Below, one piece after another: positions 1 to 57,875 of a DNA stretch of 57,875 nucleotides; position 1 is the stretch's first letter; the number at the start of each line of letters is the position of its first letter. The stretch is from NCBI GenBank assembly GCA_001803205.1, contig MHBE01000018.1:1-57875 (forward strand), given 5' to 3'. Made by a program: the position numbers and the translations under genes. Under the pieces are notes generated by a model, which had not been told where the DNA came from, ran no database searches, and was given only the letters and a program-made list of their open reading frames with translations. This stretch comes from Lentisphaerae bacterium GWF2_38_69 (GTDB taxonomy: Bacteria > Verrucomicrobiota > Lentisphaeria > Victivallales > GWF2-38-69).

Positions 1-830
1 AGTCTTTTTGAGAGGTTGAAAGGAAAGAAATACAAACCGCTTCCTGCGCGCCGGGTGTATATTCCAAAGAGCGAGAAAGAAAAACGCCCGCTTGGAATAT
101 CAGCAATAGAAAACAAGATTGTGGAAAAAGGCATATCAGCGATACTGCCTATGAACAGGATTTCAGCAAGAAGTCATATGGATTCCGATCGAAGAAAAAC
201 TGTCATCAGGCTTTAAACGAATTAGATGACCAGATTATGAGAAATCCGATAAATCACATAGTGGAAGCAGACATAAAAGGTTTCTTTGACAATGTGTCAC
301 ACGAACTGCTGATAAAGTTTCTGGAAATCAGAATAAAAGACAGTTCAATGCTGCAGTTGATAACGAAATTTTTAAAAGCTGGCTATATCGATAATAATTT
401 GTTGGTAACATCGGAAAAGGGAACAGCGCAAGGCGGGTTATGCAAAGCTTTGCATAAGGGGGAATAATATCTCCATTGCTAAGTAATATATATCTGCATT
501 ATGTACTGGATGAATGGTTTGTAAAACAGGTTAAGTCCTGTTTGAGTGGCCGCGCAGAGCTCGTCCGCTATGCGGACGACTTTGTAGTTCTGGTAAAAGA
601 AGAAAGCGATGCCAAAAGAATAATGAATACAATTCCCAAAAGGCTTAACAAATATGGTCTTTCAGTTAACTTGGAAAAGAGTCATATGATAGACTTCAGA
701 AGACCGCCCAGAGGAGGTAAAAGCAAAAGTACATTCAACTTTTTAGGCTTTACTCACTACTGGGGGAAAAGCCGTAAAGGGAATAGTGCCATAATGCGAA
801 AAATACGCTCGTCAGTGTCTGTGGGGGCGC
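1..830 (+). pseudogene. Decayed group II intron reverse transcriptase/maturase, 5' end outside window
   Basis: The reading frame is open at the window start and encodes RT core blocks, including VYIPK and KRPLGI. It shifts frame near position 150, where SYGFR and ADIKGFFDNVSH follow, and then runs to TAQGG. A 20-bp palindrome interrupts the gene there. The third segment resumes with ISPLLSNIYLHY and the catalytic RYADD box, then FLGFTHYWGKS. Similarity to intron RTs ends near 815, before most of the maturase domain. No domain V is recognisable downstream. Family knowledge: group II intron-encoded proteins need all seven RT blocks plus domain X. With two frame breaks and a lost C-terminus this copy cannot be functional. 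Confidence 0.85.
438..457. repeat. 20-bp perfect palindrome inserted after the QGG codons of the RT relic
   Basis: The sequence TTATGCAAAGCTTTGCATAA equals its own reverse complement. It consists of the two outermost 10-bp tips of the RIT element at 17.5-20.9 kb joined together. The flanks are GGCGGG on the left and GGGGGA on the right, an imperfect 6-bp duplication of the target codons. Removing the palindrome and one flank restores the frame A-Q-G-G-I-I-S-P. It is read here as an excision footprint or internally deleted copy of a RIT element; that reading is inference. Confidence 0.8.
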
Positions 831-879
831 CACTGGGCAACTGGTGGCTCTACCCGGAATCGAACAACTGGTTCCAAGA

Positions 880-2289
880 TTAGTTGTGCTCTTGATGAGG
901 ATTATATTTAGTTCTGTCATGGACATTCCAGGTCAAAGCCAGAAATAGTATTGATAATAAAGCCGATAAAGCAATCAGAATAAAACCGCCATCCCAGCCG
1001 CTATGCTGGACAATCATTCCCATAGCTGCTTCTGCTCCCATTGTTCCTAGAAAATAGCCGAAAAGTCCCGTAAATCCTGCGGAAGTTCCCGCCGCCTTCT
1101 TTGGGACAAGATCCAATGCGCTTACCCCGATAAGCATCACCGGTCCATAAATCAGGAAGCCGATTATTCCAAGGAAAGATATATCCAACATTGGATGCCC
1201 TGGAGGATTAAACCAATATAGAAGTATAAATACAAATACCCCAATCATACAAAAAATTCCCATCGGAGCGCGTCTGCCGGCAAAAATTTTATCCGATAGC
1301 CACCCCACAAGAATTGTTCCGGGGATTGCTGCAAATTCGAACATAGCGAAAGCCCACCTGGCATTTCCAGGAGAAAAGCCTTTAACTTGTTCCAAATATG
1401 TCGGAGCCCAATTTAAAATCCCATATCGGACGAGATAAACAAATGCATTAGCAATAGCTATAAACCAGACAAATTTGTTATTTAAAACATGTTTGAAGAA
1501 AATTTCTTTTCCAGTCAGCTCGATTTCCCTGTCATGGATTCCTTTCTCTACATCTGCTGACGGAAAATCATTTTTATAATGTTCGATTGAAGGCAACCCT
1601 ACAGACTGAGGAGTATCTCTACCGAAAATTAAAACGCCGACACCTATTATAATTGAGATAATCGCAGGAGCATAGAAAATACCTACATAGTTGTAGCTGA
1701 AAATTACTAAACCGAGAGTCACTATCGGTCCCAGAAAGCCTGCTCCAATATTGTGAGCCGTATTCCAGATAGACATTTTTGTGCCTCTCTCTCCATCAGA
1801 GAACCAGTGAGTCATCAACCTGCCGCACGGCGGCCAACCCATACCTTGAGCCCAACCGTTAATAAGCATCAGTATCATCATCAGCCAGAAAATAAATACA
1901 TTGGCAAATATAATATTTGTTATGGCAGAAAGAATAAGTCCGGTAGCAAGAAATATTCTGGGATTACTCCGGTCGGAAATATTACCCATTAAAAATTTGC
2001 TTAATCCATAAGTAATGGCCAGCCCAGCGCCAAGAAATCCCAGCTCCTGAATTGAAAAAGTATTATATACACCGGTTATTTGAGTAGCCGCATCCTTTCC
2101 CTGTATTCCCATTAGCGATGGTTTTGCCAGAGCCAATGTGCTTCTGACAAAGTAATATGACAGATATCCAATATAAGCTACAAGAAATATCTGAAGCCGA
2201 TATCTTTTATAAGTCTTGTCAATCTGATTGTCAGGTATCTGTGTCGCAAATGGAGGCGGCGCATAAAGACGCTTTATTAAGGTAAACAT
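880..2289 (-). CDS. MFS organophosphate:phosphate antiporter (GlpT/UhpT family)
   Basis: This 469-residue multi-pass membrane protein has the organophosphate:Pi antiporter layout. The N-terminal segment around YIGYLSYYFVRS is followed by the signature stretch NGWAQGMGWPPCGR and then GTKMSIWNTAHNIGAG, typical of GlpT, UhpT and PgtP. Family members exchange glycerol-3-phosphate, hexose phosphate or phosphoglycerate for phosphate across the inner membrane. The substrate cannot be chosen from sequence. The gene converges on the RT relic and its stop overlaps the end of that open frame. It is divergent from rfbH, with about 210 bp between the starts. Confidence 0.88.
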   Translation of the reverse strand: MFTLIKRLYAPPPFATQIPDNQIDKTYKRYRLQIFLVAYIGYLSYYFVRSTLALAKPSLMGIQGKDAATQITGVYNTFSIQELGFLGAGLAITYGLSKFLMGNISDRSNPRIFLATGLILSAITNIIFANVFIFWLMMILMLINGWAQGMGWPPCGRLMTHWFSDGERGTKMSIWNTAHNIGAGFLGPIVTLGLVIFSYNYVGIFYAPAIISIIIGVGVLIFGRDTPQSVGLPSIEHYKNDFPSADVEKGIHDREIELTGKEIFFKHVLNNKFVWFIAIANAFVYLVRYGILNWAPTYLEQVKGFSPGNARWAFAMFEFAAIPGTILVGWLSDKIFAGRRAPMGIFCMIGVFVFILLYWFNPPGHPMLDISFLGIIGFLIYGPVMLIGVSALDLVPKKAAGTSAGFTGLFGYFLGTMGAEAAMGMIVQHSGWDGGFILIALSALLSILFLALTWNVHDRTKYNPHQEHN

Positions 2290-2404
2290 TATTTATTTTC
2301 TCCGTTAAAATGGTAAAACACTTTCGATTTCGTTTCCTATTATATCTCAATTGAAGAAAAATTTTATGGTTCTATACTAAAACAATTTAAACAGATTCTT
2401 TTTA

Positions 2405-2433
2405 TTGACAGTCGAATCTATGAATGTTAAATT
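2405..2433 (+). promoter_or_regulatory. Candidate sigma-70 promoter for the rfb operon
   Basis: TTGACA (2405-2410), a 17-bp spacer and TAAATT (2428-2433) lie about 65 bp before the rfbH start. The -35 box is a perfect consensus match; the -10 box matches 4 of 6. A weak purine-rich site (AGGG, about 2486) precedes the start codon. No transcript evidence is available. Confidence 0.45.
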
Positions 2434-2498
2434 ATGATTTTGATAAAGTCGCAACTGAATCAAGGCTATATTAAACAGTAAAATTAGGGTATTATGAT

Positions 2499-3836
2499 AT
2501 GAACAGTGCTAATGAAATAAGGACAGAAATACTAGAGAAAGTTAAAGAATTCTACCAAGCTGCATATCATAAAAAACAAAACAGCTTTATAGCAGGAACA
2601 GATACTATACCGTTTGCCGGAAGAGTATATGATGAAAAGGAATTGGTAAATTTAGTAGATTCATCTTTGGATTTTTGGCTCACAACAGGTAGGTACGCAG
2701 AGGAATTTGAGGCTCAGTTTGCTGAATTTATGGAGCAGGAGCACTGTATCCTTGTTAATTCCGGAAGTTCCGCAAATCTTATTGCCCTGACAACTCTGAC
2801 ATCTTCAAAGCTTGGCTCCAGGAGTTTGAGACCAGGAGATGAAGTTATAACTCTGGCTGCAGGCTTTCCGACGACTGTGAATCCTATAATTCAAAATAGA
2901 CTTATTCCTGTCTTTGTTGATGTGGATATAGAAACTCATAATATTCAAGTTTCAGAGTTGGAGAAGGCTTACAGCACAAAAACCAGGGCAGTTATGATCG
3001 CTCATACTCTCGGAAATCCTTTTGACTTAAATTCTGTCAGCGCTTTTTGTAAAAAGCATAAACTCTTTCTTATTGAAGACTGCTGTGATGCAGTGGGGTC
3101 AAAATACAATGAGAAGATGGTTGGAACATTCGGCGATATTGCGACAGTGAGTTATTACCCGGCTCACCATATGACTATGGGGGAAGGAGGCGCAGTGTTG
3201 ACAAGCGATATGGAACTTGCCAGAATTGCTACATCTTTCAGAGATTGGGGGCGGGATTGTTATTGCGGACCAGGCTCTGACAATACATGCGGAAGGCGCT
3301 TTGCCCAACAGTTCGGAACTTTGCCCAAAGGTTATGACCACAAGTATGTTTACAGTCATATAGGATACAACCTCAAAGTTACTGACATGCAGGCTGCTGT
3401 AGGCCTTGCTCAATTGGAAAAACTTCCCGGGTTTATTGAAAAGCGCAAGGATAATTTTAATAAGATGACTGGCGGACTTAAGAAGTATGAACATTTTTTA
3501 ATGACACCAAAACCTACTTCAAATAGCGACCCTTCATGGTTTGGTTTGCTTTTGACTATTAAGGAAAATAACAAATTTACAAAGCAGGATTTAGTGTTGT
3601 TTCTTGAATCTAACAAGGTTATGACAAGACAGCTCTTTGCTGGAAACATTACAAGACAGCCAGCATATCAGGGAATAGAGTGCAGGATAGTAGGAGATTT
3701 AAAGAATACTGATTATATCATGAATAATAGCTTATTTATCGGAGTCTATCCTGGAATTAATGATGAGAAAATAAAGTACATCCTGAGCGTTTTTGATAAC
3801 TTCTTTAACTCAAAACTTAACACTCAAAACTTATAA
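2499..3836 (+). CDS. rfbH: CDP-4-dehydro-6-deoxy-D-glucose 3-dehydrase (E1)
   Basis: This 445-residue PMP-dependent enzyme removes the C3 hydroxyl of CDP-4-keto-6-deoxyglucose, the committed step to 3,6-dideoxyhexoses. It has the DegT/aminotransferase fold with [18 protein letters not shown] and [14 protein letters not shown]. In the last motif a histidine replaces the Schiff-base lysine of ordinary aminotransferases, the hallmark of RfbH/E1. The cysteines around [12 protein letters not shown] and DNTCGRR fit the iron-sulfur ligand region. The last residues (NSKLNTQNL) are encoded by a heptamer-type repeat, so the original C-terminus was probably replaced or extended. First gene of the sugar operon. 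Confidence 0.93.
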
Positions 3837-3868
3837 CTATTCTCAGTCACACATCACGAGCCACGCAG
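3807..3868. repeat. Composite heptamer cluster at the rfbH/rfbI junction
   Basis: AACTCAAAACTTAACACTCA-type units encode the rfbH C-terminus. They are followed by AACTATTCT and then a CACGAGCCACG-type run. The same order of two repeat families recurs inside the epimerase gene at 31.7 kb. Confidence 0.7.
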
Positions 3869-3870
3869 CA

Positions 3871-4572
3871 ATGATAACAGTTTCTAAAGCAAAAGTTGAT
3901 AAGATAATAGAGCATAAGGATGACTTGAGAGAGTATTTCCTTATTCCCGATAAGTATCGCAGTTTCAGAGCCGGCATGTTTCTCCAGCTTTCTCTTGACT
4001 TAGTTACCGCATCTGATTGTTGGCCCGAGTCAAGAACTTTCAGCATAGCTAGCGCGCATGATAAGTCTAATCCATGCTTCAGATTGATAATTCGAAGAGT
4101 AGGGAAATATACTTCCAGAATATTTAATGAACTGAAAGTCGGTAGCATATGTACAGTTAAATATCCTTTTGGAGACTTGATGCTTCCAGGAGACGATACC
4201 TCTGAGATAATTTGTATAGCCGGAGGCAGCGGTATTGCTCCTTTTCTAAGTTTTTTAGATGAATGCGCAAGGAATAACACTCTGAATAATATGTATGTGT
4301 TTTATTCTGCAAAAACTGAATCCGAAATGCTATATAAAAAACTGTTATCTGAACTGCTGGGAAATAGTTATTACCCCTTTGTAACCAGAGAGAAAGTTGA
4401 ATGGGCAAAGAATAGAAGAATTTCAATTGATGATGTCATTAAATTAACTCAAGACTCAAAACTTAACACTCAACATTATTACATATGCGGTTCTCCATCA
4501 TTCATTGATTATTTTAAAAAGGGATTAAGAAACTCCGGAAAAGCTAATGTTTTTACAGATGAGTGGGAATAA
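3871..4572 (+). CDS. FNR-like NAD(P)H oxidoreductase, probable E3 of 3,6-dideoxysugar synthesis, lacking the 2Fe-2S domain
   Basis: About 233 residues form only the flavin and nicotinamide halves of an RfbI/AscD-type reductase: RTFSIAS (flavin binding), GGSGIAPFLSFLD (NAD(P) binding) and YICGSPSFIDYF. Known RfbI/E3 proteins are about 330 residues and carry an N-terminal plant-type ferredoxin domain, which is absent here. In the pathway E3 passes NADH electrons to the RfbH-bound intermediate. Position directly after rfbH supports that role. The start is set at the ATG where homology begins; an upstream in-frame start would only add repeat-encoded residues. A heptamer run (4445-4476) has become coding (TQDSKLNTQ) just before the CGSP motif. 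Confidence 0.75.
   Translation: MITVSKAKVDKIIEHKDDLREYFLIPDKYRSFRAGMFLQLSLDLVTASDCWPESRTFSIASAHDKSNPCFRLIIRRVGKYTSRIFNELKVGSICTVKYPFGDLMLPGDDTSEIICIAGGSGIAPFLSFLDECARNNTLNNMYVFYSAKTESEMLYKKLLSELLGNSYYPFVTREKVEWAKNRRISIDDVIKLTQDSKLNTQHYYICGSPSFIDYFKKGLRNSGKANVFTDEWE
4445..4476. repeat. Heptamer-type repeat inside the rfbI-like coding sequence
   Basis: AACTCAAGACTCAAAACTTA-type units lie in frame and encode an inserted loop between DDVIKL and YYICGSP. Confidence 0.65.
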
Positions 4573-4660
4573 AATGACAGTTATGAGTCTTGGATTATCA
4601 ATGTTGATTTAATTGAAAGTTCAGAAATGGTTTTTAACAATTAGTTGATTATTTAAATTT

Positions 4661-4692
4661 AACTCAAAACTTAATACATAAAACTCAAAATT
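4661..4692. repeat. Heptamer-type repeat before rfbF
   Basis: AACTCAAAACTTAATACAT followed by AAACTCAAAA lies between the rfbI-like gene and the rfbF start. It belongs to the same NAACTCA family seen across the window. Confidence 0.65.
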
Positions 4693-4704
4693 TTTAAAAG
4701 GGAT

Positions 4705-5523
4705 ATGGAAAAAAATAAAAAAGATAAAATGCCTCCCTGCATGATCCTCTGCGGAGGAATGGGGACAAGATTGAGAGATGTAACAGAATTGCTTCCAAAA
4801 CCCATGGTTCCGATAGGTTCCCAACCGATTGTTTGGCATATAATGAAGTTTTATGCTTCTTATGGAATAACAAGATTCATTCTATGTTTGGGGTATAAAA
4901 GAGAAACTTTTATAGACTATTTTATGAACTATCATCAGAGAATGAGTGATTTTACAATTAAGCTTGATAAACCCAAAAATATAACTTATCACGACTATTA
5001 TCACCATGAAGAAGACTGGGAAGTGACTTTGGCTTATACGGGGAAGAACACAATGACGGGTGGCAGAGTCTTCAAAGCCTCGAAATATCTTAAATCAGAT
5101 GATGAAGATTTCTTTCTTACTTATGGAGATGCTGTTTCAGATGTGGATATATTAAAGCTTTATAGTTTTCATAAAAAACATGATAAAGAAGTCACAATTA
5201 CTGCTATAAATCCTGCGGGAAGATTTGGCGTTTTAAGGCTTTCGGGTGAAGCAGTAACTCACTTTGCTGAAAAGCCTGAAAGTGAACAGGATCTTATCAA
5301 TGGCGGGTTCATGATGATGAAAAAGACTTTTATAGAAAAGTATCTTAACGATGATCCGACTTTAATCCTTGAGAGAATGCCAATGGCAGATGCTGTTTCT
5401 GACAAACAAATGTCTGCTTTCGTTCACAAAGGTTTCTGGCAGTGCATGGATGTTCAGAGAGAATATGAAATGCTTAACAAGCTCTGGGATGAAGACAAAG
5501 CGCCGTGGAAGATTTGGCAGTAG
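4705..5523 (+). CDS. rfbF: Glucose-1-phosphate cytidylyltransferase
   Basis: The 272-residue protein begins the nucleotidyltransferase fold at CMILCGGMGTRLRDVTE, with the activating motif KPMVPIGSQPIVWHIM. Further RfbF features are HYHHEE-like and GGRVFKAS stretches, YGDAVSDVD (metal-binding aspartates) and NGGFMMMKK. It couples glucose-1-phosphate with CTP to give CDP-glucose, the first step of the CDP-dideoxyhexose pathway in the cytoplasm. Length equals the family norm (about 257-260) plus a short N-terminal extension. A purine-rich AAAGGGAT precedes the start. Confidence 0.93.
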   Translation: MEKNKKDKMPPCMILCGGMGTRLRDVTELLPKPMVPIGSQPIVWHIMKFYASYGITRFILCLGYKRETFIDYFMNYHQRMSDFTIKLDKPKNITYHDYYHHEEDWEVTLAYTGKNTMTGGRVFKASKYLKSDDEDFFLTYGDAVSDVDILKLYSFHKKHDKEVTITAINPAGRFGVLRLSGEAVTHFAEKPESEQDLINGGFMMMKKTFIEKYLNDDPTLILERMPMADAVSDKQMSAFVHKGFWQCMDVQREYEMLNKLWDEDKAPWKIWQ

Positions 5524-5528
5524 AATAA

Positions 5529-5559
5529 TTTTGAATTATGAGTTTTAAGTTTTGAGTTG
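5529..5559. repeat. Heptamer-type repeat after rfbF (TGAGTT orientation)
   Basis: TTGAATTATGAGTTTTAAG and TTTTGAGTTGG units occupy the whole gap between rfbF and the four-helix-bundle gene. Confidence 0.6.
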
Positions 5560-5562
5560 GGT

Positions 5563-5949
5563 ATGGATATAGAAAAGAGAACTTTTGATTTTGCTTTAGT
5601 TATAATTGACTTATACAAATATTTGATTTCAAAACATGAATCTGTAATCTCCAAACAACTTTTAAGAAGTGGTACTTCAATTGGAGCTAATGTTGCAGAA
5701 GCTCAAGCTGCGCAAAGCCGTAAAGACTTCATATCTAAAATGAGTATTGCTTCAAAGGAAACAAGAGAAACATACTATTGGCTGAAACTTTTAAAACATT
5801 CAAAATATCTTGATAGCTTTGAACGATTAGATTATATACTAGATGAAATTCAAATTATTGTAAACATCATCACTAAAATTGTCAAAACATCACAAACTAA
5901 CGCTTTTTATACAGGTTCTATCACTCAAAACTCACTACTCAAAACATAA
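5563..5949 (+). CDS. Four-helix-bundle protein of the bS23 / 23S rRNA intervening-sequence family
   Basis: The roughly 128-residue protein shows the family core: QLLRSGTSIGANVAEAQAAQSRKDFISKM-type residues (quoted here only as SIGANVAEAQ and RKDFISKM) and then ETRETYYWLKLL. These form an all-alpha bundle that is often found as single insertions in genomes of uncultured bacteria. No enzymatic role is established. It is not expected to act in sugar synthesis, so it interrupts the operon between rfbF and rfbG. The final residues (SITQNSLLKT) come from a heptamer repeat. The ATG at 5563 is preferred over a TTG two codons upstream. Confidence 0.8.
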   Translation: MDIEKRTFDFALVIIDLYKYLISKHESVISKQLLRSGTSIGANVAEAQAAQSRKDFISKMSIASKETRETYYWLKLLKHSKYLDSFERLDYILDEIQIIVNIITKIVKTSQTNAFYTGSITQNSLLKT

Positions 5950-6010
5950 AACTGGATTTATATGGATTCAACTCAAAACTCATCACTCAAAACTCATCAC
6001 TCAAAACTTT
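5921..6010. repeat. Heptamer-type repeats spanning the end of the bS23-like gene and the start of rfbG
   Basis: ACTCAAAACTCACTACTCA and ACTCAAAACTCATCACTCA units run through the stop of one gene and the first codons of the next. They encode the C-terminal tail of the first protein and the N-terminal extension of RfbG. Confidence 0.7.
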
Positions 6011-7071
6011 TCTATGGAATTTATTCCGGCAGAAAAGTTTTGATCACCGGTCACACTGGCTTTAAAGGTTCATGGCTTGCTTATTGGTTACTTAAAATGG
6101 GCGCAAGTGTTTGTGGGTATTCGCTAAATCCTCCAACCAATCCAAGCCATTTTGATCTGCTTAAACTTGAAATGGAATCTCATGTAGGAGATATAAGAGA
6201 TAGTAAAAGACTGCTTGCAGTCCTTGCTTCCTTTAAGCCGGAGATAGTTTTCCATCTCGCTGCTCAGCCTCTTGTGAGATTATCCTACAGAGAACCTCGA
6301 GAAACATTTGAGACAAATGTAATGGGAACGCTGAATGTTTTGGAGGCATGCCGTCAAACAGATTCAGTAAAAGCCATAGTCAACATTACCAGTGATAAGT
6401 GCTATGAAAACAGGGAATGGGTTTGGGGATATAGAGAAAATGACCCGATGGGAGGTTTTGACCCATACAGCGCTTCAAAAGGCTGCGCCGAATTAGTTGC
6501 AAGCTGCTACCGCAATTCATATTTCAATCTTGAAAAATATGATAAACAGCACGCTGTGCTGTTGGCAAGCTGCAGAGCAGGAAATGTTATTGGTGGCGGA
6601 GATTGGGCTCTTGACAGACTCGTTCCTGATATTATGAAAGCGGTTTCCAAAGGTGAGACAGTTATAATTAGAAACCCTGCTGCTACGCGCCCCTGGCAGC
6701 ATGTGCTTGAACCATTGAGCGGTTATCTTTTGGTGGGACAGAGGCTTCTTGAAGGGAAAAAAGAATTTGCCGAAGCTTGGAATTTTGGTCCTTCTGACAA
6801 CTCATCGATTTCAGTTGAGGAAGTTGTGAAAGCTATTCAGAAATATTGGCCTAGAATCAATTACAAAATTGAACAAGATAAAACTGCTGCGCATGAAGCA
6901 AATCTGTTGAAACTGGATTGTTCAAAAGCTCATATAAAACTAGGGTGGAAAGAGACTTGGAACAGCATTGAAGCATTTGAGAAAACCACTAACTGGTACC
7001 GCAATTACTATGAATCAGGAAATTTATCTACAGAAGATGATATAAATAGATTCGTGAATTGCGGCGGGTGA
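5962..7071 (+). CDS. rfbG: CDP-glucose 4,6-dehydratase
   Basis: Extended SDR of 369 residues. The Rossmann motif is GHTGFKGSWLAYWLL, followed by HLAAQPLVRLSY, SDKCYENREWVWGYRE and the catalytic YSASK. RfbG converts CDP-glucose to CDP-4-keto-6-deoxyglucose, the substrate of RfbH. About 18 N-terminal residues (through HHSKLFYG) are encoded by heptamer repeat and precede the normal family start near YSGRKVLITG. Translation may use this extended start because no ATG lies closer. The order rfbH-rfbI-rfbF-rfbG differs from the Salmonella order rfbI-rfbF-rfbG-rfbH. Confidence 0.93.
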   Translation: MDSTQNSSLKTHHSKLFYGIYSGRKVLITGHTGFKGSWLAYWLLKMGASVCGYSLNPPTNPSHFDLLKLEMESHVGDIRDSKRLLAVLASFKPEIVFHLAAQPLVRLSYREPRETFETNVMGTLNVLEACRQTDSVKAIVNITSDKCYENREWVWGYRENDPMGGFDPYSASKGCAELVASCYRNSYFNLEKYDKQHAVLLASCRAGNVIGGGDWALDRLVPDIMKAVSKGETVIIRNPAATRPWQHVLEPLSGYLLVGQRLLEGKKEFAEAWNFGPSDNSSISVEEVVKAIQKYWPRINYKIEQDKTAAHEANLLKLDCSKAHIKLGWKETWNSIEAFEKTTNWYRNYYESGNLSTEDDINRFVNCGG

Positions 7072-7131
7072 CTCGTGAATAGTAGGTAGCGACAGAAAGA
7101 TAAAGTTTTGAATGTTGAGTTATGAGTTTTG
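7069..7131. repeat. Composite heptamer cluster after rfbG
   Basis: GTGACTCGTGAATAGT is followed by AGTTTTGAATGTTGAGTTAT and then GAGTTTTGG. This is the reverse-oriented version of the two-family cluster seen at 3807 and 31684. A separate CACGAAT-type run follows near 7198-7235. Confidence 0.6.
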
Positions 7132-7278
7132 GATAAGGTATTTTAAATTCGCGGATAAAGTCTCAAAGCTTATGGAAATGAAGGAAGAGCTTTTGGGTCA
7201 ACGAATTGCCGCAGATTGACACGAATATCTAGAGGAAATTTCGAGTAATTAGTGCTTAAAAGCTTGCTGCAAAAAAAG

Positions 7279-7593
7279 ATGGAAAGAAAGACAGTAAAAT
7301 TTGATATTGATAAAATGTCATAGCACCTCTTTTGGGATGTTGATAGGTCAAAACTTGATCCTGAAAAAAGCAAAAAACTTATTATTCACAGAGTGCTTGA
7401 TTATGGTTTAATAGAAGACTTCTTATATATAAGAAATTTATACGGAATATCAGAAATTGGCAAAGTGGCCGTTACTATTAGAGACTTGGAATTAAATTCA
7501 ATGACTTTAATTTCATTATTGGTCAATATTCCAAAGGAAAAATTTAGATGCTATATTACAAGACCGTCACAGAAGATACACTGGAACTTCTGA
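7279..7593 (+). pseudogene. DUF6922-like protein with an in-frame TAG
   Basis: After a TAG at 7321 the frame encodes LFWDVDRSKLDPEKSKK, IIHRVLDYGLIEDFLYIRNL and LLVNIPKEKFRCY. These are typical of the small DUF6922-type partner gene that precedes AbiEii-like nucleotidyltransferases. Fourteen in-frame codons with an ATG lie before the TAG, suggesting a nonsense mutation. The next frame, an AbiEii relic, overlaps its 3' end as in intact pairs. Confidence 0.6.
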
Positions 7594-7948
7594 GACTCCT
7601 TCAGCGTCCATGGATTGCTTCATCTATCAAAGAGGATCAATTGATTCTTGCTGACAAATGCGACATAGCCGCAATGAAACTTTCAGCAATTACAAACAGA
7701 GGAAGAAGAAGGATTTTATTGATATTTACTTTTTGCTCAAAGGGTTCTCTTTATCAGAAATGTTACACTTTTATAAGCAAAAATATGCTGATGGGACTCT
7801 GTTTCTTGTTCTGAAAAGCCTAACTTATTTTGAAGATGCCGAAGAAGATGAAATGCCGCTTATGCTAATAGATATAAAATGGACTGAAGTTAAAGATTTT
7901 ATTATGATGCAAATAAAAAACTATTTTATCGGTAAATCTAATGATTGA
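7548..7948 (+). pseudogene. AbiEii-type nucleotidyltransferase toxin relic
   Basis: The start region encodes MLYYKTVTEDTLELL, the usual beginning of this family. The central GGTALAL...DIDLF catalytic region is missing, so there is an internal deletion. The C-terminal part reappears as IAAMKLSAITNRG, then shifts frame near 7690 to KKDFIDIYFLLKGFSLSEML and YFEDAEEDEMPLML. The catalytic core is absent, so this cannot be active. A second, intact copy of the same module is at 29627-30500. Confidence 0.75.
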
Positions 7949-8042
7949 TTCAAAGTGTTCCGTGAACTATTGTGCTATTAGCAGTTAATAGTGATATAAT
8001 AATCTTCGTTAGTTTAAATATTTAAGGAGATGCTACGAAAAG

Positions 8043-8438
8043 GTGTATGTCCCATTAGAAGTTAGCGATGAATTGAACTTCAAAAATTCCGCTAAATACG
8101 GAGCAGATATATTCAATTCGACTGATTTTCTTAAAAAGGAGACTCAATATCAAGCCATTCATGCATATTTGAAAAACTCTTTAGACATTGGAGAAGCCTC
8201 TGTTATTCAATGTGCATTGAGCAGGAATATTCAAATAGTTTGTATAGATGAAGCTGTAGGTCGCAGAATCGCAAGACTGAATTCTTTAAAAATAACAGGT
8301 TCTCTTGGCATAATCGTAAAAGCGATAAAAAGCGGGTTTAAAGCTGATTTTGATGCGCTTGTTCGTAATATGCTCGCTAGAAACATATACCTGTCTTCAG
8401 CCTTAATTGAAAAAGCAAAAAAAATGCTTATGGATTAG
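8043..8438 (+). pseudogene. C-terminal part of a DUF3368 PIN-like toxin
   Basis: Residues include YVPLEVSDEL, LDIGEASVIQCAL, VCIDEAVGRRIAR and ITGSLGIIVKA, all diagnostic of the DUF3368 PIN-like group. The expected N-terminus, with the first acidic residue and SSPLI motif, is missing. Translation could only begin at a GTG inside the domain. An AAGGAG site and ATG just upstream are in another frame. The complementary N-terminal half of such a protein is at 29350-29610. Probably nonfunctional. Confidence 0.65.
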
Positions 8439-8485
8439 TTATGAATTTTGAGTGAATATTAGAGTAGATTAGGGGTTGGTTAATA

Positions 8486-8878
8486 ATGTTAAACTTAATA
8501 AAGCTTGCATTTAAAAATCAGTTTTTTCTATTTTTGGTAGTAGGAGGAATTAATACTGTATTTGGATACTGCATATTTGCTTTGTTCATTTATATAGGTT
8601 TGCATTACACTTTAGCTGTTTTGTTTTCGACAGTAATCGGAATATTATTTAACTTCAAAACCTATGGTAGTATAGTCTTTAAATCACATAATAATAAACT
8701 TATTTTTAGATTTTTTGCAGTTTATGCAATCACCTATATAATAAATGTTGCATATCTCAAAGTTTTCATTCCATATTGCAATGTTTATATTTTGGGAGCT
8801 ATCGCAATTATACCATTAGCTATTATATCTTATTTTTTGAATAAGAAATTTGTGTTTGAAGGAGGAGGCAAAAAATGA
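8486..8878 (+). CDS. GtrA-family membrane protein
   Basis: 130 residues with four predicted membrane segments and the GtrA opening FLFLVVGGINTVFGYCIF. The second half contains FRFFAVYAITYIINVAYLKV and ends NKKFVFEG. GtrA proteins are associated with moving undecaprenyl-phosphate-linked sugars across the inner membrane during O-antigen glycosylation, and usually work with a GT2-family glucosyl-type transferase such as the one at 22342. The stop overlaps the start of the TPP enzyme gene by 4 bp, indicating translational coupling. Confidence 0.88.
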   Translation: MLNLIKLAFKNQFFLFLVVGGINTVFGYCIFALFIYIGLHYTLAVLFSTVIGILFNFKTYGSIVFKSHNNKLIFRFFAVYAITYIINVAYLKVFIPYCNVYILGAIAIIPLAIISYFLNKKFVFEGGGKK

Positions 8879-10674
8879 TTAGAATTGCTGATTATATAGT
8901 CAAATATCTGGAAGAATACGGTATAAAACATATTTTCATGATTTCCGGCGGCGGGGCGATGCATCTGAATGATGCTATCGGTAAAAGCAAAAAGATAAAG
9001 TATATATGCAATCATCACGAACAGGCCTGTGCCATAGCTGCCGAAGGGTATGCAAGAGTCACGAATAAACTCGCTGTTGTGAATGTTACTTCAGGCCCCG
9101 GAGGAACAAATACAATGACTGGCGTTATAGGACAATGGCTTGATTCAGTGCCTGTTCTATATATATCAGGACAAGTGAAGTTTGAAACGACAATTAAATC
9201 ATGTCCTGAAATAGGCCTCAGACAGTTGGGAGATCAGGAGATCAATATAACTGATATTGTTAAACCTGTCACCAAATATTCTGTTATGTTGACAAATCCT
9301 GATGATGTAAGAGCTGAACTTGATAAAGCAATATTTTTCGCTACATCAGGAAGGCCTGGTCCAGTATGGATTGATGTCCCCTTGAATGTTCAAGGAGCCA
9401 TGATTGATGAAACACAACTTCCAGGATGGCTGCCAGATATCCCTATTAAGTCGGTTTTGAATGAATCACTCGTTGATCAAACTATAAAACTGATTGAATC
9501 GTCAGAAAGACCAATCGTTATTGCCGGACATGGAATAAGAATAGCCAATGCTCAACAGCAATTTTTAAAACTTATAGAAAAACTTAACATTCCGGTTGTT
9601 ACTACTTTTAATGGTTTCGACCTTATCCCAAGCGAACATAAAAACTATATTGGAAGAATAGGAACTTTAGGAACTAGGCCTGGAAACTTTGCCTTACAAA
9701 ATGCTGACCTAATTATATGCATTGGAACAAGAAACAATATAAGGCAAGTTAGTTATAGTTGGCAGTCATACGCTAGAGCCGCAAAGAAAATAATAGTGGA
9801 TATAGACGGGACAGAACTTAATAAACCAACTATCAAACCTGATATTGCTATAAATGCCAGTGCTTTGGATTTTATCAATAACCTAAACTCGAAATCAGGA
9901 TTACTTAAAGTAAATAGGTTTGATGAATGGTGTGACTGGTGCACAATCCGCAAAAATAAATATCCTGTAGTCCTTCCAGGGTATAAGACTGATGATAAAA
10001 TAAATCCTTACTTTTTTATAGAAACATTAACTAAGAAAATGAGTGAAGGTTCTATCTGTGTAGCAGGAAATGGAACTGCCTGCGTCGCACTTTTTCAGGC
10101 AGGTATAGTTAAAAACAACCAGCGGTTGTTCTGGAATTCAGGTTGCGCTTCTATGGGATATGATATTCCTGCTGCACTTGGTGCAAGTGTTGCTTCCGGA
10201 AAAGAAGTTATTTGTCTGGCAGGAGACGGAAGCGCTATGATGAACATTCAGGAACTTCAAACCATTGCCTACAATAAATTACCTGTAAAAATATTTCTTC
10301 TTAATAATGATGGATATATATCAATTAAACAGACTCAGCATAGTTTTTTTGGCGGTAATATGGTTGCAACAGATAAAAATTCTGGAGTTGGATTTCCTGA
10401 TTTTATCAAAGTTGCTGAAGCTTTCGGTCTAAAAACTGAAAAAATCAGCAATTCTAATGAAATGGATTTCAAAATAGATAAAACTCTATCAGCAGAAGGT
10501 TCTATCCTTTGCGAAGTTATCCTGGATCAAGATTATATTTTTCAACCAAAGTTATCTTCAGAAAAGAAACCGGATGGAAGAATGATATCAAAACCTCTTG
10601 AGGATCTTTATCCATTTCTATCAAGAGAAGAATTTTTAAGTAATATGATTGTTAAACCCATCAATGAAGATTAA
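8875..10674 (+). CDS. Thiamine-diphosphate-dependent enzyme of the acetolactate synthase superfamily
   Basis: 599 residues with three domains: an N-terminal PYR domain with the catalytic glutamate in NHHEQACAIAAEGYAR, a central domain, and a C-terminal PP domain with the metal/TPP motif GDGSAMMNIQELQ...NN. Family members decarboxylate or ligate 2-keto acids. Context suggests a sugar-modifying role: YerE, for example, adds a two-carbon acetyl unit from pyruvate to CDP-3,6-dideoxy-4-keto-glucose, and rfbF/G/H/I supply exactly that substrate. IolD-like cyclitol ring opening is another possibility because a sugar phosphate cyclase lies downstream. A housekeeping acetolactate synthase is less likely since no small subunit is present. 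Confidence 0.8.
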   Translation: MIRIADYIVKYLEEYGIKHIFMISGGGAMHLNDAIGKSKKIKYICNHHEQACAIAAEGYARVTNKLAVVNVTSGPGGTNTMTGVIGQWLDSVPVLYISGQVKFETTIKSCPEIGLRQLGDQEINITDIVKPVTKYSVMLTNPDDVRAELDKAIFFATSGRPGPVWIDVPLNVQGAMIDETQLPGWLPDIPIKSVLNESLVDQTIKLIESSERPIVIAGHGIRIANAQQQFLKLIEKLNIPVVTTFNGFDLIPSEHKNYIGRIGTLGTRPGNFALQNADLIICIGTRNNIRQVSYSWQSYARAAKKIIVDIDGTELNKPTIKPDIAINASALDFINNLNSKSGLLKVNRFDEWCDWCTIRKNKYPVVLPGYKTDDKINPYFFIETLTKKMSEGSICVAGNGTACVALFQAGIVKNNQRLFWNSGCASMGYDIPAALGASVASGKEVICLAGDGSAMMNIQELQTIAYNKLPVKIFLLNNDGYISIKQTQHSFFGGNMVATDKNSGVGFPDFIKVAEAFGLKTEKISNSNEMDFKIDKTLSAEGSILCEVILDQDYIFQPKLSSEKKPDGRMISKPLEDLYPFLSREEFLSNMIVKPINED

Positions 10675-10678
10675 TTAA

Positions 10679-11344
10679 ATGAAACTTAAAACTATACTCC
10701 TTACAGGAGCTTCGAAAGGAATAGGAAAAGCTATTTATAATGAGCTTTCAGATACTGGAGATTATAATATTCTAGCTCCTACAAGAGAGGATATGAGCCT
10801 TGATGATTCTTTGTCCATTGATTCGTACATGAGGAATAACCAGGAAGTGGATATTGTTATTAATAATGCAGGGATTAATATCATTAATCCTATTGAAAAC
10901 ATTTCTGAAGCTGATATTCAATCAATGATTATGGTTAATCTGACTGCTCCTTTAAAAATTATTCAGAAATGTGTGCCTCATATGAAAAAGAATCGGTGGG
11001 GTAAAATTATAAATATAAGCTCAATTTGGGGATTAAGGTCAAAGGAATTTAGAACAATGTATTCTATGACAAAATTCGGGGTTAATGGGATAACAAAAGC
11101 TCTTGCTAGAGAATTGGGAGAATTTAATATTCTTGTTAACTCGGTTTGCCCCGGCTATGTAAATACAGAGATGACTATAAAAAATGTTCCCGAAGAGGAG
11201 GCCGGAAAAATTAAAAGCACTATCCCCCTTAGAAGATTTGCAGAACCATCTGAAATAGCTCGACTAGTTAAATTTTTAGTATCTGTCGATAATACATATA
11301 TAACTGGAGAGACAATTCTTATTGATGGAGGGTTTCTATCTTGA
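10679..11344 (+). CDS. Short-chain dehydrogenase/reductase
   Basis: 221 residues with a classical SDR layout: TGASKGIGKAI for cofactor binding, NNAGIN, the catalytic Ser in NISSIWG, the YSMTKFG Tyr-x3-Lys pair, and CPGYVNTEM. The C-terminus DGGFLS is the usual SDR end. It lies 4 bp after the TPP enzyme gene, and its TGA overlaps the TTG start of the cyclase-like gene. It probably reduces the keto product of its neighbours. FabG-type activity cannot be excluded from sequence alone. Confidence 0.85.
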   Translation: MKLKTILLTGASKGIGKAIYNELSDTGDYNILAPTREDMSLDDSLSIDSYMRNNQEVDIVINNAGINIINPIENISEADIQSMIMVNLTAPLKIIQKCVPHMKKNRWGKIINISSIWGLRSKEFRTMYSMTKFGVNGITKALARELGEFNILVNSVCPGYVNTEMTIKNVPEEEAGKIKSTIPLRRFAEPSEIARLVKFLVSVDNTYITGETILIDGGFLS

Positions 11345-12414
11345 ATAAAATATCAATTCATTCTAATATCCACAATTATCAAGCAGAGTTTTATGATGAT
11401 TTTTCCTTCTTTGAGAGTATTAAGCAAATAAAAAATAAAGCTATTATTGCAGATGCTAATATTATAAGACTTTATTCTGATTTGATCAATAAATATTTAC
11501 CTGGTGAAAGTATATACTCGTTCGAAGCAATTGAAGAAAATAAAACTATAAACAAAGCTTGTGAAATTTATGAATGGATTATTTCTGCTAATGCGAAAAA
11601 AAATATGACTCTCGTTTCTCTTGGAGGCGGTATTACTCAGGATGTTACAGGTTTTGTAGCTTCAACTCTTTACAGAGGTATAAACTGGATATTTATTCCT
11701 ACTACGCTCCTTGCGCAGACTGATAGCTGCATAGGAAGTAAAACATCAATTAACTTTAAGTCGTATAAAAACCTTATTGGGACATTTTATCCTCCGGGTA
11801 AGCTTTTCATTAACACATCTTTTATAAATACACTTACTGAACGAGATTTTTACAGCGGGCTTGGGGAAGTAATAAAATTCCAATTAATGAAAGGCGGAGA
11901 TAAAAATATAGATGATATTTTTGCTCTTATTGAGAGTTGCAAAAAAGACAAAAGTTATCTTCAGAAGGTAGTTCATGAAGATATGATAATAAAGCTATCT
12001 TACATGGAAGGAGATGAATTTGATGCAGGACGCAGAAACCTATTAAATTATGGTCATTGTTTCGGGCATGCCCTGGAATCATCATCAAGTTATTATATCC
12101 CACATGGGATTGCTGTTAATATAGGGATTATTTTTGCAAATATTATTTCTGTAAAAAGAAATTTGTTGAATTCAGAACTTTCTGAAAGATTAACGCATAT
12201 TGTGAATAAGCCTAATATTTATATCAAACTTAGAGAATCTGACTTTGAAGAAGGTAAACTGTTAGCTGCTTTAAAAAATGACAAAAAAAGAATCGGGAAT
12301 GCTCTGACTGTCGTAATTCCTGAGAATAACAACTTTGAATTGATAAAAGCTGATGATGTGACCGAAGCAGAGTTTAAGATAACATTAAATGAACTTAAAA
12401 ATATTTTATTTTGA
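11341..12414 (+). CDS. 3-dehydroquinate-synthase-like sugar phosphate cyclase
   Basis: 357 residues of the AroB/sugar phosphate cyclase fold. The NAD site is SLGGGITQDVTGF, followed by IPTTLLAQTDSCIGSKTSIN and KNLIGTFYPP. Zinc ligands are present as Glu in GLGEVIKFQ and His residues in LNYGHCFGHALE and YIPHG. Genuine AroB has GGKT where this protein has GSKT. Known relatives make cyclitol precursors (2-deoxy-scyllo-inosose, valiolone types). Position between an SDR and an aldolase inside a sugar locus, away from any aromatic-pathway gene, argues for a specialised role. The start is TTG, overlapping the upstream stop. Confidence 0.75.
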   Translation: MNKISIHSNIHNYQAEFYDDFSFFESIKQIKNKAIIADANIIRLYSDLINKYLPGESIYSFEAIEENKTINKACEIYEWIISANAKKNMTLVSLGGGITQDVTGFVASTLYRGINWIFIPTTLLAQTDSCIGSKTSINFKSYKNLIGTFYPPGKLFINTSFINTLTERDFYSGLGEVIKFQLMKGGDKNIDDIFALIESCKKDKSYLQKVVHEDMIIKLSYMEGDEFDAGRRNLLNYGHCFGHALESSSSYYIPHGIAVNIGIIFANIISVKRNLLNSELSERLTHIVNKPNIYIKLRESDFEEGKLLAALKNDKKRIGNALTVVIPENNNFELIKADDVTEAEFKITLNELKNILF

Positions 12415-12427
12415 GGGGAAAATATAA

Positions 12428-13225
12428 ATGAATTCTATTGAAAAAGAAATGCTATCAGTTCTCAGAGAACTAAAAGAAAAATACGGCGTATTTGAAATTA
12501 AAGCTGAATTTGAAGCCGAAGGCAGCAGAATGGAAGAGTTAATGCGCCTCAAAGATGTTACTTCAGCTGCTGGTCTTCCGATAATACTTAAGATTGGTGG
12601 GGTAGAAGCTGTAACGGATATATATAATGCACTTTCAATTGGGGTAAAGGGTATAATTGCCCCAATGGGGGAGACCCCATTTGCTATAAGCAAATTTCTT
12701 GGAATTATTGACAAGATGGTACCTAAAGATAATGCTGAAGATATAGACTTTGCTTTCAATATGGAAACTATTACCTGTTACAATAATTTTGATCATATTT
12801 TAGCATTACCTAAGATAAATTTACTGCATGGAGTGACTGTCGGACGCGTGGATCTTACAGGCTCTCTTGGACTAGATAGGACATCAGTTGAATCTAAGGA
12901 AGTCTTTGATATTTGCAGAGACACTTTTATTAAAGCTAGAAAGAAAGTCCTTAAGACAGGTTTGGGCGGAGCCATATCCACAAGCAGCATAGATTTTATT
13001 AAAAAACTCAATACTGAGAAGCTCATTGATAAATTTGAAACAAGAAAAGTGGTCTTTCCTGCTGAATCAGCAAGCTACGGGGATAAGGCCATCCTTAAAT
13101 CCATAGAGTTTGAACTAAAGTGGCTGGTAAGCAAACGCCGCTTCTATTCAGGGATTAAATCCGAAGACGAAGCCAGAATTGCAATGCTGGAAAAGAGAAT
13201 TGCTTCAGGAATTGCAGCCGATTAA
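12428..13225 (+). CDS. HpcH/HpaI (CitE-like) aldolase-family protein
   Basis: 265 residues with a TIM-barrel pattern: EIKAEFEAEGSRMEELMRL near the start, LKIGGVEAVTDIYNA, GIIAPMGETPFA, the metal-ligand region FNMETITCYNN and VGRVDLTGSLGLDR. The last corresponds to the IGPNDLS-type motif of the superfamily. These enzymes make or break C-C bonds next to a keto acid such as pyruvate. It begins 13 bp after the cyclase-like gene with a GAGGGG site. It is the last gene of the cassette, so a carbon-chain extension or ring-precursor aldol step is plausible. No precise substrate can be assigned. Confidence 0.75.
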   Translation: MNSIEKEMLSVLRELKEKYGVFEIKAEFEAEGSRMEELMRLKDVTSAAGLPIILKIGGVEAVTDIYNALSIGVKGIIAPMGETPFAISKFLGIIDKMVPKDNAEDIDFAFNMETITCYNNFDHILALPKINLLHGVTVGRVDLTGSLGLDRTSVESKEVFDICRDTFIKARKKVLKTGLGGAISTSSIDFIKKLNTEKLIDKFETRKVVFPAESASYGDKAILKSIEFELKWLVSKRRFYSGIKSEDEARIAMLEKRIASGIAAD

Positions 13226-13229
13226 ATAT

Positions 13230-13307
13230 GTGAATAGTGAATCGCGATTCGGGGCTAGTGGATTATGAAGAAGGTTATGAATGATGAGTTTTGAATTTTG
13301 AGTTAAC
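13230..13307. repeat. Composite heptamer cluster, first copy of a 51-bp direct repeat
   Basis: TGTGAATAGTGAATCGCGATT is followed by a 51-bp unit (13257-13307) ending TTGAATTTTGAGTTAAC. The same unit recurs at 13754-13804 with two mismatches. The cluster separates the sugar cassette from the relic-filled region. Confidence 0.8.
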
Positions 13308-13372
13308 TCAGAACTATATTCTCCATACATTTTTGTGAGGAAAATTGATTCGTGCACGAGAGGAGTTGATAA

Positions 13373-13534
13373 ATGAATATTATTGATTTTGAAGTAATTG
13401 AAAATAAAATTATTGAAATAAGGAACGAGAAAGTCCTCCTCGATAATGATGTGGCAAGTTTATACGGAGTTGAAACTAAAAGAGCTAGCTACAGTCCAAA
13501 GCAAAGCAAAGCAAATCAAAACAAAAATCGCTAA
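13373..13534 (+). pseudogene. Truncated ORF6N-domain protein
   Basis: 53 residues begin EVIENKIIEIRNEKVLLDNDVASLYGVETKR in two parts (VIENKIIEIRNEKVLLDND and VASLYGVETKR). This is the start of the phage-related ORF6N DNA-binding domain, which normally spans about 80 residues in proteins of about 200. The frame then leaves the family and ends in a low-complexity CAAAG run. A GAGAGGAG-like ribosome site precedes the ATG. Confidence 0.6.
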
Positions 13535-13662
13535 TGCAAAGAAGTGGGGAAGTTATCGCAGATGTTTTGGGAGATGACTTGGAAGCCACTGATAGTGAAA
13601 CTTCGATAGAGATCAATTTTGCAGTTTTAAAATTTAAACATCTGATAAAGAAAAAGAAATGA
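13534..13662 (+). other. Short unidentified open frame, possible gene 3' fragment
   Basis: A 42-codon frame encodes an acidic segment (IADVLGDDLEATDSE) and a basic end (KHLIKKKK). I do not recognise it. It sits between the ORF6N relic and a glycosyltransferase fragment, so it is likely another gene remnant. Confidence 0.25.
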
Positions 13663-13683
13663 TTACATCAAACCACGAACCAC

Positions 13684-13721
13684 GGTCATATTAGGTCTCT
13701 ATATCTGGTCTGCTTCAGGCA
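13684..13721 (+). pseudogene. 38-bp fragment related to a GT2 glycosyltransferase gene
   Basis: 35 of 39 aligned positions match 22582-22620 of the GT2 gene, the codons for GHIRSPYHGLLQA. There are three substitutions and one single-base gap. Two of the substitutions are in third codon positions, so it derives from a diverged homologue rather than a recent copy of that gene. Confidence 0.6.
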
Positions 13722-13730
13722 CTGTTTCGG

Positions 13731-13804
13731 AGTGATGTTCGTGATTCGTGGATAGTGGATTATGAAGAAAGTTATGAATGGTGAGTTTTGAATTTTGAGT
13801 TAAC
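13731..13804. repeat. Composite heptamer cluster, second copy of the 51-bp direct repeat
   Basis: GTTCGTGATTCGTGGAT is followed by the 51-bp unit at 13754-13804, with 49 of 51 bases identical to 13257-13307. Its terminal TTAA is the insertion point of the IS1634-family element. Confidence 0.8.
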
Positions 13805-16050
13805 CCGACTTCCGCAGTCATGTCTGTAACTACCTTATAGTCAGAATAGGCTCAAAAAAAGACAATACAAAAAGTCCCTCTTAGAGAATAATCAATTCCT
13901 GACTTTCGTAATTACACTGCGGGTATGCGGTAGGTTCTTGTAGCTAACTCCTATTGTTCTGTAGATTGCTTTCTGGGTTTCATCCGGCAAGCCGGATTTT
14001 CTTATCCTATGAATTGTTCCATTTATTGTAGGAACAATGATAGTCGAGTAGCAGTGAGTAGATAGGATTCTTCTTATCACAGGCCAACTCCTGTGATCTC
14101 CGGAGAGCCTTAATTTATACATGATGAAATGCAGCACATGATAGGCAAGGACAGTTATGAGCACATGTCCGTCAACCCTATCTTCCAGGCGGTGATGGTT
14201 TGGCCTGAGCCCCAGGTTGCTTTTGAGCATCCTAAAGCCGTCCTCGGCTCTTGTAAGGGTCATATACAACTGCCATATTTCGTCCTGTTTGAGGTCTTTG
14301 CGGTCTGTTCGTATCACATAAGAGCCGAACAAATTATCATCTGTCTGGTATTTCTCCGATCTTAACTGCCAATAAAGTTCGGCCTTTTCTTTTAATTCTA
14401 TCTCATAATATTTCGCTGCCCTGGAGTATCGGGTCTGAATTTTTCCTATCTTTCTTTCTATGGCTTCTTTACCTTTTATATTCCCTTTGCCTATGCTGAC
14501 TTTGAGTTTTTCGAGTTCCTCTATAAAGCGTTCCTCCATTTTTGAGCGTATAGCCATCTCCTTGAGTTTTCTTGAAGCGCTTTTACATAAAAGCAGTATG
14601 TCTTCTGTCTCATTGGCCTGATTATACGGATCTGGAATAAGCCTTACGAAGACTTCTCCTTTTTCTTCTCTTCCGGGAACTATACTAAATGCCTCCTCTT
14701 CAAGAAATTCTTTCTCGTATTTGCCCCTGCCTCTTCTGCTGTCATTTACAAGGTAGCTGTAGTTGTTATCTTTAAGCATTTTAAGGTTCTCTTTTGTTGC
14801 TATTCCCCCGTCAAGGATAACGATTGGCTTAATCCCGTCAAACAATGTATCTTCGCTTATGACACCCTTGCCCAGTTCAGAGAGCATCTCCTCAAGAGTT
14901 GTGGCATCGTTCCTATTTCCTTCGAATATTTTATGCCCTAGCTCAAATCCGTTATTATCAAAGACCATGCCGAGCACTATCTGAGGACAGTCATTGCGCT
15001 TATGCTTGGAGCAATCTCTTTTGGCTAACGGGTTTTCTAGAGCAGTGCCTTCAAAATAGGTATTGGTAAGGTCATAGAGCAATACACTCCTGCTGAGTTT
15101 GAAGTACTTCTGTTCACTGCTCACGAGGTGTTTTATTATCTGGGACTGGTGCTTTAAAAGCTTGTCGCTTAATCTGTAATAAACATCCTCTCCTCCCTGG
15201 AGTATTTCTCCTCCGAGAAGATCTGGCAAGGAGGTATCATGAAGCCATTGGACAAGAGCATGTTCGCTCAACGGTTCAACAAGCTTGTTTATTACTGCGG
15301 AGGCAGCACATGCGCATTGTTTGTCGTTAAATCCCATGCTTTTAAGGAAATTGCCAACTCCCAGTTCGTTCCAGGCATGCAATCCTGCAAGCTCCGGCCC
15401 CAGGCCAGTATCAGAGCAGTGTTCGACTTTATTAATAAGGACTCCGTCAACGGTTTCCTCTTCCGGGACTCCTTCTTCAGAAGATGCTTCTGCGGAAGTG
15501 CTGCCCTGATATGGCCTCCATGTGCCTCTATTGTCAATATGCCTGATGATTGTATCTATCCAATGCTGTTCCTTTGCGCTGTACTGCTCGGGAAATAACG
15601 CTAATGTCCCGTCATATTTATTGTACAGCTTGTTCTCTACTGCCTTGGCAATGCTCTTGCTCAATTCTTCCGGGATATCGGCATTTCCAAGCGATACAAC
15701 CACCCGGTTCCTGGCTCGTCCCATGCTGTCACGAAAGGACTCTATGAGCTGCATTACCTGTCCGCTGGGGGTCTTTTTTACTCTAAAAAACATCTTATCC
15801 TTTACTATTAACAACTTATACAATATTAACAATGAAATGCCATTTTCGGAAAAATAACCCTGTCAAAGAAGAAGTCAAGAAGGATTTGTAAATTAAAAAT
15901 ACAAAATAGTCCCTACAAAACACCCCAAAAATATGCAATGTTTCATATCTTATTGCTGAACAATACTATATGAAATATTGATATTTTCCCAGAAAAGTTG
16001 ATCTGAACTCAAATCAAAATTTAATTACATTTTTGTATGCGGAAGTCGGG
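13804..16050 (-). mobile_element. IS1634-family insertion sequence (about 2.25 kb)
   Basis: 13-bp perfect terminal inverted repeats CCCGACTTCCGCA (13804-13816) and its complement (16038-16050) enclose one long transposase. TTAA flanks both ends (13800-13803 and 16051-16054). Rejoining the flanks gives GAGTTAACTC, which also occurs undisturbed at 13301-13310, so the pre-insertion site can be reconstructed. Both termini and the reading frame are intact, so it may be active. Confidence 0.85.
13892..15793 (-). CDS. IS1634-family DDE transposase
   Basis: About 633 residues from the ATG at MFFRVKKTPSG, the usual beginning of this family; an upstream in-frame ATG would add 13 residues unlike relatives. 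DDE-fold motifs are LLYDLTNTYFEGTA, IVILDGGIATKENL and, near the C-terminus, DGFRMLKSNLGLRPNHHR followed by GHVLITVLAYHVL. The protein cuts and joins the element's inverted repeats. No frameshift is visible. It fills almost the whole insertion sequence and reads opposite to the surrounding sugar genes. Confidence 0.92.
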   Translation of the reverse strand: MFFRVKKTPSGQVMQLIESFRDSMGRARNRVVVSLGNADIPEELSKSIAKAVENKLYNKYDGTLALFPEQYSAKEQHWIDTIIRHIDNRGTWRPYQGSTSAEASSEEGVPEEETVDGVLINKVEHCSDTGLGPELAGLHAWNELGVGNFLKSMGFNDKQCACAASAVINKLVEPLSEHALVQWLHDTSLPDLLGGEILQGGEDVYYRLSDKLLKHQSQIIKHLVSSEQKYFKLSRSVLLYDLTNTYFEGTALENPLAKRDCSKHKRNDCPQIVLGMVFDNNGFELGHKIFEGNRNDATTLEEMLSELGKGVISEDTLFDGIKPIVILDGGIATKENLKMLKDNNYSYLVNDSRRGRGKYEKEFLEEEAFSIVPGREEKGEVFVRLIPDPYNQANETEDILLLCKSASRKLKEMAIRSKMEERFIEELEKLKVSIGKGNIKGKEAIERKIGKIQTRYSRAAKYYEIELKEKAELYWQLRSEKYQTDDNLFGSYVIRTDRKDLKQDEIWQLYMTLTRAEDGFRMLKSNLGLRPNHHRLEDRVDGHVLITVLAYHVLHFIMYKLRLSGDHRSWPVIRRILSTHCYSTIIVPTINGTIHRIRKSGLPDETQKAIYRTIGVSYKNLPHTRSVITKVRN

Positions 16051-16085
16051 TTAACTCAGAACCTAACACTTAAAACTCAAAACTA
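16051..16085. repeat. Heptamer-type repeat after the IS
   Basis: TTAACTCAGAACCTAACACT and TAAAACTCAAAACTAC continue the repeat that the IS split. A CTTTGTTGTTCTTTGTGCCTC run (third repeat flavour, related to 30540-30650) follows. Confidence 0.6.
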
Positions 16086-16196
16086 CTTTGTTGTTCTTTG
16101 TGCCTCTGTGAGAAATTGGAATATAATAGAGGAAAAACTAAAAACTATTGAATACATGGATTATTACTTATACTTATGTAGGTGGAGGTTAATACT

Positions 16197-16339
16197 ATGC
16201 AAGCTGTTATAAATGAAAAACAAAGTATTCTAAAAATTGTTCATAAACTTCCTGATAATACATCAGTTGAAGAGGCTATGGAGCGTCTATTCTTGCTCTA
16301 CAAAATAGAAAAAGGTTGTAGCCAGGCCGATAGCGGGAA
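16197..16339 (+). CDS. Type II antitoxin, exon 1 (interrupted by a group II intron)
   Basis: The 47 complete codons plus two bases encode ILKIVHKLPDNTSVEEAMER, LFLLYKIEKG and SQADSG. These are characteristic of small antitoxins paired with RelE/ParE toxins. GGTGGAGG lies 8 bp before the ATG, which is why this start is chosen over a GTG inside that site. The intron begins at GTGCG. Joining to 21688 completes a lysine codon and gives SGK-TFSHDEAQ, matching the usual C-terminal region. The spliced protein would be 64 residues. Confidence 0.75.
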
Positions 16340-16894
16340 GTGCGCCATAGGCACAAGGAGGTATAATTTGTGAAATTATAGCAAATAGTAAAAAGCTCTA
16401 TGATAGATGAGGGAACCGACCCCTCGATATCGGTATTCAGGTACTGGTATCAAACCACTTCAAGCTGCTGTTGTAAAGAGCAATGGTAGTGAGCGTTGAT
16501 GAAAGCTGGAACATAATCCAGCAAGGTATGGACTTGAAAGACGAGTAAACCCGAACCTTTGTTGAAGCATCGAAAACGGTAGATGACATCAAAATTGGAG
16601 CCTTTCCCGCGTTCCAAGAGAAGCATGCAAAGAGCCTGACTATTGTGTATGCGGTGTCCGGTGTATAGAAGGCGTGAGTCTAGTCTGGGCTATTATAGGG
16701 AACTATGGGAAGTAGTCGCTTGGATGTTAAGAGAGAAACTCAAGTAGGCAAAATTACGAGAGTGAGAGTATCAATGCCAAGAACTATGACGGAATTGCTT
16801 GTAGTAGTGTTGAAGTTCCTGTAGTGGGAATGGAGCGAAGAATCAATGTTAGATAGGCTTTATTTACTATCCAACTTATTTAAAGGATGAAATT

Positions 16895-17476
16895 TTGGAT
16901 AAAGCAAAACCATTTAAAATTCCAAAAGCATTAGTTTGGAAAGCGTTTCAAATAGTCAAAGCAAATAAAGGTTCTGCTGGAATAGACCAGGAATCTATAA
17001 CTAACTATGAACAGAACATATCTGGAAACTTATACAAACTTTGGAATAGATTATCCTCTGGAACATATTTTCCTCCAGCAGTCAAAGGGGTAGCAATACC
17101 AAAGAGACATGGTGGAACAAGGATGTTAGGCATACCTACTGTGTCTGACAGGATTGCGCAGATGTCAATTAAATTAGTATTTGAATCATGTGTAGAACCC
17201 TCATTTCTAAATGACTCATATGCTTACCGCCCAAATAAATCGGCATTAGACGCGATAGGTATAACTCGCCAAAGATGTTGGAAATATGATTGGGTGTTAG
17301 AATTTGACATTCGCGGACTATTCGATAACATAGACCATGAGTTGCTCATGAAAGCGGTCAGGAAACACACAGATAATAAGTGGATAATACTCTACATAGA
17401 AAGATGGCTGAAAGCGCCAATGCAGATGCCAGACGGAAGCATTGCTAATCGTACATGCGGTACGCCGCAAGGCGGA
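16895..17476 (+). pseudogene. Group II intron-encoded protein, N-terminal part
   Basis: 194 codons from a TTG start with AAAGGA nine bases upstream. RT blocks are visible as KANKGSAGIDQESI, LSSGTYFPPAVKGVAIPK, RMLGIPTVSDRIAQ, DSYAYRPNKSALDAI, VLEFDIRGLFDNIDHEL and ending CGTPQGG. Translation then enters the RIT end and stops after about 18 foreign residues at 17533. The C-terminal part continues in matching frame at 20951. Together the two parts would make a protein of about 413 residues. Confidence 0.88.
17469..17476. repeat. Left 8-bp target direct repeat AAGGCGGA
   Basis: AAGGCGGA occurs here and at 20946-20953, bracketing the RIT element and palindrome. It contains the two glycine codons of the QGG motif. 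Because the AA is shared with the element tip, the true duplication may be only GGCGGA. Confidence 0.7.
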
Positions 17477-17496
17477 TTATGCAAAGCTTTGCATAA
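17477..17496. repeat. 20-bp palindrome at the left edge of the RIT element
   Basis: TTATGCAAAGCTTTGCATAA is identical to the palindrome at 438-457 and lies at the same codon of a different intron RT. It is followed by ACCTCC and then the left end of the RIT. Its right arm CTTTGCATAA is a direct copy of the outermost 10 bp at the element's right end (20938-20947). Confidence 0.85.
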
Positions 17497-17500
17497 ACCT

Positions 17501-17588
17501 CCTTATGCAAAGAAAGTTATTATGCAAAGTTAGCCTCCTAAAGTGCTTATATAAAACATTTCGAAGCAGATTCACTTTGCATAATATC
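17501..17588 (+). repeat. Left 88-bp terminal inverted repeat of the RIT element
   Basis: It begins CCTTATGCAAAGAAAG and ends TTTGCATAATATC. It is the exact reverse complement of 20862-20949 as read by eye. Within it TTATGCAAAG occurs twice at its outer part, and CTTTGCATAA marks its inner end, so it contains several potential recombinase arm sites. Confidence 0.9.
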
Positions 17589-17632
17589 CTAAAATGACAA
17601 CTGGGGTTAACACTTTAATTATCATTTTAGGA
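17587..17632 (+). promoter_or_regulatory. Hairpin overlapping the ritA ribosome binding site
   Basis: TCCTAAAATGA (17587-17597) pairs perfectly with TCATTTTAGGA (17622-17632), with a 24-nt loop. The 3' arm contains most of the AGGAGG ribosome binding site (17629-17634). In RNA the hairpin would hide the ritA start; in DNA it could be an operator for self-repression. The 5' arm begins at the inner edge of the terminal repeat. Confidence 0.5.
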
Positions 17633-17642
17633 GGCATCTATG

Positions 17643-18878
17643 ATGCAAAAAAAGACACTGTCTGAACTGCTACATGACTTAGAGTCTGAAATGCGGCGGC
17701 TCGGATACACCAACGCTTCTATTCAGTTTTATAGAAGACGGTGGCAAATGCTTCTTAAATTCGCACAAGAACGAGGTGAAATATTTTACTCTGAACGTTT
17801 GGGAATAGATTTTGTCGAAAAGCATTTCCAGATTTTAGAGAAAGATTTTGATCGGAAGCTTTCACAGCAAGATACTCAGGAACTGCGTATCATACGAGTT
17901 ATCGGGGATTTTCAGTTACATCATACCGTTTTGCGCAGGTATTACAAGCATAAAGAAATCCTTACCGAACCATCTTTCATAGCAATCAGTAATAGGTTTG
18001 CATCATATTGCAAAAATAAGAGTTATTCCGTAGTTACAATTGGCCATTATATCAAGCAATCTGCACGGTTTATGGATTATCTTGCTTCTCAAAATGTTAC
18101 AGACTGTACAACCATCAGCCTTCCTTTGATTCACGACTATATTAGAACCCTTATGGGTTACACTTACAAAACCGTGGAACAGAATATATGTTCCATGCGC
18201 ACCTTCTTCCGTTTCCTTTTAGAAATAGAGGAAGTTCAGACCGATTTTGCTGCAAAAACTCCGATGGTTCAGGCAAGAAAACAGACACGTATTCCATCTG
18301 TCTGGACAGCAGCTGAATTAAAAACACTGATCTTAGCTATTGACAGGGGAAGTCCAAAAGGCAAACGGGATTATGCCATAATTCTTCTGGCCTGCAGACT
18401 AGGAATGCGTTGTACAGATGTTAAACATCTAAAAATGGAGAATTTTCATTGGGAAGATAAGAAGCTAGTTTTTATCCAATCTAAGACAAGAACCGCCTTG
18501 ACTCTTCCGCTTACAGCTGAAGTGGGCTGGGCTGTTATCGATTATCTCAAATACGGCCGCCCTAAAATAGACAGCTCCTATGTTTTTGTAAAGCACATGG
18601 CTCCTTTTGGTCCATTTTCAGAGAGTGACCATTTATGCCGATTGATTAAAGGGTACATGGAGCAGGCACATATTCCTGTTCTGAAAAAAAGGAGGGGAAT
18701 GCATTCTCTACGGCACACTTTGGCCAGCATGCTCCTTGAAAAAGACACGCCCCTTTCTACCATTTCAGATATTCTCGGTCATATCGACACTGATTCGACA
18801 AGTGTCTATCTGAAAGTTGACATAAAGAAGCTAAAGGAATGTTCCCCTGCTTTTGAGGAGGGAAGCGATCATGAATAA
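17643..18878 (+). CDS. RIT tyrosine recombinase A
   Basis: About 411 residues with an N-terminal SAM-like core-binding region and a C-terminal catalytic domain. Catalytic residues are Arg in LACRLGMRCTDV, the H-x-x-R pair in MHSLRHTLASML, His in ILGHIDTDST and the Tyr in SVYLKV. First of three recombinase genes in one operon. ATG 17643 is 8 bp after AGGAGG; the ATG one codon upstream is also possible. RitA proteins are thought to act together with RitB and RitC in strand exchange, but the division of labour is unknown. Confidence 0.88.
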   Translation: MQKKTLSELLHDLESEMRRLGYTNASIQFYRRRWQMLLKFAQERGEIFYSERLGIDFVEKHFQILEKDFDRKLSQQDTQELRIIRVIGDFQLHHTVLRRYYKHKEILTEPSFIAISNRFASYCKNKSYSVVTIGHYIKQSARFMDYLASQNVTDCTTISLPLIHDYIRTLMGYTYKTVEQNICSMRTFFRFLLEIEEVQTDFAAKTPMVQARKQTRIPSVWTAAELKTLILAIDRGSPKGKRDYAIILLACRLGMRCTDVKHLKMENFHWEDKKLVFIQSKTRTALTLPLTAEVGWAVIDYLKYGRPKIDSSYVFVKHMAPFGPFSESDHLCRLIKGYMEQAHIPVLKKRRGMHSLRHTLASMLLEKDTPLSTISDILGHIDTDSTSVYLKVDIKKLKECSPAFEEGSDHE

Positions 18879-19857
18879 AATCATTTACACAGGCCATTTT
18901 AAAGAGCATATTCAAAATTTCGTTAAACTAAAACATGCTGTTGGATACAAATACAATACAGAGGCGGGTCATTTAAAGCGCTTTGACAGATTTACATCTG
19001 AGAAGTACTCTGATGCTACGATCCTAACAAAGGAAATCGTACTTGACTGGTGCAGCAAAAAAACTTACGAGGCACAGGCAAACCAATGCTCGCGTGCGTC
19101 CATCATCCGGCAGTTTGGGAAATATCTGGATTCCATAGAGGTCAGAGCTTATGTCATTCCAAAGAATTATTATCCTCAGGAACAAAAGTATATACCACAT
19201 ATCTACACCGTTGACGAACTGACAAGATTTTTTACAGAGACCGATAATTGCCGATACTGTAATGAGTGCCCTTATCGGCACCTGATTATGCCGGTAATTT
19301 TTCGCATGATTTATATGTGTGGACTGAGAGCATCAGAAGCAAGGCTTCTCAAAGTCGCTGATGTTGACCTTGAAAATGGCATCCTCACCATCAATCAATC
19401 CAAAAAAGATAAAAGTCGGCTAGTTCCTATGTCCGATTGTCTCACAAAGCGTTGTCGATGTTTTTCGAAAAAAGTACATACTCATCCGCTTGAAGGTGAT
19501 TATTATTTCCCAGCACTTGGGAAAAAACCAATAACGCTGGTCAATCTTTATAGAAATTTCCGCAGATTTTTGTGGCGTGCAAGGATTTCGCATGGAGGTA
19601 GAGGATGTGGCCCACGTATCCATGATTTTCGCAGCACTTATGCCATCCACTGCTTGAAAAAATGGACCGAAGAGGACAAGGATCTAAATGTATATCTCCC
19701 TGCGCTTAAAACCTATATGGGACACGATTCATTTGAGGAAACTGCTTATTACCTGCACATGACTGCAGATGTGTTCCCTTATATAACATTTAAGATTGAG
19801 GCCAGTTATCCGGAAATAATCCCTCAATTACAAGGAGATCCAGATGAAACCTACTGA
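18871..19857 (+). CDS. RIT tyrosine recombinase B
   Basis: About 328 residues from the ATG that overlaps the ritA stop by 8 bp; a GGAGGGAAG site lies just upstream. Catalytic motifs are Arg in MIYMCGLRASEARLL, H-D-F-R in RIHDFRSTYAIHCL, His in MGHDSFEETAYY and a Tyr in AYYLHM. Paired cysteines in CRYCNECPYRH could bind a metal, a feature of this middle recombinase. Its start overlap and its end overlap with ritC indicate translational coupling. Confidence 0.88.
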   Translation: MNKIIYTGHFKEHIQNFVKLKHAVGYKYNTEAGHLKRFDRFTSEKYSDATILTKEIVLDWCSKKTYEAQANQCSRASIIRQFGKYLDSIEVRAYVIPKNYYPQEQKYIPHIYTVDELTRFFTETDNCRYCNECPYRHLIMPVIFRMIYMCGLRASEARLLKVADVDLENGILTINQSKKDKSRLVPMSDCLTKRCRCFSKKVHTHPLEGDYYFPALGKKPITLVNLYRNFRRFLWRARISHGGRGCGPRIHDFRSTYAIHCLKKWTEEDKDLNVYLPALKTYMGHDSFEETAYYLHMTADVFPYITFKIEASYPEIIPQLQGDPDETY

Positions 19858-20857
19858 TTTTGCAAAATATCTTACTGAGTTCCTTTCAATTTACCTGCCA
19901 AGACAGAAAAATGTTAGCAAGAATACCATCTATTCTTACCGCGATACGTTTAAACTTTTGATTAACTACTTTCAGGACATAAAAGCGATTCCAGTAGAGA
20001 AAGTGTCCTTAAATATGATTTCAAGCGATCTTCTTACAGACTTTTTGGAATGGTTGGAAACAGATAGGAAGTGCAGTATTTCCACCAGAAATCAGAGATT
20101 GGCTGCTGTACATTCTTTTTTCAGGTACATACAAGCAGAAGAACCCGCCGGTATATTTCAATTTCAAAAGATCACAGCTATTCCTATAAAAAAATCAAAA
20201 AAAACTGTGGCTGAATACCTGACCCCAGAAGCAATTAAGCTTCTCCTAAAACAGCCTGACAAACAAACTCGAAAAGGAAGACGTGATTTAACTCTAATCA
20301 GTCTTTTGTATGATTCCGGAGCACGTGTACAGGAGTTGATTGATATGAAAGTATGTAATGTTATTTTGCAACAACCTGCCATCATCATATTAACAGGCAA
20401 AGGAAATAAAAACAGACGGGTCCCTATCATGAAGAATACAGTTTCTCTACTTGAAAACTATCTTGCGGAAAACAAGTTGGATAAACCTTGGAAAAATGAA
20501 AATCCACTGTTTACCAACAATCAGCGACAAAAACTGACAAAAGAAGGTGTTGCCTACATAATTTCAAAATATGTTGCATCGGCAAGGCAAACGTCAACTC
20601 TTGTGCCGCCTAAAGTAAAAGCCCACATGTTACGTCACTCCAAGGCCATGCATTTATTACAGGCAGGAGTAAACCTCATATACATCCGTGATTTTCTTGG
20701 TCATGTGGATTTAAGAACCACTGAAATCTACGCAAGAATAGATACAGAAACGAAAAGGAAAGCAATTGAAAATCTCTATCCTGATCTAATTGACAGTAAT
20801 CTTCCTGACTGGAGTAGAGACCAGACACTGCTTTCTTGGTTGTCGAGTCTGAAATAA
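19844..20857 (+). CDS. RIT tyrosine recombinase C
   Basis: 337 residues of XerC/D-like architecture. There is an N-terminal core-binding domain (SKNTIYSYRDTFKLL) and a catalytic domain with Arg in LYDSGARVQELIDM, H-x-x-R in HMLRHSKAMHLL, His in FLGHVDLRTTEIYARI and the nucleophilic Tyr in IYARID. The ATG overlaps the ritB stop by 14 bp, preceded by CAAGGAGAT. The right inverted repeat begins 4 bp after its stop codon. Confidence 0.9.
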   Translation: MKPTDFAKYLTEFLSIYLPRQKNVSKNTIYSYRDTFKLLINYFQDIKAIPVEKVSLNMISSDLLTDFLEWLETDRKCSISTRNQRLAAVHSFFRYIQAEEPAGIFQFQKITAIPIKKSKKTVAEYLTPEAIKLLLKQPDKQTRKGRRDLTLISLLYDSGARVQELIDMKVCNVILQQPAIIILTGKGNKNRRVPIMKNTVSLLENYLAENKLDKPWKNENPLFTNNQRQKLTKEGVAYIISKYVASARQTSTLVPPKVKAHMLRHSKAMHLLQAGVNLIYIRDFLGHVDLRTTEIYARIDTETKRKAIENLYPDLIDSNLPDWSRDQTLLSWLSSLK

Positions 20858-20861
20858 CTTA

Positions 20862-20949
20862 GATATTATGCAAAGTGAATCTGCTTCGAAATGTTTTATA
20901 TAAGCACTTTAGGAGGCTAACTTTGCATAATAACTTTCTTTGCATAAGG
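20862..20949 (-). repeat. Right 88-bp terminal inverted repeat of the RIT element
   Basis: Reverse complement of 17501-17588 with no mismatch seen. It ends CTTTGCATAAGG directly against the resumed RT codons. Confidence 0.9.
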
Positions 20950-20950
20950 C

Positions 20951-21610
20951 GGAGTAATAAGTCCAGTTCTAAGTAATTTATTCCTTCACTATGTATTTGA
21001 TGTTTGGATGACTAAGCATCATAAGAACAAGCCATGGTGCAGGTATGCGGATGATGGGATAGCACACTGCAAAACAGAATCTGAGGCTCAAGCTTTACTT
21101 ATCGAGCTTAAGAAAAGGTTTAGTGAGTGCAGACTTGAACTTCATCCGGAGAAGACGAAGATAATTTATTGCAAAGACAATAAGCGTACAGGAGAATACC
21201 AGAATACGAAGTTTACATTTCTAGGGTATGATTTTCAAGGCAGACAGGTTATGGGTAAATATGGAAGATTCTTTTCCTTTACGCCGTCAGTTAGTAAAGA
21301 AGGCAGGAAGGAAATGAACACAGTTATCCGAAATTTGTCGTTGAGAAGGAGAACTGATTTAGAAATAGAATCTATAGCAGAGTGGATAAATCCAATCATG
21401 AGGGGGTGGATAAACTACTATGGAAAATATAACAAATCAGGGATGTATTGTGTATTCAATTGCTTTAACCGCACCCTGGTGCGATGGGCAAGAAAGAAGT
21501 ACAAGAATTTGCGAGCATCCAAAACTCAAGCTGTTAAGTTCATGGAATGTATTGCTGATAGAAGTCCAAACCTTTTTGCGCATTGGAGATATGTTGATGG
21601 TTTTATCTAA
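20951..21610 (+). pseudogene. Group II intron-encoded protein, C-terminal part
   Basis: The frame reopens with GVISPVLSNLFLHYVFDVWM, then the catalytic CRYADDGIAHC, LELHPEKTKIIYCKD and FTFLGYDF. A maturase-like domain X follows (IAEWINPIMRGWINYYGKY). It ends NLFAHWRYVDGFI, the usual end of endonuclease-lacking intron proteins. The sequence is undamaged apart from separation from its N-terminus, so excision of the RIT without the palindrome would restore the full gene. Confidence 0.88.
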
Positions 21611-21613
21611 TGG

Positions 21614-21647
21614 AAGCGTAATGAATCGAGAGGTTCCCGTTACGTTT
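21614..21647 (+). ncRNA. Group II intron domain V
   Basis: 34 nt starting AAGCGTAATG. The AGC catalytic triad is present, the terminal GAGA is a GNRA tetraloop closed by AATC/GGTT, a CC-containing bulge follows, and GTAA/TTAC plus AAGC/GTTT complete the helix. A domain VI-like hairpin with GAG/CTC and a bulged A lies between 21650 and 21687. Confidence 0.75.
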
Positions 21648-21687
21648 TGCGAGGGGCTGGAGGGGAAGTTCCGCCGGTCTACTCACC

Positions 21688-21739
21688 AACATTTTCTCAT
21701 GATGAAGCTCAAAAGCAGATGGGAAAATGGCTCAAATAA
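21688..21739 (+). CDS. Type II antitoxin, exon 2
   Basis: After splicing, the codons give K-TFSHDEAQKQMGKWLK and stop. The EA-KQM-KWLK ending is the standard C-terminus of this RelB/Phd-like antitoxin group. The last 13 bases overlap the toxin start, the usual coupling in these operons. Confidence 0.72.
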
Positions 21740-21855
21740 GATGGACAGCACAGGCAATTGAAGATATTGATGCTATTTCGGAATATATTGCAAGAGACAG
21801 TAAATACTATGCAAAAATATTCGCTGCAAAGATATTTGATTCTGTGGCTCTGTGA
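21727..21855 (+). pseudogene. Truncated RelE/ParE-family toxin
   Basis: 42 residues read MAQIRWTAQAIEDIDAISEY followed by IARDSKYYAKIF, the N-terminal helices of a ParE/RelE toxin. Family members are about 95-105 residues, and here the beta-sheet region that carries the active surface is lost. The break is followed by a fragment of another antitoxin gene, which suggests recombination between two toxin-antitoxin copies. Confidence 0.75.
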
Positions 21856-21864
21856 GATAGAAAT

Positions 21865-22077
21865 GCATCAATAGAAAAAACTATGGAGCGTTTATTTTTG
21901 TTGTATAAAACAGGAAAAGGGCAACTTAATTTTGGAGCTATTCCGTATCGAGAAAATGAAGGTATAGACTTTTATTCTGATTCATCATTATTTAATTCTC
22001 TTTTTGGAAATATTCAATTAACACCTTTTGAGATAGCTATTAATAAAACTATTTTATCTTTTAAAAATCAGCTGTGA
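21865..22077 (+). pseudogene. Second antitoxin fragment fused to an unrelated tail
   Basis: SIEKTMERLFLLYKTGKG parallels SVEEAMERLFLLYKIEKG of the intron-split antitoxin. It then runs into an unrecognised segment (GAIPYRENEGIDFYSD) and stops. The N-terminal third of the antitoxin is missing. A chimeric relic. Confidence 0.6.
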
Positions 22078-22341
22078 TTTTTTTATTTATTTTTAGGTAT
22101 TGTGTGCATCATATGAAGTAGATTGACATTCTCACTGGAAACAAATCACAAGCCATGAACAAGCATTAACAGCTATTTTTTAGTGTCTTTATTGTAAAAG
22201 AAAATATAATCGAATAAAATGATTGAATATAAAAATTATACTATATGCTTATGATGATATGATGATGAACTTTAATGCTATAAACTTTTATAAACTAAAA
22301 TATCCTAACAATTCTTCAAAGTTGAAAAGGAAGTTATCATA

Positions 22342-23298
22342 ATGGTTTCAAATAATCCCGAACCAAGAAAGTTAATTAGTATCGTTACGCCGTGCTACAA
22401 TGAAGAGAAGAATATCCAAGAGCTTTATGAAAGGATAAAGAAAGTATTTGAAAATTTAAAAGATTATGATTATGAGCATATTCTTATAGACAACGCCTCG
22501 ACTGATAATACAGTTAAAGTTATTGATGAGATCGCTGCTAAAGATAAGAATGTAAAATATATAGTCAACAGCAGGAATTTTGGCCATATCAGGTCTCCAT
22601 ATCATGGTCTGCTTCAGGCAAAAGGTGATGCGGCAATGCTGATGGTCTCAGATTTACAGGATCCTCCGGAACTTATTCCTCAGTTCATAACCAAGTGGGA
22701 GGCTGGCAATCAGATTGTCCTTGGCGTAAAAAAAACCAGTAAAGAAAGCCCTTTGATGTTCGCTGTCAGAAAAACATACTATAACCTTATCGATGCCATA
22801 TCTACGATAAACCATGAAAAGAACTACACAGGATTCGGCCTCTATGATAAGAGAATTGTTGAGATACTGCGTGATATTCAGGATCCGTATCCATATTTTA
22901 GGGGGCTTATATTGGAACTTGGATTCAATGTGGACAGAGTCTATTATGAGCAGCCGAGAAGGAAAAGAGGGCTTACTAAAAACAATCTTTTAACTCTTTA
23001 CGATATGGCCATGTTGGGTATTTGCTCCTACTCCAGAGTGCCTATGCGGCTTGCCACTATAGCGGGGTTTGCTCTTTCTGTTTTGAGTCTTCTGATTGCC
23101 ATATTATTTCTTATTCTAAAGCTTATTTTCTGGCACGAGTACATGAGCGGTCTTGCTCCGTTAGTAATAGGATTATTTTTCCTTGGATCGGTTCAGTTAT
23201 TTTTCATTGGGCTACTTGGAGAATATATCGGCTTTATAGCTACCAAAAATTCAAAATTTCCAATTGTTATTGAAAAATACAGGAAGAACTTTGAATAA
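22342..23298 (+). CDS. GT2-family polyprenyl-phosphate glycosyltransferase
   Basis: 318 residues. The catalytic GT-A domain starts SIVTPCYNEEKNIQELYE and contains NASTDNT, the donor/metal-binding VSDLQDPPEL and FRGLILELGF. Two C-terminal membrane helices follow (about 230-255 and 263-290). This matches the GtrB/ArnC/YfdH type that loads a sugar onto undecaprenyl phosphate at the inner membrane. The GtrA-like protein at 8486 is the natural flippase partner. AAAAGGAAG lies before the ATG. It starts a three-gene run with overlapping downstream genes. Confidence 0.92.
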   Translation: MVSNNPEPRKLISIVTPCYNEEKNIQELYERIKKVFENLKDYDYEHILIDNASTDNTVKVIDEIAAKDKNVKYIVNSRNFGHIRSPYHGLLQAKGDAAMLMVSDLQDPPELIPQFITKWEAGNQIVLGVKKTSKESPLMFAVRKTYYNLIDAISTINHEKNYTGFGLYDKRIVEILRDIQDPYPYFRGLILELGFNVDRVYYEQPRRKRGLTKNNLLTLYDMAMLGICSYSRVPMRLATIAGFALSVLSLLIAILFLILKLIFWHEYMSGLAPLVIGLFFLGSVQLFFIGLLGEYIGFIATKNSKFPIVIEKYRKNFE

Positions 23299-23770
23299 AA
23301 TAAAGTGCATCCATTTTTTTAATAAAAAGACTACCACCAAGCTAGATATCCCATACACATATTTTTTATTTCTTCATCTCTTTTTAGTTTTATCTGCCTT
23401 AGCTCCGGTATCGTACAGTTTTGCATACAATTTGTACCAATTATATTTTTACCAAGATTTTAATAAATTACTTATATTCCCCTGGTTTGAGTTTTTAAAC
23501 TGTCCTGAAAATGCTTTTAGAATCTATTGGTATCTAAGTCTAGCTTTTATATATAGTGTTATATTTACAGTAGTATGGAGTAAATATACATTTGGTAAGA
23601 TAAAAACAGGCAATGTTGTTTTATCGAATAAAGCTATTTTAATCTACATTTTTTTATTCGTTATTACATTTATATTTTCTTTAATTCAAAACCCTATCAA
23701 CTCTATAATATGTTTTGCTCTATTTATGTTATTCTTATTAATTCCTAAATATTTAAAGATGTTTCTATGA
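23291..23770 (+). CDS. Small membrane protein of unknown function
   Basis: About 159 residues from a TTG start with AGGAAG six bases upstream, overlapping the GT2 stop by 8 bp. Four hydrophobic segments are visible, including YTYFLFLHLFLVLSALAPV and ILIYIFLFVITFIFSLI. No family is recognised. The start overlaps GT2 and the stop overlaps the next gene by 4 bp, so all three are probably translated together. It may be a subunit or scaffold for the large membrane protein that follows. Confidence 0.6.
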   Translation: MNKIKCIHFFNKKTTTKLDIPYTYFLFLHLFLVLSALAPVSYSFAYNLYQLYFYQDFNKLLIFPWFEFLNCPENAFRIYWYLSLAFIYSVIFTVVWSKYTFGKIKTGNVVLSNKAILIYIFLFVITFIFSLIQNPINSIICFALFMLFLLIPKYLKMFL

Positions 23771-25842
23771 AATCTATTGCATTTTCTTCATTCATCTTAG
23801 GAACTCTTCTTGTTTTTTTTTATTTCTCATTATTTATATTTCCAAAAACTTTTGTTTTAAATGACTATTATGACTTGCCAGAAACCACAATTTTAGAATT
23901 TAAAAATAATGATTTATCTTATGTCGATAATACTGATTTTATAAATAAACACAGAATTTTTAAACAAACTAAATATGATCCTATAAAAGATAATGGGAGA
24001 AATCCACTTGATATAATTCAACTAAGTATTCCTGAAAAATTTAATACAGTAAAAAGTGATTTGTTTAGTTATACCCCTCTAAGCGCATATATCTCCAATC
24101 TATTCATACCGCATTTTCTTCCATACTTTGACAAAGATAATAAGGTTCTTGCGATTGGAGGAGGGGTAAATACAGAACATGAATTCAAGTGGAGAAATTT
24201 TATTTTCCCATGTAAAATTTATACTCAAGATGAAGAAGCCCCTAGCATTATCAATCAGTTTCTTAATAAAAATACAGAAGAATTTTATTGGCAATTTGCC
24301 TCGAGATATTTCTTCCATCATCATAATTTTTTTCTTGGTTCAATCAATGAATTATTTTTAGGTCGGGCATATAATGAAATTAATTCTCAGTATGGATTTT
24401 TGAATCTCTATTTCATTGGATATTTGTGTAAACTATTTGGTGATATAAATTTTCAGACATATATCTCAGCACTAAATGTATTTTCTATAATCTATTTTTT
24501 ATTTTTCCTGATTTTCATACAATTAATATGTAAAAACATAAAATATACTGCCGCTGCGGCATTAGGATACGCTGCCATTACCTTTTGTATTCCATTTAAA
24601 TTTAGTCTGATAGCACCAGGTTTAAATCCTTTAAGGCATTTTTTAGACATTCCTGTGCTAATGATACTTTATCTGATGATAAAAACTGAAAGTAAAAAAT
24701 ATTTTCTTATATTTCTATCAATTGAAATAATTCTTATTTTCAGCATTGCCTTTTCCGGCATAATGGGATTGTTTCTTTTTTTAGGTATAAACGCCTCGCT
24801 GTTTTTTCATTTTATCTGGCAGAATAGAAGCAATATAATAAATTATTTTTTAAAGTATTTTTCTCTTCAATTAATATTTGCATTATTAGCTTTGGTAATA
24901 TTTCATCTCATCAGCACTAGAGATGCTTTAAGCAAATATTATCTTAAGGGATTATTGACTTTTCATTTTTCTTTTACTTCCATAATTCTCACAGTATTTA
25001 CTTTTGCAAGTATAATTCTTGGCTTTTTACTTATTGGATTATTCTGGAAAGAATTACCGAACTTAAAAGTGATCTTATTAGCTTTGGCTTTTTATTGTTT
25101 GCAAATGCTCTTATATGTTATTTGGGGAAGCACACCAGAGCACTTCTTATGTATCTTGCCTTTATTTTTAGCCATGTGGCTGTTATGGATTAAATCAATT
25201 TCTTTGCTGAAAAATAATTTTTCATATGTTTTTGAGAAACTTTTATTGCCAGTATCCTGCGCCAGTTTTTTTTTAATTCTGATATATGGAGGAATATTAA
25301 TTTTTTATCCTTCCTATAGAAGCATTCAGAATATCAAAGATTCACATTTAACGTATGAATGGAAAAATCCAAATGCGAAAATTATCAGTACGATTTCTGA
25401 ATATCTATTTAATTGCGCAATTACATTGATAAACAAATATATTCCTGAAAAAGAAAAAGGAATTTATATATATTCAAAATATGACAACATTATTCCTTTT
25501 CTTGCGGGTAAATACAGCGCAATGGCATATCCTGATTTACAATGGTTTGTAATGAATGAAAATATGGCTGAAAATGTTACCAACAAGATAAAAAAAGAAA
25601 AACCTGAATTTATATTTGTAGATAAAGATATTGATAGAAATCTTGAATACGAATATCAGGGAAGTCTGGAATTTATCACTAACACGATTCAGAATAGAGA
25701 TTATAAAGGTGCTTTTCGAAAGGAATCTTTCTTTAGAGTTTATAGGATTGGATACTTAAAAATCTTATTTGATAAAGTCAAGCATGACTATATCCTAATT
25801 GATTCTTCTCCATTGATTTCAGTTTGGAAAAGAAGATGGTAA
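23767..25842 (+). CDS. Large polytopic membrane protein, probable GT-C-type glycosyltransferase
   Basis: 691 residues with an N-terminal membrane anchor, an extracytoplasmic region up to about 200, then about ten membrane helices, and a soluble C-terminal domain from about 530. The topology is that of GT-C transferases that use polyprenyl-phosphate sugars, and the C-terminus YILID...VWKRR resembles the common GT39-type ending. No diagnostic catalytic motif was identified, so the family assignment is inference from topology and neighbours. Strongly AT-rich. Confidence 0.55.
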   Translation: MKSIAFSSFILGTLLVFFYFSLFIFPKTFVLNDYYDLPETTILEFKNNDLSYVDNTDFINKHRIFKQTKYDPIKDNGRNPLDIIQLSIPEKFNTVKSDLFSYTPLSAYISNLFIPHFLPYFDKDNKVLAIGGGVNTEHEFKWRNFIFPCKIYTQDEEAPSIINQFLNKNTEEFYWQFASRYFFHHHNFFLGSINELFLGRAYNEINSQYGFLNLYFIGYLCKLFGDINFQTYISALNVFSIIYFLFFLIFIQLICKNIKYTAAAALGYAAITFCIPFKFSLIAPGLNPLRHFLDIPVLMILYLMIKTESKKYFLIFLSIEIILIFSIAFSGIMGLFLFLGINASLFFHFIWQNRSNIINYFLKYFSLQLIFALLALVIFHLISTRDALSKYYLKGLLTFHFSFTSIILTVFTFASIILGFLLIGLFWKELPNLKVILLALAFYCLQMLLYVIWGSTPEHFLCILPLFLAMWLLWIKSISLLKNNFSYVFEKLLLPVSCASFFLILIYGGILIFYPSYRSIQNIKDSHLTYEWKNPNAKIISTISEYLFNCAITLINKYIPEKEKGIYIYSKYDNIIPFLAGKYSAMAYPDLQWFVMNENMAENVTNKIKKEKPEFIFVDKDIDRNLEYEYQGSLEFITNTIQNRDYKGAFRKESFFRVYRIGYLKILFDKVKHDYILIDSSPLISVWKRRW

Positions 25843-26001
25843 GGAATTATTAAAAAAATACGGGAATCTCCATGCAGAAATCGTTGTGGTTAAATGCCTG
25901 TTATGACCTGAGTAAGAAATATAAAATTTAGTATTCAATTTAAGCGTTGTTTTAGTAAACACATTGTATATGGGTATTATTTTGAATAAATATCTTCTTT
26001 T

Positions 26002-26581
26002 TCAAAAAATGGCAGCATCCCACCTGAACGCTGCAAAGGTCGCATGATCCTTGTTGTAATGGATTTGTTTATGAAAGAACTTCCATAATCGTTCAATTGG
26101 ATTCAAATTCGGAGAATACGGCGGAATTTTCTCCAGCATTATTCCGGATGTTCTCAAGTAGTTTAACACCTCTTCAGATTGATAGTATCTGGCATTGTCT
26201 GAAAACACATAAATATGAGGAGCTGTCGGATAATGTTCTTCTATTTTGTTGACTCGGCATTGATCATATCTGCTTCAACCACTACGGCTTCTCTTGTTTC
26301 AGCATTAAGAGCTCCTTGATATTGAGCCTTTCTCTGCTTGTGTTGGATTGTATCTCTTTTGTTTCGCCTTTTTCAAAGTTGTTCAGGTAATTTCTTATAG
26401 TTTGGTCGTCCAGAAGCAGAAGTTTAGCGATCTGCTCAAAAGTATATCCATCATCAAGCAGCAACATTGCCTTTAGCCTGTCTGCTTGAGAGGCATTCTT
26501 TTCGTAACGATGTTCAGCAATTATTTCTGCCCGTTGATTTAAGCTTAAGAATCCTTTATACTTTGACATAATGACTGGCAT
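26002..26581 (-). pseudogene. IS630-family transposase relic
   Basis: The N-terminal part (26282-26581) has a helix-turn-helix: FEQIAKLLLLDDQTIRNYL. The C-terminal part has VFSDNARYYQSEEVLNYL and PYSPNLNPIERLWKFFH, the second Asp and Glu of the DDE triad. Between them the central domain with the first Asp is deleted, and a frameshift follows EADMINAEST near 26230. Inverted repeats were not identified. It lies between two membrane glycosyltransferase genes. Confidence 0.85.
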
Positions 26582-26647
26582 TCTAAACTGTCAGCTTAAG
26601 TTTGCAATACTTTTTCTATTTTTAATTCGCTCGAGGTATAACTTAAA

Positions 26648-28756
26648 TTGAGAAATCTAATATTAAATCAAAGCCCTCGAATTAGGAATGTATTATTATT
26701 TTCTTTAATAACCAGCGCTTTAGTCCTGATTTGCATTCATTATGTTAAGGGCGATAGCTCACACTTTAATAAATCACTATTATATTCTGTTATTAAAAGT
26801 AAAACATACGACAATCTTAATTATAACAGCAGGTCACCTGATCCAAATTTGTTTTCTGAGAAGGAATTCTTGGAGTTGGTAAAGTCTGATTTAAGAAATT
26901 TTTTTATCTGTTTTGATTTTAAAACAAGAAAAACCATACAAGATAGTACCATATTCCAGACTGCTTCCGGTAATTCCGGTATAAGGCTGGAACTTAAAAA
27001 GCCATCTACATTACAATTAGTTGTTGGGTCTAATAATAGAAGTGGAAGCAGATGTATTGATATAACTTCTAATTTGGAGTTAAACAAGTGGCATTATATT
27101 GAGATTAGAATTAGCTCTGATAAACAGTTAAAAGTATTACTGGATAAACAAGTTTTAGAAGGAAGAACATTTCCTGAGTTCAATTTCAACATTACTGATG
27201 TTTGTATAGGAAGCGACTCAAGTAAAATAAATCCTTTTTACGGAGAAATATCAAATTTAGAAGTAAAATATTCCTTTTTGGACAGAAATGCCCTTTTTTA
27301 TATAGTCTGGACGATAAAGATAATAGCTGTAATAATTTTCATTTCATCTGTATTAATGCTACTCAATAGATTCTATTATAATGCAAAAGAATGTGTTAGT
27401 TTTTATAAGGAAAAGATATTAGATAAAGAAAAGAAAGTTAAGATAATTGCAAATGGAATCTTTCTGGGGTTCGTCCTGTCTATTTTCTGTCAATTTGTTT
27501 TTTATTCATTGATATTAGGATTTTCAGATCCGTGGAATACTCCATTAATTCCTTATTCTAATATATTTACGGATTATATTGAAATAGTTGGTAAAATTTC
27601 AGCATTTAATCCGTATTTTTCCGATGGCGGTTCAAACTATTTCCCTTTTGCATATTATGTTTTTGCTGTTTTCTCTTTTTTCCCATTAATACTTGGCATT
27701 GTTTTATATCTTGGATTATTTACAGTCTTATTTTTTGCAATCAATAAATATGAATTGGGCTCGGCAGGATTAAGGATAAGTGGGATATCTCAAAAATATA
27801 AAAATAAACTAACTGATACATCAAAATTAAGTTTCTTCAGAATATTTAATTATTTTTTTGAAACCAATTTTAATTTAATTGTTTTTACCTTTTTATCTTT
27901 TCCTGTCTTATTTCTCTTTGAACGAGGGAATTGTGAAAATTATTTATTTATTTTTTTATGGTTGTTTATCTATTTCTATAGGGAAAATAAGTTTCAATTA
28001 AGTGCCCTTTTCCTCTCTCTGGCTATTTGTATGAAACTTTATCCAGCAGTTTTTATCGTTCTTTTTATAAAACAAAAAAAATATAAGGAAATAGTCCTTG
28101 TAGCTATATATTCAGTTCTTATAACATTTACCTGTTTATTGTTCTTTAAGGGTGGATTCAATAATAATTTGCAATATATATATTCTGGATTTTCTAATCT
28201 TAAGTCTCTTGGTTATTTTGTCAATAATAACTATGTACAGGAAGGAGTAAGTTTTTATACTTTTATAAAACCTATACTTATTTATTTTAATGGATTCAGC
28301 GTTATCAATTTAGAAAGTTATGGGTTCAAAATATTTTATTATCTAATTTGCCTAACTGTTGCTGCGTTTACATCATTATATATTCTTTTAATCGAAAAAG
28401 AATTATGGAAGAATGTGTTTTTGCTGACTGCGCTTATGCTTCTATTGCCCTTTATGTCATGCCCCTATAAGTTGATTCATTTATATCTTTCGCTATTCCT
28501 ATTTGTTAATTCTAAACCAGACAAAACAGATTTCTTCTATTCAGTTATATTCGTAATGCTGCTTATCCCTGCAAGTTATTGGTATATGATGGGCATTATA
28601 ACTGACGGAGGGCAAGGAATAAGTATCTCAGTGTTTATAACACCCATATTGATTATAATTATGATGGTTAAAATATTTAAAGATGGAATAATAGAAAACA
28701 TTTCTAATCAAGGGATTTCTCTTATAAAAAATAATCTTTTGAATTATTTTAAATAG
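26648..28756 (+). CDS. Membrane glycosyltransferase (GT87/DUF2029-like) with an N-terminal LamG-like domain
   Basis: 702 residues from a TTG start. One anchor helix is followed by a soluble domain of about 150 residues (about 80-215) with the beta-sandwich pattern of LamG/concanavalin lectins: FDFKTRKTIQDSTIFQT, RLELKKPSTLQLVV, LELNKWHYIEIRI and VCIGSDSSKINPFYGEI. The remainder is about ten membrane helices resembling GT87 mannosyltransferases (NPYFSDGGSNYFPFAYYVF, LCMKLYPAVF-like). GT-C enzymes use polyprenyl-linked donors outside the inner membrane. The lectin-like part could hold the growing glycan. Catalytic residues were not pinned down. Confidence 0.65.
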   Translation: MRNLILNQSPRIRNVLLFSLITSALVLICIHYVKGDSSHFNKSLLYSVIKSKTYDNLNYNSRSPDPNLFSEKEFLELVKSDLRNFFICFDFKTRKTIQDSTIFQTASGNSGIRLELKKPSTLQLVVGSNNRSGSRCIDITSNLELNKWHYIEIRISSDKQLKVLLDKQVLEGRTFPEFNFNITDVCIGSDSSKINPFYGEISNLEVKYSFLDRNALFYIVWTIKIIAVIIFISSVLMLLNRFYYNAKECVSFYKEKILDKEKKVKIIANGIFLGFVLSIFCQFVFYSLILGFSDPWNTPLIPYSNIFTDYIEIVGKISAFNPYFSDGGSNYFPFAYYVFAVFSFFPLILGIVLYLGLFTVLFFAINKYELGSAGLRISGISQKYKNKLTDTSKLSFFRIFNYFFETNFNLIVFTFLSFPVLFLFERGNCENYLFIFLWLFIYFYRENKFQLSALFLSLAICMKLYPAVFIVLFIKQKKYKEIVLVAIYSVLITFTCLLFFKGGFNNNLQYIYSGFSNLKSLGYFVNNNYVQEGVSFYTFIKPILIYFNGFSVINLESYGFKIFYYLICLTVAAFTSLYILLIEKELWKNVFLLTALMLLLPFMSCPYKLIHLYLSLFLFVNSKPDKTDFFYSVIFVMLLIPASYWYMMGIITDGGQGISISVFITPILIIIMMVKIFKDGIIENISNQGISLIKNNLLNYFK

Positions 28757-28797
28757 ACTAAACTCAAAGAAAAGATAAAATAGACCAATATGAACTT

Positions 28798-29096
28798 ATG
28801 CTTGAAATACTTCTCGAATTGGGAACAATTATAAAACAAAAATCTGATATTATCAGCCTTGCTTATCTTTTCGGATCGTTTGCCAAAGGCAATGCCAAAG
28901 AATATAGCGATATAGATTTAGCTGTTTTATTATCCTCTAAAAGCAGAATAATAAATCCTTTGTTGGGTTTAGAGCTGGAGTTGGAGATACAAGAGAAATT
29001 AAATCATCAGGCTACAGGATTGTTTTTGAACTCGACTCTTTAACCAGAAAGTTTTTCGAGCTTAAGGCAGCCCGCGATTATTATTATAATTTTTAA
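28798..29096 (+). pseudogene. MNT-type nucleotidyltransferase (MntA-like antitoxin) with an internal deletion/frameshift
   Basis: The N-terminal part has AYLFGSFAKGNAKEYSDIDL, with the G-S and D-x-D residues that bind nucleotide and metal. After residue about 70 the frame leaves the family and stops at 29043. In another frame the family-like ending YRIVFELDSLTRKFFELKAA is readable to 29096. A loss of sequence near 29010 is likely. No HEPN partner gene follows. Confidence 0.6.
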
Positions 29097-29117
29097 TATT
29101 TTTAAAAGGTTAATATT

Positions 29118-29363
29118 ATGACAAGATTAATACTAGAATTGCCAGAATCGGCATTTTCACTATTTCATCAATCGCTTGATGAATTCTTAAAATCCATGAA
29201 GATCGCTGCAATAGTTAAATGGTACGAAGAAGGGAAGATTTCGCAATCGAAAGCTGCTGAAATAGCATGTGTTACCCGACAGGAATTCCTCGAAGCTCTT
29301 TATGAGCATAAAATCCCACCTTTCCAGATAACTCCAGAGGAACTGGGAAATGAAATTCAATAA
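29118..29363 (+). CDS. UPF0175-family antitoxin
   Basis: 81 residues with the signature KMKIAAIVKWYEEGKISQSK-like core (here KSMKIAAIVKWYEEGKISQS) and AAEIACVTRQEFLEAL, an HTH-like segment. UPF0175 proteins are antitoxins partnered with DUF3368 PIN toxins. AAAAGGTTA precedes the ATG. The last 14 bp overlap the toxin start, the normal arrangement. Intact, although its toxin is truncated. Confidence 0.75.
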   Translation: MTRLILELPESAFSLFHQSLDEFLKSMKIAAIVKWYEEGKISQSKAAEIACVTRQEFLEALYEHKIPPFQITPEELGNEIQ

Positions 29364-29610
29364 ACTAAACTCCTCTCCGATAATTTCATTAGCCAAAATA
29401 GGGCATGCTGATTTGTTATTGAAAGTCGCACACGAAATAAATATTCCATCTGGAGTTTATGAAGAAATTACTGCCCTGAATAGAAATGATTCTGCCACAG
29501 AATGGATCAAAGCTTTGCCTTCAGAATTTCTAACTGGCTGGACAGTGTTTTTCGGAAAAAAAATAATAGAATTTAAATCTATCGAGTCAGTGGACTATAA
29601 TTTCAATTAA
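29350..29610 (+). pseudogene. N-terminal part of a DUF3368 PIN-like toxin
   Basis: NSSPIISLAKIGHADLLLKV and NIPSGVYEEITALNRND are the beginning of DUF3368. The second half with DIGEASVI and VLIDE-GRR is replaced by an unrelated tail (GWTVFFGKKIIEFKS). The missing half resembles what survives at 8043-8438. Probably inactive as a nuclease. Confidence 0.68.
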
Positions 29611-29626
29611 GATTGGGAGAACACTT

Positions 29627-29899
29627 ATGCACAATGCTGAAGTATTAAAACTTATTGACGAAAATTCAGATATTTTCTGGTATATTAATGAAGAAGACAA
29701 ATGCAATATTTCTCTTGAATTTCTCATTGAAACAATATTGAATTACGGTAACGAAAGAAGCGTTAAAAGATTAATTGATAATCTCGGAATTATGGAAGTT
29801 GCCCGTATTTTCTTTGCACAGGCGGATAAACCTCGGTGTAATTATTTTCCACAAGTTAAAAACTACTTTAGCTTATACTTTAAAAGATATGCATCATAA
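29627..29899 (+). CDS. DUF6922-like partner of the AbiEii nucleotidyltransferase
   Basis: 90 residues with DIFWYINEEDKCNISLEFLI, ETILNYGNERSVKRLIDNLG and NYFPQVKNYFSLYFKRYA. This pattern is typical of short proteins encoded directly before AbiEii-like genes, and it parallels the relic at 7279. Its stop overlaps the AbiEii start by 11 bp. Role as antitoxin is inferred from this linkage. GGGAGAA lies upstream of the ATG. Confidence 0.65.
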   Translation: MHNAEVLKLIDENSDIFWYINEEDKCNISLEFLIETILNYGNERSVKRLIDNLGIMEVARIFFAQADKPRCNYFPQVKNYFSLYFKRYAS

Positions 29900-30500
29900 T
29901 ATTCTCTCAGAAAATCAAAAAGATTTACTTGTTACAATTAAATCATTCTCCAAAGAGTATTATCTAGTGGGAGGCACAGCTATTGCGCTGTACCTCGGGC
30001 ATAGACGATCAATAGACTTTGATCTTTTTACTTATAATAATGTAAGAAGAAAAGGAATTAAGAATTTTCTTGATTCAAAAAAACTTAAATATTCCGTCCT
30101 ATTTGAAGATTCAATACAACTTCATATAATTTTAAATCATGTTAAAATAACTTTCTTTCAATATCCTTTTGCTATAAAAGCCAATACAAAATTTGATGAT
30201 ATTATTAATCTTCCTTCTCTCTTAGACCTTGCTGCCATGAAAGCTTACGCCCTTGGAAATAGAAGTAAATGGAAAGATTATGTGGATTTATTCTTTATTT
30301 TCAGGCTATTTTCTTTGACTGATGTTGTAAAACGAGCTGAACGGATTTTTGGTGAACCTTTCAATGCAAAACTCTTCAGGCAACAACTTGCTTATTTTAA
30401 TGATATAGATTTTTCTGAAAGCATCGAATACATAAATGAGAAGCCGAATGAAAATGAGATTAAATCATTATTAATAGATGTAGCATTAGAGCCTTTCTAA
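29889..30500 (+). CDS. AbiEii-type nucleotidyltransferase (toxin-like)
   Basis: About 203 residues. The nucleotidyltransferase core is intact: YYLVGGTAIALYLGHRRSID and FDLFTYNN, which give the GG, GHR-S and D-x-D residues of the family. The C-terminal part LLDLAAMKAYALGNRSKWKD and YVDLFFIFR is typical. AbiEii/MenT proteins transfer nucleotides to tRNA or other RNA to stop growth, often in phage defence. The start at MHHNILSEN overlaps the upstream gene. The complete module contrasts with the broken copy at 7279-7948. Confidence 0.78.
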   Translation: MHHNILSENQKDLLVTIKSFSKEYYLVGGTAIALYLGHRRSIDFDLFTYNNVRRKGIKNFLDSKKLKYSVLFEDSIQLHIILNHVKITFFQYPFAIKANTKFDDIINLPSLLDLAAMKAYALGNRSKWKDYVDLFFIFRLFSLTDVVKRAERIFGEPFNAKLFRQQLAYFNDIDFSESIEYINEKPNENEIKSLLIDVALEPF

Positions 30501-30534
30501 TTTATATGCCTAAAAAAAAATTCTATAGGAGTGT

Positions 30535-30660
30535 CGACTAATTTAGTTCCTCTCACAAAGACACTGAGACACAAAGTTTTTCTCCGTGAGATACAATTGT
30601 TCTTGAATCTTTTTGTCAACGAATTTCACGAATTGTTCAAAGAACAACAAAGGTAATTGA
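30535..30660. repeat. Low-order repeat remnants (CACAAAG / CACGAAT flavours)
   Basis: CTCACAAAGACACTGAGACA, AATTTCACGAATTG and CAAAGAACAACAAAGG occupy the gap after the AbiEii gene. Similar words appear inverted at 16083-16115 (CTTTGTTGTTCTTTGTGCC) and near 7198-7235. Confidence 0.4.
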
Positions 30661-30741
30661 AACTGAGAATAAGTTCTATTCATTTAGAATGGTTGTGTTA
30701 AACTAATAGTGCATAATGTTTAAACATATAAAGGAATTATC

Positions 30742-30879
30742 ATGCTAAGAGAAATAATCATTCCAGATTCTTCAAAAATAGTTCTGCCAATACCCAAAAA
30801 CTATATGCATAGAAAAATTGAGATAATTATTTTCTTGAATCTTGATCAACTCTTAATTAACTCAAAACTTAAAACATAA
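30742..30879 (+). pseudogene. Short antitoxin-like fragment ending in a heptamer repeat
   Basis: 45 residues: MLREIIIPDSSKIVLPIPKN and YMHRKIEIIIF resemble the first half of small beta-strand-rich antitoxins that begin with an IPEEY-type motif. The end SKLKT is encoded by the NAACTCA repeat, so the C-terminal half was lost where the repeat lies. AAAGGAATT precedes the ATG. Confidence 0.45.
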
Positions 30880-30893
30880 CACCCAAAACTTAT
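30855..30893. repeat. Heptamer-type repeat before the epimerase gene
   Basis: TTAACTCAAAACTTAAAAC and ATAACACCCAAAACTT fill the 15-bp gap and the end of the antitoxin fragment. There is no recognisable ribosome binding site between this repeat and the next ATG. Confidence 0.6.
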
Positions 30894-30894
30894 T

Positions 30895-31887
30895 ATGCTT
30901 TCAGTATTTTTAACTGGCGGGACAGGATTTTTCGGGAAGAATATTTTGAGGAAGCTTCAGTCTGATGTCAAACTCACAATATTATCTAGAAATCCTGAGA
31001 ATTTTATCAACGAGTTTCCAGAATTAATCAAGGGGCACGAAGTGTCTTTTGTAAAGGGGGATATAAGAGATTTCAAGTTGCCGCCAGATTTGGTGTTTGA
31101 TTATGTAATTCATGGAGCTACCGAAGCCAGCGCCAAGCTTGAAAAAGAAAATCCACAGGAGATGTATTCTGTTATAGTTGACGGAACTAAACATCTTCTT
31201 AAGCAAATTACCGGACGAGGAATCAAGCGGCTCTTATTTATAAGCTCAGGCGGAGTTTACGGCCAGCAACCGGCTGATTTATCAAATATCCCCGAAACCT
31301 ATCCGCCATCGCCTATAACATACTACGGCAAAGGTAAACTTGAGGCAGAAAGGCTATGTGTAGCCTCTGGTATTGCATCAGTAATTGCTAGGTGTTTTGC
31401 GTTTGTTGGCCCTTATCTTCCGTTAGATACTCATTTTGCAATAGGTAATTTTATATTGAATGGACTTAAAAATGACCCAATTATAATCAAAGGAGATGGT
31501 CGTCCCTATCGTTCTTATATGTATGCAGATGATTTAATAAATTGGCTATGGTCCATTTTATTAAAAGGCAAGGTAGGGGAAATTTATAATGTTGGTTCAG
31601 AAGAAGCAATTTCTATCGCCGATCTAGCTCGGTTAGTCAGTTCCTGTTTCACAGACAAACCTGAAGTTAAAATTCTCGGCATCCCAACCCAAAACCCAAA
31701 ACTCATAACTCAAAACTATTCTATCGAACCACTAACCACGAGTCACGAGCCACTAAAGCCCGAGCGTTATGTCCCTTCCACCCAGAAACCCCAAAGTGAG
31801 CTTGGATTGACATTGCGCACTAATTTAAAAGATGCTATACTTGAGACAATTGTTTGGAATACTAAACTTTTTAAAATTAAATCATGA
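30895..31887 (+). CDS. NAD-dependent nucleotide-sugar epimerase/dehydratase
   Basis: 330-residue extended SDR with FLTGGTGFFGKNILRKL (NAD binding), VIHGATEAS, FISSGGVYG, the catalytic YYGKGKLEAE and YRSYMYADDLINWLW. It probably modifies C4 or another position of a nucleotide sugar made by the rfb genes. Substrate not assignable. Residues about 264-289 (TQNPKLITQN then YSIEPLTTSHEPLKPE) are encoded by a composite heptamer repeat inserted in frame before the normal C-terminal RTNLKDAILETI, apparently without destroying the gene. Confidence 0.82.
   Translation: MLSVFLTGGTGFFGKNILRKLQSDVKLTILSRNPENFINEFPELIKGHEVSFVKGDIRDFKLPPDLVFDYVIHGATEASAKLEKENPQEMYSVIVDGTKHLLKQITGRGIKRLLFISSGGVYGQQPADLSNIPETYPPSPITYYGKGKLEAERLCVASGIASVIARCFAFVGPYLPLDTHFAIGNFILNGLKNDPIIIKGDGRPYRSYMYADDLINWLWSILLKGKVGEIYNVGSEEAISIADLARLVSSCFTDKPEVKILGIPTQNPKLITQNYSIEPLTTSHEPLKPERYVPSTQKPQSELGLTLRTNLKDAILETIVWNTKLFKIKS
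31684..31760. repeat. In-frame composite heptamer repeat within the epimerase gene
   Basis: CCCAAAACCCAAAACTCATA, AACTCAAAACTATTCT and CCACGAGTCACGAGCCAC follow one another, the same order as at 3807-3868. The length is compatible with the reading frame. Confidence 0.7.
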
Positions 31888-32150
31888 ATCAATTGATTCA
31901 GCTGAGCTTGTGAATATATGCAACAACCACCTTAATGACTTCAAGAAATTCATCAGCGAAATAAAATGATCAAATTTTCTCAACAATCTGTAACTAAAGC
32001 AGAAAAGGTGAAATGATGTGTGTAATCCAGATTGGCAAAATATCTTCAGGAAGAAATTGATATTATAAAAAAAACAATTAAAATGTCTTTTACTTAAACC
32101 CGAATTCTGAAAATTCTTGTTAAATCTTAGTTATAGACTGGAGAAAGTTC

Positions 32151-33683
32151 ATGCAAAGTTCTGAAATTACCGACAAATATTATCTTAAAGTCCTTATCTG
32201 GATATGCGTTATATGGTTCCTAGTATGGAGTTTTGTTCCATTTATTTTCTTTGAAGGGATATTTTCTGATATTTTTACAAGTTCAGTCGTAATAAAACAA
32301 CATTTAACATGGGGTTATAACAGACAGCCTTATTTCGGGACATGGTTATCAGGAGGTGTTTTCTTATTTGGAGATTTACGGTTTGGTTATCTGTGCTGTC
32401 AAATATTTATTTTGATATGCATATTATCAATATGGAAGCTGGCAAGATATTTTCTACCTCGAGCCGAATCATTGATTGCAGTGTTGTTAGTCCTTGTCAC
32501 TCCAACTTTTTCTTTTTTGAATCTGGTATTTTGTCAAAATGTTATGCTCATGGGCTTTTGGGCACTGATAATTCTATTTTTTTATAAGGCTTTGTTAAAT
32601 CAGAAATATATTGATTGGCTGTTGTTGGGGCTATTTTGCGGGCTAGGTTTAATGACGAAATATTTTTGCGCTTTTTTGTTTGTTCCTATGGCGTTGCTTA
32701 TTTTGTTTACTAAAGAAGGGAGAAGTTCATTCACCAGACTGGGGCTATATTTTTGTGGAATTGTCTTTTTAATAGCAATAATTCCCAATATTATATGGCT
32801 ATTTGATAATCAATTTGTATCTGTTACTTATGGATTAAAGAGAACAGATTTAACTACAGTAATACCATTAATGGATCATATATTTAGTCCATTGAAATCT
32901 ATTGGCCTTATAGTGGGCAATCTTGCTCTTGCCATAATATTAGTATTTGCCTGTTTCCCGAAAAGAAACTCGGAACCTGTTTATGCCATTTCATCTTTCA
33001 CAAAAAAATACATTAATTTAATGTGCCTGACTCCACTGCTTATTCTTATATTATTTGCCGTGATAACAGGTGGTTATATTAAACCTGAGTGGCTTTTCCC
33101 TCTTTCTGTGCCTCTTGGTGTATTTGCTGTTATGTATTGGCGCCCTGTAATATCTAAAGAGAAATTTAATAAGTTTTTGGTTCTAGCCTCTATAGTTTTA
33201 ATTCTGGCAGTTATTGGAATCTTATTTGCTATTATGTATTATTATCCATATAAACATGATAAGATGGAAGTAACTCCATATCCTACCTATCCAATAGCCA
33301 ATGTAATGACAGAAGAGTGGCATAAAGAGTATCATCAACAACTTAAATATGTCATAGGAGAATATCAATTTGCCGCGATTGTTTCTTATTTTGGTGAAGA
33401 TCATCCCACAGCTATAGTTATGGATCCTCTTGCTCCTGTTCCTTACTCTCAATATATGAATGATATTAAAAAATACGGCGCGCTTCTAATATGGAGAGGT
33501 TCAGAGCTGGCACCATGGATGGATAAATTTAAAGATGACTCGATAACCAAATATCATACTAAAGCTTTCTCTATGCCAGTAAAACCATGGTTTGAGAGAT
33601 TAATTAAAAACTGGACTGGAGAAATTCCAAAAACTCAGGATATTTCCTTTGCATTCATTCCTCCTCAAAATGAAGTAAAATAG
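32151..33683 (+). CDS. GT39-family (PMT/ArnT-like) membrane glycosyltransferase
   Basis: 510 residues with about eleven membrane helices and a short extracytoplasmic C-terminus. The first periplasmic loop carries FSSVV-H-TWGYNRQPYFGTW-type residues and GDLRFGYLCCQI, in the position where GT39 enzymes hold their catalytic acidic residues. GLGLMTKYFCAFLFVPM is the usual helix pair. Such enzymes move a sugar from a polyprenyl-phosphate carrier to a lipid or glycan. CTGGAGAAAG lies before the ATG. It is separated from the epimerase gene by 263 bp with no gene found. Confidence 0.78.
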   Translation: MQSSEITDKYYLKVLIWICVIWFLVWSFVPFIFFEGIFSDIFTSSVVIKQHLTWGYNRQPYFGTWLSGGVFLFGDLRFGYLCCQIFILICILSIWKLARYFLPRAESLIAVLLVLVTPTFSFLNLVFCQNVMLMGFWALIILFFYKALLNQKYIDWLLLGLFCGLGLMTKYFCAFLFVPMALLILFTKEGRSSFTRLGLYFCGIVFLIAIIPNIIWLFDNQFVSVTYGLKRTDLTTVIPLMDHIFSPLKSIGLIVGNLALAIILVFACFPKRNSEPVYAISSFTKKYINLMCLTPLLILILFAVITGGYIKPEWLFPLSVPLGVFAVMYWRPVISKEKFNKFLVLASIVLILAVIGILFAIMYYYPYKHDKMEVTPYPTYPIANVMTEEWHKEYHQQLKYVIGEYQFAAIVSYFGEDHPTAIVMDPLAPVPYSQYMNDIKKYGALLIWRGSELAPWMDKFKDDSITKYHTKAFSMPVKPWFERLIKNWTGEIPKTQDISFAFIPPQNEVK

Positions 33684-33714
33684 TAGGCATGGGAAATGAA
33701 GTGGTAGGTGAAAT

Positions 33715-34419
33715 TTACCTGTCTTTTTGGTGGAATATTTTTTTGATTGAAAAGCAAAGCACCTGTTTCATGAAGAGTAAATATTCTTTGTAATTGAGCT
33801 TACTTTTTCCTTGTCCTCTGGATCTAAAAACAAAAGGTATCTCATTGATTTTCGAATAATTCCCTTTTACCAGTATTTCAAGAAGGATCTTATACCCTGA
33901 AGAAGTTAGATTAAATCCTGTAAGGACTTTTCTGTTAAGGGAAAAATACCCAGAAAGTGGATCTGATGTTTTTATAATAAGTTTTGCCAACATTAGACCG
34001 ATATTTGAAATAATTTTGCGATCTAATCTCCAATTATTTACATGGCTTGATTCCTGAAATCTGCTACCGATAGCAATATCATAATTTTCAAGAGAGAAAA
34101 TAAGTTCCGGTATGATTGCCGGATCATGGCTTAAATCTCCATCCATTACTCCAAGATAATTTCTATCGGATAATGCAAAGCCTTCCATAACGGCGCTTCC
34201 AAGACCAAGCTTTTCTTTGCGATGAATGACTCTTACTGGATATAGTTTAGACATTTCTTCTGCTTTTTGTCCCGTTTCGTCAGGTGAATTATCGTCAACT
34301 ATAATTACTTCAAGATCGATATTAGGGAAAGGTTGTACAGCAGCAAATATTTCCTTTAAAAGAGGCTGAATATTGTTCTTTTCATTAAATGTAGGAATTA
34401 CTATTGAAGCTTTTATCAT
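33715..34419 (-). CDS. GT2-family dolichyl/polyprenyl-phosphate mannosyltransferase-like protein
   Basis: 234 residues from the ATG at MIKASIVIPTFNEKNN. Motifs are VDDNSPDETGQKAEE, GVMDGDLSHDPAIIPEL (metal and donor site) and SGYFSLNRKVL. It ends with FRSRGQGKSKLNYKEYLLF, the DPM1 hallmark. No membrane helices, so soluble or peripheral. It would supply polyprenyl-phosphate sugar to the GT-C enzymes upstream. It converges on the GT39 gene. The longer open frame upstream of this ATG lacks family similarity. Confidence 0.88.
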   Translation of the reverse strand: MIKASIVIPTFNEKNNIQPLLKEIFAAVQPFPNIDLEVIIVDDNSPDETGQKAEEMSKLYPVRVIHRKEKLGLGSAVMEGFALSDRNYLGVMDGDLSHDPAIIPELIFSLENYDIAIGSRFQESSHVNNWRLDRKIISNIGLMLAKLIIKTSDPLSGYFSLNRKVLTGFNLTSSGYKILLEILVKGNYSKINEIPFVFRSRGQGKSKLNYKEYLLFMKQVLCFSIKKIFHQKDR

Positions 34420-34541
34420 TAAAAATTTCTCAATTTGTATGAAAATTATTAATTGTTCGAAAAATAACACAATTCACAAATTTTTCGGATAGAAAGATTC
34501 TAATTAAATTTGCCAAAAACAACATGAGACCTATTATATAA

Positions 34542-34620
34542 CGGCGGGTTTGATCCTCTGATAATAATGCACTGGGGCTGCTAAGCCTTATATTAAATTC
34601 CAGAGCGGAATCAACCCGCT
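34542..34620. repeat. REP-like palindromic unit between GT2 and the RmlD-like gene
   Basis: GGCGGGTTTGATCC near 34542 pairs with GGAATCAACCCGCTCC near 34605-34620 across a loop of about 50 bases. It abuts the 3' end of the RmlD-like gene. It could be a mobile palindrome or act as a terminator for the minus-strand gene. Confidence 0.5.
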
Positions 34621-34622
34621 CC

Positions 34623-35492
34623 TTACATTTTAAATTTATCTTTTATAATATCTATTCTTTCCTTAAAGGGCAATGATTTCGGAAAACCCAGAGAATATAT
34701 TTTTGAACAGTCCAGATGGGAATCGATCGGTCTTTTTGCTGGCGTAAGAGGAATGGTATTTAAAGGTTTTATATGAGAGGAATCTTTCCCGAGTAAGGAA
34801 GCAATATCTTTAGTTATTTGAAATTTAGTAGTTTTATCTTCTGAAGATAAATGAAAAATTCCGATTGCGTTAATTTGCAGCAGAAAATTCAAAGCTGCAG
34901 CGACATCTCCAGTGTAAACAGGATAACGGATTATAGTATTGTCAATTAAAAGCTCGGTTTTTGATTCAATAGCTTTAATAGATGAATATAGCAAGGGCGA
35001 TGCTTTGAGTCCGGTGTTGATGCCATATAGAACTGATACCCTCATTATTATTGCATCAGGGCAGAGCGCAAGTACTCTTTTTTCGGCTTCAGCTTTTGTT
35101 TCACCATAATAGTTTATCGGATCTGGCTTATCTGTTTCCATATAAGGAGGGTTGTTCCCTGAGAAAACATAATCAGTAGAAATGAAGACAAATTTTGCTC
35201 TTCTTTCTGCAGCAGCTTTAGCCAGCTCTTCGGCTGCAGTTACATTTAGATTAAAAGCGTCTTGTCTATTTATTTCGCAAGTATCCGGATCTCGTGCTGC
35301 TGTAGTATGGACAATGCAATCCCAGTTTAAGGCAATAAGTTTATTCAGGTCTTCTTTTTTTGTTATATCCGCTGCTATAAAGCCTGGTCTTTCCGAAAAA
35401 GAATTTTTGATGATTTGATGATCAGAAGATGCGAAATAAAGAACAATATCGCTTCCAAGAAGTCCGCTGGCTCCAGTTACTAAAATATTCAT
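34623..35492 (-). CDS. RmlD-superfamily sugar nucleotide reductase
   Basis: 289 residues from the ATG at MNILVTGASGLLGSDI. It contains HTTAARDPDTCEINRQDAFN, STDYVFSGNNPPYMETD and the catalytic YYGETKAEAE. RmlD reduces dTDP-4-keto-rhamnose, but no rmlA/B/C genes are in this window, so the substrate may be another nucleotide sugar. The ATG is 2 bp after the lpd stop, so the two genes are co-transcribed. Confidence 0.82.
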   Translation of the reverse strand: MNILVTGASGLLGSDIVLYFASSDHQIIKNSFSERPGFIAADITKKEDLNKLIALNWDCIVHTTAARDPDTCEINRQDAFNLNVTAAEELAKAAAERRAKFVFISTDYVFSGNNPPYMETDKPDPINYYGETKAEAEKRVLALCPDAIIMRVSVLYGINTGLKASPLLYSSIKAIESKTELLIDNTIIRYPVYTGDVAAALNFLLQINAIGIFHLSSEDKTTKFQITKDIASLLGKDSSHIKPLNTIPLTPAKRPIDSHLDCSKIYSLGFPKSLPFKERIDIIKDKFKM

Positions 35493-35494
35493 AA

Positions 35495-36898
35495 TTATTT
35501 TTTTCTGATAACAGGCAGATGAAGGCACATTTCATGAACTGCGTGAGCTGTTTCCATCATTGCCTCTCCAAGTGTAGGATGCGGATGTATGGCATGGCCT
35601 ATATCTTCTGCGGTTGCGCCCATATTCATTGCTATTACGGCTTCAGATATCAGGTCAGTGGCATGTGCTCCGGCTATGTGAACGCCGAGTACCTTATCGT
35701 CTGAGACTGAAGATATTATTTTGCAGAATCCAGCTGTTTCGTTGATTGCCATTGATTTGCCGAGCGCAGAAAACGGAAATTTCCCTATTTTTACCGGAAG
35801 GTTGTTTTTTTCGCAATATTGCTGGGTAAATCCAATACTGCCGATTTCCGGGGAGGTAAAAATGCAGCCAGGAACAAGTTTATCGCTGAATTGAGTATCT
35901 TTTCCGGATGCGTTGTCCGCGGCGCAAATACCCATAGCGCTTGCCATATGTGCAAGCTGTATTCTGCCTGTGACATCTCCAATGGCATAAATATTGGGGA
36001 TATTGGTTCTGCATTTTTCATCGACAGAGATGAAACCTTTGGAAGATAGTGTTATTCCAGCCTTTTTCGGGCTAAGTCCATCAGTTACAGGCTGCCTTCC
36101 AATAGAAACAAGCAGATATTCGGCTTTTATTTCCCTGCCGGCAACACTGCCTGTAATAAATTCATCGTTTGCAATAATGTTTTCGAGCGGTTTTCCCGTG
36201 AAAACCTGCATTTTTCGTTTTTTAAATTCGCGGTTGAGTAGTTTTGAAACCTCTATATCCTGTTCTGGAAGGATTTCAGGCATCATCTCAACAATAGTGA
36301 CTTCTGTGCCAAGTTCTGCAAAAAGCGATGCAAATTCGCACCCTATTACGCCACCGCCAAGAACCAACAAACTTTTTGGTATTTCTTTTAATGAAAGAAT
36401 GCCAGTTGAATCCAAAATCCTGGGAGATTTTGGGATAAAAGACGGAATTACAGGTTTTGAGCCTGTGGCGATAATAAAATTTTTGGAGGCAAGATGAATC
36501 TTTTCGCTGGTTTCCTTTAGCGTGACAGAAATTTCAGAATTTGAAACAAATTCTGCCGAACCGTTAAAAGTTTCTACACCCGCATTTTTGAGAAGAGAAG
36601 CAATGCCTGTTCTTAATTTTAGGACTACATCGTCTTTTCTGGATTGGATCTTTACCCAGTCAGGGGAAATCGTTCCATCTAATTTAATTCCGAAATCTGC
36701 TGCATGCTTAACTGTTTTGTACGCATCAGCAGAAGCAAGAAGAGTTTTGGTCGGAACGCATCCCCAATTAAGGCAGGTTCCTCCAAAATGTTCTTTTTCT
36801 ATGAGTATGGCTTTTAACCCATTTCTGGCAGCTTTGATTGCAGCTATGTACCCTCCAGGACCTGCTCCTATTACACAGACATCGTAATTTGCTTCCAT
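35495..36898 (-). CDS. lpdA: Dihydrolipoamide dehydrogenase
   Basis: 467 residues from the ATG at MEANYDVCVIGAGPGGY. It contains the redox disulfide in GGTCLNWGCVPTKTLL, the second dinucleotide fold LLVLGGGVIGCEFASLF, the FAD-binding NIYAIGDVTG, and the C-terminal HPHPTLGEAMMETAHAVH with the catalytic His-Glu pair. It reoxidises lipoyl groups of 2-oxoacid dehydrogenases or glycine cleavage. No E1, E2 or glycine-cleavage gene is nearby; it is followed by a sugar reductase. An in-frame upstream ATG would add nine residues. Confidence 0.93.
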   Translation of the reverse strand: MEANYDVCVIGAGPGGYIAAIKAARNGLKAILIEKEHFGGTCLNWGCVPTKTLLASADAYKTVKHAADFGIKLDGTISPDWVKIQSRKDDVVLKLRTGIASLLKNAGVETFNGSAEFVSNSEISVTLKETSEKIHLASKNFIIATGSKPVIPSFIPKSPRILDSTGILSLKEIPKSLLVLGGGVIGCEFASLFAELGTEVTIVEMMPEILPEQDIEVSKLLNREFKKRKMQVFTGKPLENIIANDEFITGSVAGREIKAEYLLVSIGRQPVTDGLSPKKAGITLSSKGFISVDEKCRTNIPNIYAIGDVTGRIQLAHMASAMGICAADNASGKDTQFSDKLVPGCIFTSPEIGSIGFTQQYCEKNNLPVKIGKFPFSALGKSMAINETAGFCKIISSVSDDKVLGVHIAGAHATDLISEAVIAMNMGATAEDIGHAIHPHPTLGEAMMETAHAVHEMCLHLPVIRKK

Positions 36899-36920
36899 AT
36901 TTTTTAAACTCCCAATATTG

Positions 36921-36936
36921 AACATCGAACTTCCAA
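36921..36936. repeat. 16-bp word AACATCGAACTTCCAA, copy 1
   Basis: Identical to 43726-43741. A related inverted word (CGTTCGATGTTCGGTGTT) lies at about 37022-37040. The word is another short dispersed repeat in the gaps. Confidence 0.6.
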
Positions 36937-37047
36937 ATTAGAAACTCAATGTTTTGCTTTTATTAAATTTTTATTAGAAGTAGTTGTTTTTATGACTTTA
37001 GTATTTCTAAGATCGAAGTTAAGCGTTCGATGTTCGGTGTTTTAAAA

Positions 37048-38022
37048 TTATTTATCATTATAGCCTGTAGGGAATTTCTTTTTCCATTCCCATGCAGAAT
37101 TGATTATTTCGCGAATGTTTTCGTGAAGAGGATTCCAGTTTAGCTCTTTGCGGGCAAGTGTCGAATCGGCAATGAGTATGGCAGGATCGCCGGAACGCCT
37201 GGTTGAAACAGAAACTTCAATTTTTTTGCCTGTTACTTCTCTTGCTACTTCAATAACTTCTTTAACGCTGAAACCGCTGCCGGTTCCCAGGTTGTAATGT
37301 CCGCTCCTGGGTGCTGTAAGAGCAAGCATATGTGCTTGAGCAAGATCTTCGATATGTATATAATCTCTTATACATGTGCCGTCTTTTGTATTATAGTCAT
37401 CTCCGAATATTGCGACATTCTTTCTTTGGCCCATTGCTGCCTGAAGAACTATTGGGACAAGGTGGGTTTCAGGACTATGATCTTCACCAAAATTAGTTGA
37501 GGCTCCGGCAGCGTTGAAATAGCGAAGAGCTGTATATTTCATTCCATGTATCTGATTGTACCAGTAGAGCATTTTTTCCAGGAAAAGTTTTGATTCTCCA
37601 TAAGGATTTATGGGTAACTGAGGAGTTGTTTCTTTTATCGGGCTTTCTTCAGGAAGACCATATGTAGCAGCTGTACTTGAGAAGACAAAGGACTTAATTT
37701 TTCCTGCTACGGCAGCATCAAGCAAGTTTATGCTGCAGGCATCGTTATTTATAAAATATTTGCTGGGATTCTGCATTGATTCACCGACTAGAGAGTAAGC
37801 GGCGAAATGAATTATCGCTTCAAAAGAGCCTTTCATTACAAAATGAATGAGTCTGTCTCTTTCGGAAAGATCCATTTCTATGAAGTCTGCTCTCCTGTCA
37901 ACTGCTTCTCTATGACCTGTGGCAAGGGAATCAACTATGCTTACTTTGTGCTCATGATTTAAAAGATACTCAACAGTAGCGCTTCCGATGTAGCCGGCTC
38001 CGCCTGTGACAAGTACATTCAT
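37048..38022 (-). CDS. galE: UDP-glucose 4-epimerase
   Basis: 324 residues. GGAGYIGSATVEYLL for NAD binding, IHFAAYSLVGESMQNP, SSTAATYGLPEE, the catalytic YGESKLFLEKML and RYFNAAGASTNFGEDH are standard GalE motifs, with DGTCIRDYIHIEDLA near the substrate site. It interconverts UDP-glucose and UDP-galactose for cell-surface glycans. First nucleotide-sugar gene on the minus strand upstream of lpdA; about 120 bp of repeat-containing sequence separates them. Confidence 0.95.
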   Translation of the reverse strand: MNVLVTGGAGYIGSATVEYLLNHEHKVSIVDSLATGHREAVDRRADFIEMDLSERDRLIHFVMKGSFEAIIHFAAYSLVGESMQNPSKYFINNDACSINLLDAAVAGKIKSFVFSSTAATYGLPEESPIKETTPQLPINPYGESKLFLEKMLYWYNQIHGMKYTALRYFNAAGASTNFGEDHSPETHLVPIVLQAAMGQRKNVAIFGDDYNTKDGTCIRDYIHIEDLAQAHMLALTAPRSGHYNLGTGSGFSVKEVIEVAREVTGKKIEVSVSTRRSGDPAILIADSTLARKELNWNPLHENIREIINSAWEWKKKFPTGYNDK

Positions 38023-38052
38023 AAATGTTATTCCTTCCGGTTTATATTAATT

Positions 38053-39129
38053 TTATTTTGTTTTATTTGATACAGTTTTAGCTGGTGAATCAGAAGAAGT
38101 TCTTTTAGTTTTTGGAGGATTAAATCCCCAACTCAATAGCTGAGTTATGAATTTATCTCGATTTTTGGAAGTTTTAAAACCAGTGGCAACTGCTATAAGA
38201 GTTTTTCCGTCTCTTGTGCATGTTACGGTAGTACAGAATCCGGCTCTGACTGTATATCCTGTTTTCATCCCATTTACGCCTTTAATATCCCATCTGATAA
38301 GCTTGTTTGTATTCACAAATGTATTGGGTTTTGGGGAATTCGGCCTGAATACAATGGATTTTAGATGGGCAAATTCTGTTATTATCGGGTACTGGAGGAG
38401 TTTTTCTGCTAAAAATGCCATGTCTTCAGCAGATGCCTTATTCTCATTTTCAGGATTTTTCTCCGGAAGCCCGTCAGGATTGGAGAAATGAGCTCCAGGT
38501 AGATGTAGTTCTTCAGCCCTTTGGTTCATCTTATTAATGAAAGTCTGAACATCGCCATTTCCGAAATATTGAGCAAGCAGATAGGAAGAATCATTAGCGC
38601 TATGAACTACAATTGTTTTTAATAACTCTCTTATGGAAAACTGTTCTTTTGGATCAAGCCAGGCCTGGCTTCCGCCTATTTTGCTTGCTTCTCTTGTAAC
38701 TTGCACCATGGTATCCAAACTGATTGCAGGATCATGCTGCATATATTCCATTATCAGCAGAAGCGTCATCATCTTTGTCATTGATGCTATCGGAACTGGT
38801 TTTTTGGGATTTTTTGCCCAGAGAACTTCGCGTGTGTTTAAGTTGACAAGTAATCCTGTCCGAGCATCTTTGCTTAACGGGACAGCTGAAAGATCATTCC
38901 ATACAGTTTTATCATATTTAAAAGGAAGAGGGATTCCTTCGTCAGGCAAGCTGACTATCTTTTGCGGAACTGGTAGTTCCTGAGGTGAAGAAATCTCTGT
39001 TTGAGCAGAAGAAGAGGGCTTTGATACTGGTATTTCCGGTTTGCTTCCTGAGGTTCCCCATTTATAAATCCCATAGACTATAAGCAATCCTATGATAAGA
39101 ACTATGCATAAAATTATTAAGCGTCTCAT
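38053..39129 (-). CDS. D-alanyl-D-alanine carboxypeptidase (DacA family)
   Basis: 358 residues. An N-terminal membrane helix (RLIILCIVLIIGLLIVYGIY) and a Pro/Ser-rich linker to about 70 are followed by the penicillin-binding fold: SxxK in IASMTKMMTLL, SxN in VVHSANDSSYLL and KTG in GMKTGYTVRAGFC. It trims the terminal D-Ala from peptidoglycan pentapeptides outside the inner membrane. The usual C-terminal anchoring domain of PBP5 is absent and the N-terminal helix is the anchor. 30 bp from galE, 8 bp from leuA. Confidence 0.92.
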   Translation of the reverse strand: MRRLIILCIVLIIGLLIVYGIYKWGTSGSKPEIPVSKPSSSAQTEISSPQELPVPQKIVSLPDEGIPLPFKYDKTVWNDLSAVPLSKDARTGLLVNLNTREVLWAKNPKKPVPIASMTKMMTLLLIMEYMQHDPAISLDTMVQVTREASKIGGSQAWLDPKEQFSIRELLKTIVVHSANDSSYLLAQYFGNGDVQTFINKMNQRAEELHLPGAHFSNPDGLPEKNPENENKASAEDMAFLAEKLLQYPIITEFAHLKSIVFRPNSPKPNTFVNTNKLIRWDIKGVNGMKTGYTVRAGFCTTVTCTRDGKTLIAVATGFKTSKNRDKFITQLLSWGFNPPKTKRTSSDSPAKTVSNKTK

Positions 39130-39137
39130 TTTAATCC

Positions 39138-40829
39138 TTATTTGCCTTGAGCTTTATTCAATGCTGATACGATTGCTTTTATAGGTGCAATATCAATACT
39201 GTAATCGATGCCAGCTCCATTAAATATCTTGCCGTCTGAAAGTCTCTTTAAAGATATGAATGCCATAGCTCTTGCGTCTTCTCCCCTGTCAATGGCCTGT
39301 TCATGATATTGATCCAATGTAAACGTCTCAGTCAGACCTGATGACTGCAGCGCATGGACTGCCGCAGAGATTGGACCATTTCCAATACCTTTGATAGAAT
39401 ATGTCTTTCCGCCCTTAAGTATATTGAGTTCTATTTCTGTATTGCCTGGGAAATGAGTGTCCGCGGAAGAGGCTGCAGCGAAGTTCAGAAACTCGAAGGG
39501 GCCTTCCACTGTTACGAAATTATCATCAAAAATCTTTTTGATTTCTGAAGCGGTTATTTCAGAGCCTTTTTTGTCTGCATACTTCTGGACATGAGCACCG
39601 AGCTCAGGGTGCATTGATTTCGGAACGCTTATCCCAAAATCATTTTCAAGTATATACGCGATACCGCCTTTTCCTGACTGGCTGTTAATTCTTATAAGAT
39701 GCTCATATTTTTTCCCGATATCAAGAGGATTAATGTGCAGATAAGGCACTTTCCAGCCGACATTGAAGAGTTTTGCGGCTTTATCTCTGGAGAGCATTCC
39801 TTTTCGAATAGCGTCCTGATGAGAGCCTGAGAAGGCTGTAAAGACCAGATCTCCCGCATAAGGGTGCCTTGGATGCACATCAATGCCTGAAATATCTTCT
39901 ACTTCTCTTATAACATCCGGAAGTTTACTGAAGTCAAGGCCTGTTTTAATTCCTCTGGCATGTAAATTTAGAGCAAATGTAATTATATCCAGATTGCCTG
40001 TTCTTTCCCCATGGCCAAGAAGTGTCCCTTCAACTCTGTCCGCGCCTGCGGCGAGTGCAAGTTCGCTTGCAGCAACTGCGCATCCCTGGTCATTGTGAGC
40101 GTGCAGACTGATTAAAACTTCATCACGATATTTATAATTGGTGCAGAAATATTCAATCATATCCGCATAGTGATTTGGAGGCCTTCTTTCTACGGTTGCC
40201 GGCAGATTAAAGATTAAATCGCCTTTGAACTTAGGACGCCAGATTTCATAGACCTTTTCACAGAGTTCTATAACAAAATCAATATCGCTGTCAGTGAATT
40301 CCTCAGGTGAAAATTCATAGCAGACATGGTCTCTGATCTTTGCGTCAATTAGTCCTTCAAGAGCAAAACGCGTACCATCTTCAGCCATTTTGATGACTTC
40401 TTTTCTCTCTTTTTCAAATACTATCTTTGAGTGAAGATCGGAAGTTGCTACATAACAATGAAAAGTAGCTTTTCTGGAACCTATTAAAGATTCTATGCTT
40501 TTTTCTATCAGATGTTTTCTTGCCTGAGTGAGTATTGATATCCTGACATCTTCAGGAATTTTGTCTTTTTCAATCAGTGAGCGAACAAAGTCGAAATCAT
40601 CTTTCGAAGCTGAAGGAAAGGCCACTTCTATTTCTTTGAAACCTATTTTGCAAAGCATATCAAAGTATCTTAATTTCTGGTCAGGATTCATTGGTATCGG
40701 TAGAGCCTGATTTCCATCTCTAAGGTCAACCGAGCACCATATTGGAGCTTTCGTAATTTCTCTGTCAGGCCATTGCCTGTTCCTGATTGGAATTTTTTCC
40801 GGGTACTTGTAGTCTGGATACTTTTTCAT
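39138..40829 (-). CDS. leuA: 2-isopropylmalate synthase, type 2
   Basis: 563 residues. The N-terminal TIM barrel has WCSVDLRDGNQAL (catalytic Arg-Asp), FKEIEVAFPSASKDDFDF and SLHAHNDQGCAVAASELAL (metal HxH). The C-terminal regulatory LeuA dimer domain follows residue about 440. The opening KYPDYKYPEKIPIRNRQWPD is diagnostic of the long type-2 form found in Actinobacteria and some Proteobacteria. It condenses acetyl-CoA with 2-oxoisovalerate in leucine synthesis. The other leu genes are not in this window. Confidence 0.95.
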   Translation of the reverse strand: MKKYPDYKYPEKIPIRNRQWPDREITKAPIWCSVDLRDGNQALPIPMNPDQKLRYFDMLCKIGFKEIEVAFPSASKDDFDFVRSLIEKDKIPEDVRISILTQARKHLIEKSIESLIGSRKATFHCYVATSDLHSKIVFEKERKEVIKMAEDGTRFALEGLIDAKIRDHVCYEFSPEEFTDSDIDFVIELCEKVYEIWRPKFKGDLIFNLPATVERRPPNHYADMIEYFCTNYKYRDEVLISLHAHNDQGCAVAASELALAAGADRVEGTLLGHGERTGNLDIITFALNLHARGIKTGLDFSKLPDVIREVEDISGIDVHPRHPYAGDLVFTAFSGSHQDAIRKGMLSRDKAAKLFNVGWKVPYLHINPLDIGKKYEHLIRINSQSGKGGIAYILENDFGISVPKSMHPELGAHVQKYADKKGSEITASEIKKIFDDNFVTVEGPFEFLNFAAASSADTHFPGNTEIELNILKGGKTYSIKGIGNGPISAAVHALQSSGLTETFTLDQYHEQAIDRGEDARAMAFISLKRLSDGKIFNGAGIDYSIDIAPIKAIVSALNKAQGK

Positions 40830-40995
40830 TTGGTTTCTTTCGATTTTACAATTATTCTTTATTTCCTCAGTCGATAGATTTAAAATCTATTTTGCAACTT
40901 ACTAAATTTTAAACAGATTTCTTTGTCATTCAAACTTTATGCTGAAATATTAGAGTTATATTTAAAGTAAGCGCAATAATAGAGCATTTTATGAT

Positions 40996-42363
40996 ATGAA
41001 AGACCATTCCCAGTTAAATTTAAAACTTGAAAAGGATGACAACAGGCTTCTTAAATCCATGAAAGACGGAAACTTTCTGGTTATTTTCGAAGTTGATACG
41101 CCGTTGGCAAACTGCAACATTGAAACTGTAACTTCAAGATATTCTCCATTTCTCAAAGCTGTAAACTCCATAGAAGGTTTTAAAAGCGGTTTGGCCATTA
41201 CTGACAGAAAGCATTCTTCTGAATGCATGGATATTCTTGATTTTGCAAACGAGTTCTGCCTTGAAAACAGGTCTGACCATCTTTTGTTTATTTCCGGCAG
41301 GAATAAGACTAAAAACAGCATAGCTGACTTAATCAAAAGCTGTTGGGCAAGCGGGTTTCATAATATTGTGCCTGTTTCAGGAACAATTTATAAAGATGAA
41401 ACTCTCAAAAATATGACAGGAATTTCGTTTTATGAAAGTGCTGAGGTTATCAGTTCCATGAGAGAAGACTTGCAGAATAATCCTCTGTTAAATATCGGAT
41501 CAGTTGTAAATCCTTTCAAATATTCTCAGGAAACAATTCATACACAGTACTACAAGCTTATAAAAAAACTTAATTTAGGAGCCCGTTTTGTAATTGCTCA
41601 ATCGGGGTGGGATATCCTTAAATATCAGGAGCTCAGGTGGTACCTTGAAAACAGAAACTATTTCGATCCGTGCCTTGCAAGCATTACTATGCTCAGCCCG
41701 GAGAAGATAGAGAAAATAATTTCAGGATATTATAGAGGGGTCTTTTTTTCTCCTGACTGTCTTAACAGCCTAAATAAAGAGTCACGATTAAGCACATCGC
41801 AGTTTTGGGCAGCTCAATGGAGAAGATTTCAGTTGTATGTAGCGGGTCTTAGGTGGATGGGCTACAATGGGGTAGTTATCTCAGGATTGGACAGCGAATA
41901 TCAGGTCAATATTGCTGTATCAAGAATTACTTCGATACTGAAAGATATTTCATCATTTGATAATTGGAGAGAAATATACCGCGGGTTTCTCTCGAGAAGC
42001 GAAATGGCTCCTTATCCATTTAAGTATTATATATACAAAAATCTTTTGGAAGAAAACTATTTCGACAAAGCCGAACTTACTGTAAAAGATGTACGGAAAT
42101 GCTCAAGAAAAGAACGGTTAACTTTTAATTTCTCCAAATTAAAAAAAGAACTATTTCCCGGTCAAAAAAGAATGTTAAACTCCAATGACATAGCTTCGTC
42201 TTTTTATCTCTCATCAAAACTTTGTCCCAAAGGCATGATTCATGGTTCCTGTGGAGAGACAAATCACGATAATACCTGTTGTCTTTGTCCTGCGAAAGAG
42301 TGTTTATACAGCCGGCTATTTCGTCTGGCATCATGGCGAAAGAACTTTGAACCTTTTGAATAG
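40996..42363 (+). CDS. Methylenetetrahydrofolate reductase-like protein with a C-terminal MetV-type Cys motif
   Basis: 455 residues. The N-terminal part (about 25-300) follows a MetF-like TIM-barrel pattern: FLVIFEVDTPLANCNIETVT, GLAITDRKH, ISGRNKTKNSIADL and LNLGARFVIAQSGWDILKY. The C-terminal part has CPKGMIHGSCGE, CCLCPAKECLYSRLFRLA, resembling the zinc/cobalamin-associated MetV or MTHFR-C domain, encoded separately in many acetogens. Joined, they suggest an electron-transfer-linked methylene-H4folate reductase. The TAG stop is followed in frame by 27 more codons (PHPPSTVIASKDGVIPEY) before TAA. Divergent from leuA. Confidence 0.65.
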   Translation: MKDHSQLNLKLEKDDNRLLKSMKDGNFLVIFEVDTPLANCNIETVTSRYSPFLKAVNSIEGFKSGLAITDRKHSSECMDILDFANEFCLENRSDHLLFISGRNKTKNSIADLIKSCWASGFHNIVPVSGTIYKDETLKNMTGISFYESAEVISSMREDLQNNPLLNIGSVVNPFKYSQETIHTQYYKLIKKLNLGARFVIAQSGWDILKYQELRWYLENRNYFDPCLASITMLSPEKIEKIISGYYRGVFFSPDCLNSLNKESRLSTSQFWAAQWRRFQLYVAGLRWMGYNGVVISGLDSEYQVNIAVSRITSILKDISSFDNWREIYRGFLSRSEMAPYPFKYYIYKNLLEENYFDKAELTVKDVRKCSRKERLTFNFSKLKKELFPGQKRMLNSNDIASSFYLSSKLCPKGMIHGSCGETNHDNTCCLCPAKECLYSRLFRLASWRKNFEPFE

Positions 42364-42541
42364 CCTCATCCTCCAAGCACAGTTATTGCTTCAAAGGATG
42401 GAGTTATTCCCGAGTACTCTGATGAATTAAATGAAAAATTGCATTAAACATAATCATAAAATAGAACCTCTTTGATGACAGATATCAGAAAATGCATTTA
42501 TAATCAAGAAATATAGTTTATCCAAAAAGGAGAAAATAAAA

Positions 42542-43723
42542 ATGAAACAATTCTCAAGAAATTTAACAGTCTATCTGGTTACAATTTTCGTATCTTTCAT
42601 ATTTACATTTCAGTTTTTTGCAGGGTCAAATATTGATGCGCTGAAGAATAGTTACCCTCATTGGAATCTTGATGACAAAACTCAGTTGGAAAAAGTAGAA
42701 AAAATTGATGCTTTTATAGAGAAAAACAAAGACAAAGGGTATTTGGCTGTTTTTGACTGGGATGGAACACTTTACTGCGAAAAAATCCCTATGAAAGAAT
42801 TGTCCGCTCCGGAAAATATTTATGGCGGACAAGCAGGATTTTATATTTGGGGTGCATTCAACAGCGATAAATTCGACTCTTTTAAGCTTTTTCCTGTTTT
42901 CAACACTCAGAGCGGCAACTTCAAAGAAGATGTACTTCAGAAAGTCAAAGTAGTTGAAAGCCGACTTTTTGATGGAATGCAGAATGAAGCTCTGCCCCCT
43001 TCAATGCCTGGCAAGCCCTATCTGGTTTATAATGCCGATGAATATAGTAAATTTAGTTTAGGAACAACAATCTTACTTCTAGGAATGACTCCATTCGAAC
43101 TTCAGATGTCTGAATCAAAGTATTTTGAGGCTTATAGCCCCGCTAAATATGCTTTTCTTCCGATGATGGATATCCTTCAGAAAATGTGTGATTCAAAGTA
43201 CAATGTATGGATTATTACCGGAAGCAGTCCCTATTTTGTGGCAAATATGCTTTCATATTTACAGCAAAATGTTTCTTATACTTCGTCAAGGAATTATAAT
43301 TTTTCAAACATCATTGCATCAAAAGATAATAACTATGACCCAAGCCAGAGCCATATTGCAGGTAACGGAACAAAACTGACAAAAAATGGAACTTTCTCTG
43401 CTGTTTATGAAGACAGTTTTCTGGTCAATGATTTTATCAATAATTCAGGATTGCTTTATGTGACTGATAAACAGGGCAAATACCTTGTTATTGCTAATCT
43501 TGAATCAAAATTCAAAACAAATGCTGCATTTGTGGCCGGAAATACAGACGGGGATCTTTTTGATACATCATATGTCTTAGAAGAGTCAAAACTTTCTCCT
43601 GATACTTTAGCTATATGCGTAGCCCCGCCTGAAACAAGTAAAATTTATCAGTATCTCCAGAAATTCCCCGCAAAGTCTGTCATTCTTACAACGGATGAAG
43701 CTTATCCGCAGGGCTTAAAATAA
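42542..43723 (+). CDS. Exported HAD-superfamily phosphatase
   Basis: 393 residues. A hydrophobic N-terminal segment (TVYLVTIFVSFIFTFQFFAG) is a signal or anchor. HAD motifs are LAVFDWDGTLYCE (motif I nucleophile and acid), VWIITGSSPYFV (motif II) and FVAGNTDGDLFD (motif IV). Large insertions between motif I and II form a cap region. It likely dephosphorylates a small molecule in the periplasm, and the substrate is unknown. AAAAGGAG lies 8 bp before the ATG. Confidence 0.8.
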   Translation: MKQFSRNLTVYLVTIFVSFIFTFQFFAGSNIDALKNSYPHWNLDDKTQLEKVEKIDAFIEKNKDKGYLAVFDWDGTLYCEKIPMKELSAPENIYGGQAGFYIWGAFNSDKFDSFKLFPVFNTQSGNFKEDVLQKVKVVESRLFDGMQNEALPPSMPGKPYLVYNADEYSKFSLGTTILLLGMTPFELQMSESKYFEAYSPAKYAFLPMMDILQKMCDSKYNVWIITGSSPYFVANMLSYLQQNVSYTSSRNYNFSNIIASKDNNYDPSQSHIAGNGTKLTKNGTFSAVYEDSFLVNDFINNSGLLYVTDKQGKYLVIANLESKFKTNAAFVAGNTDGDLFDTSYVLEESKLSPDTLAICVAPPETSKIYQYLQKFPAKSVILTTDEAYPQGLK

Positions 43724-43732
43724 GAAACATCG

Positions 43733-43796
43733 AACTTCCAACACTTAAGTTTAAAAACCTTAATTGAAAATTCTATGTTGGAAGTTTTAGCTTTTT
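43733..43796. terminator. Candidate terminator between convergent genes
   Basis: AACTTCCAACA (43733-43743) pairs with TGTTGGAAGTT (43776-43786) around a 32-nt loop. TTAGCTTTTTT follows, giving a T tract on the plus strand. The 5' arm is part of a dispersed 16-bp repeat word (43726-43741), so the structure may have arisen from repeats. Confidence 0.4.
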
Positions 43797-44885
43797 TCAG
43801 ACTTTATCAGTAATGTCTTCTGAAATTGCTATTGAGTATTTGCTTAAGAATTCTTTCTTGCCTGGGAATATTTCAGAAGCTATTCTGCGGATTTGCCCGT
43901 CAGCCCGAATGATTCTGTAGGTAATAATAAGGTATTCGTCAGAGAGTTTGCCCACATAGGGGGCAACTATCTTTCTGTCATCGGGATGAAGGCATGTCTC
44001 GTAGTGGAATTTGGGAATGTTATAGAACTTTTCTGCAGGATACCCTGTTATTTTTTCAATAACCTTGCTTACAAAGACATACTTCTGCTCGGTGATATCC
44101 CATATGGTCATACAGTTCTGCCATGCATTGATGTTATCCTCCAGGATTTCTCTTAATTCTTCGGCAATTTTGCGTTTTGTAATATCTACAAAAGAGCCTA
44201 CGACGCCAGCGATTTTTCCATCAGAATCAAACACAGGGGACTTGGATATTATTCCCCATTTCGTTTTTCTGCTGCCCGGAATATATCCTTCAATGTCCAA
44301 TAAAGGTTTGCCTTCTGAAAGAACTTTGCGGTCCATATCATAATTAATTTTAGCTTCATGCTGAGGGAAAAAATCTGAATCTGTTTTTCCAAAGACGCTG
44401 AAATTTTTATCCAGGGATAGATTTTTCAGAAATGATTCATTGGCTGATATATAATGCAGGTTAGAATCTTTTATGTAAAAGAGAGAGGGCAGAGATGAAG
44501 AGAGAATTACTTCTATTATCAGTCTAGCATCTGACAGCTCTTTATTCATAGCGGCTATCCCGTTAATTACTGATGCCATGCGCTCCTTGTTTTTCTTTCT
44601 GTCTGTGCCCAGCAAAGATACCATAGTTGAAACAGTTTTAAATATATTTGATTCTGATTTTGGTTTTTCAGATTTAATATCAGAGATTTCCTCTACGGGA
44701 ATATCTAGTGACTTGGCTATCATTCTTATTTTAGCCTCAGATGGTATGCGCTTATTATTTTCCCACGCGCATAATGTTAGCCTTGTTATGCCCATTTTCT
44801 GAGCAAGTTCCTGGGAGGAGATTTTCTTGTTTTTTCTAATGATCCTAAGCTTTTCAGTGTATAATTTCATTCGCTTTGACCTCAC
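43797..44885 (-). CDS. XRE-type DNA-binding regulator with two PAS domains
   Basis: Up to 362 residues. The N-terminal HTH is EKLRIIRKNKKISSQELAQK and ITRLTLCAWENNKRIPSEAK (about 7-60). PAS domain 1 (about 128-236) includes SLFYIKDSNLHYISANESFL, VFGKTDSDFFP and GVVGSFVDITKRK. PAS domain 2 (about 250-360) includes VSKVIEKITGYPAEKFYNIP and ends AISEDITDKV. No kinase domain follows. PAS domains normally sense redox state or small ligands and would here control DNA binding. ATG 44870 (MKLYTEK) is an alternative start. Confidence 0.82.
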   Translation of the reverse strand: MRSKRMKLYTEKLRIIRKNKKISSQELAQKMGITRLTLCAWENNKRIPSEAKIRMIAKSLDIPVEEISDIKSEKPKSESNIFKTVSTMVSLLGTDRKKNKERMASVINGIAAMNKELSDARLIIEVILSSSLPSLFYIKDSNLHYISANESFLKNLSLDKNFSVFGKTDSDFFPQHEAKINYDMDRKVLSEGKPLLDIEGYIPGSRKTKWGIISKSPVFDSDGKIAGVVGSFVDITKRKIAEELREILEDNINAWQNCMTIWDITEQKYVFVSKVIEKITGYPAEKFYNIPKFHYETCLHPDDRKIVAPYVGKLSDEYLIITYRIIRADGQIRRIASEIFPGKKEFLSKYSIAISEDITDKV

Positions 44886-45043
44886 ATATATGTTAAAAAT
44901 AACTATAATTATACTTATAATGTTTAATAATTATACATAAAATGTTATAAAAGGAAGTATTTGTCTGAATTTTATTGTCTCTTTTCAATTGCGCTAATAT
45001 TGTCTTAACTGTGGAAGGGAAAATAAGGTTGCAGGATATTGGG

Positions 45044-45092
45044 TCTCAGACAGGAGGAGATAAAGGGATTGATGTGGGGCTCCTGTCTGAGA
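45044..45092. other. Long perfect hairpin in a gene-free gap
   Basis: TCTCAGACAGGAG (45044-45056) and CTCCTGTCTGAGA (45080-45092) form a 13-bp perfect stem with a 23-nt purine-rich loop. The 280-bp gap (44886-45167) between two minus-strand genes holds no other recognised feature apart from the likely upstream region of the XRE gene. No T tract follows on either strand, so a standard terminator is unlikely. Confidence 0.5.
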
Positions 45093-45167
45093 AATATTAT
45101 CTAGTCTTTGATGAGTAATATAAAAGAGCCGGATCGGAATTTAATTTTAGTAAGACTCGTATATTAT

Positions 45168-45692
45168 TTATAATTTCTTTTCAGCTATCGAAATAGCAAT
45201 CTTCTCAAAATCCGTGAAAGGATTATCTGAAGAAGGAATTATTTTTGTAACTTCCGGATAGGAGCATCCTTTTAAAATTAATTTTGTCTGCTCCGGATCG
45301 GCAATTTTCACAATGTCATAGCGTAATTCACCATAAATTGTGTAAATAATCAGCTGTGAGTTTTCGACTTTCCATTTTCCGCTGATTTTATCTGCTCTTG
45401 AGGGACCCGTCATCCAGATATAGCTGCAGTCTCCATTTACTGAAAAGGATATTACTTCTGAAGGGTAAAGAGTTTCAGGTATATTTGAATTGATTTTTCC
45501 TGATGTAAGAGCGAATTTTTGCAGTTCTTGCGGTACGGCATTTTTGTCTGCGATTGTCAGATCTGCTCTTAATGGATTATTGATGAGTACATCAGAATAG
45601 CTTTTGTCCATATAAAAATATTCAGCTGAGGCATTGAAGCATAAGCTTATAAAAAGAACAGTTAGATATTTAATGATTTTATTCTGCTTCAC
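45168..45692 (-). CDS. Exported protein of unknown function
   Basis: 174 residues. The N-terminus IIKYLTVLFISLCFNASAEY is a signal peptide with likely cleavage after ASA. The mature part has a C-terminal pattern resembling small lipocalin-like periplasmic domains: GDCSYIWMTGPSRADKISGK and WKVENSQLIIYTIYGELRYD. No family is recognised with confidence. GGAGAAAAATTG precedes the ATG. Single gene. Confidence 0.6.
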   Translation of the reverse strand: MKQNKIIKYLTVLFISLCFNASAEYFYMDKSYSDVLINNPLRADLTIADKNAVPQELQKFALTSGKINSNIPETLYPSEVISFSVNGDCSYIWMTGPSRADKISGKWKVENSQLIIYTIYGELRYDIVKIADPEQTKLILKGCSYPEVTKIIPSSDNPFTDFEKIAISIAEKKL

Positions 45693-45870
45693 AATTTTTC
45701 TCCTGAAAAGTTTTTTCAGCTAAATCGATTTTAGATACTTTATAGCCTACTTGGCTTACTTAGTAAAGAATGGAAGTTATTCAAAAATAATAATTGTTTA
45801 GAGAGATATTCAGGCTACAATTGAAGTCGAATTTCAGTTCAATCTACTAATATCATAAAATTAAAATATT

Positions 45871-46815
45871 ATGATTGGTCATTCTAATCCTTATATCTGT
45901 GTGATAGGAGCCGCAAATGTGGATATTTGCGGGTATCCTTTTGCTCCTCTGGAGCCCAAGACTTCCAATCTCGGGAAGATATCTGTTTCAATTGGAGGAG
46001 TCGGACGAAATATAGCCGAAAATATAGCGAGAATCGGAGTAAATACAAAGCTTATAACTGCTATTGGTTCAGATGGTTACGGCCGCATGATTGAAGGGCA
46101 TTGCATAAAAGCTAAAATCGATACAGGAGAAATTGTTCAGATACAGGGGGAGAACTCCTCTTCCTATATGGCTGTGCTTGACTCTAACAATGATATGAAT
46201 GTAGCTATCGCTGATACGCATATACTTGATAATATAACAATTGATGTTGCTGAGAGTAAAATTCCAACTATAAGGAAAAGCGCTATTTGCGTAATGGATG
46301 CCGGATGCACGAAAGAAGTTATAAAATTTATCACTGACAGTTGTCCTGAGACTATCTTCTTTCTCGATACAGTTTGTACTGTAAAAGCAAGAAAAGTTAC
46401 TTCTTTTCTCGGTAATTTTCATACTATAAAACCAAATATATTTGAAGCAGAAGTTCTATCTGGGATATCTATAAAATCTAAGTCGGATATTATAAAAGCT
46501 GCGGAAATAATATTGAGAAAAGGAGTAAGAAGAGTTTTTATTTCCCTTGCGGCAGAAGGGGTTTTTTATAATGACTCAGAGCATAACGGATTTATGAGCG
46601 TAAAAAGTGTTAATATTGTCAATGCTACAGGCGCTGGAGACGCTTTTGTAGCGGCTCTTGCCTGCTGCCATCTGGCCGGATTCGATATAATTACTACTGT
46701 AAAACATGCTCTGGCTGCCAGTCATATAGCATTGTCAAGTAAGGAAGCAGTAAACCCTAAGATGAGTATGAAATTATTAACTGAAACAGTCAAGGAGCTT
46801 CAATATGTACAATAA
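45871..46815 (+). CDS. psuK: PfkB-family kinase, probable pseudouridine kinase
   Basis: 314 residues. The ribokinase fold has ICVIGAANVDICGYPFAPLE, the GG-x-GRN motif in SIGGVGRNIAENIARIG, and the catalytic Asp loop INATGAGD-like motif as NATGAGDAFVAALACC. It phosphorylates pseudouridine to its 5'-phosphate. The family is broad, but overlap of its end with psuG by 11 bp makes the substrate likely. Together they return uracil and ribose-5-phosphate from RNA turnover. Confidence 0.88.
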   Translation: MIGHSNPYICVIGAANVDICGYPFAPLEPKTSNLGKISVSIGGVGRNIAENIARIGVNTKLITAIGSDGYGRMIEGHCIKAKIDTGEIVQIQGENSSSYMAVLDSNNDMNVAIADTHILDNITIDVAESKIPTIRKSAICVMDAGCTKEVIKFITDSCPETIFFLDTVCTVKARKVTSFLGNFHTIKPNIFEAEVLSGISIKSKSDIIKAAEIILRKGVRRVFISLAAEGVFYNDSEHNGFMSVKSVNIVNATGAGDAFVAALACCHLAGFDIITTVKHALAASHIALSSKEAVNPKMSMKLLTETVKELQYVQ

Positions 46816-47722
46816 ATATCTCGAAGTAAGCACACTTGTGGAAGAAGCAATTGCTTCAAAAAAAGCAATTGTGGCCTTGGAGTCAACTATTATTTCGCAT
46901 GGCATGCCATATCCGCAGAATGTGGAAACTGCGCTTAAAGTCGAAGAGATAATTCGCAATAATGGGGCGATACCTGCTACTATCGGAATTCTTTCCGGAA
47001 AATTAAAAGCGGGGCTTAGCAGAGAGGAAATCGAATATATGGGCAAGAAAGGTTTGGAAGTTGCAAAAGTAAGCCGCAGGGATTTGCCTATTATAATTTC
47101 AAAAGGCATGGATGGAGCTACGACTGTAGCTTCAACAATGATTATCGCCGCAATGGCAGGAATAAAGATTTTTGCGACCGGAGGAATAGGGGGAGTGCAC
47201 AGAGGAGCAGAAAAATCTTTTGATGTGTCGGCAGATTTACAGGAGTTAGCTCATACTTCTGTGGCTGTAGTATGCGCTGGAGCCAAATCTATTCTGGATC
47301 TGGGGCTTACTCTTGAATACCTGGAAACAAACGGCGTGACTGTAATTGGTTATGGGACAGACGAGCTTCCTGCTTTTTATACGCGGAAAAGCGGGTTTAA
47401 ACTCGAGTACAGAATGGACTCTCCAATGGAAGTGGCAAAAGCAATCAAAGCAAAATCAGACCTTGAGTTTTCCGGCGGTATGGTTATTGCCAACCCCATC
47501 CAGCCTGAATATCAGATGGATTACAATGTCATAACAAAAGCTATCGAATCTTCAGTAAAAGAGGCCGAAAGACTTGGAATAAAAGGAAAGGAAATAACCC
47601 CATTCTTACTGTCAAGAATCAAAGATGTAACAGGCGGAGAGAGCCTCAAATCCAATATTGAACTTGTATATAATAATGCACAATTAGCAGCTCAGATAGC
47701 CAAATCCCTAGTTTCTCTATAA
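46805..47722 (+). CDS. psuG: Pseudouridine-5'-phosphate glycosidase
   Basis: 305 residues. Signature segments are VALESTIISHGMPYPQNVET, KVSRRDLPIIISKGMDGATT, FATGGIGGVHRGAEKSFDVS and DLGLTLEYLETNGVTVIGYG. It splits the C-C glycosidic bond of pseudouridine 5'-phosphate to uracil and ribose-5-phosphate, using a metal and a lysine. The length matches E. coli PsuG. ATG overlaps the psuK end, with AGGAG 9 bp upstream. Confidence 0.96.
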   Translation: MYNKYLEVSTLVEEAIASKKAIVALESTIISHGMPYPQNVETALKVEEIIRNNGAIPATIGILSGKLKAGLSREEIEYMGKKGLEVAKVSRRDLPIIISKGMDGATTVASTMIIAAMAGIKIFATGGIGGVHRGAEKSFDVSADLQELAHTSVAVVCAGAKSILDLGLTLEYLETNGVTVIGYGTDELPAFYTRKSGFKLEYRMDSPMEVAKAIKAKSDLEFSGGMVIANPIQPEYQMDYNVITKAIESSVKEAERLGIKGKEITPFLLSRIKDVTGGESLKSNIELVYNNAQLAAQIAKSLVSL

Positions 47723-47770
47723 TGCGTAATCTTAGTCCGTTCAGGCTTCTGCCTGTTTATTATTAGTAAA

Positions 47771-48940
47771 ATGAAAAATAATGAATTAAAAACTGTAGAA
47801 ATATATGCAACGGCCTTTGGCGGCGAGGGTATTTGCAGAATAGACGGAGCAGTCTGTTTTGTAGAAGGAGCGTTTGCAGGCGAAAAAGTCGAAATTGAAA
47901 TTACTGAAAGGAAAAGGAACTTTCTAAGGGCCAGGGCTGTAGAAATAATCGTCCCAATCGATGAAAGAATAGAAGGGGTATGCCCTTTGACTTTCTCCTG
48001 TTCAAATAATAAACTTTGGTGCCCTGGATGTTCTTATCAGTGTATTTCTTATGAGAAAGAAATTGAGCTCAAAAATGTCCAGTTCGGTGACCTTTTAAGA
48101 AAATTTGCCGGAATAAACGCTGAAATAAGAGAATCCCCAATTTATTCCCCGCAAAGTTTATTTTACAGAAATAAGCTAAAACTGCATAAAAGACATGGCG
48201 GATTTGGTTTTTTCGGAAATGATAACAAAACCATTGTTGAAGTACCCAAATGTTATATTGCTCACGAAGAGATAAATATTAATCTAGATTCGTTGCCTCT
48301 CTGTGATGAAATAACACTTCGTTATACAAAAAAAGACGGAGTAGTTATTGTAGATTCAGACAGCAGTCATCTAACTGAAGAAACATTGTGCGGCGATTTC
48401 TCAGTCCCTGCGTCTTCTTTCTTTCAAGTAAATCCTTACGCTCATAAACTTATGCTTCAGGCATATCTTGATCTTTTACATAAAATTTCTCCTGATGTTC
48501 TTTTAGATCTCTACTGCGGGATTGGTATTTTCGGCATTATAGCCTCTGAGCAAGGTATCAAATCATTTGGAGTTGAAATAGACGATAAAGCAGTAAAAAT
48601 GGCTGAATATAATGCTAAGAATCATGGAGTAGAAAATCTTGCGGCTTTTGTTTCAGGAGATGTCTATTCAATATCAAGCGCACTTATAGAGAGAAGCAAA
48701 AACTATAAAACTTGCGCTGTTCTTGATCCTCCCAGGAGTGGACTTGACAAAAAATTTGCCGGCATGCTTTCCCAATCAAACTTAGCTGATATTATATACA
48801 TATCATGTTCCGCGGACACTTTATGCAGGGATTTGAAAATCCTGCAGCAGGGAGGATATGAGATAATTTCAACAAGAATGATTGATATGTTCCCCAGAAC
48901 GAAGCACTTTGAGAGTATAACGCACTTAAGGAAATCTTGA
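47771..48940 (+). CDS. RlmD/TrmA-family RNA uracil-5-methyltransferase
   Basis: 389 residues. A TRAM-like N-terminal domain (ATAFGGEGICRIDGAVCFV) is followed by iron-sulfur cysteines in SCSNNKLWCPGCSYQC, then the SAM-binding LLDLYCGIGIFGIIASEQ, VLDPPRSGLDKK, and the nucleophilic cysteine in YISCSADTLCRDL. Family members put a methyl group on C5 of a uridine in 23S rRNA or tRNA. Which position cannot be told. 48 bp after psuG, probably the same operon. Confidence 0.9.
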   Translation: MKNNELKTVEIYATAFGGEGICRIDGAVCFVEGAFAGEKVEIEITERKRNFLRARAVEIIVPIDERIEGVCPLTFSCSNNKLWCPGCSYQCISYEKEIELKNVQFGDLLRKFAGINAEIRESPIYSPQSLFYRNKLKLHKRHGGFGFFGNDNKTIVEVPKCYIAHEEININLDSLPLCDEITLRYTKKDGVVIVDSDSSHLTEETLCGDFSVPASSFFQVNPYAHKLMLQAYLDLLHKISPDVLLDLYCGIGIFGIIASEQGIKSFGVEIDDKAVKMAEYNAKNHGVENLAAFVSGDVYSISSALIERSKNYKTCAVLDPPRSGLDKKFAGMLSQSNLADIIYISCSADTLCRDLKILQQGGYEIISTRMIDMFPRTKHFESITHLRKS

Positions 48941-48944
48941 TAAT

Positions 48945-50123
48945 ATGGTTGTTACAACAAAAGAAAATCTGGAATTAATTGTTAACAAATACCTTCCAAA
49001 AATCATAGAGATAAGGTATTATATACATTCCCATCCGGAGATTTCCTATAAGGAATTTAAAACTGCACAATACATTAGAGAAATCCTAAAAGCGCATAAC
49101 TTGGAGATACTTGCTCCTTTTTTGGGAACCGATACTGTAGCTTTCTTAAATAGAAATATAGAAGGAAAGAATGTTACTTTGAGAGCAGATATAGACGCGC
49201 TTCCGATCCTTGAGGAAGGCAGATGCGTTTATAAGTCGGAAAATGAGGGAGTAATGCATGCCTGTGGTCATGACGGACATACTGCAATGCTCCTTGGCGC
49301 GGCAATGGTTTTGAGTGAGCTCAAGGGGTTTTTAAATGGGTCTGTGCGATTTGTTTTTCAACCTGCAGAAGAAGGATTGTGCGGAGGGAAAGACCTTGTT
49401 AATGCAGGAGCTTTGAAAAACCCTGAACCGAATGTAATATTTGGTTTTCACGGATGGCCCGGAGTAAAAATAGGGCATTTTGCGTCGAAGCCCGGCCCTA
49501 TTACTTCAGCATGCGATACCTATACTATAAGAATTTTCGGAAAAGGAGCACACAGTTCGACTCCAGAACATGCTGTTGATCCCATTCTGATCTCAGCAAA
49601 GATAATTGAAGCTTTCAAAAGCATATCGACAAACAGTTTCAGCCCTCTGGAAAGCGTCCTTGTCTCTGTATGCAGAATTCAGAGCGGCACCGCGTCTAAT
49701 ATAATTCCTGATACAGCAGAAATGGAAGGATCTGTAAGGTATTTCAACCCTTCTCACGGACAGAAAATAGAAAAAAGAATGAAGAAGATGATAAGAAGCA
49801 TCTGCAAAATGTATGGAGCTGCTTTTGAATTTAAATATGATTTTCTTTATATACCTACTGTCAATAACCGTACTGCTGTAGAGTTTGCCGAGAAAGTCAC
49901 TCATAAGTATTTTGGAAAGAGTTCATGGGAAACAAAGGATCGTCCCGTAATGGGTTCTGAAGATTTCTCATTTTTTATAAAGGGTTATCCAGGAGCATTT
50001 ATAAATGTAGGGTTGGGCGAAAACTCTCCTGGTTTGCACACCAGCGCTTTTGATTTCAATGATGAATCTCTCAAGTATGGCGTAACAATGTTTTGTGCCC
50101 TTGCTCTTGAATATTTAGGCTGA
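48945..50123 (+). CDS. M20-family amidohydrolase
   Basis: 392 residues. Metal-binding residues are in LRADIDALPILEEG, HACGHDGHTAMLLGAAM, FQPAEEGLCGGKDLV and, near the end, GSEDFSFFIKGYPGAF. The dimerisation domain lies at about 190-300 (FGKGAHSSTPEHAVDP). Relatives hydrolyse N-acyl amino acids, hippurate or IAA-amino acids. It starts 4 bp after the methyltransferase gene, with a GTT...ATG start and no strong Shine-Dalgarno of its own. Confidence 0.92.
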   Translation: MVVTTKENLELIVNKYLPKIIEIRYYIHSHPEISYKEFKTAQYIREILKAHNLEILAPFLGTDTVAFLNRNIEGKNVTLRADIDALPILEEGRCVYKSENEGVMHACGHDGHTAMLLGAAMVLSELKGFLNGSVRFVFQPAEEGLCGGKDLVNAGALKNPEPNVIFGFHGWPGVKIGHFASKPGPITSACDTYTIRIFGKGAHSSTPEHAVDPILISAKIIEAFKSISTNSFSPLESVLVSVCRIQSGTASNIIPDTAEMEGSVRYFNPSHGQKIEKRMKKMIRSICKMYGAAFEFKYDFLYIPTVNNRTAVEFAEKVTHKYFGKSSWETKDRPVMGSEDFSFFIKGYPGAFINVGLGENSPGLHTSAFDFNDESLKYGVTMFCALALEYLG

Positions 50124-50241
50124 TAATCCTAAGCTTATCCAAACCTTTGCCTGACTAATCTTTGAATTCCATTTGATTTTTAGTTCATTTTACATAATTT
50201 TGAGGGAATCAAATTTAAATTTAAAATAGGGAAAAATAAAC

Positions 50242-51687
50242 ATGCCGATGCTAGAAGATTATTTTAATGAGAAACAGTCAGGAATTCTTGACTCTCTTAA
50301 TGTGGAATTTGAAATAGGAGCTAAAGTCACTGGCAGAATAATAGCCATTGACTCAAGAAGCGTGTTCGTAGATATAAATTCCAAAAGCGAAGGCATTATA
50401 AACAGAGAAGAACTTCTCGATGCCGAAGGCAATTTAAGTGTTGAAGTTGGAGAACTGATAGACGCGTATTTTGTTTCAGAAAAAAATGGCGAAATCATGC
50501 TGACAGTCAAAATGACTGGACAGTTTATTGCAAAGCATATGGAAGACGCTTACTATAGCAAAATTCCTGTTGAGGGAAAAGTTGCCGAAGAACGCAAAGG
50601 CGGATATGTGGTGAAAATTGCGGGAAAAGAAGCTTTTTGCCCTTTCTCTCAGATGGATCTCTATCACAAAGAACCTGCCGCTTACATAGGTAATACTTAT
50701 TCTTTTATCATTACTCAGATGAGTAAGTTCGATACAGTAGTTTCCAGAAGGAAATTGCTGGAAGAAAACAAGAAAAACAGAATAAACAAACTCAAAGAGG
50801 AACTGAGCACAGGAGATATAATTGAAGGTACTGTTCAAAAGATTATGGATTTCGGAGTTTTTGTCGACCTTGACGGGTGCGAAGGTTTTATTCCGATTTC
50901 TGAATTGGCATGGGGCAGAATCCAAAACCCTTCAGAAATAGTAAGCGCCGGAGACAGGCTTACCCTTGCAGTTAAAAATCTTAATTGGGAAGAAAACAAA
51001 ATTACTCTCAGTTACAGGTCTGTTCAGACTTCATGGGACGAACTTGAAGAAAAATATCCTATTGGAAAACTTCTTAAAGTCAAAATAACCAGGCTTGCTT
51101 CGTATGGAGCTTTTGCCGAACTTGAGAAAGGATTGGAAGGGTTGATTCATATTTCCAAGTTATCACCGGGAAGAAGAATCAATCATGCGAAGGAAGCTGT
51201 GTCTGAGGGAGAAATTGTTGAAGTCGTTATAGAGGCACTTGACAAAGAATCCAAAAGGATTTCCCTTGCCAGAGACTTTTCGGGTGAGGCTGGAATAGGA
51301 AATAACGCTGAAGAAGAGGGCGAACTTGAAAAAATTTCTGCAGGAAAAGAATTAGTAGGAAGAGTTGAAGGCATTAAACCTTTTGGATTATTTATTGCCC
51401 TGACTCCTCTTCATAGAGGATTGCTTCATATAAATGAACTCAAAACAGCCAATGGAGGAATGGAGTTAAATCTTAAAGCTCTGGACAAGAAATATCCTGT
51501 TGGCTCAAAGCTCCCTGTAATAATTAAGAGTATTAACGAAGAAGGCAAAATATCTCTCATGCTTTCAGGGCAGAATGAAAATATGGAAGACCTGGCTTGG
51601 AAAGAGTTTTCAGCTTCAAAGAAATTTGATGAAAGTTCTTCTTTCGGCACAAGCATGGCGGACGCATTTAAGGATTTGAAATTTTAA
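50242..51687 (+). CDS. rpsA: S1-domain RNA-binding protein, ribosomal protein S1-like
   Basis: 481 residues contain about five S1 domains: about 20-90 (GAKVTGRIIAIDSRSVFVDI), 103-172, 189-261 (GTVQKIMDFGVFVDLDGCEG), 274-346 (ITRLASYGAFAELEKGLEGL) and 366-443 (GRVEGIKPFGLFIALTPLHR). E. coli S1 has six domains over 557 residues. It is a likely ribosomal S1 that helps initiation on mRNAs, though a divergent S1-like regulator is possible. GGGAAAAA lies before the ATG. Confidence 0.85.
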   Translation: MPMLEDYFNEKQSGILDSLNVEFEIGAKVTGRIIAIDSRSVFVDINSKSEGIINREELLDAEGNLSVEVGELIDAYFVSEKNGEIMLTVKMTGQFIAKHMEDAYYSKIPVEGKVAEERKGGYVVKIAGKEAFCPFSQMDLYHKEPAAYIGNTYSFIITQMSKFDTVVSRRKLLEENKKNRINKLKEELSTGDIIEGTVQKIMDFGVFVDLDGCEGFIPISELAWGRIQNPSEIVSAGDRLTLAVKNLNWEENKITLSYRSVQTSWDELEEKYPIGKLLKVKITRLASYGAFAELEKGLEGLIHISKLSPGRRINHAKEAVSEGEIVEVVIEALDKESKRISLARDFSGEAGIGNNAEEEGELEKISAGKELVGRVEGIKPFGLFIALTPLHRGLLHINELKTANGGMELNLKALDKKYPVGSKLPVIIKSINEEGKISLMLSGQNENMEDLAWKEFSASKKFDESSSFGTSMADAFKDLKF

Positions 51688-51704
51688 ATCAGATTAAGGC
51701 GGGT

Positions 51705-51791
51705 GGTAGGGCGTGTCTCGATGAGACCGCTGCCGAGTGGCAGACAAAGGGTATCTTTGATAAACGGACAGCTCGGCGATCTGTCCCTACC
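51705..51791. repeat. REP/MITE-like nested palindrome
   Basis: GGTAGGG and CCCTACC enclose smaller inverted segments: TCTCGATGAGA, CTGCCGAGTGGCAG and CAAAGGGTATCTTTG. More GC-rich than its surroundings. It lies between rpsA and the O-methyltransferase gene. Confidence 0.55.
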
Positions 51792-51801
51792 AAAAACTTA
51801 A

Positions 51802-52434
51802 ATGAATATCGACTCTACAAACAAGGTTCCTGACTATATCCGCACTTTTTCTTTTCCGGTTAATCCTGAACTTTCACGAATACTCAAAGAGCATTCGGAA
51901 AGAAGGGATGTCGTTCCGTGCATAGGAGAGGCTGTGGCCTCATTTATTACTTGGCTAATAAAATTTGCCAACGCTAAGAATGCCATAGAGTTTGGTACTT
52001 GCCTCGGATATTCGACAATAGTCCTGGCAGAAGCAGTAAAATCAAATAATGGACATCTGACCGCGATAGAGTCGGCAAAGAACCATTTTAACGAGACGGC
52101 TTTGAATCTAAAGAAAGCCGGTCTTTCGGAGCATGTCACACTGATTCATGGTGATGCTTTGACTGAGTTTATAAAATTCGATGGGCCATTTGATTTTATT
52201 TTGCAGGACTCGCTGAAGTCTATTTATCCTGAAATGCTTGAAGATTGCATAACTAAGCTCAAAAAAGGCGGGATAATAGTTGCGGACGATACTCTTTTCC
52301 TGCCTCTTGGAATAGGGCATAAACATGCTCCGTTTATGGATGAGTACAATAGAAAAGTTTTTGCCGATAAAAGGCTTGAAAGTTTTATTCTTCCTATAGG
52401 CGATGGTTTAACTGTAAGTTTCAAAAAGTATTGA
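51802..52434 (+). CDS. O-methyltransferase (family 3, CCoAMT-like)
   Basis: 210 residues. SAM binding is through AIEFGTCLGYSTIVLAEAV, LTAIESAKNHFNETALN and HGDALTEFIKFDGPFDFILQ. The metal-dependent catechol-type motif follows as KKGGIIVADDTLFLPLGIGH. Acceptor unknown. No strong ribosome site is visible, and the palindromic repeat lies within 11 bp of the ATG. Convergent with dnaG. Confidence 0.87.
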   Translation: MNIDSTNKVPDYIRTFSFPVNPELSRILKEHSERRDVVPCIGEAVASFITWLIKFANAKNAIEFGTCLGYSTIVLAEAVKSNNGHLTAIESAKNHFNETALNLKKAGLSEHVTLIHGDALTEFIKFDGPFDFILQDSLKSIYPEMLEDCITKLKKGGIIVADDTLFLPLGIGHKHAPFMDEYNRKVFADKRLESFILPIGDGLTVSFKKY

Positions 52435-52447
52435 TATTGAGGTGAAT

Positions 52448-54280
52448 TCAATTTTTTTTAAGTTGTATCTGCTCTTTCTGGAGATGTGATATTTCCAGCA
52501 TTTTCGACTCTTTTTCTTCTTCACTTTCAAGATTTTTGAGCTCTTTTGTCAGAAGTTCAACTTTTTCTCTGATTCGAATGATTTTAATAGAGCGTATGCA
52601 GTCCATGCAAACTTTGATTCTCGTTTCATTGTTTTTATAGGGCAGATCTTCATGGACAAGCACCTGTGCAATTACAGCATTTGCCGGATCATCATTTACC
52701 ATAAGGCTTAAATGTTTTATAATTTCTTCCCATTCTCCATTGATAGTCATAGATATTGCAAGGTTTACAGCGTTCCCGACTGGAGATGAACTTATCAGCT
52801 CAGGAGGGAGATTTTCTTCCGTTATTCTTGCTATTTCTCCGCCGTTTTGTTCAATGATAAGTCTAAGAAGAAGTTTCTCGGCTTCATTTGTCGGTGATGC
52901 TTTCTGTGTTGTTGGTTGAAGAGCAATTGGGTTTCGCTGTATTTTCCCATCCTGATAATTTTTGCTTCTATTAAGAAGTTTAATATGCTCAAAACCTGTG
53001 TTTGCGGGAATCCCAAGTTTGTCTGATGCTACTGAGATATAGCTTGACCTAAGAATAGTATCCTGGATTTTTGAAAGTTTGGCAAAAATTTCGGTTATGA
53101 TGTGACTTTTGACAACCGGAGAAGAAATATCTTTTTCTTTTGACAGATAAGTAAGCATAAAGTCGAGAAAGTCAGAAGCGCTATCGATTGCATTCTGTAG
53201 AGATTCCTTTCCTGATTTCCTGAAAAGTGAATCAGGATCTTCTCCTTCCGGAAGGGAAATTATTTTTACTTCAATACCCAGAGGCAATAAGAGATCCAGC
53301 GCTTTTATTGCAGCATTGATTCCTGCATTGTCCGCATCAAAGCAAAGATAAATTTTTTCAGTAAGTCGTTTAAGCATCCTGGCCTGATCTTCGGTGAAGG
53401 CTGTGCCCTGAGGAGCGACGCAGTTTGTAAATCCAGCCCGGTGCATGGATATAACATCTATCTGTCCCTCGCAGAGAATGGCAAAAGCTCGTTCTTTAAT
53501 CTCTTTTTTAGCTAAATGATAAGCGTAGAGAACTTTACTTTTTTTGAATATGAGGGTTTCAGGGCTGTTTATATATTTGCCTTCTTTTGTTTCCTTTAAA
53601 ATTGTTCTGGAGCTGAAACCTACTATTTCGCCGTGTTCGTCCCATATCGGGAAAGTTACTCTGTTTCTGAACCTGTCATAGAGCCTATTGGCGCTTTCAC
53701 TCCTGAGAACGAGCCCAGACTCCAGCATCTCGCTCTGAGAATAAGACATCGAAGTAAGAAGTTTTGTAATTGAATCCCATGAATCAGGCGCAAAGCCCAG
53801 TCCAAACTTCGTTATGATGTCATCGGGAATCTCTCTTGTTCTGATATATTCGAGGCCTGCAGCTCCTTCTTGTTTAAAAAGCCTCTCTGAATACCAGTTA
53901 GCTACAGCTTTATGAATAGATATGAGCTTTTCCTTGAGGCTTTTTTGTTTGCTATAATCAGATTGAGATTGAGAGGAAGAATTTTCTTCAGGAATTAAAA
54001 TGCCGCATCTGTCAGCAAGGATTTTAGCAGCTTCCGGGAAGGTAAGGTTTTCCTTTTCCATAAGAAAAGTAAAAACATTTCCTCCCTTCCCGCAACCAAA
54101 ACAGTGAAATGATTGAGTTTCCCTGGAAACTACAAAAGAGGGTGTTTTTTCATTATGAAAGGGACAGAGAGCTTTTAGTCTTGAACCGGATTTCTTGAGT
54201 TCTGCATAAGGTAAGATTATATCCGTTATATCAGTTTTAGACCGAATCTGAGAGATAATTTCATCTGAAATATAAGGCAT
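52448..54280 (-). CDS. dnaG: DNA primase
   Basis: 610 residues. The CHC2 zinc finger is CPFHNEKTPSFVVS...FHCFGCGKGG near the start. The RNA polymerase core has FGLGFAPDSWDSI and VGFSSRTI. The TOPRIM fold has AILCEGQIDVISMHRAG and YLCFDADNAGINAAIKALDL with the metal-binding acids. The C-terminal helicase-interacting region is about 440-610. It makes RNA primers for replication. The heptamer array lies 10 bp before its start, so any promoter must be in or beyond the array. Confidence 0.96.
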   Translation of the reverse strand: MPYISDEIISQIRSKTDITDIILPYAELKKSGSRLKALCPFHNEKTPSFVVSRETQSFHCFGCGKGGNVFTFLMEKENLTFPEAAKILADRCGILIPEENSSSQSQSDYSKQKSLKEKLISIHKAVANWYSERLFKQEGAAGLEYIRTREIPDDIITKFGLGFAPDSWDSITKLLTSMSYSQSEMLESGLVLRSESANRLYDRFRNRVTFPIWDEHGEIVGFSSRTILKETKEGKYINSPETLIFKKSKVLYAYHLAKKEIKERAFAILCEGQIDVISMHRAGFTNCVAPQGTAFTEDQARMLKRLTEKIYLCFDADNAGINAAIKALDLLLPLGIEVKIISLPEGEDPDSLFRKSGKESLQNAIDSASDFLDFMLTYLSKEKDISSPVVKSHIITEIFAKLSKIQDTILRSSYISVASDKLGIPANTGFEHIKLLNRSKNYQDGKIQRNPIALQPTTQKASPTNEAEKLLLRLIIEQNGGEIARITEENLPPELISSSPVGNAVNLAISMTINGEWEEIIKHLSLMVNDDPANAVIAQVLVHEDLPYKNNETRIKVCMDCIRSIKIIRIREKVELLTKELKNLESEEEKESKMLEISHLQKEQIQLKKN

Positions 54281-54290
54281 GAACTAGTTA

Positions 54291-54458
54291 TGAGTTTTGA
54301 GTTGTGAGTTGTGAGTTATGAGTTGTGAGTTATGAGTTGTGAGTTATGAGTTGTGAGTTGTGAGTTATGAGTTGTGAGTTATGAGTTGTGAGTTGTGAGT
54401 TGTGAGTTATGAGTTGTGAGTTATGAGTTTTGAGTTTTGAGTTTTGAGTTTTGAGTTG
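54291..54458. repeat. Tandem array of 24 heptamers, TGAGTTN
   Basis: 168 bp divide exactly into 24 units of TGAGTTN with no phase error. The seventh base is G in 12 units, A in 7 and T in 5, never C. It sits between dnaG and the TPR lipoprotein gene, directly upstream of both dnaG's start and, in reverse, the other gene's end. Confidence 0.9.
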
Positions 54459-54488
54459 TGAAGCGGGATGGAGATTTGGGTTTAGGAT

Positions 54489-55262
54489 TTAACTCTTAAG
54501 TTCTCTAAGCCTCTTAGAGAAATATTCTCTCTGGGAATCGAAAGCGCTGTTTCCTATTGTCAGGGTAATGAATTTCCTGTAAAAATATTTGGCCTGTTTT
54601 TTATCGCTCATATATTTATCCCTGAATATGCCCAGGTTTGCAACAATAGTTGGATTTTTGTCGGCTAACCTATAAGCTTTAAGGAAATTTTTAAGAGCTG
54701 AATTGTAGTCTTTTAAGGAAAGATAGTAAGTTGCAAGGTTGTTATATACTTCAGGTTTATCAGCAAATTGTTTAGTTTGAGCAAGCTTCAGATAGAGAGC
54801 AGGAGTATTTTTAGCCAGAAGTTTGCCTGCGCATTGTGAATATAGTACGAGAGTGTCGATATTGTCATTATTCAGATTATACGCATTGCCCAGATTCTCA
54901 TAAGCTTCTTCGTAGTTTTGATTCTTATAAAGCATTTCTCCCAGGCTTAATTGGGCAAGAAAATTGTTAGGGTTTCCAAATACGATATTCCTAAGAGTTT
55001 TAATTGCATCTTCTCTTTTGCCCAGTTTATCCTGGCTGATCGCATACATAACCTGGGCATCAATATTATTGTTATCAGCTTTAAGAGCCATTTCTGCATA
55101 GGTTTGGGCTTCGCTCCAATCGCCGTTAGTAAGAGCTGTATCCACTGATGCCTTTAAAGCAGCATCAGAGTTTTCCATTTTCTTTCCGCAAGCAGAAAAG
55201 AAGAGTAAAGATACTATGGCTAAGGAAGTTAAAGTAAATTGGATAAAAAACTTTTTTGACAT
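54489..55262 (-). CDS. TPR-repeat lipoprotein
   Basis: 257 residues. The signal ends in the lipobox LLFFSAC with the lipidated cysteine near residue 25. Repeated helix pairs with the TPR pattern follow: DWSEAQTYAEMALKADNNNI, AQLSLGEMLYKNQNYEEAY, YNNLATYYLSLKDYNSALKN and FLKAYRLADKNPT. It is a scaffold on the inner face of the outer membrane or the outer face of the inner membrane, partner unknown. Found 26 bp beyond the heptamer array. Confidence 0.85.
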   Translation of the reverse strand: MSKKFFIQFTLTSLAIVSLLFFSACGKKMENSDAALKASVDTALTNGDWSEAQTYAEMALKADNNNIDAQVMYAISQDKLGKREDAIKTLRNIVFGNPNNFLAQLSLGEMLYKNQNYEEAYENLGNAYNLNNDNIDTLVLYSQCAGKLLAKNTPALYLKLAQTKQFADKPEVYNNLATYYLSLKDYNSALKNFLKAYRLADKNPTIVANLGIFRDKYMSDKKQAKYFYRKFITLTIGNSAFDSQREYFSKRLRELKS

Positions 55263-55354
55263 GTCTGAAATTCCTGGTTTTTATTTGGTTTACTATGAGG
55301 ACAATTCTATACAGAAATGCAGAAGTTTGAAGGGTTCATATTAATATTTTTCAA

Positions 55355-56464
55355 TCATTCGGTTAAGTATGTTGCTTTCCCTGCTGCCTTAAGTCCATGG
55401 CCAGTAAAAGTAGAAACGATTATTTCTTTTGAAGGAACGGATTTTATAAATTTTCTTAATCCGGCAGTAACGGCAGCAGAAGTAGGCTCTATGAAATATC
55501 CCATCTTGTTAATTAATTTATGAGAATCTATCAGTTCTCCTTCAGAGACTGTTATAATATCCCCATGAGTATCTTCTACTATTTTGAGAAGCTGTTTGAT
55601 TCTTGCAGGTTTGCCAATCGCAATTCCTTCTGCAAGGGTTTCTTTAATACTGACAGGCAAGAGAGATTTGAATTTAGAATAAACAGGGGCGCAGTTGGCT
55701 GACTGGACAGCAATAAATCTGGGCATTTTTGAGATTAGGCCAGCGTTTAAAAGTTCTGAAAAACCTATATAAGCTCCAATAAATATAGTGCCGTTGCCCA
55801 TAGGAAGCACAATTGAGTCAGGAGTTTTGAAGTCCAGCTGTTCCGCCACTTCATAAGCAAAAGTCTTTGTGCCATGAAAGAAAAACGGGTTCCAGACATG
55901 GCTTGCATAGAATTTTACCTCAGCATGCTTATATGCGGCTTCGGCTGTGTCATCCCTTGAACCTGGCACAAGATCAAGTTTTGCTCCATAAGCTTCAATC
56001 TGGAACAATTTGCTTTTTGATGTAGATGAAGGAACAAGAATATTGCATTTAATGTCTGCTTTTGCGCAATACGCGGCAATTGAACACCCTGCATTGCCTG
56101 ATGAGTCTTCTACGGCTTCTTTGACTCCAAGTTCCTTAGCTTTGCTTATAAGAATAGAAGCTCCTCTGTCTTTATATGATGCGGTTGGGAAAAGATGATC
56201 TTGTTTTATCAGAATTTTTCTGTCATCGATTATTATTTCAGAAAGAGGCGTAAAGCCTTCGTCAAACGAAATGATATTATTATCGCCTTCTAAAGGAAAA
56301 GCAGCTTTATACCGCCATAGCCCCTGATGTTTATCGGAAATGAAATTTTTTGTCAGTTTAGGTTCGAATAAGAGATCTAGAAGGCCTCCGCAGTCACATC
56401 TCCATAAACTAGCAGAAATGTTGTGAGTTTTCGAACATTCGGAACAGATATATTTTGTTTCCAT
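55355..56464 (-). CDS. thrC: Threonine synthase
   Basis: 369 residues of the fold type II PLP family. The N-terminal zinc-ribbon-like CSECSKTHN and WRCDCGGLLDLLF precede PTASYKDRGASILI with the PLP lysine, then DSSGNAGCSIAAYCAKADIK and LPMGNGTIFIGAYIGF. The end STFTGHGLKAAGKA is characteristic. It makes threonine from phosphohomoserine. PTASYKDRG replaces the commoner PTGSFKDRG. A cysteate synthase-like relative is a less likely alternative. Confidence 0.9.
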   Translation of the reverse strand: METKYICSECSKTHNISASLWRCDCGGLLDLLFEPKLTKNFISDKHQGLWRYKAAFPLEGDNNIISFDEGFTPLSEIIIDDRKILIKQDHLFPTASYKDRGASILISKAKELGVKEAVEDSSGNAGCSIAAYCAKADIKCNILVPSSTSKSKLFQIEAYGAKLDLVPGSRDDTAEAAYKHAEVKFYASHVWNPFFFHGTKTFAYEVAEQLDFKTPDSIVLPMGNGTIFIGAYIGFSELLNAGLISKMPRFIAVQSANCAPVYSKFKSLLPVSIKETLAEGIAIGKPARIKQLLKIVEDTHGDIITVSEGELIDSHKLINKMGYFIEPTSAAVTAGLRKFIKSVPSKEIIVSTFTGHGLKAAGKATYLTE

Positions 56465-56587
56465 AAATGTGATTTAAGATACGTCTTAGTATTTTCAAAT
56501 GTCAAGATACAGGCAGTTATTAATATATAAAGGAATTATTAAATTTTAGTTCAGTCTGTTTTTTTTACTTCTATTCCATCCGGAAGA

Positions 56588-56624
56588 GGTGACTTTGTCA
56601 CCACGGTCACGACGGAGCGTGACC
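56588..56624. repeat. REP-like pair of small palindromes
   Basis: GGTGACTTTGTCACC (56588-56602) is followed by GGTCACG-ACGGAG-CGTGACC (56605-56624). The two hairpins share the GGTCAC/GTGACC word. They lie at the point where base composition begins to rise. Confidence 0.55.
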
Positions 56625-56683
56625 CTCCATATCATTCCTACAATAAAGCATATAGTATTATTTATTCACTCCGTCATAGATAT

Positions 56684-56944
56684 TCACTGTTCAGGGTTTA
56701 CCATCTGTTCGTTACCTATGCTTATGCTGTACATCACATTCTTGGCCGCATAATGGCTGATCCAGCTAGACCCATAGCCTGAGGCCATATTCGCTCGCGC
56801 CTCCATCGATATATCTCCCGGTGATCCGGGGTCAGGAGAGAACTCTTTAACCGGGTGCAGGGATAAGCAGGGCGCAGTGTCTGTCCACGATGTGTTGTTG
56901 TCTACGGGTACTGGCTGCTTCTTCCCGTCCGCATCAACTTTCAA
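56684..56944 (-). pseudogene. 3' fragment of an unidentified gene cut by the heptamer array
   Basis: About 84 residues, with VDADGKKQPVPVDNNTSWTD and MASGYGSSWISHYAAKNVMY. I do not recognise the family. The only possible start is a TTG inside the TTCAATT array, so the true 5' part seems lost there. Codon use is more GC-rich than in the preceding genes and similar to the Rhs-like gene that follows. Confidence 0.4.
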
Positions 56945-57030
56945 TTTTCAATTTTCAATTTTCAATTTTCAATTTTCAATTTTCAATTTTCAATTTTCAA
57001 TTTTCAATTTTCAATTTTCAATTTTCAATT
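56940..57030. repeat. Tandem array of 13 perfect heptamers, TTCAATT
   Basis: 91 bp consist of 13 identical TTCAATT units. Unlike the TGAGTTN array no unit varies. It separates the fragment at 56684 from the sequence encoding the Rhs-like C-terminus. Confidence 0.9.
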
Positions 57031-57041
57031 GAATCAAGTCT

Positions 57042-57074
57042 GTCAGCAAAGATTACTCTTTGCTGACTTTGTTA
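57042..57074 (+). terminator. Hairpin with T-rich tail
   Basis: GTCAGCAAAG (57042-57051) pairs with CTTTGCTGAC (57058-57067) around a 6-nt loop, followed by TTTGTTATT. On the plus strand this resembles an intrinsic terminator, but no plus-strand gene precedes it. It lies about 140 bp beyond the 3' end of the minus-strand gene. Confidence 0.4.
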
Positions 57075-57209
57075 TTCCTCTATGATCCGATATGGGTCTT
57101 GCTTGACGCTTACGCGGTATAAACATTCCTTGTAATCCTACCACGTTGCCATGGGTAAGCTTGGAGAAATCGGGTGGGACTCAAATAGACCACATTAACT
57201 ATATATTCA

Positions 57210-57875
57210 TCAGAGTGCTCCGGTTTCGATTAGTTGACGAATTTTGTCTAAGCCCATTATATTATCACTCAACCGGCTATGGCGTGTTGTAAGGATTTTC
57301 TTATTGTTTTCCTTGGTGGTGTAATCTGCGATGCTCCTAGGTGTTTGTGTCTCTGACGAATGCATATTAACGTCTGTAGCGTACAATTGGTCTACTAGTA
57401 TTTGCCGTTCATGATCAATCTCGTGCAATTGATACTGCTGTAAGGTTATGGGGGCTTCTACCTCTGCGTCTACTATATCATGTTGATAGAAATTACCAGG
57501 ATCTTTAGTACTATCATAAGCATTGCCTCGCCGTATCTTTTCGGCGAGTTCCCGCTCTTGTACTTCCCGTGCCTCTGCCTCTTCATGGACCCGTTGTTCA
57601 TGCCCTGGATCCTCCGGCCATAAGGTACTTAGTTTCTTTTCCGTGGCATCTAATTTGACTGGGACCTCCTCTAGTCTGTCTCGATGTTCCAAGATTCCCC
57701 CAGCTATAAAGGCGGAACTTACCGCGGCAACAATAGATGCCGCCACCGCCAAGCCGGTCCGCGTCTTGCCCTTGGTATATGCGGCACCAATATACAAACC
57801 TATTGACATTAGCCCGAATGCTACCCCTGCCACCAATCTGCCTGCCATATGTCCGTTAGGGTCAACATTGGCAAT
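57210..57875 (-). CDS. C-terminal region of a probable Rhs/YD-repeat family protein (partial)
   Basis: The frame stays open to the window end, adding ANVDPNGH before MAGRLVAGVAFGLMSIGL. A D-P-N/D-G-H step into a glycine-rich hydrophobic segment is the usual boundary between an Rhs-associated core and its variable C-terminus. Here two hydrophobic stretches (AGVAFGLMSIGLYIGAA and AASIVAAVSSAFIAGGI) are followed by a charged, helical region of about 150 residues (EAREVQERELAEKIRRGNAY). No toxin family is recognised. The ATG at 57848 may be internal rather than a start. Codon use is more GC-rich than the rest of the window. Confidence 0.5.
   Translation of the reverse strand: MANVDPNGHMAGRLVAGVAFGLMSIGLYIGAAYTKGKTRTGLAVAASIVAAVSSAFIAGGILEHRDRLEEVPVKLDATEKKLSTLWPEDPGHEQRVHEEAEAREVQERELAEKIRRGNAYDSTKDPGNFYQHDIVDAEVEAPITLQQYQLHEIDHERQILVDQLYATDVNMHSSETQTPRSIADYTTKENNKKILTTRHSRLSDNIMGLDKIRQLIETGAL

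What the first reader, a model, noticed from the sequence alone, without database searches (positions are those of the whole stretch)
54291..54458. 24 exact heptamers TGAGTTN with a restricted seventh base
The first six bases never vary while the seventh is G, A or T but never C. A substitution pattern limited to one phase is unlike ordinary drift and looks like a degenerate template or selection. The array lies just upstream of dnaG, so it may affect expression. The same unit underlies dispersed clusters elsewhere in the window.
Basis: seen in the sequence. Interest (0 to 1): 0.55.

Follow-up and report, generated by a model that had tools for sequence, protein, structure and literature searches.

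The report
Stuttering seven-letter repeat beside dnaG
A run of 24 copies of a seven-letter DNA word sits just in front of the DNA primase gene; it most likely arose by ordinary copying stutter in a genome rich in seven-letter repeats, and the pattern in its seventh letter is not unusual for such stutter.

Summary
In detail: window 54291-54458 is 24 perfect TGAGTT+N units, N = G12, A7, T5, C0. The array fills most of the 208-bp gap between a TPR gene and dnaG and ends 10 bp before the dnaG ATG. That gene pair is conserved (TPR homologue beside dnaG in 20 of 29 other loci), but the repeat is not: 0 of 59 relatives hold three units.

The interpretation (degenerate template or selection) is not supported. 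Neutral block duplication gives 9-11% of three-type arrays with all variation in one position. Variant order is non-random, as block copying predicts. Other genomes use C at position 7. The unit is not special: permuted heptamers gave 16, 36 and 8 hits against 37. Period 7 is strongly preferred in this genome, a known bacterial trend.

Verdict: a new member of a known kind, the intergenic heptanucleotide repeat. Unexplained: 12 of 23 genomic clusters lie on this 58-kb contig.

The parts
54291..54458 (+). 24 perfect heptamers TGAGTT+N (N = G12, A7, T5); on the dnaG mRNA strand the array holds no G
54286..54290 (+). partial heptamer AGTTA at the dnaG end of the array
54459..54488 (+). degenerate tail (TGAAGCGGGATGGAGATTTGGG...), heptamer-like text resembling GGATGGA and TGGGTTT arrays elsewhere in the genome
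   Evidence: resemblance judged by eye
54281..54290 (-). 10-bp spacer between array and dnaG ATG (TAACTAGTTC on the mRNA strand); no Shine-Dalgarno-like word
52448..54280 (-). dnaG, DNA primase
   Evidence: Pfam Zn_ribbon_DnaG, DNAG_N, Toprim, DnaB_bind
54489..55262 (-). TPR-repeat gene upstream of dnaG in the same direction; conserved neighbour
   Evidence: Pfam; homologue in 20 of 29 other dnaG loci
5970..6010 (-). related degenerate cluster (TGAGTTT / TGAGTGA); here it forms the predicted N-terminus of ORF 5962-7071
31686..31719 (-). related cluster (TGAGTTA, TGAGTTT, TGGGTTT)
13278..13304 (+). related cluster (TGAATGA TGAGTTT TGAATTT TGAGTT); near-copy at 13775-13801
56934..57030 (+). second, unrelated heptamer array TTTTCAA, about 14 copies

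Best explanation
A neutral or nearly neutral heptanucleotide tandem repeat that expanded by replication slippage or unequal recombination (duplication of blocks of one, two or three units) from a short seed in the TPR-dnaG spacer. The seed belongs to a family of degenerate TGRGTKN-type heptamer clusters scattered mostly through the gene gaps of this genome. The seventh base looks restricted because only a few substitutions occurred and were then multiplied with the blocks that carried them (GA and GAG blocks, a TTTT run). Shown: exactness, position, lineage specificity, period-7 preference, other phases free in sister clusters, non-random order. Inferred: slippage as the copying step, and little effect on dnaG.
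For: Period 7 dominates: 15 exact runs against 0-3 for periods 4-6 and 8-13, with 6 at the harmonic 14, in 404 kb; 0 in 126 kb and 172 kb of two same-family genomes. Of the 15, 5 lie in the window and 4 in the 6 stretches picked because one search had hits there; the other 6 lie in the 14 stretches picked without regard to hits. Neutral slippage simulation: 91 of 822, 342 of 3630, 407 of 4189 and 75 of 806 three-type arrays have all variation in one position. Fewer distinct 2- to 5-unit words than shuffles, P 0.005-0.01. The C27 array has a 21-bp higher-order block TGAGTTT TGGGTTA TGGGTTA repeated. The TTTTCAA family shows homogeneous runs of variants (TTATCAA, TTTTCCA). The array is lineage-specific in a conserved gene pair.
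Against: No read or strain data, so slippage was not seen. Longest repeated word in the seventh-base string is not significant (P 0.18). The absence of C fits any model only loosely. The concentration of TGAGTT clusters on this contig (12 of 23, P about 2e-15) is not predicted by simple slippage. The simulation's duplication and substitution settings were my choice.
Confidence: 0.8

Rival explanations
1. Cis-regulatory leader: the array is kept because its G-free, unstructured transcript lets ribosomes (30S/S1) load on an SD-less dnaG start, with copy number tuning primase output, as proposed for TAACTGA repeats in Beggiatoaceae.
For: Array ends 10 bp before the ATG with no SD; leader of 208 nt with only 2 G and essentially no predicted structure (-1.6 kcal/mol); it lies between two same-direction, conserved neighbours. 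MacGregor 2015 reports SD-less repeat-bearing leaders (PMC4679880, abstract, section 13).
Against: Lack of structure follows from composition (z -0.43 against shuffles). 25 of 43 ORFs examined in the window lack an SD-like word, so lack of SD at dnaG is ordinary. No relative keeps the array. Clusters also fall inside coding text.
Confidence: 0.12
2. Degenerate template or selection on the seventh base: units are written from, or read by, something that fixes six bases and leaves the seventh as A, G or T.
For: Six bases are invariant in 24 units and C is absent; own-genome clusters with at least two exact units, focal array included, hold T20 G13 A11 C0 at position 7.
Against: Sister clusters vary at positions 1-4 and 6; C27 varies at 3 and 7; other genomes have C at position 7 (19 of 53 seventh bases in 15 arrays of the phylum); order is non-random; neutral expectation is about 10%.
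Confidence: 0.03
3. Assembly artefact: the assembler miscounted or mixed copies of a short array.
For: Repeats do break this assembly: of 10 multi-hit places of the TTTTCAA family on 9 contigs, 8 lie within about 0.9 kb of a contig end, the two on C47 do not.
Against: 168 bp can be spanned by ordinary reads with mates (general knowledge); the focal array is 3.4 kb inside the contig, and its mixed seventh bases give unique anchors.
Confidence: 0.05

Closest known systems
Heptanucleotide long simple sequence repeats of bacteria (Mrazek 2007, known to me only as cited in PMC4679880 and PMC4692102)
   Same: 7-bp unit, intergenic, lineage-scattered, slippage proposed
TAACTGA direct repeats (MacGregor 2015, PMC4679880)
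   Same: 7-bp unit, directly upstream of start codons, few SD words, arrays up to 43 copies in some species, mixed with other heptamers
   Different: Unit differs: TGAGTTA is the complement of TAACTCA, one base from TAACTGA; in that paper's Table 3 TAACTCA shows no direct repeats in the BOGUAY genome; there 169 sets, here 23 clusters
Class II repeat NNTGAGT of the cyanobacterial tRNA-Leu intron P6b stem-loop (PMC4476775)
   Same: Heptamer with TGAGT core and degenerate flanking positions; length change by whole units
   Different: That one builds an intron hairpin; this one is unstructured and intergenic
GGGAATC / GGGANTN repeats of Xanthomonas and GGGGA(T/C)T of Nostoc (PMC4692102)
   Same: Heptamer arrays where only certain positions vary, intergenic
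   Different: Those are G-quadruplex candidates; TGAGTTN has no G-run

Membership tests
Bacterial heptanucleotide tandem repeat (STRR / LSSR) | 7-bp unit in head-to-tail copies beyond chance | tested here: met
Bacterial heptanucleotide tandem repeat (STRR / LSSR) | Mainly intergenic | tested here: met
   focal array lies between ORFs; most window clusters fall in gene gaps, but those at 3807, 4446, 5970 and 31686 lie wholly or partly in predicted coding text
Bacterial heptanucleotide tandem repeat (STRR / LSSR) | Copy number varies between strains | not testable with these tools
   no second strain held; nearest genome shares only 56% DnaG identity
TAACTGA direct repeats | Unit TAACTGA | tested here: not met
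   unit is TGAGTTN / NAACTCA
[quoted passage not shown]
Class II NNTGAGT P6b repeat | Part of a tRNA-Leu group I intron hairpin | tested here: not met
   the Rfam scan of the window gave only two group II intron matches, none here; no structure
Class II NNTGAGT P6b repeat | Heptamer with TGAGT core | tested here: met
   motif read in passages of PMC4476775
Contingency (phase-variation) locus | Repeat number switches expression of the adjacent gene | not testable with these tools
   needs strains or reporters

The most novel reading that the evidence does not exclude
TGAGTT-type heptamers spread locally from one gene gap to the next by an undescribed short-range copying process, which would explain why 12 of 23 genomic clusters sit on this one 58-kb contig, nine of them between 3.8 and 13.8 kb; the dnaG array is one such seed that then expanded. 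This is conjecture: only the regional concentration was measured.
Probability: 0.12. Interest if true: 0.5.

Novelty: new member of a known kind. Interest (0 to 1): 0.22.

Why it matters
It shows that a striking one-phase substitution pattern in a tandem array needs no special mechanism: array units share ancestry, so few mutations look like a rule. It adds an unnamed bacterium to those rich in heptamer repeats, and gives one natural test case (a conserved TPR-dnaG pair with and without a 24-unit array) for the old question whether such arrays tune the next gene.

Tried and rejected
Degenerate template or selection on position 7: rejected on sister arrays, order test and neutral simulation. 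TGAGTTN as a specially favoured word across bacteria: rejected, since one of three letter-permuted controls was as common (36 against 37 stretches, the others 16 and 8); mixed seventh base was also no rarer in controls (10 of 34 arrays for TGAGTT; 8 of 17, 6 of 35 and 2 of 8 for controls). RNA structure of the leader: none beyond composition. Promoter between array and dnaG: the consensus scan found 5 sites against 3.0 expected, none inside the array. A C-free rule for all heptamers of this genome was considered; it fits the exact period-7 runs, but the CCACGAN clusters hold both C and G, so I do not claim it. Papers: five searches listed none on TGAGTTN arrays as such.

Full report
Observation. 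The sequence at 54291-54458 is 24 perfect units of TGAGTT plus one base. The seventh bases in order are TGGAGAGAGGAGAGGGAGATTTTG: G12, A7, T5, C0. Tandem Repeats Finder gives this array the top score in the window. The coordinates and description in the finding are right.

Setting. dnaG lies at 52448-54280 on the - strand and a TPR-repeat gene at 54489-55262 on the same strand. The array takes up most of the 208-bp gap and ends 10 bp before the dnaG ATG; the spacer TAACTAGTTC holds no SD-like word. That is not unusual here: 25 of 43 ORFs of at least 150 codons examined in the window had no such word by the same test, with start codons taken mechanically. On the mRNA strand the 168-bp array has no G at all, and the 208-nt leader has two. 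The predicted fold is essentially open, no more so than shuffles.

Relatives. The TPR gene is found next to dnaG in 20 of 29 other dnaG loci from relatives (several of the others are cut by contig ends). In the nearest relative (56% DnaG identity) the gap is about 20 bp by eye, and in the next about 128 bp, neither with heptamers. Three consecutive TGAGTTN units occur in 0 of 59 relatives of the same family and order and in 10 of 387 genomes of the phylum, own genome included. So the array is a lineage-specific insertion or expansion in a conserved gene pair.

The one-phase pattern. Tandem units are copies of one another. Two substitutions, T to G and G to A, spread by block duplication, can give all three types. 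In a neutral simulation of block duplication and random substitution, 9-11% of arrays with exactly three unit types had all variation at one position, at four mutation rates. The order of types is less varied than in shuffles (10 distinct three-unit words against 14.8, P 0.005; 13 four-unit words against 18.3, P 0.005), as block copying predicts and an independent draw at each unit does not; the longest repeated word alone is not significant, P 0.18.

A search allowing three mismatches gave 23 clusters in the genome, merging neighbouring hits by eye. The second longest, at C27:35130-35285, has A or G at position 3 and A or T at position 7, with a repeated 21-bp block. Flanking units of the nine other two-or-more-unit clusters in the DNA held differ at positions 1 (1), 2 (7), 3 (5), 4 (3), 5 (0) and 6 (6) (15 flanking units with one or two mismatches counted, 3 unrelated ones dropped). 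In other genomes C occurs at position 7: 19 of 53 seventh bases in 15 arrays of the phylum, and 21 of 195 in 42 arrays of IMG/VR contigs. These searches leave position 7 free by design, which is why I rely on flanking units for the other positions.

Is the unit special? Four-unit arrays of TGAGTTN were found in 37 stretches of IMG/VR; three letter permutations gave 16, 36 and 8. So TGAGTTN is common but not unique. Within these, 10 of 34 TGAGTT arrays had mixed seventh bases, against 8 of 17, 6 of 35 and 2 of 8 for controls.

Is the length special? Yes, in this genome. In 404,068 bases (window plus 20 stretches) exact repeats of period 7 number 15, against 0, 1, 0 for periods 4-6, 0, 1, 0, 0, 3, 0 for 8-13, 6 at 14 and 1 at 15. 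Six of the 20 stretches were chosen because one search had hits there; they and the window give 9 of the 15, and the other 14 stretches give 6. Two same-family genomes gave none in 126 kb and 172 kb. A second family, TTTTCAA with variants TTTTCCA, CTTTCAA and TTATCAA, forms arrays at ten places, eight of them near contig ends (single weak hits left out). Its variants form uniform runs, again as expected from local copying.

What remains odd. Of the 23 TGAGTT clusters, 12 lie on the window's contig, 1.9% of the genome (binomial P about 2e-15; a stricter count of 8 of 17 that I set by hand gives 3e-10). Nine lie between 3.8 and 13.8 kb, in or beside the gaps of a stretch with several sugar-nucleotide-type genes. 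Some are copies of each other (13278 and 13775), so the P value overstates independence. Slippage alone does not explain this.

Literature. MacGregor 2015 (PMC4679880; abstract and sections 3, 8, 10, 13 read) describes TAACTGA heptamers upstream of start codons and cites Mrazek 2007 for heptamers being the most abundant class and for slippage. PMC4692102 (passages) describes heptamers with only some positions variable. PMC4476775 (passages) gives the degenerate heptamer NNTGAGT in cyanobacterial tRNA-Leu introns; PMC3488679 (passages) describes such repeats as a hairpin. PMC12699852 (passages) had no match for heptamer or heptanucleotide. The kind is known; this member is new as far as those searches show.

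Verdict. A real, lineage-specific heptanucleotide array, best explained by slippage. A role in dnaG translation is possible from its place but not supported by conservation. Interest is low, with the regional clustering as the one point worth another look.

Noticed in passing
window 56934-57030 and contigs C4, C13, C24, C27, C40, C47, C51, C52: A second heptamer family (TTTTCAA with variants at positions 1, 3 and 6) forms arrays that mostly sit within about 0.9 kb of contig ends, beside a dispersed repeat.
   Followed up: partly
window 57031-57114: A dispersed sequence with an 11-bp-stem hairpin (GTCAGCAAAGA...TCTTTGCTGAC, z -5.0) recurs at many contig ends and stops at a sharp boundary after TGACGCTTAC, like the end of a mobile element in several near-identical copies.
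   Followed up: partly
window 3807-3836, 4446-4472 and 5962-6010: Heptamer text is read into proteins: the C-terminus of a DegT aminotransferase, an inner stretch of an NAD-binding ORF and the predicted N-terminus of a GDP-mannose dehydratase-like ORF.
   Followed up: partly
window 3807-13801: Nine TGAGTT-type clusters in 10 kb, far above the genome average.
   Followed up: partly
window 16409-16526 and 21612-21687: Two group II intron matches in Rfam; a 95-bp inverted repeat at 17498-17592 and 20859-20952 lies between them, with a tyrosine recombinase-like gene at 17640-18878.
   Followed up: no
C7:62871 and C53:12629: TTTTGAG/TTTTCAG heptamer text inside a duplicated, about 90% identical repeat-rich region that looks coding.
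   Followed up: no
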